From positions 6,696,001 through 6,760,000 of the forward strand of contig NZ_VLKE01000001.1 in NCBI RefSeq assembly GCF_007830265.1: a stretch of DNA of 64,000 nucleotides, written 5' to 3'. This DNA comes from Micromonospora olivasterospora (GTDB lineage: Bacteria > Actinomycetota > Actinomycetes > Mycobacteriales > Micromonosporaceae). Numbering within the stretch: the stretch's first letter is position 1; every line of letters begins with the position of its first letter. The notes under the pieces are model-generated. The model was not told the DNA's origin. It ran no database searches and was given only the letters and a program-made list of their open reading frames with translations. The position numbers and the translations under genes were made by a program. This document shows, one piece after another, positions 1-64,000 of this stretch.

Positions 1-467
1 CCCGTCAGCTGAACGCACTCCGCCGGCCATGTCAAACTTCGGGGAAATCTTCACCAGCCGCCACAGGCACCGCCTCAACACCTGAATCATCACCGTGGCC
101 GCCGACGATCAACCTGACCTGCACTCATTCGTCGCCGGTCTACCATGACGCCGTCCTCAGCGGGCCTGCCCCCTGCCTCGCAGCTCCGGCAGCGTCGAAA
201 GCCACGTCAACCGAATCAAATGACCAAACCACGGATGCACTGCCCGGCAACCCTCGACCTGCTCCATAAGCGCGTCCTGCTGAGCTGACAGTGCCACTCC
301 GGTTCCCGGAAGGTGGGCCAGATCCAGGGTTCAGTGGCAGTTGACGCCAATTCCGCGTCACATTCCCAATGTAGCCACCCGTCACCAGTGAATAACCGCG
401 CCCGGTCAGCAGTGGGTACGCCTGTGCACCAGCGCATGCGCGCGGCGAAGCCGCGACAACGAAGCGT
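1..467. other. Region without a recognisable gene
   Basis: No reading frame here resembles a known family. A plus-strand frame entering from the left edge stops near base 90 and could be the last ~28 codons of a gene outside the window, but it is too short to name. The remaining open frames on both strands have arginine/proline/serine-rich translations typical of unread frames in high-GC DNA. Confidence 0.4.
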
Positions 468-680
468 TTACCTTTCGTACATTTGAAGACCATTCCCCAT
501 CGCGAAGAAGGTAGGAGCCCATTCGCCGACAAAAATCCCCCACCGATCCGCACGTTCGATGCCGGCGTGCTCGAATCGCTTGGAAAGCAGCCAGCTTGTG
601 AACGCCAGCGCAACACTCGCCATGCCGGCCATGTAGCAGTGTTCCGCCCTCAGCCCCGCATCGTGCAACTTCTTCAACAT
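468..680 (-). CDS. Small conserved hypothetical membrane protein (70 aa)
   Basis: A 70-residue protein with one hydrophobic stretch at about residues 14-32 that could span the membrane, followed by a polar segment ending in a conserved-looking WGIFVGEWAPTFFAMGNGL block. A good ribosome binding site (GAGGAG) lies about nine bases before the ATG, which supports both the start and the reality of the gene. I recall very similar 70-residue proteins from other actinomycetes, all of unknown function; this is from memory, not a search. It stands alone, with no operon partner nearby. Function is unknown. Confidence 0.65.
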   Translation of the reverse strand: MLKKLHDAGLRAEHCYMAGMASVALAFTSWLLSKRFEHAGIERADRWGIFVGEWAPTFFAMGNGLQMYER

Positions 681-1135
681 CGAACCTAACTCCTCATCTT
701 GCGTTTAGAGGTGACAACCTCATGGGTTTCGCGGGGGTTACCCCGCAAACTGCGATCTACACGCTCATCCCAAACAACGTCGCTCGCGACGCATCCAGCA
801 CCGAGCGCCCATGACCGCTGCGGCTGGCAAAGCTTCTCGCGGTGGGGGTGCCGACTTGGCGTGTCTGGAGGCAGTAGGTTCGTCCGGCTCGACGGACGGC
901 ATGCCGACGATCAGCGACTTGGACCGGGCTGACCGCCGCCCGCGACGAGACGGCTCGTATCGGGAGGAATCCACTTGTCGTCGCGCTGCTCCGGGCGCTC
1001 GCTGCCGCGGGCAGCACGGACGGCACGCCCAGAAGGCTCGACGACGCTGGGCACTCGGCTGCATAGGACGAGCAATCCCCTGCCAGTGCAGTGGTGAACG
1101 TACGCTGTCATCGACGCGTAAACTGGTTCTACTCA
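681..1135. other. Intergenic stretch, no supported gene
   Basis: Roughly 450 bases between the small membrane protein and an IS110 transposase fragment. Overlapping open frames occur on both strands, but none has a recognisable motif or a convincing ribosome binding site. Part may be decayed mobile-element DNA continuing from the IS110 fragment to the right. Confidence 0.35.
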
Positions 1136-1432
1136 TCAATTCCTCGGTCGGCACCCACAACCCGAAGATGCCGACGAGGCTGGCAAAGTCGTCGCCGAGG
1201 TCGATGACGCCGTCGAGGCCCGGCCTTCGGTGCGCAGGGCAACCACAGCGACGCTGCGGGCATCGCCCGGGTCGGTCTTGCGGCCCTGGCCGGTGGCGAA
1301 CACCCGGGACCGGGCGGACAGCTTCGCGGGAACGTCCACCACGGTTCCGCCGTCAGCGACCAGCCGTTGAGCGATGTGCCGCCCGATGCCGTCGCAGCCC
1401 TTGACCGCCCAAAGGCGGTCTCGTTCCAGGGA
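1136..1432 (-). pseudogene. IS110-family transposase fragment
   Basis: The minus strand encodes a block reading WAVKGCDGIGRHIAQRLVAD, then VVDVPAKLSARSRVFATGQG and RKTDPGDARSVAVVALRTEG. This is the middle of the N-terminal RNase-H-like DEDD domain of IS110 transposases; the KTDxxDA motif supplies catalytic aspartates. The N-terminal start, the rest of the catalytic domain and the C-terminal Tnp_20 domain are missing, and the frame loses similarity after about base 1200. It is a dead remnant of 80-100 residues against a usual length near 400. It sits next to another mobile-element remnant, the recombinase tail at 1.5 kb. Confidence 0.75.
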
Positions 1433-1499
1433 ATGGCGTGGTCGGCTGCCGTCATCCCTGGCCTGGCTCGGGCAAGGCCTGTCCGTCTTGTCCTCTGGC

Positions 1500-1625
1500 C
1501 AGCGGGTGGGGCTGGCCCGTCATGGCGGCGAGCGCGGCGGCGACGGCGTGTAGGTCGGCTTTGATGTAGGTGGTGGTGGCGGGTCCGCGGCGGTCGGTGT
1601 GGCCGGCGTAGGCGCGGGCCATGGC
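1500..1625 (-). pseudogene. C-terminal remnant of a tyrosine recombinase
   Basis: The minus strand reads MARAYAGHTDRRGPATTTYI followed by KADLHAVAAALAAMTGQPHP. This looks like the last box of a phage-type integrase: the Gly-His of box II, then the catalytic Tyr about a dozen residues later in TTTYI, then a helical tail. Nothing upstream resembles the rest of an integrase. A closely related tail, in the same orientation, lies near 45.3 kb. Assignment as a recombinase tail rests on this short motif only. Confidence 0.5.
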
Positions 1626-1800
1626 GGGGACAGCAGGGCGACCATGTCTCGGGCCTCGTCGATCCCGACGGCCGGGCGCCACCGGTGGCCGGTGGCGCAT
1701 ATACCGCTCCGGGTGGCACCTCTCAGCCCAAACGCCCCGCCAGGCCCCGGTGGTCTACCCCTGACCTGGCCGTTCGGCGAAAGGGCGCGATGGCCTCGGG

Positions 1801-4143
1801 TCAACCTGGGCCTACTACTCGGCGGGGTTGAGGGAGATGGTAGTCCTCCTCTTCCTGTGCCAGGTGCAGGCGGAGCAGGGCGTCCAGGCCGTACAGGGCG
1901 GCGAGCAGGTCGGGTATCTCGTCGTGGCGCAGCCGGCCGTCCGGGTGCTGGACCAGGTGGCCGCCGATCCGGTCCACCAGCCGGCTGATCTCCACGTGCC
2001 CCCGGCTCATCGTCGAGGTCGCCTCGTCGCTGCCGAGCGGGCCGGCCAGGGCCGGGTAGAGGTGCCGTTCCTCGGCTGCCTCGTGCGGCAGCACCTCGTC
2101 GACCAGCCGCCGGTGCACGTCCCGCAGGGCCGGTACGCACTCCGCCGCGTCGGGGCGGGTGGCCACCAGGTCGGCGCTGTCGCGCAGCCGGTCCAGCACG
2201 TCCCGTACCCCGCCGTGCTCACCGGCATAACGGTCGAGCATCGCCCGGGTCTCCGGCGAGACGTCGCGGGGGCGCAGGCCGCCGCGCAGGGCGCGGAGCG
2301 CGTTGACGATCACCAGCACGTCGATGCCCTCCTGGAGGAACGCGCCGGCGACCGGGGGCAGCCCGCCCGCGGCGGCCGCCACCATCGCCACGACGGCCAG
2401 GCCCATCCCGACGGTGGCGCTCTGCACCGCGATGCGGCGGGCATACCGGGCGATCTCGACGGCGTCGGCGAGCCGGTCCAGCCGGTCCACGGTAAGCACC
2501 GCGTCGGCCACGTCGGCCGAGGCGGTCGCCCCGGTGGCGCCCATCGCCATCCCGACGTGCGCCTCGGCCAGCGCCGGCGCGTCGTTGACGCCGTCGCCGA
2601 CCATCACGGTCACCGCCCGGCCGGACTCCTCCTTCACCCGGTCGACCTTCGCCTGCGGCGAGCACTGGGCGATCACGTCGTCCACCCCGACGATCCGGGC
2701 GACCTGCTCGGCCGTGCGCGGCCGGTCACCGGTAACCATCACCAGACGGTTCAGCCCGGCCTGCCGGAGCCGCCGCACGGTACGTCGGGCGTCGGGGCGT
2801 ACCGGGTCCTCCAGCAGGATCACGCCGAGCGGGCCGTGGTCGTCGCTGACCCAGACGGTGGACCGGCCGGCCAGCTCGGCGCGCTCGCGGGCCCGCTGCG
2901 CCCACTCGGGCGGTTCGCCGGCGAGCTGGCCGACGCGGACCAGGCGGCCGTCCACCCGGCCGGTCACCCCGCGGCCCGGCTCCTCCGTGACGTCCGCCGG
3001 CTCGGCCAAGGGCAGCCGCTGCTCGTGGGCCTGCCGAACCAGGGCGGCGGCCAAAACGTGTGGGGAGAGCTGTTCGACGGAGGCGGCCAGCCGCAGCACC
3101 TCGTCCCGGTCGCCGCCGGGCGCGACCACCGTCTCGGCGGCGCGCGGCCGGCCCGCGGTGAGCGTCCCGGTCTTGTCCATCAGCAGGGTGCGGGCCCGGC
3201 CCAGCATTTCCAGCGACCCGCCGTCGCGGACCAGTACGCCGCGGCGGGCCACCCGGGACAGCCCGGAGACGATGGCGATCGGGGTGGCCAGCAGCAGCGG
3301 GCAGGGGGTCGCCACCACCAGGACCGCCACCGCGCGGATGAACTGCCCGCTGAGCAGCCAGGCCGCGCCGGCCAGCAGCAGGGTGAACGGCACGAACGCG
3401 GCCGCGTAGCGGTCGGCGAGGCGGACCATCGGGGCCTTGTGCGCGGTGGCCTCCTCGGCGAGCCGGACGATCCCGGCGTACGTGCTCTCCGCCGCGTTCT
3501 TCCGGGCCCGCAGACCGAAGCCCGCGCCGGCGTTGACCACGCCGCTGGCCACCTGCTCGCCGGCGGCTCGGGTGACCAGCTGCGACTCGCCAGTGACCAC
3601 CGACTCGTCCAGTGTCGCGGGCTCCTCGACCGTCCCGTCCACCGGCACCACGTCACCGGGCCCGACCACCAACCGGTCCCCCACCGTCACCCGCTCCAGC
3701 GGCACCACCTCGATCCCGCCGTCCGGGGTACGCCGCCGGGCCTGCCGAGGCGCGCGTTCTAGCAGTGCCCGCAGGTCCCGGCTGGCCCGCCGCTCGGCGT
3801 AGTTCTCCAGCGCCTGCCCGGTGGCGACCATCACGGCGATCACCGCGCCGGCCAGGTACTCGCGGACCAGCAGCGTGCCGACCAGCGCCAGCACGGCGAT
3901 CACGTCCACCCCGAACTGCCGGCGCCATAGCTGCCGCAGCGTCGTCCAGGTGGCCGGCAGCAGCGCTGCCACGGTCACCGCCGCCCAGACCAGCTGGGCC
4001 GCGCCCCGCATCCCGGCGAGCCACAACCCGGCGCCCACCAGCACGGCCACCGTGAGCAGGGTCAGTGGTGCCCACTGCCGCCAATCCACCCGGTGCCCCG
4101 GCACCGGGCGCTCCGGTACGCACTCACGCGGTTCCGCTCCCAC
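1801..4143 (-). CDS. Heavy-metal P1B-type ATPase with C-terminal hemerythrin-like domain
   Basis: A 780-residue cytoplasmic-membrane transporter expected to export a transition metal at the cost of ATP. Visible P-type ATPase landmarks are the actuator TGES at 184-187, the intramembrane metal-binding TPCPL at 279-283, the phosphorylated DKTGT at 323-327, an SPH version of the usual P1B SEHP signature, and GDGVNDAP near 520. There is no N-terminal HMA or CxxC metal-binding domain. After the last membrane helices, about residues 630-770 form a four-helix region with spaced His/Glu (HEAAEERHLYPAL, SRGHVEISRL, HLAQEEEDYH) typical of hemerythrin/HHE diiron proteins. GTG is used as start; no strong ribosome binding site is seen. 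It is divergent from the Acg-like nitroreductase, a pairing familiar from actinobacterial dormancy (DosR-type) regions. The transported metal cannot be read from the sequence. Confidence 0.88.
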   Translation of the reverse strand: MGAEPRECVPERPVPGHRVDWRQWAPLTLLTVAVLVGAGLWLAGMRGAAQLVWAAVTVAALLPATWTTLRQLWRRQFGVDVIAVLALVGTLLVREYLAGAVIAVMVATGQALENYAERRASRDLRALLERAPRQARRRTPDGGIEVVPLERVTVGDRLVVGPGDVVPVDGTVEEPATLDESVVTGESQLVTRAAGEQVASGVVNAGAGFGLRARKNAAESTYAGIVRLAEEATAHKAPMVRLADRYAAAFVPFTLLLAGAAWLLSGQFIRAVAVLVVATPCPLLLATPIAIVSGLSRVARRGVLVRDGGSLEMLGRARTLLMDKTGTLTAGRPRAAETVVAPGGDRDEVLRLAASVEQLSPHVLAAALVRQAHEQRLPLAEPADVTEEPGRGVTGRVDGRLVRVGQLAGEPPEWAQRARERAELAGRSTVWVSDDHGPLGVILLEDPVRPDARRTVRRLRQAGLNRLVMVTGDRPRTAEQVARIVGVDDVIAQCSPQAKVDRVKEESGRAVTVMVGDGVNDAPALAEAHVGMAMGATGATASADVADAVLTVDRLDRLADAVEIARYARRIAVQSATVGMGLAVVAMVAAAAGGLPPVAGAFLQEGIDVLVIVNALRALRGGLRPRDVSPETRAMLDRYAGEHGGVRDVLDRLRDSADLVATRPDAAECVPALRDVHRRLVDEVLPHEAAEERHLYPALAGPLGSDEATSTMSRGHVEISRLVDRIGGHLVQHPDGRLRHDEIPDLLAALYGLDALLRLHLAQEEEDYHLPQPRRVVGPG

Positions 4144-4357
4144 CTGCGGATCGTCTCAGCGGCACGGGTCGCCGGACCGCGTAAAAGGAGTAATCCGACG
4201 CGGATCGAAACCCGAGGCAGGGATCCTGCACACCGGGTGAACCGGCCTTTGTACCCCGGAGGATGGAGCGACAACACCGCCCGGGACGCGGCCAGCGTGC
4301 GGCACGATGAGAAAACCGGGGTGGGGCACGATGGGGGAAAATGGAAAGGTCGTGACG

Positions 4358-5368
4358 ATGAGCCACGAGACGCCGGCTACCGATCGTCCGCTGACCACCG
4401 CGCTCACCGAGGCCGCCGCGACGTCCGGTCGCGCCCCCTCGGTGCATAACACCCAGCCGTGGCGCTGGAAGGTCCTCCCGGACGCGCTGGAACTGCGGAT
4501 GGTGCGGGACCCGCAGCTCGCCGCGACCGACCCGGATGCCCGGCTGACGGTGCTGAGCTGCGGCGCCGGGCTGCACCACGCGCGCGTGGCGCTGGCCGCC
4601 GAGGGCTGGACGGCGCTGGTGGAGCGGCTGCCCGACCCGAAACAGCCGGAACTGCTCGCCCGACTCACCGGATTCCGGCACACCGGGGCGGACCCCGACG
4701 CCATGCGTCTCGTGCAGTGCATGCAGGTCCGGCACACCGACCGCCGGCCGGTCAGCGACGAGCCCGTGCCCGCCCCGGCGCTCGACGAGATCGCCAAGGC
4801 GACCGACGCCGAGGGCGGGCGACTCCAGGTGCTCAGGTCCGACCAGGTAATGGAGCTGGCCGCCGCGGCGGCTCAGGCCGCGGTGGTCGCGGCGGCGGAG
4901 CCGGAGCTCCGCGAGGAGCTGGCGTACTGGACCAGCCGGGCCGGCCCCGGCACCGGACTGCCGCCCGAGGTGCTGCCCGAGCAGGCCGCGCGGACCACAG
5001 TGCCGGGCCGGGACTTCGGCCGGCCCGGCACCCTGCCGGTCGGCCCCGGGCACGACCGGGCAGCCGTCTACGCAATCCTCTGGAACACCGACGACGAGCC
5101 GGACAACTGGCTACGGGCTGGCGAGGCGCTCTCCGCCGCCTGGCTGGCCGCCACCCGGCTCGGGCTCTCCGTGGTGCCGCTCAGCGGTGTGGTGGAGGTG
5201 GAAGGCACCCGGCAGACGCTGCGCGGGCTGCTGGCCGGCCTCGGCTTCCCGTACCTCGCGCTGCGGCTCGGGATCGCGGACCTGACGCACGCGGGCCCCC
5301 CGCACACCCCGCGCCTGCCCACCGGGCAGGTCGTCGACACCTCCGCGCTACGTGGCGAGGCCGCCTGA
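4358..5368 (+). CDS. Acg-family FMN-binding nitroreductase
   Basis: A protein of about 336 residues resembling the Acg family of nitroreductases, known from the hypoxia/dormancy regulon of mycobacteria and found next to similar genes in many actinomycetes. The diagnostic APSVHNTQPW motif lies close to the N-terminus, and the protein ends with the second half of the duplicated nitroreductase fold. I chose the ATG at 4358 because GGAAAGG lies just upstream at 4343-4349; in-frame ATGs at 4307 and 4331 lack this. The family probably binds FMN in a closed site and may sequester flavin or reduce nitro/quinone compounds; the physiological substrate is not known. It is transcribed away from the metal ATPase, so the 214-base gap between them probably holds both promoters, although I could not identify a convincing DosR box. 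Confidence 0.85.
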   Translation: MSHETPATDRPLTTALTEAAATSGRAPSVHNTQPWRWKVLPDALELRMVRDPQLAATDPDARLTVLSCGAGLHHARVALAAEGWTALVERLPDPKQPELLARLTGFRHTGADPDAMRLVQCMQVRHTDRRPVSDEPVPAPALDEIAKATDAEGGRLQVLRSDQVMELAAAAAQAAVVAAAEPELREELAYWTSRAGPGTGLPPEVLPEQAARTTVPGRDFGRPGTLPVGPGHDRAAVYAILWNTDDEPDNWLRAGEALSAAWLAATRLGLSVVPLSGVVEVEGTRQTLRGLLAGLGFPYLALRLGIADLTHAGPPHTPRLPTGQVVDTSALRGEAA

Positions 5369-5401
5369 CGGGGAAGCCGGCACCCTCGACCTTGCCGGCG
5401 G

Positions 5402-5797
5402 TCAGTCGCGGACGGCGCCTTGGGCGGCGCGGCGGCTGATCCGGCCGCCGCCGGGGCCGCGCAACAGTTCTGCCACGCCGACCGCCGGCGGCACCGCGAG
5501 CAGCGGTCCGAGCAGGTACGCCCACCGGGCCCGGGGCTGCCCGGGCATCAGGGCCGGGCCGAAGGGGCGGAAGACGTTCATCGACGCTCCGGTCAGCGGT
5601 GAGGCCCAAAGCCCGGCGAGGGCCAGGTATCCGCCGACGGCGAGGGCCGCCAGCGGTCCGACGTTCTGCGCGCCGGAGACGGTGCCGAGGATGGTGCTGA
5701 TCAGCCCGACGGTGAGGATCAGTTTCCAGACCAGGGCAAGCGGGCCGCGAAGCGGGAGTTGGTGGACACTGGCGATGATCCATTGGTAGGTGTTTTA
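5402..5797 (-). pseudogene. Truncated aquaporin (MIP family)
   Basis: The minus-strand frame reads ILGTVSGAQNVGPLAALAVG, then LAGLWASPLTGASMN and a tail WAYLLGPLLAVPPAVGVAEL. This matches the C-terminal half (about three of six helices) of actinobacterial MIP channels. An in-frame stop lies just upstream of the homology and there is no start codon, so the N-terminal half is missing. The second pore motif, normally NPA after GASM, reads NVF here, so even the remaining half is damaged. The channel cannot be functional as it stands. It separates the nitroreductase from the formate dehydrogenase operon. Confidence 0.7.
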
Positions 5798-5971
5798 CAG
5801 GCTTATGCTCCTTACCTTCGAGCGCCGGGATCGGCCGCGATGAGCCAGCCCCAGCCACAGCCGGTCAACACGCTGCGCGACTTCGGCGGAGCTTGCTGAC
5901 CTTGCCGGCCTACCGACTGGCAGGAGCTTGCATTCATGTAGCGCGAGTTCGCCCGCCGTCTAGCCCTGTGA

Positions 5972-8653
5972 TTACGAAACCGGGCTCAGAGACACCGCGG
6001 TGATCTTGTATTCGGGGCAGCCGGTTTCGGTGTCGGTGGCGTCGGAGGTGAGGGCGTTGGTGGGGGTGTCGGGGAAGTTGAAGGCGGTGAATAGCTGGCC
6101 GGGGGCGATCGTGTCGGTCAGGTGGACGGGGAAGGTGACGGTTGCCCGTCGGCTGGTCACTTCGACGAGGTCACCGTCGGCTAGTTCGAGCCGTGCGGCG
6201 TCGTCGGGGTGCAGGTCGAGGACCTCGTGTGGGTGGAGTTGCTGGTTGGGGGTGCGGCGGCTCATCGAGCCGCTGTTGTAGTGCACCAGCCGGCGCCCGG
6301 TGATCAGGACGTACGGGAAGCTGGTGTCTGGTTGCTCGCCCGGCGGCAGGTACGGCCGGACGGCGAGCGCGGCGCGGCCGTCGGGGGTGGCGAACGAGTC
6401 GAGGTAGAGGCGTCCCTCGCCGGGTTGGTCCGGACCACGGCAGGGCCAGTGCAGTGGCCCGTCGCGGTCGAGTCGGGTGTGTGAGATACCGGCGAAGGTG
6501 GGGGTCAGTGCGGCGCATTCCGCCATCGCGTCGGCGGGGGTGGGGCAGCCGAGGTCGGCGCCCATCGCGCAGGCGAGCAGGTGCAGGATATCGAAGTCGC
6601 TGCGGGCCTGTCCGGGTGGGTCCAGCGCCGGGCGGACCCGCTGGATGCGGCGGTCGAAGTTGACGAAGGTGCCGTCCTTTTCGAGGAAGGGCACTGCCGG
6701 GAACACGATGTCGGCGTGTTCGGCGGTGGTGGAGAGGAACAGGTCGTGGTTGATGACGAGGTCGCAGGCGGCCAGTGCCCGACGTACGTTGCCGCTGTCG
6801 GGGTCGGTCTGTGCGATGTCCTCGCCGATGACGTACATCGCCCGCACTCGTCCGGCGATGGCTGAGGCGAACATGTCCAGGATGCGCAGCCCGGGCCGGG
6901 CGGGCACCTCGGCCTGCCAGGCTCGGTTGAATCGGGCGCGGACGCCGGGGTCGGCAACGTGCTGGTAGCCGGGGAGCATGTCTGGCAGGGCGCCCATGTC
7001 GGAGGCGCCTTGGACGTTGTTCTGCCCGCGCATGGACAGGATGCCGCAGCAGTCGGGGGTGCCGACGGCGCCTTTGAGGATGGCGAGGTTGGACAGGGTG
7101 CGTACGCCGTCGGTGCCGTGGGCGTGTTCGGTGATGCCGAGGCCGTAGACGATCGCCGGGCGGCGTGCGGCCCCGTAGAGGCGGGCCGCCGCGACCAGCG
7201 CCTCGGGCGCGACGCCGGCGAGCCGTGCCGCGTGGTCGGGCGGGTAGTCGCCCAGCAACGCGGTGAGCTCGTCGAGGCCGCTGGCCCGGGTGCGGAGGAA
7301 GTCCTCGTCGGCGTATCCCTCGTCGAGTAGCACCCGGGCGATGCCGTTGAAGACGGCGACGTTGGACCCGGGTCTGGCTTGGACGTGCACGTCGGCCATT
7401 TCGGCGAGGTCGATGCGGCGGGGGTCGATGACGATAAGCCGTGCGCCGCGTAGCACCAGCTGTTTGATCCGGGCCCCGACGACCGGGTGGGCCTCGGTGG
7501 GGTTCGCGCCGGCGATCAGGATGCAGTCGGTTTGGTCGAGGTCATCGACGGAGTTGGTGCCACCGGCGTAGCCGAACGCGGCGGCGAGGCCGACCGCGGA
7601 CGGGGCGTGGCACAGCCGGGAGCAGTTGTCGATGTTGTTGGTGCCAAGCACGGTGCGGGCGAACTTCTGGGCGAGGTAGTTCTCCTCGTTGGTTGCCCGG
7701 GCGGAGGAGATCATGCCGATGGCGTCGGGCCCATGGTGGTCGCGGATGGCGGCCAGCCGGGTCGCGGCGACGGTGAGGGCCTCCTGCCAGGATGCGGGTC
7801 GTAGCGGCGAGTCCCGGCCGCCGTCGCGGATCAGTGGGGTGGTCAGCCGCTCCCGGGACCGGGTGAACGCGTGCGCGAACCGGCCTTTGACGCAGGCGTG
7901 GCCGCGGTTGACCGGGGCGCCGTGCACGGGGGTGATCGCGGCGACGGCTGCGTCGCGGACGTGCACCCGCAGGGTGCAGCCCACGCCGCAGTACCCGCAG
8001 GTGGTGGTGGTCGTCCGGCTGATCGGGTTGGGGTCGGCCAGCCCTGGTTCGGACAGTGCACCGCTCGGGCAGGTGTCGACGCAGCCGCCGCAGGCCACGC
8101 AGGGGGACGACACCCAGGGCCCGCCGGTGCCGGCCACGACGACGGTGTCGAACCCGCGCCCGGCGAGGGAGAGCGCGAAGGTGCCCTGTACCTCGGCGCA
8201 CATGCGTACGCAGCGGTTGCAGGCGATGCACAGGTCCCGGTCGAGTTTCACGTACGGGTGCGAGTGATCGACGCCCGCGTTCCGGGTCGCGCCGTCGAAC
8301 CGGGTTGCGGGCAGGCCGAAGTGCTGGCAGGCGCGGACCAGTTCGCTGCGTTCGGCGGGGATGTCGAGCGCCCGTGCGGGCAGTTGGGACACGAGGAGCT
8401 CCAGGGCGAGCCGTGCGGACCTACAGGCAGCTGGGTCGTCGGTGTGTATCTCCATCCCGTCGACGGCGGGGGTGGTGCACGCGGGCATCGCCCGTCCCCG
8501 CACGCCGACGAGGCAGACCCGGCATGATCCCTGCGGGGTGAGCCGCTCGTCGTAGCACAGGGTCGGCACCACCGCCCCGGCCACCCGTACGGCGTCCAGC
8601 ACGGTGGCACCCTCGGTCACCTCGACGCCGATGTTGTCGACGGATAACTGCAT
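5972..8653 (-). CDS. fdhF: NAD-linked formate dehydrogenase, catalytic alpha subunit
   Basis: An 893-residue molybdopterin enzyme that oxidises formate to CO2. In order: an N-terminal [2Fe-2S] ferredoxin domain (Cys33, 44, 47, 59); a NuoG-like cluster region and two [4Fe-4S] ferredoxin motifs (CIACNRC...C at 142-152 and CVACGGC...C at 185-195); the CGYCGVGC [4Fe-4S] motif starting at 219; then the bis-MGD catalytic body. The probable molybdenum ligand is Cys348 in SRLCHAPS, where some homologues use selenocysteine. The C-terminal MGD-binding domain is complete. I start at the ATG at 8653 because the ferredoxin domain begins exactly there, although the frame stays open far upstream. It lies two bases after the stop of the NuoE-NuoF subunit, so the two are co-transcribed, in keeping with a soluble FdsABG-type enzyme passing electrons to NAD+. 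Confidence 0.93.
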   Translation of the reverse strand: MQLSVDNIGVEVTEGATVLDAVRVAGAVVPTLCYDERLTPQGSCRVCLVGVRGRAMPACTTPAVDGMEIHTDDPAACRSARLALELLVSQLPARALDIPAERSELVRACQHFGLPATRFDGATRNAGVDHSHPYVKLDRDLCIACNRCVRMCAEVQGTFALSLAGRGFDTVVVAGTGGPWVSSPCVACGGCVDTCPSGALSEPGLADPNPISRTTTTTCGYCGVGCTLRVHVRDAAVAAITPVHGAPVNRGHACVKGRFAHAFTRSRERLTTPLIRDGGRDSPLRPASWQEALTVAATRLAAIRDHHGPDAIGMISSARATNEENYLAQKFARTVLGTNNIDNCSRLCHAPSAVGLAAAFGYAGGTNSVDDLDQTDCILIAGANPTEAHPVVGARIKQLVLRGARLIVIDPRRIDLAEMADVHVQARPGSNVAVFNGIARVLLDEGYADEDFLRTRASGLDELTALLGDYPPDHAARLAGVAPEALVAAARLYGAARRPAIVYGLGITEHAHGTDGVRTLSNLAILKGAVGTPDCCGILSMRGQNNVQGASDMGALPDMLPGYQHVADPGVRARFNRAWQAEVPARPGLRILDMFASAIAGRVRAMYVIGEDIAQTDPDSGNVRRALAACDLVINHDLFLSTTAEHADIVFPAVPFLEKDGTFVNFDRRIQRVRPALDPPGQARSDFDILHLLACAMGADLGCPTPADAMAECAALTPTFAGISHTRLDRDGPLHWPCRGPDQPGEGRLYLDSFATPDGRAALAVRPYLPPGEQPDTSFPYVLITGRRLVHYNSGSMSRRTPNQQLHPHEVLDLHPDDAARLELADGDLVEVTSRRATVTFPVHLTDTIAPGQLFTAFNFPDTPTNALTSDATDTETGCPEYKITAVSLSPVS

Positions 8654-8655
8654 CT

Positions 8656-10410
8656 CTAGGCGCCCCTGTTGCTGGTGAAGGCTGTGGCCTGGTGCAGCTC
8701 GCTCGCGTACACCCGCAGCAGGCTGCGGACCGCGCAGGCCACCCCGCGCCCGAACGCGCACAGGCTCGCCACGTTCAGCACCTCGAGCAGCGGTTCGTGG
8801 TCGGCGAGTACCTCCGCCGCCTGGGCGGGTCCCCCGAGCCGCTCGACCAGTTCTATGCCGCGGCGGGTGCCCACCCGGCAGGGGGTGCAGGCTCCGCAGC
8901 TCTCCGCCGCCCCGAACGCCCAGGCATGCCGAAGGATCGCCGCGGCCGGCACGGTCGAGTCGACCGCGACGAGGCTGGCGTGCCCCAACGCGGCCCCGGC
9001 CTCCGTAAGCGGCCGGGTCAACAGTGGCAGGTCGAGCTGGTCGGGGGTGAGAAAGCCGCCGAGCGGGCCGCCGACCTGCACCGCGCGCAACTGGTACGGC
9101 TCCCGAAGCCCGCCGCCGAGATCCTCCACGAGGTGCCGCAGCGGCACACCGAACTCCACCTCGTACACCCCCGGCCGGCGGAAACGCTGACTCAGGCAGA
9201 CCAGCTTGGTGCCGGGTTCGTCCGGGTGGCCCAGCCGGGCATAGGCCGCCCCACCATGCCGCACGATCCACGGCACCGCCGCCAGCGTCTCCACGTTGTT
9301 GACCGCGGTCGGCCGCCCGAGGAAGCCGTGGCTGGTCGGGTACGGAGGACGCGCCCGCACCGCCGCCCGCAACCCGGCCAGGGCGTGCAGCAACGCCGTC
9401 TCCTCCCCCGCGACATACGAGCCGGCCCCCACGACAATCTCCACGTCGAAGTCGACCGGCGAGTCGTGCACCCCCTTTCCCAGGTGACCGGCCTGGCGCG
9501 CCTGCGCCACCGCGGCACGCAGCCGCTCGGCCGCCGTCGGGTACTCCGAGCGCACGAGGATCAGGCCGTGCCGCGCGCCCACCGCGAACCCGGCCAGTGC
9601 CAGGCCCTCCAGGATCCGGTGCGGGTCGTGCTCCATCAGCAGTCGATCGCCGTACGAGCCGGGGTCACCCTCGTCGCCGTTGCCCACCACGTACCGGGGC
9701 GCGGGTTCGCCGGCGGTCATCGACCACTTCTTCGCCACCGGGAAACCGGCCCCGCCCCGCCCGCGCAAACCAGAGGCGGCGATCTCGGACATGACCTTCT
9801 CGCGGGAACCGGCCGCCACGACGCTGGGCCACACCGCCCACGGCTCCTCGCCACCGACCAGCCCGGCCAGCACCACCGGCCGTTCGACCGCGCTCGCGTA
9901 CGGGATCTGCGCCGCCTGCATCTTCAACGGCTCGACCCAACCGGGCCTCGTCCGCCGCTGCGCGGCCAGCGGGTCACCGAACAGCCCACCCAGAGTCTCC
10001 CCGCTGGCTGGTAGCTCCCCGTCGAGCACGGCGGGCGAGTCGTAGCAGTACCCAAGGCACCGCACGCCCTGCAGCGACACCGACCCGTCCGCCGCGCACT
10101 CGCCCAGGCGCACGCCCAGCGCCCGCTCCAGCCGTGCGATGTGCTGGCCCTGGCTGCTCACCAAGCACGAGGTCCCTTCGCACACCCGGACGTGACGTCG
10201 GCCCCGCCGGCCCTCGGCGAAGTCCGCGTAGTAGGTCGCCGAACCGGTCACGGCCGCCACCGGCCAGCCGAACTCGCCAGCGGCCTGCGCCAAGTCGTCG
10301 GCGTCGACCCGCCCGTCCTCATCCTGCGCCTGCCGAAGCCGATCCAGCATCCGCGTACCCGGCCGGCCCAGGCGCTCCTGCAACTCGACGAACGCCTCCC
10401 GCGGCTCCAT
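8656..10410 (-). CDS. Formate dehydrogenase beta subunit, NuoE-NuoF fusion (NADH:acceptor module)
   Basis: About 584 residues. The first ~150 form a NuoE/thioredoxin-like [2Fe-2S] domain (CEGTSC and later CLGYCYDSP supply the four Cys). The rest is NuoF-like: GLRGRGGAGFPVAKKW and NGDEGDPGSYGDR are the FMN/NADH-binding motifs, followed by the [4Fe-4S] site ESCGACTPCR plus SLCAFGRG. It takes electrons from the alpha subunit and reduces NAD+. The usual FdsG and FdsB proteins are fused into one here. A GTG at 10443 would add 11 residues; I prefer the ATG at 10410, preceded by GGGGGAT. No FdhD-type maturation gene is visible nearby. Confidence 0.9.
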   Translation of the reverse strand: MEPREAFVELQERLGRPGTRMLDRLRQAQDEDGRVDADDLAQAAGEFGWPVAAVTGSATYYADFAEGRRGRRHVRVCEGTSCLVSSQGQHIARLERALGVRLGECAADGSVSLQGVRCLGYCYDSPAVLDGELPASGETLGGLFGDPLAAQRRTRPGWVEPLKMQAAQIPYASAVERPVVLAGLVGGEEPWAVWPSVVAAGSREKVMSEIAASGLRGRGGAGFPVAKKWSMTAGEPAPRYVVGNGDEGDPGSYGDRLLMEHDPHRILEGLALAGFAVGARHGLILVRSEYPTAAERLRAAVAQARQAGHLGKGVHDSPVDFDVEIVVGAGSYVAGEETALLHALAGLRAAVRARPPYPTSHGFLGRPTAVNNVETLAAVPWIVRHGGAAYARLGHPDEPGTKLVCLSQRFRRPGVYEVEFGVPLRHLVEDLGGGLREPYQLRAVQVGGPLGGFLTPDQLDLPLLTRPLTEAGAALGHASLVAVDSTVPAAAILRHAWAFGAAESCGACTPCRVGTRRGIELVERLGGPAQAAEVLADHEPLLEVLNVASLCAFGRGVACAVRSLLRVYASELHQATAFTSNRGA

Positions 10411-10520
10411 CGCACCATCCCCCGCGCGCCGCTGCCCTTGCACCCAAACTATGTCCGCTTCAAAGGAGATCGGGGTGAAATAGGCATGTTGCCTTGCTCT
10501 GACCGTCGGGTGGCTAGGGC

Positions 10521-10650
10521 GTGCTAGCCGGCGAGGACGAGGTGCTGCGGCTGATGGAGCAGCACCAGATCCGACGGCTGCCGGTGATAGACGACCATCG
10601 CCTGGTCGGGATGATCAGCGAGGCGGACCTCGCCCACCCGCCTGGGGGAA
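10521..10650 (+). pseudogene. CBS-domain protein remnant
   Basis: The plus frame reads EDEVLRLMEQHQIRRLPVID followed by DHRLVGMISEADLA, the second half of a CBS motif as found in small two-CBS proteins of actinobacterial dormancy regions. There is no upstream half and the frame loses similarity after ADLA, so this is a scrap of about 40 residues. It lies just upstream of the formate dehydrogenase operon, on the other strand. Confidence 0.6.
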
Positions 10651-10679
10651 CACAGGGCAGCCCAATCCACGGACCGGAT

Positions 10680-10835
10680 CTACTCGACACCGCCGGACTT
10701 GTAGCCAGCCGCCGGCTGTCCGTCGCACTCCCCGTAACGGGGGAAACGGGCGATCGGTAGGCCGGAACAGCGGGTGGCCGGTCGGCGGCGGAAGGTACCG
10801 ATCACCAGGTAGCCGTCCGGCCTCAGCGCATACCG
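10680..10835 (-). pseudogene. SAM-dependent methyltransferase remnant
   Basis: The minus strand reads RYALRPDGYLVIGTFRRRP followed by RCSGLPIARF. This resembles the strand-5 region of small class I methyltransferases (LxPxGxLVIGTF...CSGLPVxRY). Nothing upstream matches the SAM-binding glycine-rich motif, so only a C-terminal scrap remains. It overlaps, on the opposite strand, the tail of the CBS remnant's open frame. The assignment rests on one short motif. Confidence 0.4.
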
Positions 10836-11224
10836 TTAGCGGGTCCCGGTCGGCGGGGTCGGTGAGGACAGGGAGCAGTGCACGACTCGCGCTGTTGCCC
10901 GGCCGGCCAGCAGCGCCTCGGACAGCGTCTTGAACCAGCGCTCCAACGGCGACTTGTCTGTAGGGGCTCTGCGTACGCCGCTCATTGGTGCACCCTTGTC
11001 TCACTCGAGCTGATGTTGGTTCGAGTGCACCGGTGACCGTCGGGCCATCGCCCAGCTCGCTCGACCTTCGAGGTCCAGCGTGAGTTCTGCGAGGCCCGGC
11101 GGCCCGGGACACCCCGACTGGCAACAGGGCTATGCGCCATCGAGCGCCGCTCAATGAGCGACCGGCAGTGGTGTCCCGGAACCGCCAGGTGCTTCCCCAC
11201 TGGTAGCGCAGCGGAGAGGCAACT
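10836..11224. other. Non-coding boundary region before the IS110 element
   Basis: About 390 bases without a supported gene. It probably contains the left end of the IS110-family element that follows; IS110 elements lack clear terminal inverted repeats, so I cannot place the boundary. Confidence 0.35.
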
Positions 11225-11992
11225 ATGAGTGTGACCGACACCGCCGCGTCGGCGCGAGGGAACTCGGCCGGGGTGGACTGGGCCAAGGACGACTACGCGG
11301 TCTGCGTGGTCGACGCCGACGGTGAGCCGTTGGAGCGGCTGACGCTGAAATACACCAGGACCGGCCTGAGACGGCTGATCGACCTGCTCGACCGGCATCG
11401 GGTGGACGCGGTCGGCATCGAACGCCCGGACGGGCCGATCGTAGATGCGTTGCTGGCCGCCGAGGCGACCGTGTACGTCAGCCGGCAGTTCCTGACCCTG
11501 TTCACCACCCAGGACGCCCTGGACTGGCTGTCGCCCAAGCGCCTGGCCGCCTGGCTGAAGAGCGTGAGCTACTGCGGCCGCACCGACCCAGCCGTGCTCA
11601 CCGTCCGCGCCGCCCGGCTGCTCGCCGAGATCGGCGACGCCCGCGGCCGGTTCCCCACCCCAGCGTCCCTGGCCTGCCTCGCCGGCGTCGCACCCTCGAC
11701 CCGCGAATCCGGCAAAGTCCGCATCGTGACCTTCCGCTGGGCCGTGGACAAACAACTGCGCGACGCCGTCTGCGACTTCGCCGGCGACAGCCGCCACGCC
11801 AACCCCTGGGCCGCCGACCTCTACCAACGAACCCGAGCCCGCGGCCACGACCATCCCCACGCGGTCCGTATCCTGGCCCGCGCCTGGCTGGACATCATCT
11901 GGAAATGCTGGACCACCAACACCCCCTACGACCCGGACCGCCACCGAGCCCTCCAACACCTGCTCAAACAAGATCATCAAGTGGCGGCTTGA
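11225..11992 (+). pseudogene. IS110-family transposase with internal in-frame deletion
   Basis: A 255-residue open frame that starts like an IS110 transposase (GVDWAKDDYAVCVVD and VGIERPDG carry the first Asp and the Glu of the DEDD domain). It then jumps at about residue 88 straight into the C-terminal half (RFPTPASLACLAGVAPSTRE and the terminal helices). The KTDxxDA segment with the remaining catalytic aspartates is missing, as are some 130-150 residues in total. The frame is preserved, but the protein should be catalytically dead. It lies just beyond the 3' end of mgtA, whose last ~20 codons may derive from the element's edge. Confidence 0.75.
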
Positions 11993-12003
11993 CACAGGGC
12001 AAC

Positions 12004-14588
12004 TCACGCCCGTTCCACGAGGCTGCCACCGTCGCCGCCCACCTGGCAGCGCTCACCCGCAATGCCTAGGTGGTCGGGTGGGAACCGGCGTTTGGTGAGT
12101 TCGTTGACGACGATGTACACGACGCCGAACGCGGCGAGGGTGGCGAGCACCGGCAGCGGCGGCGGGGCGAACCCGAGCGGCCGGGCCAGCGGGCTGTACG
12201 GCAGGGCCACCGTGATCGCGGCGAGCAGCGCGCCGGTGCCGAGCAGGATGGTGGACGGGCGGCTGCGTAGGAAGGCGCGGTTGGTGCGCAGCACCATCAG
12301 CACGATGATCTCGGTGACGGTGAACTGGATGAACCAGGCGGCCCGGAAGACGTCGGTCGGCGTGTGCCACCACCAGCGCAGCACGGCGAGTGCGGCGAGG
12401 TCGAAGGCAATGCTGATCGTGCCGTAGACCAGCATGAAGCGGCGGATCGCCCGGACGTCGACGGTCCGGGGTTGCTGCAACTGCTCCGCGTCGGCGTGAT
12501 CGGTGGAGATGGTGGTGTACGGGATGTCGGAAAGGAAGTTCAGCAGCAGTACCTGACGCGGCAGCAGCGGAAGGAACGGCAGGATCAGCGTCGCGACGCT
12601 CATGCTGACCACGTTGCCGAACGAGGCGCTGGTGTTGACCCGGATGTACTTGAGGGTGTTGGTGAAGGTTCGCCGGCCCAGCCGGACACCGTCGGCCACC
12701 ACGTCCAGGCTCTTCTCGAGCAGGACGATCGCGGCGGCCTGTTTGGCCACGTCGACAGCGGTGTCCACGGAGATGCCGACGTCGGCGGCGTGCAGGGCGG
12801 GCGAGTCGTTGATGCCGTCACCGATGAAACCGACCACGGCGCCACGGGACCGCAGCGCGGCCAGCACGCGTTCCTTCTGCGTCGGATCGACCTCGGCGAA
12901 CACGGCGGTGTCCCCGACCCGGGCGGCCAGGTCGGCGTCCGGGCAGGCGGCGATATCGGCGCCGAGCATCGGCTCGCCGGTGAGGCCGACCTCACGGGCG
13001 ATGTGGGTGGCGGCGTGCCGGTTGTCGCCGGTGATCAACCGGACGCCGATACCCATCCGGGCCAGCCGGCCGATGGCCTGCGCCGCGTCGGACTTCGGGG
13101 GGTCCTGGAAGGTGAGCAGCCCGACGAGGGTCATCCCGGTCTCGTCGGCCGGGGTGGCGGTGGTCGCGTTCGGGAGGGGTCGGACAGCGATGCCCAGTAC
13201 CCGGTGCCCCTGTGCGCTGAGTTCCTCAAAGCGCCGCTGCACCCCGTCGCGGACCTCGTCGACGGTACGACCCCGCGGTCCGTCCGGGCCGTGGCGCAGA
13301 CGTCGAGCACGGACGACAGCGCCCCTTTGGTGATCAACGTGGGGATGCCGTGGTCTTGGATCAGCACGGAGAGTCGCTTGCGAGTGAAGTCGTAGGGAAC
13401 CTCGGCGATTCCGAGGTGCTCGTCCGGGGGCGGCTGGCCGTGCATGATCGCGGTGTCCATCGGGTTGTGGAAGCCGCGTTGCAGGCCCGCGTTGAGCCGG
13501 GCGAGGCGGCTCACTTCGTCGTCCGGCCGCCCGGACACGTCGAGGCTGGCGGTGAGGGTCACCGTCCCGGTGGTGAGGGTGCCGGTCTTGTCGGTCAGCA
13601 GCATCGTCATGGCACCGAAGTCCTCGATGGCCTCGAGCCGTTTGACGATGACCCGCTCGGCAGCCATCATCCGCGCTCCGGCGGACAGGCTCACCGCGAC
13701 AATCGCCGGGAGCATCTGCGGGGTCAGGCCGACTGCCAGCGCCAGGGAGAACAGCAGGGAGTCGATGATCGGGCGGCCCAGCACCAGGTTCGCCGCGAAA
13801 ATCGCCACGAGGAGCACCACCATGATGCGGACCAGCAGCAGCCCGAAGCGGGTCAGGCCGCGCTGGAAGCCGGTGGCGGCCGGGCGGGCGGCTACCCGCC
13901 CGGCCACGCTGGCGAAGGCGGTGCCCCGGCCGGTGCACATCACCACGGCCCGGCCGGTCCCGCTGACCACGTGTGTGCCCATCCACACGGCGTTGGTCCG
14001 CCGGGCCAGATCCGCCTCCGCCGGGGCCTCCCCCGGCGTCTTCTCCACCGGGAACGCCTCACCCGTCAGCGCCGACTGGTCCACCTGCAACCGTTGGGCG
14101 TCGACCAACCGGCAGTCCGCCGGCACCACGTCCCCAGCGCGCAGCACCACCAGGTCACCGACCACGACCTCGGGCACCGGCACCGCCGCCTCCCGGCCGT
14201 CGCGGATCACCTCCGCGCACACCCGGACCCGCGCCTGCAGGGCGTCGACGGCCCGTCCGGCGGCGCGTTCCTGCCAGAAGCCCAGCCCGCCGCTGGCCAC
14301 GATGATGGCCAGGATGATCACCCCGTCAAGGAGATCACCGAGGGCCATCGACAGCACCGTCGCGGCGACCAGGATCAAGATGATCGGGCTGGTGAACTGG
14401 GTCAGCAGCAGCCGCCACCCCCGCCGGCGGCCCACCTCGACCTGATTCGGGCCGTGCTCGCGCCGCAGCCGGGCGGCCTCCGCGTCCGAGCGTCCCCGGT
14501 CGGTGGCCCGGATCGCCCGCAGCGCCTCGGGCAGCGGCCCGACCCAGAACGCCCCGCTCCGCTCCCGCGGGCCGACCCCCGACTCCAC
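12004..14588 (-). pseudogene. mgtA: Mg2+-transporting P-type ATPase (MgtA/MgtB type), frameshifted
   Basis: Two overlapping minus-strand frames together encode one P3B-type magnesium ATPase of about 860 residues. The first (from the GTG at 14588, behind GGAGGGG) carries the N-terminal region, the first helices, the actuator (SALTGE), the family signature VGLTPQMLPAIV and the phosphorylation site DKTGTLTTG. It loses similarity near base 13265. The homology resumes in another frame with RTVDEVRDGVQRRFEEL and continues through GDGINDSPAL and six C-terminal helices to 12004. A single-base shift in the nucleotide-binding domain explains this. It is either a real inactivating mutation or a sequencing error. 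The last residues run into IS110-associated sequence. The upstream region is cut by an IS5-family element at 14670. Confidence 0.85.
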
Positions 14589-14669
14589 CCACCCCTCCGG
14601 ACCGCCCTGGCAGGCACCGCCCCGCCCGTGAACTGACGCTATACAGCGACTGCCGGGCCACGCGGCTAA

Positions 14670-15693
14670 GAGACCGTCGGGTAACCGGGTGACTACGTGG
14701 CGAGAAGTCGCTCGACGTTGATGCGTTGGGCGGCTTCGCGCTCGGTGGCGTTGGCCCAGCGGATCGTTTGACCGGCCAGGCGTATCGTCATGAGTCGAAT
14801 CATCGCTACCTTGATCATGGCCTCTGAGTTGACGGTCAGCCGTTCGTAGTCCCGGGCCAGGCGTCGGTTACGGACCAGCCAACCCAGCGTCCTCTCTACC
14901 ACCCACCGGCGCGGTAGGACCTTGAAGCCCTTGACGTCGTCGTTGCGCTTGACGATCTCCACCAGGATGCCGAGCTGCTCTTTCGCCCAGGTCAGCAGAG
15001 TGGAGTCGATGCTGTTGGCGTAGCCGCCGTCGGCCCACACGAGGGCGATGGTGGTGAACGCCTCGGCCAGCCGCGCCAGGATCCGCCGGCCACCGGGACG
15101 GTCGTTGACCGAGGCGGAGGTGACCATCACGACCAGGATCAGCCCCATCGTGTCCACGACCAGGTGCCGCTTGCGGCCGGTGGTCTTCTTGCCCATGTCG
15201 AACCCACGGCATTCGCCGCCCTCACTGGATTTGATGGACTGGGCGTCCAGCACCGCCGCTGTCGGCTCCGGCTCACGACCGGCCGCGACCCGCACCTGCC
15301 GGCGAAGCTCGTCGTGGATCGCGTCCCACGTTCCGTTCTTCCGCCACGTCGTGAACCAGCGATGTGCCGCGTCCGGTGGCGCCAGATCCCGCGGCATCAT
15401 CCGCCACGGACAGCCCGACCGCAGCACATAGAAGATCGAATCCAGGATCAGCCGATCTCCCCACTTGCGCGGCCGGCCGCCTTTACGCAGGTCGCGTACC
15501 GGCATCAAGGGCGCGAGGATCGCCCACATCGCATCGGTCAAGCTCGACGGATAGCATGAACGGGCGTCATCCCCGCCACAGTTGCAGTTGCGCACACAAC
15601 GCGATCATGGCGGGGATGATCTATTTGTCGAGCACCTGGCATCGACGTGTCTCCCCGTAACAGAACGCTCGGAGCTGGTTACCCGACGGTCTC
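14670..15693 (-). mobile_element. IS5-family insertion sequence, complete, with TAA target duplication
   Basis: A 1024-bp element bounded by 17-bp perfect inverted repeats (GAGACCGTCGGGTAACC at 14670-14686 and its complement at 15677-15693). It is flanked by direct TAA triplets at 14667-14669 and 15694-15696, the type of short target duplication made by IS5-family elements. It carries one intact transposase on the minus strand and looks recently mobile. It lies immediately upstream of mgtA. Confidence 0.9.
14693..15595 (-). CDS. IS5-family transposase (300 aa)
   Basis: A complete DDE transposase. The N-terminal DUF4096-like domain (SLTDAMWAILAPLMP, then FYVLRSGCPWRMMPRDLAPP) is followed by the catalytic core: Asp in VLDAQSIK, Asp in VWADGGYAN and Glu in RRWVVERTLGWL with the usual arginine/lysine neighbours. 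Length is normal for this group. The gene fills the element bounded by the 17-bp inverted repeats. It should be functional. Confidence 0.92.
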   Translation of the reverse strand: MRNCNCGGDDARSCYPSSLTDAMWAILAPLMPVRDLRKGGRPRKWGDRLILDSIFYVLRSGCPWRMMPRDLAPPDAAHRWFTTWRKNGTWDAIHDELRRQVRVAAGREPEPTAAVLDAQSIKSSEGGECRGFDMGKKTTGRKRHLVVDTMGLILVVMVTSASVNDRPGGRRILARLAEAFTTIALVWADGGYANSIDSTLLTWAKEQLGILVEIVKRNDDVKGFKVLPRRWVVERTLGWLVRNRRLARDYERLTVNSEAMIKVAMIRLMTIRLAGQTIRWANATEREAAQRINVERLLAT

Positions 15694-15829
15694 TAAACCG
15701 GCCAACCTCCGGAGGGGGTACCGGCGCCCGGATCTTCGGCTGGCCTGCGGAGGCCCGCCCCACCACCCCGTGTTGGGGAGCCGCTCACGCTGGTCATTGG
15801 CGAAGCCTGGACGGGGACTATCCGCCTAG

Positions 15830-17208
15830 TACTGCAACGGCGGGTCGTGGCTTCGGCTGCTGATCGTTCGTTGACTGGTTGTGGTGGATGCGCAGTTGGT
15901 CGGGTCGTGGGATGCCGGGTTGGAGGAGTTGTTCTTCCGGTTCTCGCATCGGTTTACTCGAGTGGAGCCGCGGCGGCGGGCGTGGGCGTATGTGCGGGGG
16001 TTGCTGGCGCCGTTGGAGCGGCGCAACGGCTGGACCCTCGCGGAGCAGGCTGGGCATGTCTCGCCGGACGGGTTGCAGGGCATGTTGTGCAGCGCGGCGT
16101 GGGACCGGGACGCGGTCCGCGATGACGTACGCGACTACGTCGTGGAGCAGATCGGCGATGCGGCCGGGGTGCTCGTCGCCGACGAGACCGGGTTCGTCAA
16201 GAAGGGCCGCGCCTCGGCGGGGGTCCAACGGCAGTATTCAGGCACGGCGGGCAAGACGGAGAACTGCCAGATCGGCACGTTCCTGTGCTACGCCACGAGT
16301 CGGGGCCGGGCGTTGATCGACCGGGAGTTGTACCTGCCCAAGTCGTGGACCGGCGACCGGGACCGGTGCCGAGCGGCGGCGATCCCGGACGAGGTCGAGT
16401 TCGCCACGAAGCCGCAGCAGGCTCGGGCCATGCTGGAGCGGGCGATCACCGCCGGGGTGCCGTTTTCGTGGTTCACCGCCGACGAGGCCTACGGGCAGAA
16501 CCCCGGCCTGCGGGGCTGGCTGGAGGAGCAGGACATCGCGTATGTGATGGCCACCCGATGCGACGACGAGGTGCCCTCCGGGTTGCATACCACCACCCGC
16601 GTCGATGAGCTGATCGCCAGAGTACGTGCGGGCGCGTGGCAGCGGCTGTCGTGCGGCGATGGCGCGCACGGACCACGCCGCTACGACTGGGCCCGGGTGC
16701 CGATCCGCCGCACCTTCGCCCACGGCCGCCGCGGCTGGGTCCTGGCCCGACGCTCGATCAGCGACCCTAGCGACATCGCCTACTACGTCTGCTTCGGCCC
16801 CGCGGCACCCGACTGCGGGAACTCGTGCGGGTCGCCGGTAGCCGTTGGTCGGTGGAGGAATCGTTCCAGACCGCGAAGAACGAGGTCGGCCTGGACCAGT
16901 ACCAGGTCCGCCGCTACGACGCCTGGTACGGCCACATCACCCTGGCCATGGCCGCTGCCGCGTTCCTCGTCGTCACCCGCGCCCGCGAAGCCGCAAAGGG
17001 GGCACCACCGGCAGCGAGGGCAGCCTGATCCCGCTGAGCAGCAACGAGATCCGCCACCTGTTCGCCCACCTCGTCCTGACCATCCGCCACCACGCCAGCC
17101 ACATCCTGCACTGGTCCAACTTCCGCCGCCTACGCCAGGAACAAGCCCGAGCCGCCCACTACCGCAAACGACTCGAACCGCCATAAGTCACGACCCGCCG
17201 TTGCAGTA
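15830..17208 (+). mobile_element. IS701-family insertion sequence with CTAG target duplication
   Basis: A 1379-bp element with perfect ~20-bp inverted repeats (TACTGCAACGGCGGGTCGTG at 15830 and its complement ending at 17208). It is flanked by CTAG on both sides (15826-15829 and 17209-17212), as expected for IS701-type insertions into CTAG. Its transposase is frameshifted, so the element is probably immobile unless complemented. Confidence 0.88.
15881..17186 (+). pseudogene. IS701-family transposase, two frameshifts
   Basis: The first frame encodes the N-terminal and catalytic part: RVEPRRRAWAYVRGLLAPLE, then the first Asp in VLVADETGFVKKG, VQRQYSGTAGKTENCQIGTF and the second Asp in FTADEAYGQNP. 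Homology moves to a second frame near 16815 ([20 protein letters not shown] carries the catalytic Glu). It moves again near 17005 into a third frame ending ASHILHWSNFRRLRQEQARA. Joined, this would be a ~430-residue transposase of normal length. Two independent indels argue for real decay. Confidence 0.85.
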
Positions 17209-17215
17209 CTAGGCC

Positions 17216-18803
17216 CAAGGCCGGGTAGTTAGGCGGCGGGCGTGGCTGTCAAGCCGATGGGCCCGGGGGCGGTAAAAGCAACGGAACTCCGGTAGAACTG
17301 GCGGTCGACCAAGATCCACCGTTTCTGCCCGGGAGTTCCGTTGCCGGATCATTCTGCCCTGTCCCGCACTGTGGCCGCCATCACCCGCACTGTCCGGGTC
17401 GCGGCGGGAGTGTTCGCCCCGGGCCATCTCGGGGAACTCACCTCGATCGTGCCCTTTGAACTCGTCGATGCGGTGCTGGCCGAGACCGGTACGGTGCAGG
17501 CAAGACTACGGAACCTGCCGTCCCGGGTCGGGGTGTACTTCGTGCTGGCGATGTGCCTGTTCCCGGAGGTCGGCTACCGGCGGGTCTGGGCCAAGATGAT
17601 CGCCGGGCTGGTGGGGCTGGTCGTGGTCGTCCCATCGGGTAAAGGGCTACGTGACCTGCGCCGCCGCGTCGGTCCCGCTCCGGTGAAGGCCCTCTTCGAG
17701 GTCCTCGCCGGGCCTCTCGCGCAGCCACACACTCCCGGGGTGCGGTTCGGCCGCTATCGCACGGTGTCCTTCGACGGTTGTACCTCCCAACGCACCGCCG
17801 ACACCGCCCGCAACCGTGCCTGGCTCGGCAAACGCACCGGAAACGGCTACCCGGCGGTGGAGTTGATGACGCTGGTCGAGACCGGCACCCGCGGCATGCT
17901 CGGTGCGGTGTTCGGACCGACCGCCGAGGGCGAGACCAGCTACGCCAGCAAACTGCTGCATCTGCTGGATGCCGGCATGCTCGTGCTGTGGGACAAGGGC
18001 TTCGACTCCAACATGTTCCTGACCGCGGTCGCCGGCACCGGCGCCCAATTCCTGGGCCGGCTGCGCGGCAACCGCCGCCTGCCGGTCCTGGCCCGCCTCG
18101 ACGACGGCTCATACCTGAGCGTCCTCAACCACGTCCCCGTCCGGGTCATCGACGCCACCGTCACCGTCACCTGCGCCGACGCCACCACCTACACCGGCGT
18201 CTACCGCCTCGTCACCTCCCTGCGCGACCCCCGCCGGCACCCGGCACACCGCCTGGTCGAGCTCTATCACCAGCGCTGGGAACACGAATCGGCGTACTAC
18301 GCCCTGCGCCACACCATCCTGCACGGACGAATCCTGCGCTCCGGCGACCCGACCGGCATCCAGCAGGAACTGTGGGCACTGCTGACCGTCTACCAGGCGC
18401 TGCGCACCGCGATGGTCCACGCCACCGAAACCCGGCCCGGGACCGACCCCGACCGGGCCAGCTTCACCATCGCCCTGCACACCGCCCGGGAACAACTCAC
18501 CAACGCCGCCGACGTCCTGCCCGAGAACACCGACCTCACCGGCGCTATCGGCCGCGCCGTCCTCGCTGAACTCCTCCCACCACGCCGAGCACGCACCAGC
18601 ACCCGCCGCGTCAAATCACCACTGTCCCGCTACGCCAAACACCCACCCGGCAGACCCACCACCAACCAGAAGATCACCAACCTCGCCATCACCATCCACG
18701 ACGACACCACCGAACCACTCCCACCACCCACACCATCCCCACCCCGCAAACCCCGCAAACCCCGCTTGACAGCAGCCGCAACGCCCTAACTACCCGGCCT
18801 TGC
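17216..18803 (+). mobile_element. IS4-family insertion sequence
   Basis: An element of about 1.59 kb abutting the IS701 element. The inverted repeats are about 18 bp: CAAGGCCGGGTAGTTAGG from 17216, with its complement ending near 18803. CTAGGCC occurs on both sides of the element and may be a target duplication, but the exact edge is ambiguous by a few bases on the right. It contains one intact transposase. Confidence 0.8.
17341..18789 (+). CDS. IS4-family transposase (482 aa)
   Basis: A complete IS4-type DDE transposase. The N-terminal dimerisation domain contains YFVLAMCLFPEVGYRRVWAK. The core shows the first Asp in TVSFDGCTSQR, the second in VLWDKGFDSNMF, and the YREK-like box with Glu in LYHQRWEHESAYYALRHTIL. 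The C-terminal ~60 residues are Pro/Lys/Arg-rich. It starts with TTG or an equivalent at 17341, close to the left inverted repeat. Length and motifs look functional. Confidence 0.9.
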   Translation: MPDHSALSRTVAAITRTVRVAAGVFAPGHLGELTSIVPFELVDAVLAETGTVQARLRNLPSRVGVYFVLAMCLFPEVGYRRVWAKMIAGLVGLVVVVPSGKGLRDLRRRVGPAPVKALFEVLAGPLAQPHTPGVRFGRYRTVSFDGCTSQRTADTARNRAWLGKRTGNGYPAVELMTLVETGTRGMLGAVFGPTAEGETSYASKLLHLLDAGMLVLWDKGFDSNMFLTAVAGTGAQFLGRLRGNRRLPVLARLDDGSYLSVLNHVPVRVIDATVTVTCADATTYTGVYRLVTSLRDPRRHPAHRLVELYHQRWEHESAYYALRHTILHGRILRSGDPTGIQQELWALLTVYQALRTAMVHATETRPGTDPDRASFTIALHTAREQLTNAADVLPENTDLTGAIGRAVLAELLPPRRARTSTRRVKSPLSRYAKHPPGRPTTNQKITNLAITIHDDTTEPLPPPTPSPPRKPRKPRLTAAATP

Positions 18804-18805
18804 GC

Positions 18806-19560
18806 CTAGGCCGTGTCTCGTCGATCTTGGGCGAGGTCACGTAGCCAGATCTTCATCGTGGCGATGTCGACGGTGGCCCGGTACATGTAGTCGCGCTTGT
18901 CGTACCTGGTCGCGACCGCCCGGAACTGCTTGAGCTTGTTGAACGCCCGCTCAGCGGTGTTGCGCTGCTTGTAGCGCTCCCGGTCGAAGTTCGGTGGCCG
19001 GCCGCCGCGGGATCCCTTCTTGCGGCGGTTGGCCGCCTGATCGGCCTTGATCGGGATCGTGGCCTTGATGCCGCGGCGGCGTAGGTGAGAACGGATGGCC
19101 TTCGAGCTGTACGCCTTGTCAGCCAGGACATGCCCGGGGCGGGTACGCGGCCGGCCGACCCGGCGCGGGATCCGGGTAGCGGCCATGACCTGCGTGAAGC
19201 CGGTACAGTCGGCCCGCTGCCCGCACGTGGTGTGCCGGGCGATCGGACGGCAACGCCGGTCAGCGGCCAGGTGCAGCTTGGTGGTCAACCCGCCACGGGA
19301 CCGGCCGAGGGCTTCCCTTCCGCCCTTTTCGTCCCTTGCGGCTTCCCCCTTTTCGGGTGATCAGCCGCTGAGGCGTGCCGCGCACCCGCCGCGTGCTGGT
19401 GCGCCCGGATCGAGGAGGTGTCCACCCCGACCGTCCACTCGTCGCCTTCCTCGGCGTCGCAGTCGATCCGCAACGCCGCGCAGATCCGCGACCAGGTGCC
19501 GTCCATCGCCCACCTGCGTTTCCGGGGTCTACTGCCGTTCTCGTGGGTCGGGTTCATGAT
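18806..19560 (-). pseudogene. IS5-family transposase remnant in two frames
   Basis: The 5' part (frame reading RKRRWAMDGTWSRICAALRI, then EWTVGVDTSSIRAHQHAAGA) and the 3' part (GLTTKLHLAADRRCRPIARH, then GHVLADKAYSSKAIRSHLRR and a terminal NTAERAFNKLKQFRAVATRY) are in different frames. They meet near 19300 in a G/A-rich stretch. Many IS5-family elements of this group make the transposase by programmed frameshifting between two such frames, so the shift itself may be natural. The N-terminal segment is missing because the neighbouring ISL3 element cuts in at about 19555. It abuts the IS4 element on the other side. Confidence 0.8.
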
Positions 19561-20819
19561 CGTCCGGGTAGTGGTGGGCAGAGGCCGCCGCGGCGGAGGT
19601 TGGCCATGGTGATCAACGCTTTGGCGCTGTGGTAGCCGTAGGCCTGGCGGGTCAGCACGCGCAGGTGGACGTTGTTGGCCTCGATGCGGGCGTTGGACAG
19701 TCCGCTGTCGAGCATGTTGTGGATCGCGGGCAGGTGACGGCGGATCGTCTTGGCCAGCTTGACGAACGGGGCCAGCTTCGACCGGCTCGCCCAGCGTAGC
19801 CACGCCTGTAGCAGGAGCCTGCCGTCGGCGCCCTTGACCGCGATGATCTCCCGGAACTGTTCCTTGAGTAGGTACGCCCGGTACAGCGGCCGGTTGGTGG
19901 CCTGGATCGTGGCCAGGGTCGCCTTCTGCTTGTCGGTCAGGTTCGGCGGGTTCTTCCACAGCGCCCACCGGGCGTCTTTGAGGGTCTTGGACGCCTCGGT
20001 GCGGCCGCCTTTGCCGCCACGGGCGGTGTTCCACACCGCCCGGCGTACCTCGTCGAGGGCGTCGGTGACCCAGGCGACCAGGTGATAGGGGTCAAGGCAG
20101 CGGACCGCCTGCGGCGCCCGCTCGGCCACCACGTCACCGATCCAGGCGGCGGCGTCGGCCGACACGTGGGTCAGCGCCGCGGCCCGCTGCGCGCCCAGCT
20201 CGTCGAAGAACGCGGCGACGGTGGCCTTGTCCCGCCCGTCGGCGGCCCACACCAGGCGGCCGGTGTCGTGATCGACGACCAGGGTCAGGTAGCGCTGGCC
20301 CTTGCGGTAGGCGACCTCGTCGATACCGATCCGTTTGAGTCCGGCCAGTCGATCGGTGCCGGCGGCGGCAGCGTCGACGACCCGGCCGACGATGGCGACC
20401 ACGCTGCGCCAGGCGATGCGTAGCAGCCCGGTCACCGCCGACGCGGACGTGCGCGCGGCCAGCCACGCCGCGGTGTCCTCGAACGCCGTGGTGAACCGGG
20501 CACCGTGACGCGCCCACGGCACCGCGATCACCGTCGGCCCGTGCTCGGCACAGTCGACCCGAGGCACGGCGGCCTCGATGACCACCCGCAGCGTGCCGAA
20601 GTCCAGGTGCCGCCACCGCCGCCTGCCCCAGCCGCGGTCGTACCACGGCGCGCGAGCCCGGCAGCGCCCGCAGCGACGCGCCGCGCCCTTGCGCGGCCGG
20701 GCAGAGATCACCAAGACCTCACCGTCGGTGTCGTCATCGAGGCGCACGCCCTCGACGACGGCCCGTTCCAGCCCTGCCTGTCGATGCAATACCCTGGTCA
20801 AACGCACGCCGTTTCCCAA
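19554..20819 (-). CDS. ISL3-family transposase (421 aa)
   Basis: A full-length ISL3 transposase. A zinc-finger-like CGRCRARAPWYDRGWGRRRW lies near the N-terminus, a helix-turn-helix region follows, then the DDE_Tnp_ISL3 domain: IGIDEVAYRKGQRYLTLVVD, THVSADAAAWIGDVVAERAP and CLDPYHLVAW, with the C-terminal Glu in LSNARIEANNVHLRVLTRQA. The gene starts at the ATG at 20819. I could not define its terminal inverted repeats with confidence. Its insertion removed the 5' end of the recombinase gene to the right and part of the IS5 remnant to the left. Confidence 0.9.
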   Translation of the reverse strand: MGNGVRLTRVLHRQAGLERAVVEGVRLDDDTDGEVLVISARPRKGAARRCGRCRARAPWYDRGWGRRRWRHLDFGTLRVVIEAAVPRVDCAEHGPTVIAVPWARHGARFTTAFEDTAAWLAARTSASAVTGLLRIAWRSVVAIVGRVVDAAAAGTDRLAGLKRIGIDEVAYRKGQRYLTLVVDHDTGRLVWAADGRDKATVAAFFDELGAQRAAALTHVSADAAAWIGDVVAERAPQAVRCLDPYHLVAWVTDALDEVRRAVWNTARGGKGGRTEASKTLKDARWALWKNPPNLTDKQKATLATIQATNRPLYRAYLLKEQFREIIAVKGADGRLLLQAWLRWASRSKLAPFVKLAKTIRRHLPAIHNMLDSGLSNARIEANNVHLRVLTRQAYGYHSAKALITMANLRRGGLCPPLPGRS

Positions 20820-20899
20820 TCTTCAGTTTCTGACCTTCGACAAGCCAGAAACCTAGACGGGACACGGCGTGCCCTGTCGATCAGGGCGTCAACCCACCC

Positions 20900-21731
20900 A
20901 CGAGAACATCACAAGAGCCGGATTACGGCCGCCCAGCAGCGCGGCGTCACCCCGTCGACCCTGCGGACCCTGGTCGCGCCGGTACGCCAGCTGGCCCGGT
21001 GGCTTGGCCGCCGGGGCGTGAACGCCTACGTCCTGCCCGCCGGGGTGCTGCCCAGACCCGCCCGTTACATCCCGCACATCTTCACCGACACCGAACTGGC
21101 GGCCCTGTTCACCCAGACCGACCGCTGCCACTACAGCTCGCAGGTCCCGCTGCGGCACCTGGCCATGCCGGTGCTGTTCCGCACGATCTACGCCTGCGGG
21201 CTACGCGCCTCCGAAGCCCGACTACTACGGGTCGACGACGTCGACCTCGACTCCGGCGTCCTACGGATCCGCAACGCCAAGGGCGGCAAGGACCGGCAGG
21301 TGCCCGTGTCCGCGCCGCTGCATGCCCGGCTCGTCGGCTACCACGCCCACGTCACCGCCCGCTCGGGCGGGGACTGGTTCTTCCCCGGCACGGCCGGAAA
21401 TCCGCTGACGCTCGGCAACATCGACAAGAACTTCCGCCGGTTCCTATGGCAGGCCCGCATCTCCCACGGCGGTCGAGGCCACGGCCCCCGCGTGCATGAC
21501 CTCCGCCATACTTTCGTCGTCAACAACCTGCGCTCGTGGTTCGCCCACGGCCACGACGTCAACGCCCTACTACCGGTCCTGCAAACCTACCTGGGGCATT
21601 CCTCGCTCGCCGACACCGCCTACTACCTGCGGCTGACGGCCGAGTCCTACCCCCACATCACCGCCCGGATCCAGCACGCCCTCGGCGACGTCGTCCCACC
21701 AGCCGCAGCCGGGCCAGGCCATGGCCACTGA
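20900..21731 (+). pseudogene. Tyrosine recombinase (RIT-type trio member), 5'-truncated
   Basis: About 275 residues of a phage-integrase-type recombinase, with the catalytic Arg in YACGLRASEARLLRVDDVDL, the His-Arg box in HDLRHTFVVNN and box II plus Tyr in YLGHSSLADTAYYL. The N-terminal DNA-binding domain is lost where the ISL3 element begins. The open frame extends further left, but only across the antisense strand of the ISL3 gene. The stop overlaps the start of the next recombinase by 11 bases. That tandem, overlapping arrangement is typical of RIT elements (recombinases in trio); here the trio member before this one is gone. Confidence 0.8.
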
Positions 21732-22726
21732 CTTCGCGGCCTTGCTGCACCGCTTCCTCACCACCCACCTGGCCGGGCTACGCGGCTGCTCACCCCACAC
21801 CATCGCGTCCTACCGGGACACATTCAAACTCCTGATCGTCTTCTTCCGCGACGACCGATCCATCCCACCGGAGAAGCTCACCCTCAACCACCTCGACGCC
21901 ACCGCGATCACCGAGTTCCTCAACTGGCTGCAGACCAGCCGGCACAACAGCGCGTCAACCCGCAACCAGCGCCTCGCCGCGATCAGCTCGTTCCACCGCT
22001 GGATGCAGACTCAGGACCCCACCCGGATGGCCCGCTGCCAGGACATCCTCGCCATCCCCGCCAAACGGCAGCCACAACCGGCCGTCAACCACCTGACCGT
22101 CGAGCAAACCCGCCGCCTGCTCGCCCAACCCGACCGGACCACCCGACCCGGCCGCCGCGACGCGACCCTGCTCGCCACCCTCTACGACACCGCAGCCCGG
22201 GTCCAGGAACTCGCCGACCTCACCGTCCGCGACATCCGCCTGCAACCACCCGCCCTGGCCGCCGTGACCGGCAAAGGCGACAAGACCCGCCACGTCCCCC
22301 TCACCGACAACACCACCACGCTCCTGCGCGCCTACCTCGCCGAGCACCACCTCGACCAGCCCGGCCGCGACGACCACCCGGTGTTCTTCAACCAGCACCG
22401 CAACAAACTCAGCCGCGGCGGGATCACCTGGATCATCCGCAAATAGCCAGACCCAGACCGCCGACCCGGCCCTCACCGACGCCGAGATCAGCCCCCACAC
22501 CCTGCGCCACAGCAAAGCCATGCACCTCTACGAAGCCGGCGTCCCGCTGCCCTACATCCGCGACATCCTCGGCCACGTCGACCTATCCACCACCGAGATC
22601 TACGCCAGAGCCTCCACCGAAGCCAAACGCAAAGCCCTCGAAGCCGCCTACACCGACATCGTCACCGACGACCTACCCGAATGGAACCACGACCCCGGAC
22701 TGCTCAACTGGCTCACCAACCTTTGA
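21721..22726 (+). pseudogene. Tyrosine recombinase (last member of the trio), frameshifted
   Basis: The ATG at 21721 begins a recombinase with an N-terminal SAM-like DNA-binding domain (RGCSPHTIASYRDTFKLLIV), the catalytic-Arg region TAARVQELADLTVRDIRL and a Lys box GKGDKTRHVPL. It hits a stop at 22444-22446 (IIRK-stop). The homology resumes one base out of frame: PHTLRHSKAMHLYEAGVPLP, then DILGHVDLSTTEIYARAS with the catalytic Tyr, then a tail ending at 22726. One indel therefore separates catalytic Arg1 from His-Arg-His-Tyr. Without it the protein would be ~335 residues, normal for this class. Confidence 0.85.
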
Positions 22727-22738
22727 CCCGGGCCACCC

Positions 22739-22848
22739 GGTTATGCGCAGCGCTCGACCCCCGCAACAGCCCTCACCAGGCCAGACGAGTCGACGCTGCG
22801 CATAACCCAGCACTGTTCATAGGGGTCGTTATGTTCAGCTGAACATAA
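22739..22848. repeat. Palindromic end of the recombinase-trio (RIT-like) element
   Basis: Just after the last recombinase stop comes a 14-bp perfect inverted repeat (GGTTATGCGCAGCG at 22739-22752, complement at 22794-22807). It is followed by a 20-bp perfect palindrome, TTATGTTCAGCTGAACATAA, at 22829-22848. Immediately beyond, the sequence switches to the reverse-transcriptase coding sequence of a group II intron. The position and symmetry suggest this is the recombination end of the element, where the tyrosine recombinases act (inference). Confidence 0.6.
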
Positions 22849-23556
22849 GCCACCTTGCGGGGTCCCGGCGTTGGTTTCCCAAAGCTGCCGGTCCTCACCG
22901 AGTATCCCGGCCTTCAGGAACGCCTTCACCAGTTCCAGGACGCGCTTATCGGTGATCCGGCCACGCACCCGCCCCATCAGGGCGGCGTGGTCGATCTCGT
23001 CGAAGCAGGCCTTGATGTCACCTTCCACGATCCACTCGTAGCGTCGTGGGTTCGTGGCCAGGTAACGGATCTCGGCCACCGCGTCGTGAGCCCGGCGTCC
23101 CGGACGGAACCCATAACTACATGGGAGGAAGTCCGCCTCGAAGATCGGCTCCAGCACCAGCTTCACGGCTGCCTGGACCACCCGGTCGGTGATCGTGGCG
23201 ATCCCCAGCCGGCGCAGCTTGCCGCCCGGCTTCGGGATCATCCGTTCCCGCACCGGCAGCGGCCGGAAACTGCGGTCCTTCAACGAGACCCGCAGCCCGT
23301 CGAGAAACTCCTCGACGCCGACTCGCAGCACGATGGACAGCGCCGTTCTGCCGTCCACCCCAGCGGTCTTGGCACCCTTGTTACTCCGCACCCGGTCCCA
23401 CGCCACCAGCAGGAACGCGGGATCGGTGACAAGATTGAACAGGTCGCTGAACTGGCGATGGGGATCATCACGAGCCCAACGGTGCAGCTTGGTCTGGATC
23501 TCCAGTACCCGATCCTCAGCCCGCAAGAGGGCCAACTCCGGATCGTCGGTATTCAC
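22741..23556 (-). pseudogene. Group II intron reverse transcriptase, C-terminally truncated
   Basis: From a GTG at 23556, behind an AGGAGGG ribosome binding site, the frame encodes the N-terminal half of a group II intron-encoded protein. It includes RVRSNKGAKTAGVDGRTAL, PLPVRERMIPKPGGKLRRLG, FLPCSYGFRPGRRAHDAVAE and the RT motif EGDIKACFDEIDHAALM. It reaches GTPQGG and then changes abruptly to unrelated residues and a stop. The YADD catalytic motif, thumb and maturase domain are missing. The break at ~22849 coincides with the palindromic end of the recombinase element, so that element's insertion evidently cut the intron gene. Confidence 0.85.
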
Positions 23557-24193
23557 CGGCGACAACCCTCCTGGCATTCCAGCATCCGACACTGCGTGAC
23601 TTACTGGCCACCTTCGCCCTGTGTCCGGCTCTCCCGGACCCCGACGGCGGGTCGTCACACCCGCGACTACTACGAGGCCTCCGCCCCGACCGGTCACCCA
23701 TCAGCGGCAACACACCTGCCCGGCCCCGCCCTGGACGGACGGGCACCCGGCGGACGCCAGTCGGTTCCCACGTTCACCAACCATCGATCAGCCAGGGAGG
23801 CGCCCAGCTATACCCCGACAGCATCGCCACGGCTACGCCGCAGACCTTCACCATGGCCTCCCCACCGCCGGAGCTAAACGGCTTCGGAGTCGACCAACAC
23901 CAAGATCGTGTTCGGTCGTGCGCTGTTCACCGGCCCATATCCACCAGGTTGGAGCCGGCTTCGCTGTTACGGGGCGTCGAACACTGGTTCACTTCCGTTA
24001 CACCTTCTGGCCTCGCCTCGACGAGCCCGCACCGTCTGGCAGTCCCGGCACGACGTCGCCTTCGTCAGGGCCGCTTGCCACCCTCCCCACCATTGCGCAG
24101 GTCAGGCTGCCCTCAGGCTTCAATCGGGCCGCTGCGACAGCCCGGCGGGAAGGTCTTTCACCCTCCTCGATCAATCAGCGCTACGTGGCGCAC
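22849..24193 (-). mobile_element. Group II intron remnant inserted in an IS3 orfA
   Basis: On the minus strand the RNA-like region upstream of the reverse transcriptase begins with GTGCGCC at 24193, matching the GUGYG 5' end consensus of group II introns. About 640 bases of non-coding, structured-looking sequence follow before the RT start, as expected for intron domains I-IV. The flanking 5' exon is the end of the IS3 orfA frame (FFAAEL). The 3' part, including domains V-VI, has been lost to the recombinase-element insertion, so the intron is dead. Confidence 0.7.
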
Positions 24194-24492
24194 AACTCCG
24201 CCGCGAAGAAAGACGCCGCGGACTTCAGGATCTGGTTCGCCCGCCGCAGCTCACGCACCTCCCGTTCCAACGCGGCGAGGCGTTCCGCATCGCTGCTGGT
24301 GGTGCCCGGCCGCTCACCGGCGTCGGTCTCGGCCTTCTTCACCCACGTGCGCAACGCCTCCGGATGAACCCCGAGCTGACCAGCGATCCGCCGGATCGCC
24401 CCGACCGCGGACGCCGGATCCCGGCGGGCCTCGACCGCCAACCGGGTCGCACGCTCACGCAGCTCATCGTTGTACTTCTTCGGTGCGGGCAT
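24194..24492 (-). pseudogene. IS3-family transposase OrfA, 3'-interrupted
   Basis: Starts MPAPKKYNDELRERATRLAV and shows the helix-turn-helix of IS3 OrfA proteins (IAGQLGVHPEALRTWVKKAE), then a leucine-zipper-like coiled coil (LERE...LRRANQILKSAAS). Homology stops at FFAAEL where the group II intron starts. OrfB is absent. A shorter copy of this element's 5' end lies near 49.85 kb on the other strand. Confidence 0.85.
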
Positions 24493-24534
24493 CGCTGGTG
24501 TTCCTCCCAGGTTTCGATGTCTCCATCAAACCCG

Positions 24535-24715
24535 GTGCGGAACAGCAGCGGCCAACGCTGGATGCTGGCCACCGTCGCGGCGATCCTGGCCAACCCCCGA
24601 TACACCGGACGCCAGGTCTGGAACCGGCACCGCACCCACCAGGACGACATCGAGCCCGACGGCACCATAACGCCGCACTACGCAGCCCCGACCCGGAGAA
24701 GATCGCCACCTACCT
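24535..24715 (+). pseudogene. Serine recombinase remnant
   Basis: The plus strand reads WMLATVAAILANPRYTGRQV followed by WNRHRTHQDD. This matches the start of the 'Recombinase' domain of large serine recombinases (xxVxxIL.NPxYTGxxVWNR). Only about 45 residues remain, without the N-terminal resolvase domain or the zinc ribbon. It marks the left border between the mobile-element zone and the catabolic island. Confidence 0.6.
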
Positions 24716-24722
24716 GCGCACC

Positions 24723-25508
24723 CTATGGGTTGGACGCGAGCCGCAGGTCCTCCTCTATGCGCTTGGCCGTCGCCAGCAACGGCGGCAACAGCTCCCGGCG
24801 GATCGTATCGGACGACCCACGGCTGGCATGCGCCGAGATGTTCAGTGCCGCGACCACAGTTTGGTTTTCGGCGCGGATCGGAGCGGCCAGCGAGCGGAGC
24901 CCCTCCTCCAGTTCCTGGTCGACGAGCGCATACCCCTGACTGGCGGTCTTTGCCAGCAGGACGCGGAGTTTGGCCGGGTCGACGACGGTGCGGCGAGTCA
25001 TGGGCAGCAGTTCAACCCTAGCCAGGTAGTCGTCCAGCCATTCGGCGGGCTGCGTGGCCAGTAGCACCCGCCCCATGGAGGTGGCGTAGGCGGGGAATCG
25101 GCTGCCGACGCTGATTCCAATCGTCATGATCCGTTTGGTGGGCACCCGGGCGACGTAGACCACCTCGTCGTCGTCCAGGACAGACATCGAGCAGGACTCG
25201 TGCACCTGCGCGGCCAGCGCTTCCATGTGTGGTTGGGCGACCTCCGGCAGGCTGAGGCTCGACAGGTACGCATAGCCCAGCTCGAGGATGCGCGGTCGCA
25301 GCGAGAAGAGCCGTCCGTCGGTGCGCATGTAGCCGATCTCGACCAGTGTGATCAGGAAACGGCGCGCTGCTGCCCGGGTCAGTCCGGTAGCCCGCGCGAC
25401 CTCGCTGAGGGTAAGCTGTGGGTGTTCGGCGTCGAAGGCTCGGATGACCATGAGTCCGCGTTCCAGCGACTGGACGAATTCAGGCGTCCGCGCTGTCTCT
25501 TCGCTCAT
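24723..25508 (-). CDS. IclR-family transcriptional regulator (PcaR/PobR type)
   Basis: A 261-residue regulator with an N-terminal winged helix-turn-helix (LTLSEVARATGLTRAAARRF) and the C-terminal IclR effector-binding domain (SVGSRFPAYATSMGRVLLAT, YALVDQELEEGLRSLAAPIR). The ATG at 25508 follows GGAGG by five bases. It lies 115 bases downstream of pcaD in the same orientation. This subgroup (PcaR, PcaU, PobR, CatR-like IclRs) responds to beta-ketoadipate, protocatechuate or similar aromatics, so control of the pcaIJFD operon is likely; whether it activates or represses cannot be read. Confidence 0.87.
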   Translation of the reverse strand: MSEETARTPEFVQSLERGLMVIRAFDAEHPQLTLSEVARATGLTRAAARRFLITLVEIGYMRTDGRLFSLRPRILELGYAYLSSLSLPEVAQPHMEALAAQVHESCSMSVLDDDEVVYVARVPTKRIMTIGISVGSRFPAYATSMGRVLLATQPAEWLDDYLARVELLPMTRRTVVDPAKLRVLLAKTASQGYALVDQELEEGLRSLAAPIRAENQTVVAALNISAHASRGSSDTIRRELLPPLLATAKRIEEDLRLASNP

Positions 25509-25623
25509 CCCGCCTCCTGCCGCAGGCTCCGCTAGGCGACCTTGAACGCCTGCTCGACGCCACGATGCCAGCGTAGACGCCCACCGAGGACCGGGACGCG
25601 GCGGCCTCCCGCACCGTGAACGC

Positions 25624-26406
25624 TCACCGACTCGCCGTCGTGTCGTCGAAGTGCTCCTGGAGCAGCCGTGAGACCACCTCGGGCTGTTCGACGTTCGCCA
25701 GATGCGCCGCCTGGTCGACCAGGGCAAGCCGCGCCCCGGTGATCCGCTCGACGATTTCCACAGCGTGTTCGACCGGTGTGGCCAGGTCGTCCGCGCCGGC
25801 GATGACGAGCGTCGGTGCTGTCACTCTGCCCAGGTCGGCCCGCTGGTCCATGGCGGCGATCGCTGCGCAGCTCGCTGCATAGCCGGCTGCGGGTGTATTC
25901 GTGAGCATCGCACGATAGGTCGCGACGAGGTGCGGTTGGGCCGCGGCGAACGATGGGGTGAACCAGCGTCCTACCACCGCATCGGCGATTGCCTCGATGC
26001 CTGCCTCGCGCACCGTGGCCGCCCGTTGTCGCCAGCCTTCCGCCGGGCCAAGCGACGCCGAGGTGCACAAGAGCGCCAGCCGGTCGATCCGCTCGGGTGC
26101 GCACGTGGCGAGCCACATACCGACCATGCCGCCGAGAGATAGCCCGGCGTAGGACGCGCGCGGCACGCGCATCTGGTCGAGCATGGCCAGCACCTGCCGG
26201 CCGAGCAACTCGATGGTGTACGGGCCGGGCGGCACCGCGGAACGGCCATGGCCCAGATGGTCGTACCGGATCACCCGGTAGCGGTTGGTGAGGGCGGTCA
26301 GCTGGGGCTCCCACATGGCACCGGTGGTGCCGAGGGAGCTGCCGAGCACCAGCACGGGCGCGCCGGGTGGGCCGTCAATGGTGACGTGCAGGCAAGAGTT
26401 CACCAT
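25624..26406 (-). CDS. pcaD: 3-oxoadipate enol-lactonase
   Basis: A 260-residue alpha/beta hydrolase converting beta-ketoadipate enol-lactone to beta-ketoadipate in the cytoplasm. Visible: YDHLGHGRSAVPPGPYTIE, the nucleophile elbow GLSLGG (Ser90), WFTPSFAAAQP with the GYAASCAAIAAMD block typical of PcaD, the acid in IAGADDLATP and the catalytic His in AAHLANVEQP. It follows the thiolase gene by about 105 bases on the same strand, completing the lower pathway fed by CatC. Confidence 0.9.
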   Translation of the reverse strand: MVNSCLHVTIDGPPGAPVLVLGSSLGTTGAMWEPQLTALTNRYRVIRYDHLGHGRSAVPPGPYTIELLGRQVLAMLDQMRVPRASYAGLSLGGMVGMWLATCAPERIDRLALLCTSASLGPAEGWRQRAATVREAGIEAIADAVVGRWFTPSFAAAQPHLVATYRAMLTNTPAAGYAASCAAIAAMDQRADLGRVTAPTLVIAGADDLATPVEHAVEIVERITGARLALVDQAAHLANVEQPEVVSRLLQEHFDDTTASR

Positions 26407-26511
26407 CGCTGCCCCATCCGGTACGTGGTTAGCGCCCGGTCGCCCGATCGTCCCGCGGTGCCGAGCCCGTTGCCGTTGCGGCCGACCGCGTCGTGGGTCA
26501 CGGTGTTCTCC

Positions 26512-27693
26512 TCAGGCTTCCAGCACAACGGCGAGTCCCTGGCCGACCCCGACGCAGATCGCGGCGAGTCCCCAACCACCGCCGCGGCGGTGTAGCTGCC
26601 AGGCGAGGGAACCGAGAATCCGCGACCCGGACGAGCCCAGCGGGTGTCCGAGGGCAATCGCTCCGCCCTGCGGGTTGACGATCTCGGGGTCGAGTTCCGG
26701 CCACTCCGCGAGGCAGGCCAGCGACTGGCTCGCAAAGGCCTCGTTGAGCTCGACGACACTGAGGGCGTCCCAACCGATGCCGGCTCGCCGCAGCGCCTCC
26801 CGGGCGGCGGCCACGGGGCCGATGCCGAACAGCTGCGGCTCGATGGCGGTGACTGCACGGGAGACAATCCGGGCCAGTGGGGTCTTGCCGATCTTGTCTG
26901 CGCCGGCGGGGTCGGCAATCAACAGCGCGCTTGCCCCGTCATTGAGCGGTGACGAGTTGCCCGCGGTCACGGTGCCGTCTGGTCGGAAAACCGGCTTCAG
27001 GCGGGTAAGCGCTTCAAGCGTGGTGGTGGGTCGGATGCTCTCGTCCCGCTCGACATCTGTGCCGGGCACGGGGCTGACCTCGTCGGTGTAGCGGCCGGCT
27101 TCCCACGCGCGGGCGGCCAGCTGATGGCTACGGAGCGCGAAGGTGTCCTGCGCCTCGCGGCTGATCCGGTAGCGGTCGACAAGGATCTCCGCGCCCTCGC
27201 CCAGCGGCACGGTCCAGTCCTGAGGCATACGGGGGTTGGACATTCGCCAGCCGAGCGTCGTCGAGTGCATGACTTCGTGTCCGCGCGGGAACGGCTGCTC
27301 CGGCTTGGCAAGGACCCATGGTGCCCGGCTCATCGACTCCACACCGCCGGCGATGCAAATGGAGGCGTCGCCGAGTGCGATCGCCCGCGCGGCACCGATC
27401 ACCGCTTCCAGCCCGGAGCCGCAGAGCCGGTTGACCGTGGCGCCGGGCACCGACGGGGGCAGACCGGCCAGCAGGACCGCCATCCGTGCCACGTCGCGGT
27501 TGTCCTCGCCGGCCCCGTTTGCGTCGCCGAGCAACACGTCGTCGATCCGAGCCGGGTCGAGCCCGGGACTGCGGCGGACGATCTCCCCCACCACGTGTGC
27601 GGCAAGGTCGTCCGGTCGTACGCCGGCCAGTCCGCCGCCATATCGGCCGATCGGGGTGCGTACGGCGTCCATGATGTAGACCTCGCCGCTCAA
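26512..27693 (-). CDS. pcaF: 3-oxoadipyl-CoA thiolase / acetyl-CoA acyltransferase
   Basis: A 393-residue thiolase that splits beta-ketoadipyl-CoA with CoA to acetyl-CoA and succinyl-CoA. The active-site Cys91 is in VNRLCGSGLEAV; the substrate loop GGVESMSRAPWVL, the His of GHPLGSSGSRIL and the second Cys in CVGVGQGLAVVLE are all present. Length is normal. Its start overlaps the stop of pcaJ by four bases (ATGA), so translation is coupled. The operon context favours the beta-ketoadipate role over a general thiolase. Confidence 0.9.
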   Translation of the reverse strand: MSGEVYIMDAVRTPIGRYGGGLAGVRPDDLAAHVVGEIVRRSPGLDPARIDDVLLGDANGAGEDNRDVARMAVLLAGLPPSVPGATVNRLCGSGLEAVIGAARAIALGDASICIAGGVESMSRAPWVLAKPEQPFPRGHEVMHSTTLGWRMSNPRMPQDWTVPLGEGAEILVDRYRISREAQDTFALRSHQLAARAWEAGRYTDEVSPVPGTDVERDESIRPTTTLEALTRLKPVFRPDGTVTAGNSSPLNDGASALLIADPAGADKIGKTPLARIVSRAVTAIEPQLFGIGPVAAAREALRRAGIGWDALSVVELNEAFASQSLACLAEWPELDPEIVNPQGGAIALGHPLGSSGSRILGSLAWQLHRRGGGWGLAAICVGVGQGLAVVLEA

Positions 27694-28460
27694 TGAAGCA
27701 CTCCCTCTTTTGTGGACTCGAGGGCGCGCAGCACTGTGAGTTCCTGCTCGGTCGGCTGAGGGCTCCTCGTCAAACGTTCGGCGACCGCGAGCTCCCAGCC
27801 GGTGGCGGCGCGGACCCTGTCGACCGTCACGCCGGGATGCAGGCAGGTCAGCGTCAGTTCGCAGGTGTCCGGGTCAGGCTCCAGCACGCCGAGGTCGGTG
27901 ATGACCACTCGGGGTCCCCTGCCGTGAAGCCCGAGCCGCTCGCGATGGCCTGGACCACTGCCGTACCCGGCCGAGGTGACGAAGTCGACCCGGTCGGTGA
28001 AGGTCCGCAGGTTCTGTCGCACGACCACTATGACCTCGCCACAGGACGCGGCGATCTCGGGTGCGCCGCCGGCGCCGGGCAGCCGCACCGTGGGGTCGCG
28101 GTAGTTCTTCCCGATTACTGTGGTGTTGATGTTTCCGTATCGGTCGAGTTGGGCGGCGCCGAGGAATCCGATGCCGATCCGACCCGGCTGCAGCCAGTAG
28201 TTGAAGACCTCGGGAACGGAGACGACCGCGTCGGCGGTGTCGGCGAGTACTCCGTCACCGATGGAGAGGGGGAGCCTGTCGGGCTTCGCCCCGAGGCAAC
28301 CTGACTCGTAGACGAGCACGAGATTTGGCGCGTGGGTGGCCCGGGCAAGGTTCGCCGCCGTGCTGGGCAGACCGATTCCGACGAAGCAGGCGGTGCCGTC
28401 TCGGAGTTGGCGGGCCGCTGCGACTGTCATCATCTCGTCAGCTGTCCATCCCTCGCTCAT
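27690..28460 (-). CDS. pcaJ: 3-oxoadipate CoA-transferase, beta subunit
   Basis: A 256-residue class I CoA-transferase beta subunit. The catalytic glutamate is Glu52 in VYESGCLGAKP. The GIGLPSTAANLA glycine loop and the C-terminal YVTELGV-like region (RVVITDLGVLEPDPDTCELT) are recognisable. With PcaI it moves CoA from succinyl-CoA to beta-ketoadipate. Four-base overlaps with both pcaI and pcaF show tight coupling. Related subunits serve other 3-ketoacids; the neighbourhood supports the beta-ketoadipate role. Confidence 0.88.
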   Translation of the reverse strand: MSEGWTADEMMTVAAARQLRDGTACFVGIGLPSTAANLARATHAPNLVLVYESGCLGAKPDRLPLSIGDGVLADTADAVVSVPEVFNYWLQPGRIGIGFLGAAQLDRYGNINTTVIGKNYRDPTVRLPGAGGAPEIAASCGEVIVVVRQNLRTFTDRVDFVTSAGYGSGPGHRERLGLHGRGPRVVITDLGVLEPDPDTCELTLTCLHPGVTVDRVRAATGWELAVAERLTRSPQPTEQELTVLRALESTKEGVLH

Positions 28461-29275
28461 GCCGGTGTCTCCACCTTCAATACGTGCTGCTCCAGCCAGC
28501 CTTGGAAGGTGTCGCGATCCCGGCTGATCGTGTCCCAGGCGAGGTAGAAGTCGTTGTCCCGAACTGAGTACCCGTGGGCGTATGACGGGTGTGCGCCGCC
28601 GGGCACCTCGGCCACCGCGGTCACGGCCCAGGACGGCAGCACGACCTGGCCTGGCACCGGTTCAAGGTGATCGACGATCTCCTCGACGGTCACCAGCGAT
28701 TGGCGCGCGGCGAGCACCGCCTCCTTCTGCACTCCCGTGATGCCCCACATCTGTACGTTGCCGGCCCGGTCGGCGCGCTGGGCGTGCACCACCGTCACGT
28801 CGGGGCGCAGCGCGGGGACTGCGGTAAGCACCTCCCCGGTGAAGGGGCAGGCGATGGTTCGGATGTTGGTGGTGTGTCGGGGCAGGTCGGTGCCGGTGTA
28901 GCCGCGCAGTACCGCGAACGGCAGGCCAGAGGCACCCGCGACGTATCGGTTGGCCATTCCCGCGTGGCTGTGCTCCTCGAGCTCAAGTGGAACCGGCCAG
29001 GAGTTCTGCACGGCGTCGCGGAACCGGTGCAGCGACCCGACGCCCGGGTTGCCGCCCCAGGAGAAAATCAGGCGGCGGGCGCAGCCGGCCCCGATGAGTT
29101 GGTCGTAGATGACGTCGGGCGTCATCCGTACCAGGGTCAGGTCCTTTCGTCGCTGACGGATGATTTCCTGGCCGGCAGCAAAGGGTATGAGGTGGGTAAA
29201 GCCCTCCAGGGCCACCACGTCGCCGTCGCGGAGCAGGTCCGCCACGCCCTGGGCCAGCGAGACGAGCTTTGCCAT
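28457..29275 (-). CDS. pcaI: 3-oxoadipate CoA-transferase, alpha subunit
   Basis: About 272 residues of a class I CoA-transferase alpha subunit: VADLLRDGDVVALEGFTHLIPFA-type glycine loop, then LIFSWGGNPGVGSLHRFRDA and VTVVHAQRADRAGNVQMWG. I start at the ATG at 29275 (GGGAAGG just upstream); an in-frame start at 29332 would add a polar extension not expected for the family. It is the first gene of the minus-strand operon pcaI-pcaJ-pcaF-pcaD. The promoter should lie in the 587-base gap shared with the divergent cat operon. Confidence 0.88.
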   Translation of the reverse strand: MAKLVSLAQGVADLLRDGDVVALEGFTHLIPFAAGQEIIRQRRKDLTLVRMTPDVIYDQLIGAGCARRLIFSWGGNPGVGSLHRFRDAVQNSWPVPLELEEHSHAGMANRYVAGASGLPFAVLRGYTGTDLPRHTTNIRTIACPFTGEVLTAVPALRPDVTVVHAQRADRAGNVQMWGITGVQKEAVLAARQSLVTVEEIVDHLEPVPGQVVLPSWAVTAVAEVPGGAHPSYAHGYSVRDNDFYLAWDTISRDRDTFQGWLEQHVLKVETPA

Positions 29276-29465
29276 GAGCCTTCCCGTCTTTTCGGATTGG
29301 GTGATGTTCGGTATACGTACGGCCGTACTCATCTCGAACGTAGCTCCCGGCGCGCCGCCCCGTCAACCGCGTCCGGCCTGCGCGGCTCGTCGACCACCTG
29401 GGCGCGTCTGCATCATCGCGGCGACCCGTTGACGAGCCACGAGTTACGTGCAAAGTTCTAGATGG

Positions 29466-29488
29466 GAACGATCGTTCGGCCTGCGAAC
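29466..29488. promoter_or_regulatory. Candidate IclR operator (GTTCG-N5-CGAAC)
   Basis: Two overlapping dyads: the 12-bp perfect palindrome GAACGATCGTTC, and GTTCG with CGAAC spaced by five bases. The site is 190 bases before pcaI and 375 bases before the divergent regulator. It is a candidate binding site for one of the two IclR proteins that flank the pca operon. Confidence 0.45.
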
Positions 29489-29837
29489 GCACTCGAAGCG
29501 CACAGGCATGCAGGGGCGGCACGCACCCGCAGAGCCGCCGCACGCCGAGGCAAGCCGTCGACCGCGTCCGCCGCCAGCCCCGCAACGCCGGGCCACCCGC
29601 GACGCTCCCAGACGCTCACCACCATCCATCGTCACCAAGCGGCCGAAGCTGCCCGAATCGCCAGCCGGCCCTCCCCTGGCGACCGGCTACCCAACCCCAG
29701 GCCGGCCCGCCCACCGCACACGACCTCCGACCAGGCATTTCATCGCGGTCTCGATTCGATTCCCCGCACCAAAATCCCAGACCGAAGCCCTTGACAGCTC
29801 CTCGTCGACACCGTCAGGATCTGGTATCCGCAAGTCA

Positions 29838-29856
29838 ACTTTCATTATCCGAAAGT
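29838..29856. promoter_or_regulatory. Candidate autoregulatory IclR operator
   Basis: A dyad with arms ACTTTC and GAAAGT separated by ATTATCC, ending seven bases before the ATG of the IclR gene. Its A/T-rich centre stands out from the surrounding high-GC sequence and resembles IclR-family operators. A regulator bound here would block transcription or translation start of the cat operon, fitting autorepression (inference). Confidence 0.5.
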
Positions 29857-29862
29857 CAGGCA

Positions 29863-30639
29863 ATGTCGCGAACACCTCCGATCGTTCAGTCAGCCATCAA
29901 GGTTCTCGCTGCCCTCGAGTACCTGTGCCGGGCTCAGCATCCGGTCTCGCTGGAGGAGCTCGCCATGCATCTCGACGCCACGACCGCCACCACGTACCGG
30001 GTGGTCAACACGCTCATCGAAACGGGATACGCCCAGCTGAACGGTTACCGTCAGGGCTATACCGCCACACTCAAAGTGATGGGCCTGGGCGCGCAGATGC
30101 CCGGAGCATTCGACCTACGCGAGGCCGCGCGCAAGGCATTCCGCCCGGTCGGAATGCGATTCGGTGAGACCATCACGGTTGCCAGACTGGACGGGCTGAG
30201 CGCCGTGTTCATCGACAAGATCAGAGCCGGTGACAGCCTGGTCTTCTACTGCGATGTCGGACGTTCGCTCCCCCTGCACATCGGGGCCGCCGCACGGTGC
30301 ATGATGGCTCACCTCACCGACGAGGAATTCGAGGCCCTCCTCGCCAACGACCTCCCTCGACGCACCAACGCCACGATCAACTCGCCCGAGGCGCTCCGGG
30401 CGGCTCGTGCTCAGATCCGTCAGGACGGGTACGCGCTCAGTGTCGACGAAGTCGACGTGGGTGTCAGCGCGATCGCCGTGCCGCTGCTCGGACCGACCAG
30501 GAACCTCCTCGGAGCGGTGGCGATCGCGAACACGTCGAGCGCCTGGTCACCCTCGGACCACGCCGACCGGATCGAAGCGATGATCGCCGCATCGAGACGG
30601 GTCTTCGGCGCCACGACGCCCGGAGCGGCCGCCGTATGA
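29863..30639 (+). CDS. IclR-family transcriptional regulator heading the cat operon
   Basis: A 258-residue IclR protein with the winged helix-turn-helix near the N-terminus (SLEELAMHLDATTATTYRVV) and the effector domain (LPLHIGAAARCMMAHLTDEE, YALSVDEVDVGVSAIAVPLL). The ATG at 29863 is preceded by a weak AGG and a strong dyad that may be its own operator. Its stop overlaps the amidase start by ATGA, so it is the first gene of the long catabolic operon. It differs clearly in sequence from the IclR at 24.7 kb, so the two operons probably answer to different inducers. Confidence 0.87.
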   Translation: MSRTPPIVQSAIKVLAALEYLCRAQHPVSLEELAMHLDATTATTYRVVNTLIETGYAQLNGYRQGYTATLKVMGLGAQMPGAFDLREAARKAFRPVGMRFGETITVARLDGLSAVFIDKIRAGDSLVFYCDVGRSLPLHIGAAARCMMAHLTDEEFEALLANDLPRRTNATINSPEALRAARAQIRQDGYALSVDEVDVGVSAIAVPLLGPTRNLLGAVAIANTSSAWSPSDHADRIEAMIAASRRVFGATTPGAAAV

Positions 30640-31610
30640 CCCACCCACTCGACGACCTGGTCGCCCTCACCCGCTTCGAGCAGACAACGTTCGCCTACCA
30701 GCTGTCTCCCGTGACGCCGACCATCGGCACTGTACGCCCCGGTCATCCGTTCACGCTGATGGCGCAGGATGCCTCAGGCAATCAGCTACGCCGCCACACC
30801 ACACCGGAGGACATCGACCCACACCGCTTGTTCCCGCTAAGTGGACCGGTACGGGTCGAGGGTGTCCCGGCCGGATCGACCGTGGGAATCGGCATCCTGG
30901 ACATCCGTTGCGAGCCGACCGGGCACGTCTGGACTCGCCCCGGACTCGGATTCGAAGGTCCGGACCGGCTGGCGGTCCGATCGCTGCGAATCGAGCCACC
31001 CAGAATCGTTGACCCGAGCGGACTGGAACTCACCTATCAGCCACACACCGGGGCGCTCGGCGTCCTCCCAGCCAGGGAGGTTGCTGGCCGAACCCTCGGT
31101 GAGTACGGCGGCAATCTCGACGTCCCGAACCTCGGTCCAGGCTCGGCGCTATGGGTGACATCGGCAGTGGAAGGCGCCGGCATCTTCGCGGGAGATGTGC
31201 ATGCAGCCATCGGTGACGCGGAAGTCTGTGGCACCGGTGTGGAAACCCCCAGCGAGATCGACCTCGTCGCGCTCACAGCCAACTGGACCGTCGATCATCC
31301 CACCGTCATGACACCGGTGCAGACCTGGCTCATCGGCATCGGCGAGTCGCTCGAAGCCGCGATCGCAGACGTGCTGCCGACCGTCATCGACAGGCTTGCC
31401 GCCGACCGGGGCCTTCTCCGGGACCAGGCTTATCTGCTCGCCTCTCTCCTGCTCGACATCAAGATCTGCCAAGTCGTCAATCCGCTCACCAGCGTCGCCG
31501 TCTCCCTCCGTCAGGGCCTTGATCGCTGCTTGGTACCTGCCCAGGCGCACACGGACTTCACCACCTTTCGTCACCGCTACATCGAAGGGGCACACAATGC
31601 TCACCGCTGA
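30636..31610 (+). CDS. Acetamidase/formamidase family amidohydrolase
   Basis: A 324-residue FmdA/AmdA-family protein. It shows the family's beta-rich pattern: VRPGHPFTLMAQDASG, the SGPVRVEGVPAGSTVGIGIL block, HTGALGVLPAREV, GEYGGNLDVPNLGPGSALW and the conserved EGAGIFAGDVHAAIGDAEVCGTGVE stretch, read here in pieces. Members hydrolyse short amides such as formamide or acetamide to the acid and ammonia. In this operon it may remove an amide or N-acyl group from an aromatic compound before ring oxidation (inference). It overlaps the regulator stop by four bases and the oxygenase start by 14 bases. Confidence 0.85.
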   Translation: MTHPLDDLVALTRFEQTTFAYQLSPVTPTIGTVRPGHPFTLMAQDASGNQLRRHTTPEDIDPHRLFPLSGPVRVEGVPAGSTVGIGILDIRCEPTGHVWTRPGLGFEGPDRLAVRSLRIEPPRIVDPSGLELTYQPHTGALGVLPAREVAGRTLGEYGGNLDVPNLGPGSALWVTSAVEGAGIFAGDVHAAIGDAEVCGTGVETPSEIDLVALTANWTVDHPTVMTPVQTWLIGIGESLEAAIADVLPTVIDRLAADRGLLRDQAYLLASLLLDIKICQVVNPLTSVAVSLRQGLDRCLVPAQAHTDFTTFRHRYIEGAHNAHR

Positions 31611-32853
31611 ACAGAACGAGTTGCTCACCCGAACCAACGCGGGTACCCCGATGGGCGAGCTGATGCGCCGGTACTGGATTCCGATCACCGTAGGGAACCG
31701 TCTGAAGGCCGGTGGCGCGCCGTTGCAGGTCAAGATCCTCGGGGAGTCGCTCGTCGCGTACCGCAGCCCCAACGGCGCAGTAGGTCTCATGGGCGAGTTC
31801 TGTCCGCACCGCAACGCCTCGCTCGCACTGGCCCGCAACGAGGATTGCGGCCTGCGTTGCCTCTACCACGCGTGGCTCATCGCCCCGGACGGCCGCGTCC
31901 TTGAGACCCCGCCTGAGCCGCCGGAGGTCAACCTCTCCGACAAGTTCCGGCACACCGCCTACCCCAGCCGGGAGGCCGGCGGGATCGTGTGGGCGTACAT
32001 GGGCCCCGAAGAGGCGATGCCGGAGTTCCCTGAATGGATCTTCAAGCCGTACGACGAGGCCAACATCTACGTCACCAACGCGTTCCAGGAGTGCAACTGG
32101 CTGCAGGGGGTGGAGGGCGACCTCGACGCGCAACACGGCCCGTACCTGCACTACACCGACGACGAGGCGCACACCCAGGACGGCCTCCAGAACCGGGCCA
32201 ACGAGTACATCTACGACCAGCGTCCGAAGGTGGCCGCGGCCAAGAAGCCGTGGGGACTGCAGACCGTGTTCCGTTACCTGCACAAGGACGGGAAGGCGGC
32301 GACCTACTGGATCCACCCCTTCGTCATGCCCTTCTTCACCTTTTTCGAAAGCAACCTTCTCGACACCGAGGGTGCTCTCATGCACGCGTGGGTTCCCGCC
32401 ACCGACGAGTCGCACTGGGTCTGGTCCGTGCTCTTCTGCGAGGAGGCCATGACCGACGACTACATCGAGTTCGTCGACCGGACGCGCGGCTACGGCATGA
32501 CCGACCCGGAGAACAACTGGCGGGTCACTGCCTTCACCGGCAAGGGCGTCGGCTTCGAGCAGGACCGGGAGGCGATGGCGAGCGGCCGGACCTTCTCCGG
32601 GATCGAGGGCATCCTGCAGCAGGACCTGGCCATCCAGTACAGCATGGGACCGATCTCGGACCGGACCCGCGAGCACCTCACCTCTGGCGACATCGCCATC
32701 GTGCAGCTTCGCAAGTACCTGCTCGACGCCCTGGCCGCCTTCGACAAGGGCGGCCCGGCCCCGGGCACGGAGCCTGGTTCTCAGGACAGCGTCTACTTCG
32801 AGGCGCTGACCTCCACACCCGACCACTCCATGCGTGAACTGGCAAACCGATGA
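31597..32853 (+). CDS. Rieske non-heme iron aromatic oxygenase, alpha subunit
   Basis: A 418-residue oxygenase of the phthalate-dioxygenase-like group. The Rieske [2Fe-2S] ligands are Cys69-His71 (CPHRNASL) and Cys88-His91 (CLYHAW). The mononuclear iron ligands are His180 and His185 in GDLDAQHGPYLHY, and DLDAQH includes the Asp that bridges to the neighbouring subunit's Rieske centre. The ATG at 31597 follows AGGGG. No beta subunit is present, as usual for this group, which pairs with an FMN-ferredoxin reductase like the one at 39.9 kb. Likely role: initial oxygenation giving catechol. The exact substrate is unknown. Confidence 0.9.
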   Translation: MLTAEQNELLTRTNAGTPMGELMRRYWIPITVGNRLKAGGAPLQVKILGESLVAYRSPNGAVGLMGEFCPHRNASLALARNEDCGLRCLYHAWLIAPDGRVLETPPEPPEVNLSDKFRHTAYPSREAGGIVWAYMGPEEAMPEFPEWIFKPYDEANIYVTNAFQECNWLQGVEGDLDAQHGPYLHYTDDEAHTQDGLQNRANEYIYDQRPKVAAAKKPWGLQTVFRYLHKDGKAATYWIHPFVMPFFTFFESNLLDTEGALMHAWVPATDESHWVWSVLFCEEAMTDDYIEFVDRTRGYGMTDPENNWRVTAFTGKGVGFEQDREAMASGRTFSGIEGILQQDLAIQYSMGPISDRTREHLTSGDIAIVQLRKYLLDALAAFDKGGPAPGTEPGSQDSVYFEALTSTPDHSMRELANR

Positions 32854-33473
32854 AGGACCCGGCCGCGTCTCTCCGGCAACCCGAGCTCGACCAGATCCTC
32901 GCGCGGGTCGACCGGCTCGAGAGTGAGTCAGAGATCCGGAGACTCATGGCGAGCTACCAGCGTGTCAACGACGCCGGATCAGCGAGTGGGGTCATGCCGG
33001 CCTGGGGCGATCTGGACGTCCCGGCCGGTGACGGCACAGCCAGGGAGCAGCTGGACACGTTGCGGTCCGAACATGGCTGCACCTGGACGGGCGTCGGTCT
33101 CTCGCCGGAGGGCTGGCCCCACCACGACGGTGTCGCCGTCGATCAGGGCGTCCCACGTCCTGACTATATGCCGCGAATGATGCACTTTCTCACCAACGAA
33201 CGCATCGAGGTACACGACGACCACACCGCGACGGGCAGTTGGTACTGCTGGGAGCCGGCTGTCGTTCAGATCGACGGTGCACCGACGCCGATCCTCATCG
33301 TTGGACGTGCGGACCAGCGGTTCGTCCGAGAGCACGGCCGGTGGTTGCTCGCCCACGTCGATTTCGAAGAGGTCTTCTCGACCACCTTCAACGGGCCTGG
33401 CTGGGTGGCACAACCGCACGTCGCCTACGGTCCGGCCCAGGCAGACGTCGACCGGCCCCGGGAGACGCGATGA
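32850..33473 (+). CDS. NTF2/SnoaL-like protein
   Basis: A 207-residue protein with an N-terminal coiled segment (LARVDRLESESEIRRLMASY) and a C-terminal cone-shaped NTF2-like fold (HFLTNERIEVHDDHTATGSW, then VGRADQRFVREHGRWLLAHV). Such domains occur as isomerases/dehydratases and as small subunits of ring-hydroxylating oxygenases. Because it sits directly after the alpha subunit with an ATGA overlap, an accessory role in the oxygenase reaction or a separate lyase step is plausible. The middle insert (about residues 50-100) is unusual for a minimal NTF2 domain. No catalytic residues can be assigned. Confidence 0.75.
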   Translation: MKDPAASLRQPELDQILARVDRLESESEIRRLMASYQRVNDAGSASGVMPAWGDLDVPAGDGTAREQLDTLRSEHGCTWTGVGLSPEGWPHHDGVAVDQGVPRPDYMPRMMHFLTNERIEVHDDHTATGSWYCWEPAVVQIDGAPTPILIVGRADQRFVREHGRWLLAHVDFEEVFSTTFNGPGWVAQPHVAYGPAQADVDRPRETR

Positions 33474-34498
33474 AGACCGCCATCGGTGCTTCACCTCCCG
33501 GCCAGGTCGCCAGGGCTCACACTCCACGGCGAGTCCGCTCCCACGGGCTACTTCGGTTCGTTTTCCGCCGCGCCGTCGCTGCGGTCCTCACGCTCTGGGG
33601 TCTGTCAATCGCGATCTTCGCGCTCGTCCAACTCCTGCCCGGCGACCTGGGCCGCAGCATCCTCGGTCCGTACGCCAGTGACGCGGAGGTGGCGCGTCTC
33701 AATCAGGACCTCGGCGTCGATCGGCCGTTCTGGGCACGCTACGCGGACTGGCTGAGCGGCTTCGTCACGGGCGACTGGGGGCTTTCCCTGCGGCTCGGGG
33801 CACCCGCCCGTGACGTCATCCTCGATCGTCTCGCCAACTCACTGATCCTCGCCTTCGCCGCCCTGCTCGTCGTGGTCCCACTTGCGGTTGCCGCCGGCGC
33901 CTGGGCGGCTCTCCGCCAGGGCCGTCTGGTCGACCGCGCTGTGTCGATCTGCGGCGTGGCGCTGATGGCGATACCAGAGTTCGTCAGCGGCGTCTTCCTA
34001 CTCGTCATCTTCGGCGTCTACCTGGACTGGTTTCCGGTCCAATCGACCGTACCCACGCTGAGCCCGGTCGACATCATCCGACAACTGACGCTGCCAGTCA
34101 TTCCGCTCTGCTTCATCCTCTTCGGCTACATAGCCCGAATGATGCGCGCCTCGACCATCGATGTCCTCGACCGTCCCTATACCCGAACCGCGCGGCTCAA
34201 GGGATTGAACATGCGCGAAGTCTTCGTCCGCCACGTCTTCCGTAACGCGGTGCTGCCCACCATTACCGTGATCGCTGGTCAAGCCGGCTATCTCATCGGC
34301 GGACTGGTCATCGTCGAGACGCTGTTCACATATCCCGGCATCGGCAACTTCGCCTACGAGTCGGCGCGCTTCAACGACGTCGAGCCGCTGACCACGAGTG
34401 TCGTGATCATCGGTGCCGCGGTGCTGGTGCTCAACCTCCTTGGGGACATCGTGGCCGCGCTGCTCAACCCCCGCGCCATCGTCGGAGGGACGAGGTGA
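33470..34498 (+). CDS. Oligopeptide-type ABC transporter permease (DppB-like)
   Basis: A 342-residue inner-membrane permease with six predicted helices, the N-terminal DppB signature (LLPGDLGRSILGPYASDAEV) and the EAA loop (TARLKGLNMREVFVRHVFRN). It ends with GGLVIVETLFTYPGIGNFAY. It overlaps the NTF2-like gene and the next permease by four bases each. It forms a heterodimer with the DppC-like protein. In this operon it probably imports the catabolic substrate, perhaps a peptide- or amide-like aromatic, since the family also handles opines, nickel and other small amides. Confidence 0.92.
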   Translation: MKTAIGASPPGQVARAHTPRRVRSHGLLRFVFRRAVAAVLTLWGLSIAIFALVQLLPGDLGRSILGPYASDAEVARLNQDLGVDRPFWARYADWLSGFVTGDWGLSLRLGAPARDVILDRLANSLILAFAALLVVVPLAVAAGAWAALRQGRLVDRAVSICGVALMAIPEFVSGVFLLVIFGVYLDWFPVQSTVPTLSPVDIIRQLTLPVIPLCFILFGYIARMMRASTIDVLDRPYTRTARLKGLNMREVFVRHVFRNAVLPTITVIAGQAGYLIGGLVIVETLFTYPGIGNFAYESARFNDVEPLTTSVVIIGAAVLVLNLLGDIVAALLNPRAIVGGTR

Positions 34499-35355
34499 CC
34501 ACTGTCGGCAGACCCCCGAGCCTCGCTCGCGTCTCGGGGCGAGGAACGTTCGCCACTCTGATCAGGACTCCCACAGTTGTGATCGGGGGTTGTGTCGTCC
34601 TGCTATGGGTCGTCGTCGCGATCGCCTGGCCGATGCTCGTCCTCGTCAGCCCCGATCGCACCGATCCGCTCAGCGTGCTCGCCCCGCCGTCCGGCCAGCA
34701 CTGGCTGGGTACCGACCACCTCGGCAGGGACGTGTTCTCACGCGTCCTCGCCGGATCGACCAGCGTCCTGGTCATGGCTCCGTTGGCCACGCTCGTCGGA
34801 CTCGTCCTCGGCACCATCATCGGTGTCACCGCCGGCTACTTTCGGGGCTGGTGGGACATGGTCGTCATGCGGGTGTTGGAGTCGGTGCTCATCGTGCCGG
34901 TGATCCTCATCGCGATGACGGTCCTCGCGCTGTTCGGCAGCTCTCGACTGAATGTCATTCTGACGGTGGGCATCCTGTTCACCCCGCACATCGCCCGCAC
35001 GGTCCGCTCCGCGGTTCTGGTGGAACGGCACCACGAGTACGTCGCGGCCTCCTGGCTGCAGGGGTCGAGCTCGGTATACACGATGTGCGGAGAGATCCTC
35101 CGAAACGTCACCGGCCCCATCATCGTCGAGGCCACCGTTCGGCTCGGCTACGCGATCTTCGTCGCCGCCGGCCTCGCGTTCCTGTCGCTGGGCGTGCAGG
35201 AACCGTCGCCTGATTGGGGACTCACGATCTCGCTCGGCCGCCCGTACGTGCAAAGCGCCCCCTGGATGGTCCTGGCCCCGGCGGCCGCCCTCACCACGCT
35301 CGTCATCGCCGTGAACCTGCTCGCCGACGGAGTGAAGGAAGTGCTTGAACAGTGA
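34495..35355 (+). CDS. Oligopeptide-type ABC transporter permease (DppC-like)
   Basis: A 286-residue permease with the DppC hallmark HWLGTDHLGRDVFSRVLAGS close to the N-terminus, five to six helices, an EAA-type loop (EYVAASWLQGSSSVYTMCGE) and the late LGVQEPSPDWGLTISLGRPY motif. It starts with GTG overlapping the previous stop. It partners the DppB-like permease. Confidence 0.92.
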   Translation: MTTVGRPPSLARVSGRGTFATLIRTPTVVIGGCVVLLWVVVAIAWPMLVLVSPDRTDPLSVLAPPSGQHWLGTDHLGRDVFSRVLAGSTSVLVMAPLATLVGLVLGTIIGVTAGYFRGWWDMVVMRVLESVLIVPVILIAMTVLALFGSSRLNVILTVGILFTPHIARTVRSAVLVERHHEYVAASWLQGSSSVYTMCGEILRNVTGPIIVEATVRLGYAIFVAAGLAFLSLGVQEPSPDWGLTISLGRPYVQSAPWMVLAPAAALTTLVIAVNLLADGVKEVLEQ

Positions 35356-37268
35356 ACGCATCCAGTCCCGTACTCGCGGTCAGCAACCTGAGCGTGGGTT
35401 ATCGTCGCCGCAACCAGATCATCCCAGCGGTTCACGATGTCAGTTTCGCCATCGCACCGGGCGGGCGGATGGGTCTGGTCGGGGAGTCAGGTAGTGGCAA
35501 GACCACCGTAACCATGGCCGTGCTGCGCTACCTACCCCGCAATGCGGTGGTCACCGGCGGGTCGATCGAACTCGACGGCGAGGACCTTCTGTCGATGGGC
35601 GAAGCGCGGCTCGGCCGGCTGCGCGGCAGGAAGATCGCCGCGGTCTACCAGGACCCCGGCTCGAGCCTCAACCCGACGATGACCATCGGCCGCCAGGTCG
35701 GTGAGGTGTTCCGTAAGCACTTCGACATGGACCGGCACGAGGCCGATCGCGCCACTGCGGAGGCGCTCGGCCGGGTCCAGCTCCCGTCGCCCGAGCGGAT
35801 CGCCACCCGGTACCCGCACCAGCTCTCCGGCGGCCAGCAGCAGCGGGTGATGATCGCCATGGCACTCAGCACGAATCCGGCATTGCTGCTGCTGGACGAG
35901 CCCACCACAGGGCTCGATGCCACGGTTGAGGCGGCGGTCATCGAGCTCGTCGAGGAACTCGCGAAGGAGCTCGGGACCGCGCTGCTGATGGTCAGCCACA
36001 ACCTTCCCCTCGTCCGGTACCTGTGCGACGAGACGATCGTGATGAAGAGTGGACGCCTGGTCGAGGCAGGCCCGACCGGACAGCTCCTCAGCACACCCCG
36101 ACACCCGTACACGCAGGCACTCGTCGCATGTGTCCCCACCCGGGCTCACCGGAAGCTCAGCAACGCACTGCGCGCCGAGGGGCAGCCCGAACGCCCGAAC
36201 GGCTCGCGCCGGGCGGCTCAGCTCGAACGAGCGCTGGCCGCGAGCGACCCGGTCCTGGAGATCACGGACCTCGTCAAGGACTACGAGACCCCGGACGGCA
36301 TGGTTCACGCTGTTCGCGGCGTCTCCCTGACGATGCGCAGGGGCGAGGTGCTCGCCGTGGTCGGCGAGTCCGGCAGCGGAAAGTCCACTCTCGCTCGGTG
36401 TGTGGTGGGCTTGGAGTCCTTTACCCACGGGTCGGTGGTCATCGACGGCAAGTCGATGCCCGCGAACCACCGTCAGCGCGACCGGTCGGCAGGTACCCAG
36501 CGCCCCACTCTGGTTTTCCAGAACCCGGACACGTCGCTCAACCCGACCAAGACCGCGCGTGCGGTGCTGCGCCGTTCGCTCCGCCTGGCCGGCACAAACA
36601 CGTCCGCCGTCGAGAAGATCGCGAGCGAGACCGAGTTGCGTCCGGAGCACCTGGAAAGCAAGACCCGACGGCTCTCCGGTGGGCTCAAGCAGCGGGTGGC
36701 CATCGCACGAGCCTCGGTTGGCGAACCGAGCATCGTCGTCTGCGATGAGCCGGTCTCCGCGCTCGACGTTTCCGTCCAGGCCGCCATCCTGAACCTGCTC
36801 GCGCACCGACAGGCCGAAACGGGCGTGTCCTACCTGTTCATCTCGCACGATCTCGACGTCGTTCACTACATCGCCGACTCCGTAGCCGTCATGTACATGG
36901 GTGACATCGTCGAGCGGGGCCCGGCGCAGGCCGTGTTCAGCGGGCCGCACCACCCCTACACCGCCGCCCTGATGTCGGCCGCGACCCCGATCGGCGACGA
37001 GACCCGACGCGAGCGCATCAAGCTCATGGGCCCCACCCCCAGCGCCTACGAGCACATCGACGGCTGCGTCTTTGCCAGCCGCTGCCCGGTGACCTTGGCC
37101 GACGGCCGATGCACACGTCACGTACCGCCGTGGCGAGAAGGTCCCGGCGGCAAGTCCTACAAGTGCCATCGCACCCCCCAGGAACTGCATGACCTTCTCG
37201 GCCTTTCCCGGAGCACGCTGACGCCGGCGGCGGCCGAACTCGTCGCAAAGGAGCATCAATATGAATAG
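35352..37268 (+). CDS. Fused double ABC ATPase of an oligopeptide-type transporter (DppD-DppF fusion)
   Basis: A 638-residue protein carrying two complete nucleotide-binding domains. The first has Walker A GESGSGKTT, signature LSGGQQQRV and Walker B LLLLDEPTTGLD. The second, after about residue 295, has GESGSGKST, LSGGLKQRV and IVVCDEPVSALD. It ends with the oligopeptide-transporter C-terminal Cys region (CVFASRCPVTLADGRC and CHR). In many bacteria these are two genes; here the fusion drives one transporter. GTG start overlaps the preceding stop, and the stop lies inside the start region of the binding protein. Confidence 0.93.
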   Translation: MNASSPVLAVSNLSVGYRRRNQIIPAVHDVSFAIAPGGRMGLVGESGSGKTTVTMAVLRYLPRNAVVTGGSIELDGEDLLSMGEARLGRLRGRKIAAVYQDPGSSLNPTMTIGRQVGEVFRKHFDMDRHEADRATAEALGRVQLPSPERIATRYPHQLSGGQQQRVMIAMALSTNPALLLLDEPTTGLDATVEAAVIELVEELAKELGTALLMVSHNLPLVRYLCDETIVMKSGRLVEAGPTGQLLSTPRHPYTQALVACVPTRAHRKLSNALRAEGQPERPNGSRRAAQLERALAASDPVLEITDLVKDYETPDGMVHAVRGVSLTMRRGEVLAVVGESGSGKSTLARCVVGLESFTHGSVVIDGKSMPANHRQRDRSAGTQRPTLVFQNPDTSLNPTKTARAVLRRSLRLAGTNTSAVEKIASETELRPEHLESKTRRLSGGLKQRVAIARASVGEPSIVVCDEPVSALDVSVQAAILNLLAHRQAETGVSYLFISHDLDVVHYIADSVAVMYMGDIVERGPAQAVFSGPHHPYTAALMSAATPIGDETRRERIKLMGPTPSAYEHIDGCVFASRCPVTLADGRCTRHVPPWREGPGGKSYKCHRTPQELHDLLGLSRSTLTPAAAELVAKEHQYE

Positions 37269-38880
37269 GTCATTTCCCTCGCCGTTCGCGGGCGCCGCGA
37301 TCGACCGCCGCAGGTTCCTCCAGCTCGGCGCGCTGCTCGGTGCCGGCGCGACGATCGCGGCCTGCGCTCCCGGTGGATCGGCCGGCACCAGCGCGGCGTC
37401 CGCGCCCACCAAGGCGGTGTCCGGCGGAAAGATGACCGTGGGTTTGCCCACGCCCAGCGGCCCGGTTGATCCGGTAACCATGAACGACATCGGCGCCGTC
37501 GACACGGTACTCGTCGCCGCAGAATATCTGACCTTCCCCCGAGCCGACGGAAGCCTGGAGGGACGTCTGGCCACCACATGGACGGCCGACGACGCATCCA
37601 CCTGGACCTTCACGCTCCGTCAGGGTGTCAAGTTCCACGACGGGAGCGAACTGACCGCCGCCGACGTCGTGGCGACGTTCGACCGGGTCACCGATCCCGA
37701 CGGCGGGTCGGCGGGACTACAGAGCTTCGCAGGCATTCTTGCCCCCGGCGGGACGACCGCCGTCGACGACCACACGGTGCGGTTCAAGCTGGACCGGCCC
37801 TACGCCGACTTCCCCTACCTGGTCTCGGCGTACGCCTACAACACCGCCATTCTGCCCGCGTCCTACCGGACTGGCGACTTCGTCAAGGGCGGGTTCGGCA
37901 CCGGTCCCTACATCCTCACCAGGTTCATCCCCGGAAGCGGCGCGGTGTTCCGGCGGAACGAGAACTACTGGCTCGATGAGGCCGCCTACCTCGACACCCT
38001 GGAGGTGAAGTACTTCGCCGACACCAACGCCCAGGTGCTAGCCGTGCAGAGCGCCTCGGTCGACCTCGTTCCGTCGGTCGAGCCGGCCACGCTGCGCACG
38101 CTCAAGCGGTCGACGAACATCGTCCTACAGGAAGCGGCCTCATCGTCGTTTCAGTCACTGCAGATGCGCACCGACGTCGCCCCGTTCAACGACAAGAGGG
38201 TACGCCAGGCGCTGGCGCTCTGCCTGGACCGCACCAAGCTCATCGCCGGCCTGATCGACGGCAAAGCGTCCCTCGGGAACGATCATCTCTTCGCACCCAC
38301 CTTCGAGTCCGCCGAGAGCGTCGCCCAAGCCGTCGAACAGCGCAACCGCGACATCGCCGCAGCCAAGCGGCTGCTCAGTGAGGCCGGCCACCCCAACGGT
38401 CTCGACGTCACCCTGACCACGACCCGAATCTTCGAGTGCGTCGACCACGCCACCCTCGTCAAGGACATGGCCGCCGACGCCGGATTCAGGATCACGCTCG
38501 ACATCATGACGCCCGAGGAGTACTTCGCGTCCGGCGACAACTCGCCATGGCTCACCGTCCCCCTCGGCATCACCAACTGGGGATCACGCGGCTGCGCGTC
38601 CCAAGTCCTCGAGGCCACCGTAGCCACCACCGCCCCGTACAACTCCGCGCACTTCTCGAATGCCGAGTTGGACAACCTGATCAAGAAGTACGACGCCGAG
38701 CCAGACGCGAAAGCGCGCGCCGGCATCGCCGCCAGCATCGCCGAGCTCCTCCACGAGGAGGTGCCGATCATCGTCTCCTACTTCAAGAGTCAGGTACGAG
38801 TCGCCACATCCCGTGTCGGTGGCATGCCCGCGGGTCCGGGCGACTTCCCGGACTTCCAAAAGGTCTTCGTCTCCGCCTAG
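37261..38880 (+). CDS. ABC transporter substrate-binding lipoprotein (SBP family 5)
   Basis: A 539-residue extracytoplasmic solute-binding protein. It begins with a twin-arginine-type signal (DRRRFLQLGALLG) ending in a lipobox at TIAAC (Cys35), so it is probably a Tat-exported lipoprotein. Family 5 features are the DASTWTFTLRQGVKFHDGSE motif and FGTGPYILTRFIPGSGAVFR. It delivers the substrate to the two permeases. Family 5 binders span peptides, opines and aromatic amides, so the ligand is not predictable from sequence. It overlaps the ATPase gene by eight bases. Confidence 0.92.
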   Translation: MNRSFPSPFAGAAIDRRRFLQLGALLGAGATIAACAPGGSAGTSAASAPTKAVSGGKMTVGLPTPSGPVDPVTMNDIGAVDTVLVAAEYLTFPRADGSLEGRLATTWTADDASTWTFTLRQGVKFHDGSELTAADVVATFDRVTDPDGGSAGLQSFAGILAPGGTTAVDDHTVRFKLDRPYADFPYLVSAYAYNTAILPASYRTGDFVKGGFGTGPYILTRFIPGSGAVFRRNENYWLDEAAYLDTLEVKYFADTNAQVLAVQSASVDLVPSVEPATLRTLKRSTNIVLQEAASSSFQSLQMRTDVAPFNDKRVRQALALCLDRTKLIAGLIDGKASLGNDHLFAPTFESAESVAQAVEQRNRDIAAAKRLLSEAGHPNGLDVTLTTTRIFECVDHATLVKDMAADAGFRITLDIMTPEEYFASGDNSPWLTVPLGITNWGSRGCASQVLEATVATTAPYNSAHFSNAELDNLIKKYDAEPDAKARAGIAASIAELLHEEVPIIVSYFKSQVRVATSRVGGMPAGPGDFPDFQKVFVSA

Positions 38881-38942
38881 TCCTGGATTCGCCCGCGCAG
38901 CGGTGCGGTCGGGCGTCCATCTCCCGAAAGGTCTCCACGACA

Positions 38943-39908
38943 GTGAAGTTCATCCAGTTCAACGGCTCCGGCGGCAATGAGATCGTGTCGCTCCAGGAGG
39001 CGCCGGATCCCCGTCCAAGCCGGGGTCAGGTGCTGATCGCTGCCCGCTACGCCGGCGTGAACCCCGCGGACGTGTTGCAGCGCAACGGCGGCTACCCCGT
39101 ACCCGCGGACGCTCCTCAGGACATCCCCGGACTGGAGGTCTCCGGGACGGTCGTCGAGGTTGGCCCAGGCGTACGCAAGTGGAAGATCGGCGACAGCGTG
39201 CAGGGCATCGTCGGCGGTGGCGGCCTCGCCAACCGAGTCATCGCCGACGCCGAGCACCTGTGGGCCGCCCCCGACGGAGTCGACGAGCAGTCACGCGCCG
39301 CGCTCCCCGAAGCGGTCGTCACCGCCTTCGACGCGCTCAACCGGGCCCGCGCCCAACTGGGCGACGTCGTCCTGATCCGAGGTATCAACGGGGCCGTCGG
39401 TCTCGCCGCGCACCAGATCTCGACGGCGCTCGGTGCCACCGCGATCGGAATCGGCCGCTCTCAGGCCGCTCTGGATGCTCTCGCGGCCCAGGGGATCACG
39501 GCTGTCACCCAGGGCGACGTCGCCGCCGCCGTGGAACCACTGGGCGGAGCGTCCGTGGTCATCGAACTCGTCGGCGGCGCCTATGTCGCAGAAGATCTGA
39601 AGCTCGTCCGGGTGGGCGGACGGATCGTGGTGGTCAGCACCGCCGCGGGTGCGACCCCGGAGGTGCCTCTCAACCTGCTGATGGCCAAGCGTGCCGATCT
39701 CAGCGGGACCGTCCTTCGGGGCAGGCCCAATGCCGAGAAGGCCGTGCTCGTCGCCAATCTCGAGCAACGACTCGGCCGCCTCCTCGCGGCGGGAGGCATC
39801 ACCATACCCATCGACCGGGTGTTTCCGGCGGCAGACGCGACGGCGGCATTCGACCGCCTCAGCACTCCAGGCAAGGTCGGGAAGGTCCTGCTCGACTTCG
39901 GCGCCTGA
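38943..39908 (+). CDS. Zinc-free MDR oxidoreductase (quinone oxidoreductase-like)
   Basis: A 321-residue medium-chain reductase. The N-terminal GroES-like domain contains RYAGVNPADVLQRNGGYPVP and GLEVSGTVVEVGPGVRKWKI; the Rossmann domain has VLIRGINGAVGLAAHQISTA, which binds NADP(H). The structural and catalytic zinc Cys/His of alcohol dehydrogenases are absent, as in quinone or enone reductases. GTG start at 38943. It lies 62 bases after the binding protein. It might reduce a quinone formed by catechol auto-oxidation or act on the upstream substrate; both are guesses. Confidence 0.82.
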   Translation: MKFIQFNGSGGNEIVSLQEAPDPRPSRGQVLIAARYAGVNPADVLQRNGGYPVPADAPQDIPGLEVSGTVVEVGPGVRKWKIGDSVQGIVGGGGLANRVIADAEHLWAAPDGVDEQSRAALPEAVVTAFDALNRARAQLGDVVLIRGINGAVGLAAHQISTALGATAIGIGRSQAALDALAAQGITAVTQGDVAAAVEPLGGASVVIELVGGAYVAEDLKLVRVGGRIVVVSTAAGATPEVPLNLLMAKRADLSGTVLRGRPNAEKAVLVANLEQRLGRLLAAGGITIPIDRVFPAADATAAFDRLSTPGKVGKVLLDFGA

Positions 39909-39939
39909 CCGGGCCGAGCTGATGAGGAGTGGAGCGAGG

Positions 39940-40917
39940 ATGTCCACCACGAACGGCACCGTTGCGGTGCGGGTACGAAGCGCCACCTGGTTGGCCGACC
40001 GGGTCATGGGACTCGACCTGGTGTCCTTGGATGGCACCCCACTCCCCCTGTGGGAGGCCGGGGCACACATCGATCTGATCCTGCCGTCCGGGAAGATCAG
40101 ACAGTACTCCCTCCACGGTAGCCATGAGGACCGTCGCGTCTATCAGGTCGCCGTACTCCTCGAAGCCGATGGGCGCGGAGGATCGAAAGAGGTTCACGAG
40201 ACGGCTTTGGTGGGCCGCGAAATCGCCATTCGCGGCCCACGCAACCACTTCGCCCTGGTCGACGCCGCCGATTACCGCTTTGTAGCTGGCGGGATCGGGA
40301 TCACACCCATCCTGTCCATGATCCGGCAGGTCGCCGGCCAGGGACGACGCTGGTCGCTCATGTATGGCGGCCGCAGCCGCGGCAGCATGGCCTTCCTCGA
40401 CGAACTGCAAAAGATCCCTGGTGGGGACGTCACGGTCGTGCCCCAGGACGAAGCTGGCCTACTCGACCTGGCGGCGCTGCACGCCGGCGCCACCCCCGAG
40501 ACAGCCTTCTACTGCTGCGGCCCGGAGGGCCTCCTGCGCGCCCTCACTGCCACCCTCGAAGCCGTCGGGCGGGCAGACTCCCTGCACGTGGAGCGCTTCA
40601 GCGCCCCTCCGGCTCCTGCCCCTGCCGGCACCGCTGGTGGGCATGTCAACACCGAGTTCACCGTCGAGCTGGCCGCATCGGGAATCTCCGTGACTGTCCC
40701 GCCCGACCGGTCGGTACTTGAAGTCGTCTCCGAAGTTGCTCCCACGGTCCTTTCGTCTTGCGCGGAAGGCTACTGCGGAACCTGCGAAACACGCGTGATA
40801 TCAGGGATCCCAGACCATCGCGACACGCTGCTAACTCCAGCCGACAAGGCCACCAACGAAACCATGATGATCTGCGTCAGCCGATGTCTCGGATCGAAGC
40901 TGGTGCTCGACCTTTGA
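39940..40917 (+). CDS. Rieske-oxygenase reductase (phthalate dioxygenase reductase/VanB type)
   Basis: A 325-residue reductase with three modules. An FMN-binding ferredoxin-reductase beta barrel (ILPSGKIRQYSLHGS) comes first, then an NAD(P)H domain (FVAGGIGITPILSMI and YCCGPEGLL). Last is a C-terminal plant-type [2Fe-2S] ferredoxin (SSCAEGYCGTCETRV plus a distal Cys in MICVSRC). It passes electrons from NADH to the Rieske oxygenase encoded 7 kb upstream in the same operon. The ATG at 39940 is preceded by GAGCGAGG. This module order defines the class IA partner of single-subunit-type Rieske oxygenases. Confidence 0.92.
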   Translation: MSTTNGTVAVRVRSATWLADRVMGLDLVSLDGTPLPLWEAGAHIDLILPSGKIRQYSLHGSHEDRRVYQVAVLLEADGRGGSKEVHETALVGREIAIRGPRNHFALVDAADYRFVAGGIGITPILSMIRQVAGQGRRWSLMYGGRSRGSMAFLDELQKIPGGDVTVVPQDEAGLLDLAALHAGATPETAFYCCGPEGLLRALTATLEAVGRADSLHVERFSAPPAPAPAGTAGGHVNTEFTVELAASGISVTVPPDRSVLEVVSEVAPTVLSSCAEGYCGTCETRVISGIPDHRDTLLTPADKATNETMMICVSRCLGSKLVLDL

Positions 40918-40990
40918 GCACCGCTGGCCTGCCCGGCTGCTCCGCGACCCGCAAGACCACTCCGTTCAGACTCCCGAACAGAACTCCCAG

Positions 40991-42094
40991 ATGAAAATAA
41001 CCAAGGTTGAAGCGATCCCCTTCGCCATCCCGTACGTCAAGCCACTGCGATTCGCCAGCGGCGAGGTCCGCGTCGCCGAGCATGTACTCGTGCGCGTGCA
41101 CACCGAGGACGGCGTCGTCGGCATCGCCGAGGCACCACCGCGACCATTCACCTACGGCGAGACCCAGGCCAGCATCATCGCCGTTGTCAGTCAGATCCTC
41201 GCCCCACAAATCATCGGCCTGTCCCTGCTCGAACGCGAGACCGTGATGGCCCGGCTCGCTCGCACCGTCGGCAACCCGACCGCCAAAGCCGCGATCGACA
41301 TGGCCATCTGGGATGCCCTCGGCCGGACCCTGCGGGTACGGGTCACCGACCTGCTCGGCGGCTACACCGACCGGATGCGGGTCTCCCACATGCTCGGTTT
41401 CGACGAGCCGGCGGCAATGGTCGCCGAGGCCGCACGGATACGCGACATCTATGGGATCACGACCTTCAAGGTCAAAGTCGGCCGCCGGCCGGTCACCCTC
41501 GACACCGCAGTGGTTCGGGCACTACGCGAGGGCCTCGGGGAGGCGGTCGAATTGTACGTCGACGGCAACCGCGGCTGGACCGCCGCGGAATCTCTCCGCG
41601 CGATGAAGGAGATGGCCGACCTTGGCCTCATCTTCGCCGAGGAACTGTGCCCGGCCGATGATGTACTCGGCCGGCGGTGGCTGGTCAGCCACCTGGACGT
41701 GCCGTTCATCGCCGACGAGTCCGCCGTGACAGCCGCTGACGTCACCCGCGAGATACTGGGCGGTTCGGCGACGGCGATCAGCATCAAGTGCGCGCGCAAC
41801 GGTTTCACCAATGCGCAACGGGTTCACCACCTCGCAGAAGGCCTCGGCCTCGCCGCGGTCATCGGCAACCAGATCGACGGTCAACTCGGAACCGCCTGCG
41901 CGGTCGCGTTCGGCGCCGCGTACCGGCTCACCACTCAGTTCGCCGGCGAGCTCTCCAACTTCCTCGACATGGACGACGACCTGCTCGCCGAGCCACTCGA
42001 CATCCACGACGGCGAACTACTGGTTCCCGCCGGCAATGGACTGGGCGTCGAGATCGACCCCGACAAGCTAACCCACTACCGGACCGACCACTAG
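40991..42094 (+). CDS. catB: Muconate cycloisomerase
   Basis: A 367-residue enolase-superfamily enzyme lactonising cis,cis-muconate to muconolactone. The base pair is Lys160-x-Lys162 in FKVKVG. Metal ligands are Asp191 (VDGNRGW), Glu217 (FAEEL) and Asp242 (IADES), with Lys266 in SIKCARNG on the other face. These are the residues of the muconate-lactonising subgroup. Its position directly before catA and catC supports catB over other MLE-like racemases. Confidence 0.9.
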   Translation: MKITKVEAIPFAIPYVKPLRFASGEVRVAEHVLVRVHTEDGVVGIAEAPPRPFTYGETQASIIAVVSQILAPQIIGLSLLERETVMARLARTVGNPTAKAAIDMAIWDALGRTLRVRVTDLLGGYTDRMRVSHMLGFDEPAAMVAEAARIRDIYGITTFKVKVGRRPVTLDTAVVRALREGLGEAVELYVDGNRGWTAAESLRAMKEMADLGLIFAEELCPADDVLGRRWLVSHLDVPFIADESAVTAADVTREILGGSATAISIKCARNGFTNAQRVHHLAEGLGLAAVIGNQIDGQLGTACAVAFGAAYRLTTQFAGELSNFLDMDDDLLAEPLDIHDGELLVPAGNGLGVEIDPDKLTHYRTDH

Positions 42095-42117
42095 GACAAG
42101 TAGCAGGAGGAGCACGA

Positions 42118-42984
42118 ATGCCCACCACCGAACAGGCGGCCCAGACCACGACGGCCGCCGCCTCGGGAGCCTCCGCAACGGAGCGCTTCCACACCGACAA
42201 GTCGCCGTTCGAGGCAGTCAAGGATACCCCCAAGGAGCGGGTCGACCTGCTGGCCCGCGAACTGCTCTACGCCGCGCAGGAGACCATCCGCAAGCACAAG
42301 GTCACCTACGACGAGTTCAACGCACTCAAGGCATGGCTGATCCAGGTCGGCAGGGACGGCGAGTGGCCTCTGTTCCTCGACGTCTGGCTCGAGCATGTCG
42401 TTGAGGATGTCGCCACCGCGCACCGGGACGGCAGCAAGGGCAGCATCGAGGGTCCGTACTACGTGCCGAACGCCCCCGAGCAGGGTGCCGATGGTGCCGT
42501 GCCGATGCGCGCGGACGAGCGCGGCACACCGCTACTCTGGGAAGGCACGGTCACCTCCACCGACGGAACCGCCCTCGTCGGCGCGACTGTCGAATTGTGG
42601 CAGGCCGATGCTGACGGCCTCTACTCACAGTTCGCGCCGGGCATCCCCGAGTGGAACCTGCGCGGCACCTTCACCGTCGGCACCGACGGCAGGTTCCGGA
42701 TTCGCACCATCGAGCCGGCACCGTACCAGATTCCCACGGACGGCTCGTGCGGCAAGCTGATCGCCGCCGCCGGCTGGCACGCCTGGCGCCCGGCCCATCT
42801 GCACGTGAAGGTCTCCGCGCCTGGCCACGAGTTGCTCACCACGCAGCTCTACTTTCCCGGCGATCCGCACAACGACGACGACATCGCCAACGCCGTCAAG
42901 CCGGAGCTGATGCTTGAGCCGGTCGACCGGGCCGACAGTGGACGCACGGTCGAATACGGTTTCGTTCTCGACCCTGCCAAATGA
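42118..42984 (+). CDS. catA: Catechol 1,2-dioxygenase
   Basis: A 288-residue intradiol dioxygenase cleaving catechol to cis,cis-muconate with Fe(III). The N-terminal helical linker domain for dimerisation is present (about residues 30-105). The iron ligands are Tyr115 (EGPYYVP), Tyr203 (APYQIP), His227 and His229 (RPAHLHVKV). A strong AGGAGGAG precedes the ATG. The gene order catB-catA-catC is common in actinomycetes. Confidence 0.95.
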   Translation: MPTTEQAAQTTTAAASGASATERFHTDKSPFEAVKDTPKERVDLLARELLYAAQETIRKHKVTYDEFNALKAWLIQVGRDGEWPLFLDVWLEHVVEDVATAHRDGSKGSIEGPYYVPNAPEQGADGAVPMRADERGTPLLWEGTVTSTDGTALVGATVELWQADADGLYSQFAPGIPEWNLRGTFTVGTDGRFRIRTIEPAPYQIPTDGSCGKLIAAAGWHAWRPAHLHVKVSAPGHELLTTQLYFPGDPHNDDDIANAVKPELMLEPVDRADSGRTVEYGFVLDPAK

Positions 42985-43280
42985 TGCTGTTCCACGTACG
43001 GATGGACGTCCGGCTCCCCCACGACCTAGCCCCCGAGGCCCGGGCCGAAATCGTGGCCAGGGAGAAGGCGTACTCCCAAGAGCTGCAGCGAACCGGTAAG
43101 TGGGCTCACCTCTGGAGAATCGTCGGCAAACACTCGAACTACTCGATCTTTGACGTGGAAAGCAACGACGAACTCCACACCATCCTGTCCGGGCTTCCCC
43201 TCTTCCCATACATGGACATCCACGTCACGCCACTCGCCACCCACCCCTCGTACGTCGCGGCCGCAGACCACGAGAGGTAA
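42981..43280 (+). CDS. catC: Muconolactone delta-isomerase
   Basis: A 99-residue small decameric enzyme that isomerises muconolactone to beta-ketoadipate enol-lactone, the substrate of PcaD. Family landmarks: MLFHVRMDVRLPHDL at the N-terminus, REKAYSQELQRTGKWAHLWR, NYSIFDVESNDELHTILSGL and FPYMDIHVTPLATHPS. The start overlaps the catA stop by ATGA. It is the last gene of the operon. Confidence 0.95.
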   Translation: MMLFHVRMDVRLPHDLAPEARAEIVAREKAYSQELQRTGKWAHLWRIVGKHSNYSIFDVESNDELHTILSGLPLFPYMDIHVTPLATHPSYVAAADHER

Positions 43281-43549
43281 GGGCCGGGTCCGGCAGTCCG
43301 GGCGCGGTCTACGGAATCGGGCGGCCACCACCGCAAGGTCGCGCCGACATCGGTCGTGACCAGCACCGTCGCGGCGGACGCCAGCACCAACCAGCGCAGC
43401 CACTTTCGGCGGCGGCAAAGCGCGGTCAGCGTTGCCGACGTGCGTTCAATGCCGCCAGGTGATGCGCCGTCTGCTGTTCACTACCGGCGGCTGGCTGCCG
43501 CCGGACGTTCCGTGAGCACCCGCCCCTGGTCCTGCAGCACTGCCAGCCT
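43281..43549. other. Downstream region of the cat operon, no gene
   Basis: No supported coding sequence between catC and the strong hairpin at 43.55 kb. Open frames here have low-complexity high-GC translations and no ribosome binding sites. Confidence 0.4.
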
Positions 43550-43588
43550 CGCACCCTCGCCTGATCTACATGATCAGGCGAGGGTGCG
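43550..43588. terminator. Strong hairpin, candidate terminator of the cat operon
   Basis: A 17-bp perfect stem (CGCACCCTCGCCTGATC at 43550-43566 with its complement at 43572-43588) around a five-base loop TACAT. There is no T-run, but actinobacterial terminators often lack one. It lies 270 bases after catC, so it may end the ~13.4-kb operon transcript. It could also be the end of a decayed mobile element. Confidence 0.5.
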
Positions 43589-43789
43589 AACGGCGGCGGC
43601 AAGGCCGACCCCCGCGCCCCGTGAACGCCGAGATCAGCCGTCCTCGCACTGCACGGCATCGTCGGCGTGCAGCAAACCACCTACGACCTCGGCGCCCCAT
43701 GCATCGGCGCGTAATTCCACCTGGCCACCGACAAGGCCCGGGGTGCATGGCGACATGCCATAAGCGGGGACGCGGACGCATGGGACACC

Positions 43790-43880
43790 GGCATGGAATG
43801 CGGTCAAGGTCGACGCGCTCGGTGACCCGGGCGGAGTACTCATCCTCGACGACACCGGCGACGTGAAGAAGGGCACGTAA
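43790..43880 (+). pseudogene. IS701-family transposase scrap (plus strand)
   Basis: The plus frame reads VKVDALGDPGGVLILDDTGD followed by VKKGT and a stop. This is the segment around the first catalytic Asp of IS701-family transposases (GDPDGVLVVDETGDVKKGT in intact members). Only about 25-30 residues can be recognised. It meets a second IS701 fragment head-on at 43.887 kb. Confidence 0.6.
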
Positions 43881-43911
43881 TGCCGAGTTCGGCATTACGT
43901 GCCCTTCTTCA
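43864..43911. repeat. Perfect 23-bp inverted repeat with 2-base loop
   Basis: Bases 43864-43886 are the exact complement of 43889-43911, separated by GT. The symmetry extends outward about 12 more bases with two mismatches. Both arms encode the same transposase segment (TGD[VL]KKGT) on opposite strands, so the palindrome arose by head-to-head joining of two related IS701 transposase fragments. Confidence 0.85.
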
Positions 43912-44335
43912 GGTCGCCGGTCTCGTCGACCACCAGGACCGCGTCCGGGGCGCCGAACCGGTCGGCGACCAGTTGCCGCAGGTCGTCGCGGACGGCGTCG
44001 GCGTCCCACACCGCCCGGTACAGCAGCCGCTGCATCGCGTCCGGCCGAGCATGACCGGCATGCTCGGCCAACTGCCAGCACGTCTTGACCTCAAGCTCGG
44101 ACAACAGCCCCGTCACGAACGCCGCCGCCGCACGACGCGGCTCCACCCGCCCGAACCGGCCAGCGAAGCAGCCCAGCACCCCGGCCAACACACGTTCCCA
44201 CAGAGCAACGGCTACGCTGTGGCACGCGGCCACCGCAAGATCTGATGTTTTGTCCACAACGCACAGACGATCACGCGGTGGCCGCCTCGTGTCCAGCCCA
44301 CCTGACCAGCGACATCACAAACGGCGGCTGCCGTA
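43895..44335 (-). pseudogene. IS701-family element, 5' half only
   Basis: The minus-strand frame from 44257 encodes the N-terminus of an IS701-family transposase: FGRVEPRRAAAAFVTGLLSE, HAGHARPDAMQRLLYRAVWD, then VLVVDETGDLKKGT, where it ends in the inverted repeat. The element's outer end is at about 44335: GGCGGCTGCCGTA followed by CTAG (44336-44339), the same terminal sequence as the intact IS701 at 45.4 kb. The catalytic half and other end are lost. Confidence 0.8.
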
Positions 44336-44339
44336 CTAG

Positions 44340-44838
44340 TCGCGCCAGCGGCAGAGGCGGTCGCTTCATCGCGGTACGCGAGTCGCCGCGGATCTTGAGC
44401 CCGCCTGATGGAACCACCGCCGGGATCACCGAATCGATCGGCCGGTCTGTCATGACCCACCTCGCCGAACGACGAGGCTGCCACCAACGGCGGTAACAGA
44501 GAGTGAAATCAGGTGATCAAGCATGCTTGACCACCTGTACGTCCAACGTCGCACGGTTGCTACGCGGGAGTGTCCGAGGGGGGAGTTGAACTCTCCTACG
44601 TAGCACCCGTTATACAAACGGGTGCTCATGCGTTAAGTCTAGCACTTCACGATGCGTAACACTACAGGCGTGAGCTGCCGCGTGGCGCAATTTCAGCAAC
44701 CAATTCGATCTGCCTGCGCCGGTGAAGCGCACTCGTCGATCCGGCCACAGAGAAGGGCACCTCCAGCAGGCAGAGTCTGCACTGGAGCTCGCGCAGGCGA
44801 GGGCACAGGCACACAATTTCAAAGGGGCGCTGGAGCTG
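44340..44838. other. Intergenic region with a tRNA-like segment
   Basis: No gene supported. The minus strand at about 44583-44660 contains an anticodon-arm-like hairpin (CCCGT/ACGGG around a seven-base loop with GTA, which would read Tyr), a four-pair D-arm-like hairpin (TGCT/AGCA) and a TTCAACT T-loop-like segment. The acceptor arms do not pair, the T stem has two A-C mismatches, and the base after the anticodon is T. It is therefore at best a decayed tRNA. Confidence 0.3.
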
Positions 44839-45048
44839 TCAGCCCCGTCGGGGGAACGCGCCCTTGAGAACAGCCAGCAGAAGGTTGCGCAGGCAAGATT
44901 CTGGACCAATCTCGCCGACCAATCTCGCGTTCGCCGCAACCCATTCTTCCTCGAAGACTATCGGATCGTGCGCGGCAGCCAGGTCAGGGTCGATATTCAC
45001 CGCATAGAAGGGATTGCCGATCGTGGCCGCAACGTCACCGGGATCCAT
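44839..45048 (-). CDS. Small conserved hypothetical protein (69 aa)
   Basis: Begins MDPGDVAATIGNPFYAVNID and continues PDLAAAHDPIVFEEEWVAAN to a short basic tail. The pattern (GNPFYAV near the N-terminus, acidic EEEWVxAN helix, IGPE...LRNLL) resembles small uncharacterised actinobacterial proteins I recall, often next to transposons or toxin genes. The start is the ATG at 45048; the frame upstream looks non-coding. Function unknown. Confidence 0.5.
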   Translation of the reverse strand: MDPGDVAATIGNPFYAVNIDPDLAAAHDPIVFEEEWVAANARLVGEIGPESCLRNLLLAVLKGAFPRRG

Positions 45049-45284
45049 CCCACGGCTTCGGCCGCCCTCGATAGTTGAGCCTCCTGACGGAACGCAGGTC
45101 CAGTCGCGCCGGTTTCGCTCATCCCCAGGCTCGCGACCGGACCCGCCGCTTCGTGCGGGGTCCAGGGACTGCTCCCCCACCCGCCACGAAGCGACAGGTT
45201 CATCCGAAACAGTCGATCAACGGCGAATGGTCGTCGGCCAGGCGTGCAAGGTTCCTTCCATCGTGGCGAGTGGGTGTGGTTGGT

Positions 45285-45379
45285 CGGTCATCGCCGACAG
45301 TGCGTCAGCGACGGCGTGTAGGTCGGCCTTGATGTAGGTGGTGGTGGAGGATCCTGGGCTGTCGGTGTGGCCGGCGTAG
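45285..45379 (-). pseudogene. C-terminal remnant of a tyrosine recombinase, cut by IS701
   Basis: Minus strand reads YAGHTDSPGSSTTTYIKADL followed by HAVADALSAMTDQPHP. It is very similar to the tail at 1.5 kb (direct orientation, imperfect repeat over ~80 bases). It breaks exactly where the intact IS701 element starts at 45380. The matching upstream part is not found on the far side of the IS. Confidence 0.5.
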
Positions 45380-46884
45380 TACGGCAGCCGCCAGTTGCTA
45401 GCTGAACAGGGTGTAGTCCCGGTTCAGCCGTGTGCGTTGGTGGAACCAGCGGGCGCGGGCCTGGTGACGGCGTCGCCAGTTGAGCCAGTGCGTGGCGTGG
45501 CCGGGTGGTTTCGGATGCTGGAGGGCGTTGGCGAGTAGTCGTTTGACCTCGGGGACGGTCAGCGGGATCATTCCGGGCTCGGGTGGCGGCGGCTGGTCCG
45601 GTGTGCTTGGCGGCGGTGCCTGGGTGTCGGTGCGGTCGGCGAGGTGGGCGGCGGTGACCGCGCAGACCGCGAGGGCGGCCATGACCAGCACGGTGTGCCG
45701 CTGGATCGCGGTGTAGAGCCTCGCTTGGCACTGGTCCAGGCCGAAGTGGTCCTTGCTGAACTCGAAATCTTCCTCGACCGGCCAGCGCAGCCCGGCAGCG
45801 CGGATCAGCCTCGTCTTGGTCAGGATCTGCCCCTCGGGCACATGGCAGTAGTGGAAGGCCAGTTCACCGCTGCGCAGGTGACGGCGGATGAGCAGATGAT
45901 GGCGAGGCGAGGCGGTGGCGATCCACGCCCAGGCATACCAGCGCTGTCCCTTCGACCCGGTACCGGCCGAGCGGACCTCCCACCGACGCTTGTCCTTGAC
46001 CAGCAGCGTGACGGCCTGTGCGCAGGTCAGTTTCGCTTCGGAGGGCAGGTCGATCATGAAGGTGGCAGCGACCCGCAGCACGTACGCCTGCCCGTGCTGC
46101 TCGAAGAACTCCCGTAGTTGTGTGCAGTTGCCGTACACCTCGTCGCCGCAGGCGAAGTCGAATACCAGGCCGTCGGCGAACGCATCAGCACAGATATCGA
46201 TGGCCAGCTGGCCCTTGGTGCGGAACTCCACCTCCGGCGGCAGTCCCATACCGGCCGAGGCCCGGGGGTCGGTGATGTGCTCGGCCGGGATCCACTGACG
46301 CGCCCCGATCAACGCGTGCCCCGTCTTCTCCCGAACGTAGGACAGGTGCACCGTGTTGATCCCGTTCGCGACCCGGCCCGCGCACCCCATGTACTGCCGC
46401 TTCACCCCGCACGTCGCCTTGCCCTGCTTGGGCTGGCCCGTCTCGTCCAACGCGCCGACGACCAGGCCACGCCGCCGCCGACGGCGCGCCGCCTCGTCCA
46501 GACCCGCAGCGGCGAACCGCCGGACCTGGCTCATCGCGGCCGTCGTGTCCCACACCGCCCGGTTCAGCAGCCGCTGCGTGCGGTCCGGCGTGGCGTCCCC
46601 GACCTGCTCGGCGATGGTCCACCCGTTGCGCTTCGGCACCTGGCTGACCAGCGCCGATATGTATCTTCCCGCGTGCTGCCACGTCTGCGTTCGGGCGAAG
46701 CACGACCGCAGCCGCTGCAACAGCCCGGCCCGTTCCCGCACCGCGCGCCCAGCCGCTACCCTGGCAACCGCAGCCGCCTTCGATCTTGTAGTCCTCACAA
46801 ACACATGATCGACAGGCGGCTGCGTCCACGTTGCACGCCCCCACCGCGTCCCGCGAGGTCAGACCACCAATGGCGGCTGCCGTA
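45380..46884 (-). mobile_element. IS701-family insertion sequence, intact
   Basis: A 1505-bp element with inverted repeats TACGGCAGCCGCCA at both ends. The right flank is CTAG (46885-46888) and the left flank GTAG (45376-45379), so the expected CTAG duplication has one mismatch. Its ends match the half element ending at 44335. The transposase is intact, so the element may be active. Confidence 0.87.
45398..46804 (-). CDS. IS701-family transposase (468 aa)
   Basis: A complete transposase. N-terminal region TWQHAGRYISALVSQVPKRN; catalytic Asp in VVGALDETGQPKQGK; GVKRQYMGCAGRVANGINTV; second Asp in FDFACGDEVYGNC; Glu in WPVEEDFEFSKDHFGLDQCQ; C-terminal HWLNWRRRHQARARWFHQRT. It fills the element between the inverted repeats and shows no frameshift. 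Confidence 0.92.
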   Translation of the reverse strand: MFVRTTRSKAAAVARVAAGRAVRERAGLLQRLRSCFARTQTWQHAGRYISALVSQVPKRNGWTIAEQVGDATPDRTQRLLNRAVWDTTAAMSQVRRFAAAGLDEAARRRRRRGLVVGALDETGQPKQGKATCGVKRQYMGCAGRVANGINTVHLSYVREKTGHALIGARQWIPAEHITDPRASAGMGLPPEVEFRTKGQLAIDICADAFADGLVFDFACGDEVYGNCTQLREFFEQHGQAYVLRVAATFMIDLPSEAKLTCAQAVTLLVKDKRRWEVRSAGTGSKGQRWYAWAWIATASPRHHLLIRRHLRSGELAFHYCHVPEGQILTKTRLIRAAGLRWPVEEDFEFSKDHFGLDQCQARLYTAIQRHTVLVMAALAVCAVTAAHLADRTDTQAPPPSTPDQPPPPEPGMIPLTVPEVKRLLANALQHPKPPGHATHWLNWRRRHQARARWFHQRTRLNRDYTLFS

Positions 46885-46888
46885 CTAG

Positions 46889-47170
46889 GGAAATATATCG
46901 TAGATCCCGACTTTGAGCCAGACATGCAACTTTTTATCGAAGCGCTCGAAATTCTGCGAGACATTCACCGCTTTTGGACGAAGATAGAAATTGATCTCGG
47001 CACTTTCGAGACACACGGCGAGGTATCCGTGGACGACGTGACTCCGGGCACAATCCTACTGCTACAGATGTGCATAGATGCGCATGCAGAAGGACTCAAA
47101 AATGACAGCGCCGACCAGGACCGCGTTAAAATATTTGCGCTGTGTCTCAGCCGCCAGCACGCTCCATCAG
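46889..47170 (+). pseudogene. Unrecognised low-GC gene fragment
   Basis: A frame open from the IS701 edge reads KYIVDPDFEPDMQLFIEALE, ILRDIHRFWTKIEIDLGTFE and VDDVTPGTILLLQMCIDAHA. Composition is acidic and hydrophobic-patterned, unlike a shadow frame, and base content is clearly less G/C-rich than its neighbours. The N-terminus is missing at the IS boundary. I do not recognise the family. The low G/C suggests a horizontally acquired gene that was cut by the IS (inference). Confidence 0.4.
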
Positions 47171-47550
47171 CACGCCAGCTACCTCACCCATGCCCGTAAT
47201 CACCACATCCGCTCCGGCGGACCGGAATGTCTCTACCTTGGCTGGTCTGTTTGCGTAACCCACCACCCGCACTCCGGCCGCCCGCGCACCGTCTATGTCC
47301 GAGAGCGAGTCACCAACCAGCAGGCACCGGGTCGGTGGCTCGCCGACGGCCCGCACGGCTTGCAGGATCGGCTCTGGATTGGGCTTCATCTGGACTGGGT
47401 CGGCGTACGCTCGGCCGACCACCGGCGAGACGTACGCGGCGATCCGATGTGCTGTCAGGTAGGCGCTCACTGCGCCGGCCGAGTTGTTGCTGACCACCGC
47501 CACCGACATGCCGGCCTGCCAGGCAGCTGCTCGAGCCTGAGGACTACGTC
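47147..47550 (-). pseudogene. HAD-superfamily hydrolase, N-terminally truncated
   Basis: The frame reads WQAGMSVAVVSNNSAGAVSA (HAD motif II), then QMKPNPEPILQAVRAV (motif III Lys) and CLLVGDSLSDIDGARAAGVR (motif IV acids), ending VAGVLMERAGG. The N-terminal DxDxT nucleophile motif is missing. Homology stops near 47550, where unrelated sequence begins. It is a broken phosphatase, probably of the phosphoglycolate-phosphatase-like group. Confidence 0.75.
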
Positions 47551-47603
47551 GACAACAAGCCGATGATCCGGGTGCTGGCGCTGTCCGAGGAAAAAGCTCA
47601 GGA

Positions 47604-47948
47604 ACCATCATCCAGCTGCGCGCCCAGCACGACACGATTCGGCGGAGCCTGGAGCGCAGCCAGCGCGAACTCAACGAGACCAAACTCAGTCATGTGCGGC
47701 ACAACGGCACCCAACAGACTGAGATTGCGCGGTTGACCGGTGAGCTCGAGGCCGCGAAACAGAGCCTTGCCGAACTGGGTCGACAGTCGATCATCGCGGT
47801 GGTGGTGGCCTGGGTAGGTACGGTACTGATCGGCTTCGGGGTGAACTTGGTGACCGGGGATGATCGGCAGGCGCTTGGGGTGGCGCTGATCGCTATGGGC
47901 GCGTTGGTGGGAGCAGCGGCATTCCTCATCCCCCGGCGGAAGCGGTAA
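47604..47948 (+). pseudogene. Coiled-coil membrane protein, 5'-damaged
   Basis: The frame reads QLRAQHDTIRRSLERSQREL, a coiled coil continuing through TEIARLTGELEAAKQSLAEL. Two hydrophobic segments follow (IIAVVVAWVGTVLIGFGVNL and ALIAMGALVGAAAFLI) with a short basic C-terminus. A related stretch (DYVDNKPMIRVLALSEEKA) precedes it in another frame, suggesting a frameshift near 47600. There is no good start upstream; an internal ATG at 47694 could still make an 84-residue protein. Family unknown; resembles small TM-coiled-coil proteins of actinomycetes. Confidence 0.5.
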
Positions 47949-48062
47949 TCGCGGCCTCTGCGGTACTGGTTGGGAGGCACCGCCCCAGGTCTTGCCTCGC
48001 AAAACGGGTCCGCTCGCCTACCTCGCCCAGACACCCGCCACCGGCACCCGAGTTCGGTCAGA

Positions 48063-49598
48063 TTAGTGCGCACCTTGGCGGTGGTGGATGCGGTCCAGGG
48101 CGTTGCGGAGGTCGTCGGGTAGGGGGTCGGCGGCGGTGATGGTGTGGGCGCCGGCCTGGATTTCGACGGTGCGGTAGCGGCGGGCGGTGCGGACGAACTT
48201 CTTGATCGACCAGCCGGTCCGGTCTTCGATCCAGCGGCTGACCGCGAGGGCGGCGAACACGATCGTCAGGTGGGCCTCGATCGAGTCGCGGGTGTGGTGG
48301 TAGATCGGTCGGGCTTGCAGGTCGTGCTTGGACATCCGGAACGACTTCTCGATCTGGAACAGCCGGTGGTAGGCGTCGATGACGAAGCTGGCTGTGACGG
48401 GGGTGCCGTCGGGGCAGGCCGCGAGGTTGGTGACATACCCCTTCAGGCCGGCCAGGGCCCGGGCCTTGGCCTCCAGGGTCCGGTTGACCGTTCGGGTGCC
48501 GCCGGACAGTTGGACGAACCGGTTGCGCTTGACCGCCGTCTGTCCGGCGATGGCTTTCTCGGCCTTGGCGACCTGCTCGTCGATGCCGCGCAGGGTCCGC
48601 CGGGCCCGATCCGCCTTGTACTGGTGGTAGATGACCTGGTCGCGGCGCCGGTCGGCCGGCCCGGCGGGCCACGGCTGGCAGAACACCTGCCCGTCCTCAA
48701 TCTCCTGGTCGGGGTGGGCGTTACGCCATTCGGCGACGACGTAGGGGACCTCGGGGATCCGGGCGCCGAGGATGAACGACAAGCCCGCGGCCTCGATCGC
48801 TTTCTGGTTCGCCGCCGACACCATGCCCGCGTCGGCCACGACCGTCACATCGGGCAACTGGTGGGCGTTCATGAACGCGTGGATCGTCGGCAGCATCGTG
48901 GTCGTCTCGGCCTTGTTGCCCTCGAACGCGTTGACCATCAACGGGAACCCAGCCTGGTCGGTCAGCAGACCGATCGTGATCTGCGGTTCCAGGCGCCGTT
49001 CCTTGGAGAACCCGGGCTCGCGGTACCCATCTGCGGCGTCGGTCTCGGAGTACAGCGTCGACACGTCGTAGAGCACCAGGCTCGCCGGACCCAACCCCGC
49101 ATGCGCGGCGCACGCCGCGGCAAGCTGCTGCCGCCACGACTCCTTCGCGAACACCGGCAGGCGTCGTGTGACAGTCCGGTAGGACGGTGCCGACACCCCG
49201 ACCTCATCGAGAACCCGCAAGGCATCGAGCTTGCTGGTCGGCTCGATGATCCGAGCCAGCACCAACTGCCGGAACACCTCGTCGTCGGCAGCCTGGGCGA
49301 ACCCGAGCGTGTCGTAGGCATACGACAGGGCATCCCACAGGACCGCCATCCGCGACGCCGTGATCGGCAACAGCCCACCCGCCGACGCCGAACCGGACGT
49401 GCCCGCCACACCGAGGTCGAGTTCACCCTGCCCGGCGGCCATCCGCTGCCGAGCGGCCGCTCTCAAAACCTCCAGCTCGGCATCATCGTGCGCCGAACCG
49501 ATGTGCTCGATGTCCCGCGACCCACGCCGCGAGGAGTACACGATCTGCACCGCTCTGGCACCCGAGGCCGTCTTCACCGTCCGCACGTACGGAGACAC
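48063..49598 (-). CDS. IS1634-family transposase (511 aa)
   Basis: A full-length IS1634/IS1549-type DDE transposase. N-terminal VRTVKTASGARAVQIVYSSR; catalytic region LVLYDVSTLYSETDAADGYR (Asp), LPDVTVVADAGMVSAANQKA (Asp) and DAYHRLFQIEKSFRMSKHDL (Glu). The C-terminal IEAHLTIVFAALAVSRWIED block is present. The 11-base sequence ATTAGTGCGCA occurs at both edges in the same orientation (48062-48072 and 49620-49630), so it may be a target duplication rather than an inverted repeat. Confidence 0.92.
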   Translation of the reverse strand: MSPYVRTVKTASGARAVQIVYSSRRGSRDIEHIGSAHDDAELEVLRAAARQRMAAGQGELDLGVAGTSGSASAGGLLPITASRMAVLWDALSYAYDTLGFAQAADDEVFRQLVLARIIEPTSKLDALRVLDEVGVSAPSYRTVTRRLPVFAKESWRQQLAAACAAHAGLGPASLVLYDVSTLYSETDAADGYREPGFSKERRLEPQITIGLLTDQAGFPLMVNAFEGNKAETTTMLPTIHAFMNAHQLPDVTVVADAGMVSAANQKAIEAAGLSFILGARIPEVPYVVAEWRNAHPDQEIEDGQVFCQPWPAGPADRRRDQVIYHQYKADRARRTLRGIDEQVAKAEKAIAGQTAVKRNRFVQLSGGTRTVNRTLEAKARALAGLKGYVTNLAACPDGTPVTASFVIDAYHRLFQIEKSFRMSKHDLQARPIYHHTRDSIEAHLTIVFAALAVSRWIEDRTGWSIKKFVRTARRYRTVEIQAGAHTITAADPLPDDLRNALDRIHHRQGAH

Positions 49599-49819
49599 CA
49601 GCCCACCCTACGGCCCAAAATTAGTGCGCAAATCCGCGAAGCACGGACACCAAACGCCCAGATCAACGCCCCGCCAAACCCGATCACCGCGAAACGTGAC
49701 CCAAGTCAGGCAGATCGAGGACCTTGCGACGAAACTCGGGCGGATATCTTCTCGGCACGTCTCTCCTCAACGAGCGACGAGCCTGACGAGTCAACCAACC
49801 CGACTCCACCGAACCCGGG
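49599..49819. other. Flank of the IS1634 element, no gene
   Basis: No supported coding sequence between the transposase start and the IS3 scrap at 49.82 kb. It contains the 11-base repeat ATTAGTGCGCA at 49620-49630 that also occurs at the far edge of the element. Confidence 0.4.
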
Positions 49820-49895
49820 GAACATCACATCGAAATCTGGGAGGAACACCGGTAACGCCCGCATTGAAAAGTACAACGATGAGCTGGACCGCCAC
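49820..49895 (+). pseudogene. IS3-family 5' end scrap
   Basis: About 60-75 bases closely match the leader and first codons of the IS3 orfA at 24.5 kb: the shared blocks CTGGGAGGAACACC and AAGTACAACGATGAGCTG stand in the same order and spacing. The copy is on the opposite strand. The rest of the element is missing. Confidence 0.65.
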
Positions 49896-49944
49896 CGCCA
49901 CCGCTGCCGCCAGCCGTAATGTCGGTCTCCCGAGTAAGGGACGC

Positions 49945-50320
49945 CTCGTAACCCCAACCGGGCGCTGTTGGTGGCCGCCTACTGGCGTACGACCTGATCA
50001 TGCGGCAGATCGGCCCGCTGTTTGGGGTGTCGCACTCCGCCGCCCACCGGGTCATCGACACCCTCGACCACCTGCTCACCCTCGCCCCGGTCCGGCGGCG
50101 GCCGGTCGACCAGGTCGCGATCGTTGACGGCACCCTGAATTCCGACCCGGGACCATCACCTCGCCGCACGGAGAAGAACTACCGCTATTCCACAAACCTG
50201 CAGGTCGCCAGCGACACCAGCACCCGCCTGGCCATCGCCGTCGGCGATCCCCAGCCCGGCAACCACAACGACGCCATCGCCTACCGCACCAGGCGCTTCC
50301 ACAATCAATCTCCAGCCGCC
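49945..50320 (+). pseudogene. IS5/DDE-4-type transposase remnant
   Basis: The plus strand reads MRQIGPLFGVSHSAAHRVID, TLDHLLTLAPVRRRPVDQVA, IVDGTL, and then, after a short out-of-frame stretch, NYRYSTNLQVASDTSTRLAI with AVGDPQPGNHND. This is the helix-turn-helix and first half of the DDE_Tnp_4-type catalytic domain. Its first Asp is in IVDGTL and its second in AVGDPQPGNHND. Compensating frameshifts and the missing C-terminus make it a pseudogene. Confidence 0.7.
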
Positions 50321-50331
50321 CCCACCAATTC

Positions 50332-50943
50332 CTACAGGGTGCCCATTCTCGCGTCAAAGTATTGCACTATATCGTCCATCGACGACTTTGGCTCACGCTT
50401 GCCGGAAAGTTCTAGATAAATTAGGTACTGCCCATATCTGGCCCAATAGCCCCACACTTGGCAGTCCTCGAAGTCCTTTCTCTTCGAGTGCCCAACATTT
50501 CCGCAGAAATATCTATAAGAGTCAGCATGCAGAGCCTTCAACGGGTCAACGTCAACCAGCAGGTCACCCCCACCCTCCCGCGCAAACCTTGATTCCGGGT
50601 TTTCGGACCGGAATTTCCACCACGCATCTAGAGGATCCTCCAGCGCCCACACCTCCTGATGAAAGGAAAGACCTCCGTCCGCATACCAATCAACAATCAG
50701 TTCACCCGGCAAGCGAGCACCGGTGCGCTTTCCAGCGAAATCGATACCGTCGACCTGATACTTCGCCTTAAGTTGCCTACCTCCTAGACCAGGAACGGCA
50801 TCGGGTGAATCAACCGCAATGCGCTCGGGAGAGGCTACGGTACGGGCAGAGGAACTGATACCCAGCACAACAACACCGATCGCAACAGCCGCCGTCACGG
50901 CTAGAACTCCTATGGCGGCTTTCCAACGCCTCGCCACAGCCAT
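50332..50943 (-). CDS. Exported hypothetical protein downstream of the RHS toxin; candidate immunity protein
   Basis: A 203-residue protein with an N-terminal membrane anchor or signal (AAIGVLAVTAAVAIGVVVLG, residues 9-28) and an extracytoplasmic domain. That domain is rich in aromatic residues (LIVDWYADGGLSFHQEVWAL, DSYRYFCGNVGHSKRKDFED) and has two cysteines that could form a disulfide. It starts 82 bases after the RHS stop on the same strand, the position of immunity genes in polymorphic toxin loci. Base composition is lower in G/C than the core genome, as for many toxin-immunity cargo genes. I do not recognise the family. An exported immunity protein would have to act outside the cytoplasm, or it may be unrelated to the toxin. 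Confidence 0.65.
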   Translation of the reverse strand: MAVARRWKAAIGVLAVTAAVAIGVVVLGISSSARTVASPERIAVDSPDAVPGLGGRQLKAKYQVDGIDFAGKRTGARLPGELIVDWYADGGLSFHQEVWALEDPLDAWWKFRSENPESRFAREGGGDLLVDVDPLKALHADSYRYFCGNVGHSKRKDFEDCQVWGYWARYGQYLIYLELSGKREPKSSMDDIVQYFDARMGTL

Positions 50944-51024
50944 CTGCCCACCCCCTTAACGAACAGATGCTACAGCATGAGACAGTGGTCCGCCCGTGCA
51001 CGGTGGGCACGGGCGGACTTTATA

Positions 51025-54000
51025 TCACTTCTGCGGGAGCACTTTCCTCTCCCCTGTCGCCTGAATTGCAGGCAGCGAGTCCATGAGAGCCGCCACGACC
51101 AATTCTTGCGTCAACTCCCGCGGCCCGTATTGCTGACGCAAGCGGATCCCAATGTCAACAGCCATGGCATCAGATTGGTCACGTCTCCCAGTAACAGGGT
51201 TGGAGGGTAGATTCTGGGCTGCGACTAGCGCCTGCCTATCAATACCGATATGCGTACCAACGTATCCGTAGTGGATGTTTGACCACACGTCGTAATTGAC
51301 TCGCAACTTGGTTCCAGGAACATCCATCATCAGGGAATCAAGGTCCGCCAGATCCATGCCAAAAAGCTTCTGCAGTTCCGGCTTCTGATCCCACGGACAG
51401 TCCTGGCAGACCAAACCGGCCCATTGGGTCATGCCCGCGATCAGGTCTTCCTGGCTTTGCCTCTTGACGCAAACGCCCGCGATCCTGACATGACATCCAG
51501 GATTGAGCAGGTACGCCATAGCGGCAGCTTCCTGGCCAAGGCTGTTGTTGTGCATGTAGTTGAGGATCATGTCTGCGGAAGTGCAAAACGCAGATCCGGG
51601 TGCGGCATCGCAAGGATTAGACGGCTTCTTTGGCCCACCGTTTCCTCGACTAGGACTTGAGGCACGAGCCCTTTCCCAATCGTCGTCGCCACAGCGCCCA
51701 CCGCATCCGTCGTTGTCACCCTTGACCGAGACATAGTCGCCGTACAAATCTTCGTAGTCCGCACCAGCGCCGCAGCGGTCATCGGAGCAAGCCTTAAGCC
51801 CAGTTGGGTCGGAGAACGTCACTGGTGAGTTGTTGGCGTACGCGTAGGCGTTCCATTGCTGTGGGTCGGCAAGGTCCATGATCGGGTCGACCGAAATGAA
51901 GCGGCCAAGCATTTGATCGTATTTTCGGGCGCCGATGTTGACGAGGTTGGTGGGATCGTTGTCGCCGCCGACGAAGCCTTTGTTGTTGACCCAGATGGGG
52001 TTCGATCCGCGTGGCGTGCCGTAGGGGGTTTGCCGGCGGATGTCCACCTTTTGGGTGCCGGCGTTGATGGCGATCTGCTGGGTGCCTTGATGGTCGCTGT
52101 AGAGCCAGGTCAGGTTGGTGATCGCCGAGCCACCCGTCCGGCTGGCGCAGGTCACTCCGGCGAAGTCGTAGTAGCGGGTGCCGGTATTGACGGTGCCTTC
52201 GCGGCGGATCTCCTGCCCGGGCAGGTACAGGGTGGTGCCGGTGGCGTCGCGGCGGACGAGGCGGACGCCGTCGGCGTCGTAGATGTTGGTTTCGATGGTC
52301 TTGCCGCCGGAGGTTACGGTGGCGAGTTTGCCTTCGGCGTTCCAGCGGAGGGTTTGGCTGTTGGCACCGGTGGTGCACTCGTTGGCGGTGTTGCCGGCGG
52401 GCCGGCAGGTGGTGTTGCCGGTGGCGTCGTAGGCGTAGGTGTTGACGAGGTTGCTCTGACCCGGCGCCTGCGTCGTCATCGCGGTGACGGCGTGTGGGCG
52501 TGCGACACCCTGACCGCCGCTGGGCATGGCATACGTGCGGGTCGTCTCCCCACCGGCGGTGTGGCTGGTCTCCGTCTCCCGGGATCCGGTCGTGGTGAAC
52601 GTCCAGTCCTGCCAGTAGGGCGCCGGGCCGCCGAGATCAACCACGGTCGGGTCGGCTTGGCAGGTCACCCCAGTCTTGGGAGCCCAAGCAGTCTCGAGCC
52701 GTCTAAGCTCGTCGTGCCGGAAGCACTGCGTGTCCGCCGAGCCGACCTCCGGGGTTTCCGCTATCGACAGAATGTTTCCGGCGTGATCGTAGGTGTAGTT
52801 GCGGTCGGAAACGGTGCCCGTGACAGTTTCCCGGTCGATGGTGGTGCGGGTGATCCTGCGGGTTGCCTCGTCCCGGTCAACGATGTCTCTGGTGAACAGA
52901 CCGCCGGGCATCTTGTAGATCGACCCGCTGCGCTCTCCATAGGTGGTGTAGCTGGCGGTGGCCATGGTGCCCACCCAGCCAGTCAGGCTGGTGCCGATGC
53001 TGGTCGGCATCCCGGTGGCGGCGTCGTAGTCGGTGGTGATCTTCTCGGTGACCAGACCGCCGGCAGCCGGGTAGGAGATCGACACCGGCTGGCCGGTGGC
53101 GTCGGAGTACTCGTAGCCGTAGACGTAGGTGGAGTCCAGCCCGGCCTCGACGGCGGGGATCACGTAGTGGAAGCCCTTGGGCTGATAGCGGGCGTCGAAG
53201 CTACGGACCTGCCACTTGTAGGCGTTCGCCGATCCGGCCGGCTCGTACCGGATGGCCTGGGTCAGCTGGCCCTTGTATCCGGGTTGGCCGGTGTACAGGG
53301 TGTCGTACTTCCATTCCGCGCGTAGCTTGCCGGTTTCGGAGCCGTCCCGCAGCTCTTTCTTCCGGCCGAGGGTGTCGTAGCCGTACCACAGCGCCTCACC
53401 GCGGGCGTCCTCGGTCTTGATGAGCTCGTTGGCGTCGTTGTAGGTGTTCGTCGTGGCGCCCTTGTCGGGGTCGGTGGTCCGCCACTGGCGGCCTTTGGCA
53501 TCGAACTCATACACCCACTCGTTGCCGTCCGAGTCGATGGTCTTGACTGCCTGGCCCTTGCGGTTGAACTCGTACCGGGTTTCCAGATAGGCGCCCGCCA
53601 CGCCGGCGGGGGTGTTGTGCTGCCGCAGCCCGATGGTGCGGCCTTCGATGTCGGTCACCGTGGTGGTGGGGGTGCCGCCGGCCGGTGGCGTGACCTTGGT
53701 CAGGTCACCCTCATACACGGTGACGGTGCGCCACTTCTCCACCAGGTTGATCTCGTCGTCACCGGACAGGAAGACATTCACCGTGGCTCGTGACGCCCGG
53801 TCGAACTCGGTCTTGGACACCGCAGGCACTGACCATCCCGGTTCCCCCCATAGGGTGCCGGACGGGGCGCCCGGTTCGGCGTGTGCCGCGTAGCTGGTGG
53901 CAGCCCGGCCGAACTCGTCGTAGATCGTGTCGGTGACCATCCGCGAACCGCTACCGCTCATCGACAGGCTCTGGGTCTGCCGTGGCCGCAGCAGGCCGTC

Positions 54001-57000
54001 GACGATCTGGTAGGAGGTCACATAGTTTCCATCCGCGTTCAGCACCTCGCTGGTCACGTATGGGTAGGCGTCGCGGTTGGGCGCGAACGTGTAGGTGTAC
54101 TGCGCCGACGGCTTGGTCGGATTGCTCGCATTCGACCAGCCCAGCTTCCACACCTTCGACACGCGGCCCAAGGCGTCGTACTCGACCTCGTCGGTCACCT
54201 TGTTGTTCGGGTCGACGGCCTTGGTAGAGGATCCCCAGTACGGGTTGGTCTCCACTGACGAGGTCCAGTTGAACGGTGCCGGGCCCGTCGTGGTCACCTT
54301 GGTGACCGGGCCGCCCACGGTCGGGGTGTACGCGGTGGTGGTCACGTTGCCCTTAATGTCGGCGGCAGTCACCACGCGACCAGCGGGGTCGTAGCTGGCC
54401 TGCGACACGGTCTGCCACACCGTGCCGGTGCCGGGCGCCCAGTCCTTGAGCTGCTCACTCTTGGTGACGGCACCGAACTTGGGTGCGGTGTCGATGCTGT
54501 CCGCGCCGTCGTAGTAGCTCCTGACGTCGGAGATCACGTCGTCGACGCTGGCCGGGCTCGTACCGCAGGCCAACGCCGTGGCCGTGCTCTGCTTGACCAC
54601 CTCCGTGAGGTTCTTGCTCAGGTTACGGTTGTAGCTGTAGGTGACACACTTCTCGTCGCCGGTCTTCGAGATGTCACCGTCGTCCTGGGACCAGTTCTGC
54701 GTGCCGTACGTGTCGTCGAAGCTCGTCGTCTTCCGCGAGGTACGCCAACCCCGCGAGCCGTCCACACCCAGCGCAGTCGAGGTGTAGGTAGTCTGCGTGT
54801 CCACGAACCGCGCCTCGACGGTGTCGCCGTTGATCGTGCGGCTGGCAGTCGAATTCGACCGCCACGGCACGTTCACCGTCTTCGACACCGGCTTGGTCTC
54901 CACACCGTTGTAGACGACCCGTTCCCGGATTTGGCCCGCGAACTGGTCCTCGTCGTAGACGGTCTCCGAGCCCACCGATGCAGGGACGGTCACCGTACGT
55001 GTTCCGCCGGAGGGGCTGGCCTTGTCGCCGTGCATACCCCGCATGAACTTTGTGACCGTCAGGGTCTGGATGGCGGGGTCGGACCCGACTCGAGTGTTGA
55101 CCTGCGCGTAGCCCCGCCACTGCGACCAGGTCTTACGGTCCGGCTTGGACAGGCCGTCGTCGTCGGCGTAATGCCACGCAGGCGCACCCACATACTCGTA
55201 CCAGGTGTGCTTGGCATCGGCCTGACGACTGTCAACAAGCTGGACATCGTTCTCAGCGATGTGTTCGACCCGGTACTTGTGCCACCACTCCGTAACCAGC
55301 CGTTCCCCGGTCGCGTCATTCGGATCCGGTACCCGCACTGGGTAGCAGCGCTTTGCATTCGAGTGTGGCGCCAGAGACTCGGTGTTTGCCGATGTGCACT
55401 CCGGCTCGCTGTAGTCGACGTGGATGATCGCGCCGGTCTCGGTCTTAATGTCGGAAATCCGCAGCCAGTTGTCCGTGGTGCCGTGCTCGGTCAGCACCCG
55501 GTTGGCGAGCGTCGTCGCGGTGAACGTCACCGGCGGCAGGGTGCTCGTGCCGCCAACAAGCCCGGCGTGGTCGATCTTGTCAAGCCACAAACCGGTGTGC
55601 GTGGAGTCCGCGGTTGCGGTGAACGTGTGTGTCAGGGTCCACGACTCCACGTCCTGCCAGGCCGGGGTCGGCTTGGTGGTGTCCCACACCCTCGTGGTGA
55701 TCTTCTTCAGCCGCTTCGTCGTCCAGAAGGTCGGTGAGTACTGCTGCGGACACGACGTCGCGGACGCTTTGCACTCCTGATCCCAGGGGGTGTCCTTCCA
55801 ACTGTCCTTGACTGGGCTCGACTCGGTGCCGCAGTTGGAGACACAGCGCTTGTCGGTTTCGAACACCACCTGCGCGTAGGGGTTGACGTTACGCTCGGTA
55901 ACCCCGTGCGTAGTCTCCGTCCGATCGTAGGTGCCGTAGTCGATCCGGGTCAGGTAGCCAGCCCGATCGTACGACACATCGTCGGAGTCGGTGGCGTTGC
56001 GGGCGTATTTGTTGGTTTCCTTGCCGTACCACAGCGACATGGTGTTGCCCCGGACGTCGACGGCGTAGTCGAGGTTCCACCGCCACGCCTGCATGCAGTC
56101 GGAGCTGGTGAAGGCGCTCTGGTGGCAGGGCTCGCCCGAGTGGTTACCAAAAACCGGAACGGTCAACGTCGAGTTCGTCTTGACCGTCTGACCCGGCAGC
56201 GAGTGTAAACCGAAGAAGTACTGGGTGCCGTCGGTCGCCGTCACCTTCCAGTACTCTCCGTTGTCGTCGCCGTTGCCCGACGCACCGGCCAGCTTCTCGA
56301 TCTTCGAGCCGTCCTCAGAGCGCGAGTGCCAGCCCTTACCCGCCTGGAACACGAGCTCGCCACTGCTGCCGCTCAGGCTCATCGTGGCGTTGTCAGATCG
56401 CCAGCACAGGTCACCGGTCCGCTGGCTGTTGTTCGCGCCGTTCTTCATGTCCTCCAAACACGGCACATAGCGGCGTTCGATGAACCCAGGCGAGTAGTCG
56501 AAGCCCTCACCGATCCACGAGGGCTGGTTGTTGGTCACCTCGGAGCGGCCATCCACCGAAGACGAGGAGTAGGCCAGCGCCACCGACGGCGCAGGGCCGG
56601 TAGCCGGTGGCGTGCGCATCGGGTACTCCCAAGAGAAGTCGCCCGAAGAACCCCCCGCCGACCAAGTCGACGACGCAGCCAGACTGGTCGCGGTGAAGTC
56701 CCCGTCCTCACCCGATGGGCCGGCAGCCAACACCACCAGCGAACCCACCGACTGCTCGGCTGGAGCATCACCCGACAGCCGTCCGCCGACCGTCGGCGCT
56801 GCGGGCGACTGCGCGGAGGCGATCATCATTTCAGCGGTCGCGACACCCGCGGCGAGATCATTGGACGTGCGCAGCGGCACCGACCGGCAGCTCGACTGAT
56901 CTGGAGTGGTCAGCGCGCACTCGGGCACTTGCCACAACCGCAACCGCGACGCCCACTCACCACCAACCGCGTAGCGGAACGTGCTGTAGTCCACCGAGAT

Positions 57001-57495
57001 CTTCGCGGTGCCGGTCACTGCGTCAGCGGGGGTGGTGACCTTCATGACTACGCCGTCGCGCCAGGACTGCGGTACGACTGCCCGGTCGAACACCTGCACA
57101 TCCACGGCGGTCAGCCGTTCGCCGGCCTTACCCGCGCCACGGCTCACCCATACCGGCAGACCAGCCGCCTTCGCCCCCCGACTACCGGCGGCGCGGGCGG
57201 CAGGGGCGCCGAGTTCCACGCGGGTCGCACCGGCCTTCGGCCATACCGGAGCAGGCGCGGGCGCATACTTCACCCGCTGCTGCGGCCAGCCCTTACCCGC
57301 CACCGGCCCGCCGTCGGTGTCCAGCGTCTCGGCCGGCACCTCCCGCGGCTGGGCATCGGGCTTGGCCTGCGCGGGCACAGCGACCAGCAGCGACGCCACC
57401 AACGTGGTGGCCACCGATCCCGCCATCGACAGCCGACGCGTTGGCGACCCGAAAACCCGCCTATGCAGCCGGCGGAGGAAAGACCCCGTCAACAT
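51025..57495 (-). CDS. Giant RHS-repeat polymorphic toxin with C-terminal toxin-44-like domain
   Basis: A 2156-residue secreted protein. The ATG at 57495 follows GGGAAGGGA. A signal peptide (SVATTLVASLLVAVPAQA) comes first, then a SpvB/TcdB-like N-terminal region (GFDYSPGFIERRYVPC). Dozens of YD/RHS repeats follow (e.g. NRKGQAVKTIDSDGNEWVYE) to the RHS core (GARKYDQMLGRFISVDPIMD ending DPTGL), where such proteins self-cleave. The last ~250 residues are variable, Cys-rich and lower in G/C. They contain YDVWSNIHYGYVGTHIGID and a late AVDIGIRLRQQYGP motif resembling polymorphic toxin type 44, a predicted nuclease-like toxin. It pairs with the upstream LamG protein, a frequent neighbour of RHS genes in Micromonospora-type actinomycetes, and with the downstream exported protein. 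The RHS shell probably encapsulates and delivers the toxin to competitors. Confidence 0.92.
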   Translation of the reverse strand: MLTGSFLRRLHRRVFGSPTRRLSMAGSVATTLVASLLVAVPAQAKPDAQPREVPAETLDTDGGPVAGKGWPQQRVKYAPAPAPVWPKAGATRVELGAPAARAAGSRGAKAAGLPVWVSRGAGKAGERLTAVDVQVFDRAVVPQSWRDGVVMKVTTPADAVTGTAKISVDYSTFRYAVGGEWASRLRLWQVPECALTTPDQSSCRSVPLRTSNDLAAGVATAEMMIASAQSPAAPTVGGRLSGDAPAEQSVGSLVVLAAGPSGEDGDFTATSLAASSTWSAGGSSGDFSWEYPMRTPPATGPAPSVALAYSSSSVDGRSEVTNNQPSWIGEGFDYSPGFIERRYVPCLEDMKNGANNSQRTGDLCWRSDNATMSLSGSSGELVFQAGKGWHSRSEDGSKIEKLAGASGNGDDNGEYWKVTATDGTQYFFGLHSLPGQTVKTNSTLTVPVFGNHSGEPCHQSAFTSSDCMQAWRWNLDYAVDVRGNTMSLWYGKETNKYARNATDSDDVSYDRAGYLTRIDYGTYDRTETTHGVTERNVNPYAQVVFETDKRCVSNCGTESSPVKDSWKDTPWDQECKASATSCPQQYSPTFWTTKRLKKITTRVWDTTKPTPAWQDVESWTLTHTFTATADSTHTGLWLDKIDHAGLVGGTSTLPPVTFTATTLANRVLTEHGTTDNWLRISDIKTETGAIIHVDYSEPECTSANTESLAPHSNAKRCYPVRVPDPNDATGERLVTEWWHKYRVEHIAENDVQLVDSRQADAKHTWYEYVGAPAWHYADDDGLSKPDRKTWSQWRGYAQVNTRVGSDPAIQTLTVTKFMRGMHGDKASPSGGTRTVTVPASVGSETVYDEDQFAGQIRERVVYNGVETKPVSKTVNVPWRSNSTASRTINGDTVEARFVDTQTTYTSTALGVDGSRGWRTSRKTTSFDDTYGTQNWSQDDGDISKTGDEKCVTYSYNRNLSKNLTEVVKQSTATALACGTSPASVDDVISDVRSYYDGADSIDTAPKFGAVTKSEQLKDWAPGTGTVWQTVSQASYDPAGRVVTAADIKGNVTTTAYTPTVGGPVTKVTTTGPAPFNWTSSVETNPYWGSSTKAVDPNNKVTDEVEYDALGRVSKVWKLGWSNASNPTKPSAQYTYTFAPNRDAYPYVTSEVLNADGNYVTSYQIVDGLLRPRQTQSLSMSGSGSRMVTDTIYDEFGRAATSYAAHAEPGAPSGTLWGEPGWSVPAVSKTEFDRASRATVNVFLSGDDEINLVEKWRTVTVYEGDLTKVTPPAGGTPTTTVTDIEGRTIGLRQHNTPAGVAGAYLETRYEFNRKGQAVKTIDSDGNEWVYEFDAKGRQWRTTDPDKGATTNTYNDANELIKTEDARGEALWYGYDTLGRKKELRDGSETGKLRAEWKYDTLYTGQPGYKGQLTQAIRYEPAGSANAYKWQVRSFDARYQPKGFHYVIPAVEAGLDSTYVYGYEYSDATGQPVSISYPAAGGLVTEKITTDYDAATGMPTSIGTSLTGWVGTMATASYTTYGERSGSIYKMPGGLFTRDIVDRDEATRRITRTTIDRETVTGTVSDRNYTYDHAGNILSIAETPEVGSADTQCFRHDELRRLETAWAPKTGVTCQADPTVVDLGGPAPYWQDWTFTTTGSRETETSHTAGGETTRTYAMPSGGQGVARPHAVTAMTTQAPGQSNLVNTYAYDATGNTTCRPAGNTANECTTGANSQTLRWNAEGKLATVTSGGKTIETNIYDADGVRLVRRDATGTTLYLPGQEIRREGTVNTGTRYYDFAGVTCASRTGGSAITNLTWLYSDHQGTQQIAINAGTQKVDIRRQTPYGTPRGSNPIWVNNKGFVGGDNDPTNLVNIGARKYDQMLGRFISVDPIMDLADPQQWNAYAYANNSPVTFSDPTGLKACSDDRCGAGADYEDLYGDYVSVKGDNDGCGGRCGDDDWERARASSPSRGNGGPKKPSNPCDAAPGSAFCTSADMILNYMHNNSLGQEAAAMAYLLNPGCHVRIAGVCVKRQSQEDLIAGMTQWAGLVCQDCPWDQKPELQKLFGMDLADLDSLMMDVPGTKLRVNYDVWSNIHYGYVGTHIGIDRQALVAAQNLPSNPVTGRRDQSDAMAVDIGIRLRQQYGPRELTQELVVAALMDSLPAIQATGERKVLPQK

Positions 57496-60419
57496 GTGTT
57501 CCCTTCCCCGGAACCAGGAGCCATCTCGATGAGAAGACTGATGCGACCAGGTGGCGCAGGCCACCGCCACCGAAGATCAACCTTTGAGGGGTGAGGTGGT
57601 GCGCGGCACCACCCCACCTCGAAGGGCTAGCTAGCTGCCTGAACCTCATGCATGGCCAGCACTTGGGCGTCTGTCATCGCGCCCTGGTAGATGCCGAGAT
57701 CGTCGACCGTGCCGTACAGCGGTTGCCAGTTGCCGTTCCGGCCCACGACCAACGGGCCGTTCGCCTGCCATGGCTGCCAGGCTGCCCGGAGCGCCGTCGT
57801 GATTTTGAGCTCGCCGTTGACGTACAACCTGAGCTGTCGGCGGCCGACATCCAGGACACCGACGATGTGCTGCCAACTATCGGTGACATCCGGAGCTGGT
57901 GCCGTCGCGATGGTGGCCCCGGTGCCGTCGTCGGGTGTGGCGGCCGTGTCGAGCATCTTGAGCTTCCATACGCCACCGTTGTCTGTGCCGTAGTAGAAGT
58001 AGAAGCCCTTGCTGCCCACCGCGTTCTGGACCAGCAGCGTCTGGTAGACGTCGGTGCGGTCGAGCCTCGCCCAAACAGAGACAGTGAACGACTGGTCGGT
58101 GCGCAGTACCGACGTGTCCTGCCACTGCGCTACCTCGCCCACCGGATCCAGTTTGTAGGCCGAGCGGGCGAACTCGGTCGTCGGTGCGGGCGGGGTGCTC
58201 GGGTCAGCGTCGTCATCCAGGCCATCGTCAAGCAGCAGGCCACCGCTGCCGTCCCCGCCTCGGCCGGTGCTGATCTCCGAGCCCTGCGACAGGGCCAGCC
58301 ATCGATCCCACGCGGTCGTGGTGTCCTTGACCTCGCACGAGTTCACGATTGTCGGGTCCCAGCACGCGCCTTCCGGGTCGGTCTCGAAGTCCCAGCTACC
58401 GACCTGGATCGGGGTCAGCATGCCCGGCTCGTCGAACCCGCCAGAGTTCGGGTCGTCCTTGAGCATTCCGGTGAAGTCGTGCTCCACGATGGCCCGGTCG
58501 AACACCTGAACGTCGGCGATATCACCGGCCCACCAGTTGCCTGCGGCTCCCCAGAACGAACGCCCGACGGTGAACCGGCCGGTGGCCGCCCACGGCGTCA
58601 CCGTACGAGCCGCCTCACCGGCCTTCACCCCATTGACAAAGAGACGCATCTGCTTTTCAGCGGCGTCATAGACACCAGCGATGTGCACCCACTTGCCCAC
58701 GTCCGCGCTACCCAACGTCGGTGCAGCGTTGACCGTTGCGGTGCCGCTGTCCTTATCCAGCGAGTTCCGCATGTGAAACGACCAGTGCGGTCCTTGGGTA
58801 TCGCGCCGTGCACCCAGGTAGAACCCGCCTGCCATGGTCGCGTCCGCAGTCATCGCAGGGTCCTGACCCAATGCGTTACGGTCAGCCGAAGAATTGATAA
58901 CCGATGGCCGGACCCACGCTGCCACGGTGAACGACTTGGTGGTGTCCACCACTGGCGCCGATGACACCGCCTGGCTGCTGGAACCATTGAAGGTCGCGGT
59001 CTTTCCGTCGACCATGCGCACATCTTCAGTCCATGTGACGTTGGTGGTCGTCAACGGTGTGTTCCCGGCCGCTGCCGGCTGTCCGTCCGCCACGGCTGCT
59101 GCCTGGTCGACACCCGGATAGGTTTCCAAGCCCCACTTGGCAACCGCCGGTGACGGGCGGCCCACTGTGAAGGGGAACCCGAATTCGTTGCTTTCGTTCA
59201 GCGTCCCGTCGACAGCCTTAGCCTTGAAGACATTCCTGCCATAGCTCGGCGCGGTAGCGTCAACCTCGACATACCTCGGACTGGTGCCCTGCGCCGGCTT
59301 GGAGAACTCCCCCGCGCTGCCCCACCCGTAGGTGAACGTCGTCACCGTCGTGTCCGACGACTCGATCCGGAACCTACCCGACTTCCCGGGACCCGACGGC
59401 GCGGCCACCATACTCACCGTGACCGGGGGTTTCGTGTTGTCCACCGCGAACTGGCACCACGACGACCACGCCGACTGGCTGTACGTGTCCGTGTTCTTCA
59501 CGCGGAACGCGTACGTCTTATCCTTCACCAACCCTGACAACGCGGCACTGGTCGCCACCGTGTTCGGGGTGATACCCGTCTTGTCGCCAGGTCCCGACTT
59601 CCGCGCCGGAGAGGTGTCAGTCACCGTCCCCATGCCGCCGGCCGGCACCTCGATCCATTCGAAGTGGGCCGTGAGAGAGTCCCATGAATCGGCGTCCGGG
59701 AACGTCGCCCGCAGCGTCGGGGTAGATGTTCCGATCATCAACACACCGGTGTTGCAGGCGACCCCGGCCACCTGCAAACCTGTCGGCGCGCCCGGCTTGC
59801 TGTCGTAGTCCACGAACAGCTTGGCGTTACCTGGGAAGTACTTCTTCCACCGGCTCTGCGTCGACTCGCCGTCGCCGTTCTTGTCCTCGGCGGCACTGAA
59901 TCCGAGCGTGAGCGTGGACCAACTATTGCTGGCCACCGCCCGCAGTTGGGTTGTCACCGCCGCCCCCTCGAACTGCACCACCATGTCGTCCTGGATCTCA
60001 CCACACCCGCCAGTTTCGTTAGCGTGACTGGCCGCATAATCCAACTGGGTGGACAACGCCATCTTCGACCAGGTTGCCCGCATCGTCTTGTCGATCGCCG
60101 GCACCAGATACATCCAGTTCCCGGTGTCGGTACACGACCAGGTGTGGTCAACTTTCATCTCCACCCGCGCCGCGGAGATGTACTTCCCCTTGAGCGACAC
60201 ACCGTTGTCCGCAACCGTCGGGAACTCGAAATACGACCGGTAGATCGCCCCAGTATCCGGGTTCAACCCCACCCGAGCCACACTATAGTCGCTGTTCGAC
60301 GACCCGTTGTTAGTCGAATACGCCCACTTGTTACGCAGATCCGACCAACGCCACTGCGGATCGACAAAAATCGGAAAGTGGGCGTCCGGGGAATCCAACA
60401 ACGACGTGTCGGGGGTCAG

Positions 60420-62125
60420 CCTCGATTCGTCAGAGGGCTTTGCTGCCCGCCTGAGCGTCTTGGTTTGACCGTTTTGTCCGTCTGTGGTGGGTGTTGATCA
60501 GCCACGTGGCGCTGTGGGCGCGCGGGGTCTCCGGGTCCCGGGGGAATGGCCTTTCTGCTGGTAGAGGCAGGGGCGGGTGGTCAGGTGGCCGGTGGTAGCA
60601 GGGTGAGGCGTTGCCAGCAGAGGGCGAACGCTTCGGCCCAGGGCCAGGTGTCGGGGATGGACAGGACGCGGCGGCGGGCGTGGGTGGCCAGTTTCGCGGG
60701 TAGGTGCAGCAGCCGGTAGCGCAGGGTGTCGGGTTCGGCGTGGGCGAGGTCGGGTTGGTCGTGTAGGCCGAGTAGCCGGGTCCAGGCGGTCAGGTCGGCG
60801 GCGATGTTGGCCGTGAGGACCCATCCGCGGTTGACGGTCCAGGCTTTCGAGGGCAGGTTACGCAGGCCCATGGCCTTGTTCGTGCGTACCCGGTCTTCCA
60901 CCCCGGCGTGCGCCCGGTGCAGTGCGTCGAGCCATTGCGGCTGGTGGGAGCCGGGCATCCCGGCGATGCGGGTGATGTTGGTGGCGACGATGGCGTAGCG
61001 CCAGCCGGTGCGTTTCTCCAGGTCGGTGAGGTTCTTGGTGTGCCGGGCGGAGGGTTTCGTGCGTCGTGCGAGTAGCCGTAGTGTGCCGGTCCAGGCGTGC
61101 AGGCGCGGGTTGAGGCCGGTCAGTTCGGCGACGTGCGCGGTGTCGGTGGCGCAGCCGTCCTGGGTGAGGCTGTCAGACCAGGCGCCGGCGGGTAGTTGTT
61201 CGATCGCGGTCTCGTCGGCCGCGGTGATGCTCCAGCCGACGGTGAAGCGCACGCTGCGCCACAACCGGTTCATCTGCTGGAGGTGTTCGAGCAGCTCGTG
61301 AGTGGCGCCGGCGCCGTCGACGCGGATGAGGATCTTGCGCCGGTAGGCGACCGGCAGTTGGGCGATCGCGTCGCCGAGGACCCGGATGTGGTCGGTGACC
61401 GTGTTCGACCCGCTGTTGCCGGGCCTCAGCAGCATGGCCAGGCATTCCGCGGTGTTGGCACACCACGCGCCGAGCGGGTGGAAGCCGAAGCCCTTCTTGA
61501 AGGTGGCCGCCGCGCCCTGCTTGGGCGAGTGGGCGGTGATCAGGGTGGCGTCCAGATCGATGACCACCCACCCGGAAAGGAGTTTCCCGGCGACGGTCAG
61601 CCACGGGAATCCCTGCGGCCGGCGGGCGAGCAGCGCCCACACGTGGGCGCGGACCTTCGCCCGCGCTTTCCCGATCCGTTTCAGCGCGGTCTCGTCGAGC
61701 CCGGCCAGGGCCCGCCGGACGGTCGCCTCCGACGGCGGATCACCGAACACCAGCCCCTGATGAGCGAGCAGCGCGATATCGGACATGCTGGTCGCGCCGA
61801 GCACGATCGCCACCGCCAGCGATACCAGGACCGTTCCGCGATCCCACCAGCCCGGGCCCTCGCCGCGGGGCAGAACCTTGTTCAATCCGCCAGTCAGACC
61901 GGTCCGGTCCGCGCATTTGCGCAGCAGGACCGCGCCCGCGTGACCGACCAGGCCCTTCCCGCCCGAGCCGACGACCAGCCGCTGATCCCACCCGCTACCC
62001 TTGTTCACCAGAAAGGTGCACCCGATTCTGCTGTGGACATGGTCTAGACACCCACATCCTCGCAGGTCAGGCGCACCTTTCGTCTACCGCCCTCGATCAG
62101 TCAAATTCCCTCTGAACGGGGGAGG
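60420..62125 (-). mobile_element. IS1380-family insertion sequence with TCAG target duplication
   Basis: A 1706-bp element. The ends are imperfect inverted repeats starting CCTC and sharing TCAGAGGG about ten bases in. It is flanked by TCAG on both sides (60416-60419 and 62126-62129), the four-base duplication typical of IS1380. It interrupts the LamG gene and looks like a recent insertion, because the host frame is still intact on both sides. Confidence 0.88.
60581..62008 (-). CDS. IS1380-family transposase (475 aa)
   Basis: A complete transposase. LPRGEGPGWWDRGTVLVSLA and LAVAIVLGATSMSDIALLAH at the N-terminus; PPSEATVRRALAGLD; catalytic Asp in WVVIDLDATLITAHSPKQGA; KGFGFHPLGAWCANTAECLA; second Asp in ILIRVDGAGATHELLEHLQQ; C-terminal catalytic Glu in AHAGVEDRVRTNKAMGLRNL. 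Length is normal for IS1380. It appears functional. Confidence 0.93.
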   Translation of the reverse strand: MNKGSGWDQRLVVGSGGKGLVGHAGAVLLRKCADRTGLTGGLNKVLPRGEGPGWWDRGTVLVSLAVAIVLGATSMSDIALLAHQGLVFGDPPSEATVRRALAGLDETALKRIGKARAKVRAHVWALLARRPQGFPWLTVAGKLLSGWVVIDLDATLITAHSPKQGAAATFKKGFGFHPLGAWCANTAECLAMLLRPGNSGSNTVTDHIRVLGDAIAQLPVAYRRKILIRVDGAGATHELLEHLQQMNRLWRSVRFTVGWSITAADETAIEQLPAGAWSDSLTQDGCATDTAHVAELTGLNPRLHAWTGTLRLLARRTKPSARHTKNLTDLEKRTGWRYAIVATNITRIAGMPGSHQPQWLDALHRAHAGVEDRVRTNKAMGLRNLPSKAWTVNRGWVLTANIAADLTAWTRLLGLHDQPDLAHAEPDTLRYRLLHLPAKLATHARRRVLSIPDTWPWAEAFALCWQRLTLLPPAT

Positions 62126-63050
62126 TCAGCAGCAGGTCTCCGCTGCCGGTGACCTGTGCGGCAACCGAAGCCACCTGCGCGGCGTCCCCCGGCGACTCGA
62201 CGGACGACGTCCCACCATCCGCCGCCGGCGCTCGTCCCATCACCCGAGCTGGCTGCGCCGAAGGGCGCGAATCCCACATCACCGCCGGCTCCGCCGAGGC
62301 CACCACCACTCCGCCAGCGACCGCCTTCAACGCTCCGCTCGGGCTGTGCCGCACCTGCGCGTCGCCATCGAGGTCGAACCGGATCTGACGCACTGCGGGA
62401 TCCGCCGCTGCGGCGGCAGACTTGATGACAAGGACGTGTGCAAAACCGACACGTGTGGCCCGCACCACCAGATCGACATCCGTCATCACATTCGGGAAGG
62501 TAGCTGAATCACCATCCACCACCGGCGCCGGCAGACTCCCGCCCGGCCACGACATCGTCATCGTCTTGCCAGCATGCGTCACGGTCACCAGCGGACCGGC
62601 CCCGCCGCCGCTGAAGGCGATATCGGCAGCAGACGCCTGCGGCCGCAACAGACCATCGGCACCGGGGAGCAGCTCAAGGTCGATGTCGGTCCACTTGCCG
62701 GCCTTACGGGTCCGCTGCGGCACCACCGACGACTCGAACGTCATGCGCCCATCCGGCTGGGCAACCACCTGCGCAAACTCCGACCGAGATGCATCAACCA
62801 CCACCGCCTGTCCACAGGCGAGAGCCATAGCCGCAGCTGCCGCCTCAGTCAGCGCCTCGCTCGAACACGACGCGGCCGCCGGTGTAGCGACTGCCGGCAC
62901 AATGACACCGGCGCCCGCCACGACCAAGGCCGCCGGCAATCCCAGGCCCGCCATCAGCCATCTGAGCCTCGACCAGACGAACCCTCGGGCCCGTCGCCCT
63001 GTCCGCGAACCAGACTCGGCTCTGACACGACGAAGATGTGCAGCAACCAC

Positions 63051-63393
63051 CGCAAGGCCCCCGTTGATCTCGCTCGATGAACGGTCGAACTGTAGAGAGA
63101 TTGGTGATCATCCGTAAAGAGGTCGTCACAAACTGCTAGGATCAAACGGGCAGAAGGACATTTATCAGGCAGCAGAGTGACCGAAGGTCACCACGAGAGC
63201 GGACGGGAGTATTCCGGTCGGAGGCACACATGGGATCGGGCCGATCACGTAACCCTCCAACCCAGGCCACCTATGATCGTGTGGGTCCGTCGATGTCGCT
63301 TGCGACAGATGCGCGTAAGAGCGTCGGTGTGGCTGGGCCGGAGCCGGCATGCCGGCGCGGGTCAGACTGCCGGGGTGGCACTCCCGCCATGCC
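63051..63393. promoter_or_regulatory. Upstream region of the LamG/RHS locus
   Basis: 343 bases without a gene. It is more A/T-rich near 63080-63170 than the surroundings, as expected for a promoter driving the leftward LamG-RHS operon. I see no certain -35/-10 pair. Confidence 0.35.
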
Positions 63394-63810
63394 TCACTCC
63401 TCGGCCCACGTCCCGGGGAAGCGGGCCCGCACCAGCTCGATCAGACCCGGGTCGACCTGTCGGATGACCCGAACGACGGGCGGGCCGTCCAACCCGTGGA
63501 GCACGTACATGCCGAGCGCGTAGGAGGCCTCAAACGCGTCCGGGCCGGAGTAGCCGAGGAGGTCACGGCAGAACAGGCAGAAGCGCCGGACCAGGTCACG
63601 GTCGAGGTCGACCAGGCCGAGGTCCCGGGTCAGCGGACCGACGGCGTGCGTCGCGTATTCGAACTGGTCCACCGGTTGCGGCATCCGGTCGGCGTCGATC
63701 GCGCGTTGCAACGCGTCGCAGACCAGGTCTGTGATCTGCTCCCGGGCCTCCGGGAAGTGTTGCCACGCGAGGTCTCCTACCGGGCCGAAAGTCCAGGGCT
63801 GAGCCGACAT
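63394..63810 (-). CDS. Hypothetical protein (138 aa)
   Basis: An acidic, mostly helical-looking protein (FGPVGDLAWQHFPEAREQIT, then DRDLVRRFCLFCRDLLGYSG and ASYALGMYVLHGLDG) with two nearby Cys in FCLFC. Its residue pattern and lack of Arg/Pro runs look like a genuine protein. The size and acidity resemble small immunity proteins, but no toxin gene is visible next to it in this window. Function unknown. Confidence 0.6.
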   Translation of the reverse strand: MSAQPWTFGPVGDLAWQHFPEAREQITDLVCDALQRAIDADRMPQPVDQFEYATHAVGPLTRDLGLVDLDRDLVRRFCLFCRDLLGYSGPDAFEASYALGMYVLHGLDGPPVVRVIRQVDPGLIELVRARFPGTWAEE

Positions 63811-63855
63811 CCATCATCTCCAGGCGAGGCTGTATCCGGCAGGGAAAGGCCTTCC

Positions 63856-63894
63856 GGCCGTCACCGGTAGAGGCAAGCTTTACCGGTGACGGCC
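63856..63894. terminator. Hairpin, candidate terminator
   Basis: A 14-bp perfect stem GGCCGTCACCGGTA (63856-63869) pairing with TACCGGTGACGGCC (63881-63894) around an 11-base loop. It lies just upstream of the 138-residue gene and probably ends a transcript coming from outside the window. There is no T-run. Confidence 0.5.
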
Positions 63895-64000
63895 CGAGGC
63901 GTTGCTCACTGCTCCGACAAGCATCGACCAACTCCTGTCGACAAGCGGGGCGCAGCGACGTGCCTGCCACCACTCGACCGCCACTGTTGAAACTGGTGGC

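Follow-up and report, generated by a model that had tools for sequence, protein, structure and literature searches.

A compact set of thirteen genes, in which an FmdA amidase, a Rieske oxygenase, a SnoaL_4 protein and a peptide-type ABC importer are joined to genes of catechol degradation, was found in Micromonospora olivasterospora. It lies at 29863-43280 of the window, i.e. of the whole analysed stretch of 64,000 nucleotides (contig NZ_VLKE01000001.1). Our best explanation, held tentatively as a whole, is that the region is an acquired catabolic island and that its products may convert a compound of N-aryl-amide or oxindole type to catechol without an indole-type flavin monooxygenase. The region contains the following features:

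15881-23697, unstranded: left flank with transposase (DDE_5, IS4 and ISL3 types), two integrase and one reverse-transcriptase gene (Pfam)
25624-26406, minus: pcaD, 3-oxoadipate enol-lactonase (TIGR02427 299.5 bits, over cut-off 255.85)
26512-27693, minus: pcaF-like thiolase (TIGR02430 474.8 bits, below cut-off 597)
27690-28460, minus: pcaJ-like CoA-transferase subunit (weak TIGR02428, 41.5 bits, below cut-off 243.55)
28457-29332, minus: pcaI-like CoA-transferase subunit (weak TIGR02429, 35.7 bits, below cut-off 128.5)
29333-29862, unstranded: intergenic region between the divergent genes, presumably with promoter and operator
29863-30639, plus: IclR-family regulator (PF01614, PF09339, over cut-off)
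30636-31610, plus: FmdA/AmdA-family amidase, 324 aa (PF03069 75.4 bits, curated cut-off 27)
31597-32853, plus: Rieske oxygenase of the phthalate-dioxygenase family, LigXa_C (PF00355 and PF19301)
32850-33473, plus: SnoaL_4 (NTF2-fold) protein, possibly an enzyme
33470-34498, plus: ABC importer permease 1, Dpp/Opp/Nik type (PF00528, PF19300)
34495-35355, plus: ABC importer permease 2 (Opp2C/NikC/DppC-type models, below cut-off)
35352-37268, plus: ABC importer ATPase, two fused domains, 638 aa (DppD/DppF-type models)
37261-38880, plus: solute-binding protein, family 5 (PF00496 256.9 bits)
38943-39908, plus, GTG start: MDR/PIG3-type NAD(P)H quinone oxidoreductase-like protein (PF08240/PF00107)
39940-40917, plus: phthalate-dioxygenase-reductase-type flavin/[2Fe-2S] reductase (PF00111, PF00175)
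40991-42094, plus: catB, muconate cycloisomerase family (PF13378/PF02746; TIGR02534 206.4 bits, below cut-off 334.95)
42118-42984, plus: catA, catechol 1,2-dioxygenase (TIGR02438 471.4 bits, over cut-off 404.4)
42981-43280, plus: catC, muconolactone isomerase (TIGR03221 154.9 bits, over cut-off 130.6)
45398-49598, minus: right flank with transposase genes at 45398-46804 and 48063-49598 (Pfam)

Reading of the ORFs from the sequence bears out the extent and the gene count given in the preliminary description: thirteen genes on one strand encode the IclR regulator, FmdA amidase, Rieske oxygenase, SnoaL_4 protein, peptide-type ABC importer, MDR reductase, oxygenase reductase and CatBAC, and divergent pcaIJFD (25624-29332) adjoins them. 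Its statement that genes overlap by 4-14 bases across most of the operon is likewise fair, as overlaps occur at eight of twelve junctions (4, 14, 4, 4, 4, 4 and 8 bases at the first seven, 4 bases between catA and catC). The remaining four junctions are gaps of 62, 31, 73 and 23 bases, all located after the solute-binding protein gene. A single transcript is plausible in view of this packing and of a crude consensus scan of 29300-43600, in which the three terminator-like sites (5.3 expected) are all on the minus strand. No promoter-like site was detected by the same scan, against 1.1 expected from shuffles; a TTGACA at 29791-29796 was spotted by eye in the divergent intergenic region.

The nearest NCBIfam model of the regulator is PcaR/PcaU/PobR, below cut-off. 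The best PDB match of the amidase is acetamidase 2ii1, and residues G186, D187, H189, E196, T200 and E203 are invariant across 18 aligned proteins (17 of 120 listed homologues, 232 in all, and the window's own). No amidase orthologues at E 1e-35 were detected among 385 other genomes. The importer genes encode a family 5 solute-binding protein, two BPD permeases and DppD/F-type ATPases, which is the set of a peptide/nickel/opine-type importer; the fused ATPase scores 487.9 bits with NF008453 (cut-off 408).

The Rieske oxygenase is most similar to 7fjl among PDB entries (E 2.2e-76), and its iron site (D177, H180, H185) is kept in 12/12 aligned proteins, comprising the 11 best of 120 listed matches (4278 in all) and the window's own. 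S182, R207 and R244, to which the accessible part of PMC12445078 assigns roles in phthalate binding, align to G181, a gap and H240, respectively. The operon's sole oxygenase reductase, encoded at 39940-40917, matches two P450 fusion proteins in the PDB (5e-69, 6e-59) and then phthalate dioxygenase reductase 2pia (1.6e-51). The operon thus resembles phthalate 4,5-dioxygenase systems in both oxygenase and reductase families and in the combination of Rieske and LigXa_C domains with the D-H-H iron site, but neither the substrate residues nor the phthalate pathway genes are kept. Phthalate degradation was rejected because of these residues and the missing partner genes. The MDR protein scores 254.2 bits with TIGR02824, below the cut-off of 296.8.

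The SnoaL_4 protein has no match to PF00866, the Pfam model of Rieske beta subunits; none of its 50 listed structural matches is a beta subunit either, an absence that excludes nothing. The quality of its structure model is intermediate (mean pLDDT 64.6, 69/207 residues under 50). Because CaMKII hub domains and designed proteins come to within about 2 Z units of the top-scoring enzyme, the result of the fold search is no proof of an enzyme. Profile comparison with the SnoaL_4 protein of an Acinetobacter locus (L025, see below) gave E 1.3e-4 at a probability of 53%. Analogy to IifA was rejected: comparison with the DLH-family protein of locus L026 gave E 0.48, and therefore only other SnoaL_4 proteins were kept as relatives. 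The alignment comprised five of eight non-self matches and proteins of three loci, three longer proteins at 30-33% being dropped. The search fails to list known relatives, the M. deserti homologue among them, so that little weight attaches to partners absent from it.

For the lower pathway, which had been described as complete, all families are indeed present, and catA, catC and pcaD exceed their equivalog cut-offs. However, catB, pcaF, pcaI and pcaJ remain below theirs, so completeness is a family-level claim. The catB product is 73-74% identical to the CatBs of loci L016 and L017, and catA is the only intradiol dioxygenase match found in the genome (PF00775 search).

We infer the following order of steps and class of substrate. 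The IclR regulator would control the operon, and the importer would take up an N-bearing aromatic of N-aryl-amide or oxindole type, the amide or lactam of which would be hydrolysed by the FmdA amidase. Supplied by the phthalate-dioxygenase-type reductase, the Rieske oxygenase of the phthalate family would then dihydroxylate the freed amino-aromatic at its N-bearing carbon. The SnoaL_4 protein, which we interpret as a lyase carrying an Asp-His pair, D41 and H112, might help to expel nitrogen and side chain; catechol would form without a classical cis-diol dehydrogenase, and CatA, CatB, CatC, PcaD, PcaIJ and PcaF would carry it to central metabolism.

The gene set was compared with those around related oxygenases. 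A genome-contig scan yielded four Rieske loci, with 49% identity at best. At the three genome loci with this identity, a SnoaL_4 homologue (about 41%) occurs nearby in all cases and complete catBAC in two, the start of catB coinciding with the contig end in the third; the window's own FmdA amidase, used as probe, has no match at any of them. In the M. deserti locus, the Rieske, SnoaL_4 and cat genes adjoin genes for a flavoprotein of styrene/indole-monooxygenase type (Smoa_sbd), a flavin reductase and an SDR. PDB relatives of this flavoprotein are 9lrq and 7z4x, which we take to be indole monooxygenases. Homologues of amidase, Rieske oxygenase and SnoaL protein apparently occur together on one contig of Saccharopolyspora pogona (size 9,436,548) and on one metagenome contig (8,654), those of amidase and SnoaL protein on two further contigs (9,170 and 5,151); this co-location was deduced from equal contig sizes, a sign of linkage rather than proof. 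The proposed combination appears to be shared in part by S. pogona and the metagenome; the three closest readable loci are without an amidase match.

Similar sets are also formed with another oxygenase family. An amidohydrolase accompanies Rieske and SnoaL/NTF2 genes in four of eight annotated neighbourhoods (nine of 17 records were read, one without annotation; gene tables are incomplete): in Acinetobacter (L025) and Novosphingobium (L028) it is FmdA, in Azospirillum (L030) and Paroceanicella (L045) asparaginase. Among the four neighbourhoods without the set, L047 contains an ester cyclase and an isochorismatase-family hydrolase. Genes of the cat type are near the Rieske gene in 0/11 annotated plasmid neighbourhoods of other phthalate-type relatives (11 of 45 records, H4-H11, H14, H17 and H18, with incomplete gene tables). 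A tree of the 40 best Rieske matches, the window and 12 loci places a long-branched Arthrobacter protein (L037), without cat genes nearby, among the weakly supported branches of the 16-row clade that includes the window. Whole-genome searches detected no orthologues in other genomes at E 1e-88 or better in overlapping samples of 354 (at 1e-90), 397, 396 and 296 genomes, the window's own included; at 1e-60, they were found in 5 of 150 other genomes, with 42% identity at best. The combination, previously called unusual, is rare but not isolated: it is an uncommon form of a functional set that recurs elsewhere, built from different parts. This recurrence of amidohydrolase beside Rieske and NTF2/SnoaL genes, with cat genes at L030, favours an N-bearing aromatic and so agrees in part with the proposed amide-bearing substrate, against which stands the lack of an amidase match at the three closest readable loci.

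Among known systems, iac clusters (iacHABICDEFG-mfs-pcaIJD-catBCA in Enterobacter soli LF7), which convert indole-3-acetate to catechol, have amidase IacH, a ring-hydroxylating dioxygenase and SnoaL-fold IacI beside pca/cat genes (accessible portions of PMC8383072, PMC11676955 and PMC7225977). The likeness is one of sets, homology to IacH and IacI aside: amidase, ring-hydroxylating dioxygenase with reductase, SnoaL-fold protein and cat/pca genes are common to both. In contrast to iac, no IacA-type (acyl-CoA-dehydrogenase-like) flavin monooxygenase, flavin reductase or SDR was detected among the operon proteins by Pfam and NCBIfam, and whereas IacC/IacD are alpha and beta subunits, the operon has a PF19301-type alpha with only a SnoaL_4 neighbour and no PF00866. 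The LigXa_C Rieske oxygenase, FmdA amidase, ABC importer and IclR regulator further distinguish the operon. It also differs from iif clusters in having no IifA, a protein of dienelactone-hydrolase type; iif-type group E indole monooxygenase (Smoa_sbd) has no match in the whole genome or in any of 14 control genomes, and the M. deserti genome does match.

At L025, the FmdA amidase gene adjoins Rieske oxygenase and SnoaL_4 genes, as in the operon. Unlike the operon, L025 has a Ring_hydroxyl_A oxygenase with Rieske ferredoxin, a styrene/indole-type flavin monooxygenase, a flavin reductase and an SDR, and within the 13 kb read there are no ABC importer or cat genes. Its spacing (RO, monooxygenase at +3, ferredoxin at +6) equals that of A. 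piscicola p38 genes 1684/1687/1690, which stand in the skatole-upregulated table in the consulted part of PMC11434297; the L025 cluster is probably identical with this skatole block. The Rhodococcus skatole system is a three-component oxygenase, and amidase, Rieske and catechol are unmentioned in the available text of PMC13101512. The asparaginase-RO-cupin-NTF2 clusters of Azospirillum ramasamyi (L030) and Paroceanicella profunda (L045) have amidohydrolase, Rieske and NTF2 in common with the operon, L030 also an ABC importer, cat genes, pcaF, pcaD and CoA-transferase genes, but asparaginase replaces FmdA and the ABC genes and oxygenase family are different. The iad cluster of Variovorax, which converts IAA to anthranilate, shares with the operon a Rieske oxygenase, an amidase-like step (IadI) and an ABC solute-binding protein (IadK2) (PMC12633357, in part). 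Its IadDE is of alpha/beta type and aligns with the window's Rieske oxygenase only in a stretch of some 70 Rieske-domain residues (9o71, E 6.7e-4), and its product is anthranilate. Literature searches retrieved no paper joining Rieske, N-acetylanthranilate, amidase and catechol, nor one combining at least four of acetamidase, Rieske, SnoaL, catechol and ABC transporter.

The steps might also proceed in reverse order: the Rieske oxygenase would attack an intact N-formyl or N-acetyl aniline-type compound, giving catechol and a small amide, and FmdA would hydrolyse the formamide or acetamide for carbon and nitrogen. This would account for the amidase not being found in sister loci and agrees with its solved relatives in the PDB search, mostly named acetamidase or formamidase. 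We consider it unlikely, as the amidase shares no more than 26-31% identity with the three distant members of its family in the alignment and scores 50.8 bits with formamidase equivalog NF045496, far under the cut-off of 500; the iac and Acinetobacter amidase genes, sitting with oxygenase genes, are compatible with either order.

Import of a simple aryl amide (anthranilamide, benzamide), its hydrolysis to the acid and conversion of the acid to catechol by the Rieske oxygenase is permitted by the gene set but is similarly improbable. Anthranilate yields catechol in one oxygenase step, whereas benzoate and salicylate need a diol dehydrogenase or another hydroxylase, not present in the operon. 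H240 at the R244 position could hold a carboxylate (roles as in the part of PMC12445078 cited above), yet all three phthalate-binding side chains are replaced or missing, and parallel clusters point to indole-derived substrates. Benzamide and salicylamide, suggested earlier for growth tests, fit less well because benzoate- or salicylate-type hydroxylases are absent among the operon's Pfam and NCBIfam families and only a single further PF00848 match, located elsewhere, occurs in the genome; benzamide via benzoate was rejected on the same grounds, no benzoate-type dioxygenase being encoded in the operon.

A bolder form of the N-aryl-amide or oxindole reading, which we think rather doubtful, is that phthalate-family Rieske oxygenase, SnoaL-fold lyase and FmdA amidase act on preformed oxindoles or N-acyl anilines, such as oxidised catabolites of auxin or conjugates of these with amino acids, which the peptide-type importer would bring in. 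This would be an oxindole/auxin-catabolite route, not found in the literature searched, that was assembled independently of iac, iad and skatole clusters and needs no indole-type flavin monooxygenase.

There is little probability that amide/peptide uptake (IclR to solute-binding protein) and reductase/catechol genes are two units, chance neighbours in a region rich in mobile elements. The position of all four gaps after the solute-binding protein gene and the flanking transposase genes would suit it, but the Rieske and SnoaL genes lie inside the tight overlaps while their only reductase follows the first gaps, the crude scan found no plus-strand terminator-like site between, and amidase, Rieske and SnoaL genes are apparently linked in other lineages. 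Least probable is a phthalate-family operon for an aromatic di-acid or ether with an incidental catechol branch, which fits the oxygenase and reductase families but not the altered phthalate-binding residues, the absence of decarboxylase and Gfo/Idh-type dehydrogenase among operon families, or the finding that the closest relatives of the window, as opposed to the plasmid neighbourhoods, have cat genes close to the Rieske gene.

Taken with its relatives, the operon suggests a general plan, amidohydrolase, Rieske and SnoaL proteins feeding catechol, that was put together repeatedly from oxygenases and amidohydrolases of differing families. In iac, the step from 3-hydroxyoxindole DOAA to catechol was left unresolved in the IAA paper (PMC7225977, accessible part). 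The operon is without the upstream oxidation steps and would therefore be a cleaner system for separating the roles of amidase, Rieske oxygenase and SnoaL protein. Its binding protein, whose N-terminus (RR...AAC, read from the sequence) is presumably of lipoprotein type, would offer a direct route to finding the substrate.

The 13 genes of the operon lie at exactly the coordinates reported in the preliminary description, and its gene labels agree with Pfam and NCBIfam assignments:

29863-43280, all genes on one strand, comprising
IclR regulator; FmdA/AmdA amidase; Rieske/LigXa_C oxygenase; SnoaL_4 protein
ABC importer with Dpp/Opp/Nik-type permeases, fused double ATPase and family 5 binding protein
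PIG3-type quinone-oxidoreductase-like MDR protein; flavin/[2Fe-2S] reductase; catB, catA and catC

The described overlaps of 4-14 bases were likewise found: the seven junctions from the regulator to the binding-protein gene overlap by 4, 14, 4, 4, 4, 4 and 8 bases, followed by gaps of 62, 31, 73 and 23 bases and a 4-base overlap of catA and catC. A crude scan revealed neither promoter-like nor + strand terminator-like sites inside the operon. Among PDB relatives of the reductase, two P450 fusion proteins rank ahead of phthalate dioxygenase reductase. The pcaIJFD genes, located on the opposite strand, were said to complete the lower pathway; pcaD scores above its NCBIfam cut-off, while pcaF, pcaI and pcaJ fall below theirs.

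The observation itself is confirmed. Its interpretation, an amide-bearing aromatic substrate, is partly supported: a set of amidohydrolase, Rieske oxygenase and NTF2 protein recurs elsewhere, but the three closest loci with readable context gave no match to the window's amidase.

To judge how rare the combination is, the protein database was searched. Among the matches listed, the closest Rieske relatives (85%) come from S. pogona and a single metagenome contig, followed by a Dactylosporangium (64%) and a second metagenome contig (61%), after which identity falls to about 50%. Listed amidase relatives at 55-57% are from S. pogona and from three metagenome contigs, and others at 51-57% from Planosporangium, Pseudonocardia kujensis and Nocardioides; for the latter three, no equal-sized record is present among Rieske or SnoaL matches. 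SnoaL relatives (52-58%) come from S. pogona and four metagenome contigs. Since same-sized records, namely S. pogona (9,436,548) and an 8,654-base metagenome contig, recur in all three protein searches, we infer that the trio is linked in other lineages. Amidase and SnoaL matches further share equal-sized records of 9,170 and 5,151 bases.

Search of genome contigs with the Rieske alignment yielded four loci. Three of them, one in M. deserti and two in Microtetraspora, show 49% Rieske identity, and each also encodes a SnoaL_4 homologue (about 41%). Complete catBAC (55-74%) is present in the fetched stretch of M. deserti and one Microtetraspora; in the other, the contig stops within catB (86% over 42 residues). 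The window's amidase, used as probe, matched none of the three, which speaks most strongly against amide cleavage as core step. At the fourth locus (Rieske 38%), no further operon gene was seen. In the Rieske tree, the window and the M. deserti/Microtetraspora loci fall into a 16-row clade (support 100/99), which also contains one long-branched Arthrobacter plasmid protein without nearby cat genes. The M. deserti locus additionally encodes a Smoa_sbd flavoprotein, flavin reductase and SDR. The best PDB matches of this flavoprotein reach 1e-59 and 3e-57, named styrene monooxygenases 9e-31 or weaker. PDB chain 9lrq, resembling styrene/indole monooxygenases, bears the name "Alanine-phosphoribitol ligase" and is perhaps mislabelled.

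Plasmid records were searched starting from the M. deserti flavoprotein. This led to an Acinetobacter operon from pig manure (L025) that encodes FmdA, Rieske oxygenase, a hypothetical protein, NTF2, styrene/indole-type monooxygenase, flavin reductase, SDR, Rieske ferredoxin and reductase. The skatole table of A. piscicola p38 lists ring-hydroxylating dioxygenase 1684, which also appears in the indole table, styrene-type monooxygenase 1687 and ferredoxin 1690; the word amidase is absent from the accessible part of that paper (PMC11434297). Because gene spacing is identical, L025 would appear to be the same kind of cluster. Novosphingobium (L028) carries FmdA, oxygenase, a hypothetical protein, NTF2 and ferredoxin. 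Azospirillum ramasamyi (L030) combines CoA-transferase genes, pcaF, pcaD, catC, muconate cycloisomerase and intradiol dioxygenase with a ferredoxin-reductase-type flavoprotein, oxygenase, cupins, NTF2, Rieske ferredoxin, asparaginase and ABC importer; Paroceanicella (L045) has oxygenase, cupins, NTF2, ferredoxin and asparaginase. Both are asparaginase-Rieske-cupin-cupin-NTF2 clusters, with additional cat/pca genes and importer in L030. SnoaL_4 proteins of L025, L028 and L030 belong to the same Pfam family as the window's, whose profile matches them at E 1.3e-4, 1.7e-7 and 2.1e-7.

In total, amidohydrolase and NTF2 occur together in four of the eight annotated neighbourhoods read for this other oxygenase group; the other four lack the combination. 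As controls, 11 annotated plasmid neighbourhoods of the window's own oxygenase family contained no annotated FmdA, asparaginase or cat genes; NTF2 was present in three, all of one Rhodococcus group, and a carbon-nitrogen hydrolase lay about 4 kb off in one. Rhodococcus plasmids L027, L035 and L041 share phthalate-family Rieske, NTF2, FAD oxidoreductase, ferredoxin, PIG-L and aldolase genes, which looks like a gallate-type pathway.

Of published systems, iac (indole-3-acetate to catechol) likewise unites amidase, ring-hydroxylating dioxygenase and SnoaL-fold protein with pca/cat genes (PMC8383072, PMC11676955, PMC7225977), and iad encodes amidase-like IadI and ABC binding protein IadK2 (PMC12633357). 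For the skatole cluster of Rhodococcus, a three-component oxygenase is described; neither amidase nor catechol is mentioned in the accessible part of that paper (PMC13101512).

Because of these parallel clusters, we favour a substrate with ring-borne nitrogen, which may be an oxindole-type lactam or an N-acyl aniline/anthranilate. Genome search found no Smoa_sbd monooxygenase, with the positive control matched; therefore, an indole-like pathway would probably start from a compound that is taken up in oxidised form. As to the imported molecule, the family of the binding protein weakly suggests that it might be peptide-like or conjugated.

In the 7.07 Mb genome, no intradiol dioxygenase match besides catA and no FmdA-family gene besides the amidase were found; there is one other PF00848 oxygenase match. 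Transposase, integrase and reverse-transcriptase genes occupy the left flank (15881-23697) and transposases the right (45398-49598); whole-genome samples of relatives yielded no orthologue. Taken together, these findings suggest, but do not prove, that the catechol pathway was acquired as an island. Two neighbouring phage-type integrase genes (20505-22446, +) precede the reverse-transcriptase gene (22741-23697) on the other strand.

Elsewhere in the window, Pfam matches place a P-type (E1-E2) ATPase and, at the C-terminus, a hemerythrin domain in one 780-residue frame (1801-4143, -). Molybdopterin oxidoreductase with ferredoxin-like N-terminus adjoins a NuoE/NuoF-like fused protein (5972-10443, -), perhaps forming a formate-dehydrogenase or hydrogenase-type complex. 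A 2181-residue ORF (51025-57570, -) with C-terminal Ntox44 and weak RHS-repeat matches (Pfam) is likely to encode a polymorphic toxin and adjoins a Laminin_G_3 protein gene (57627-60401, -).
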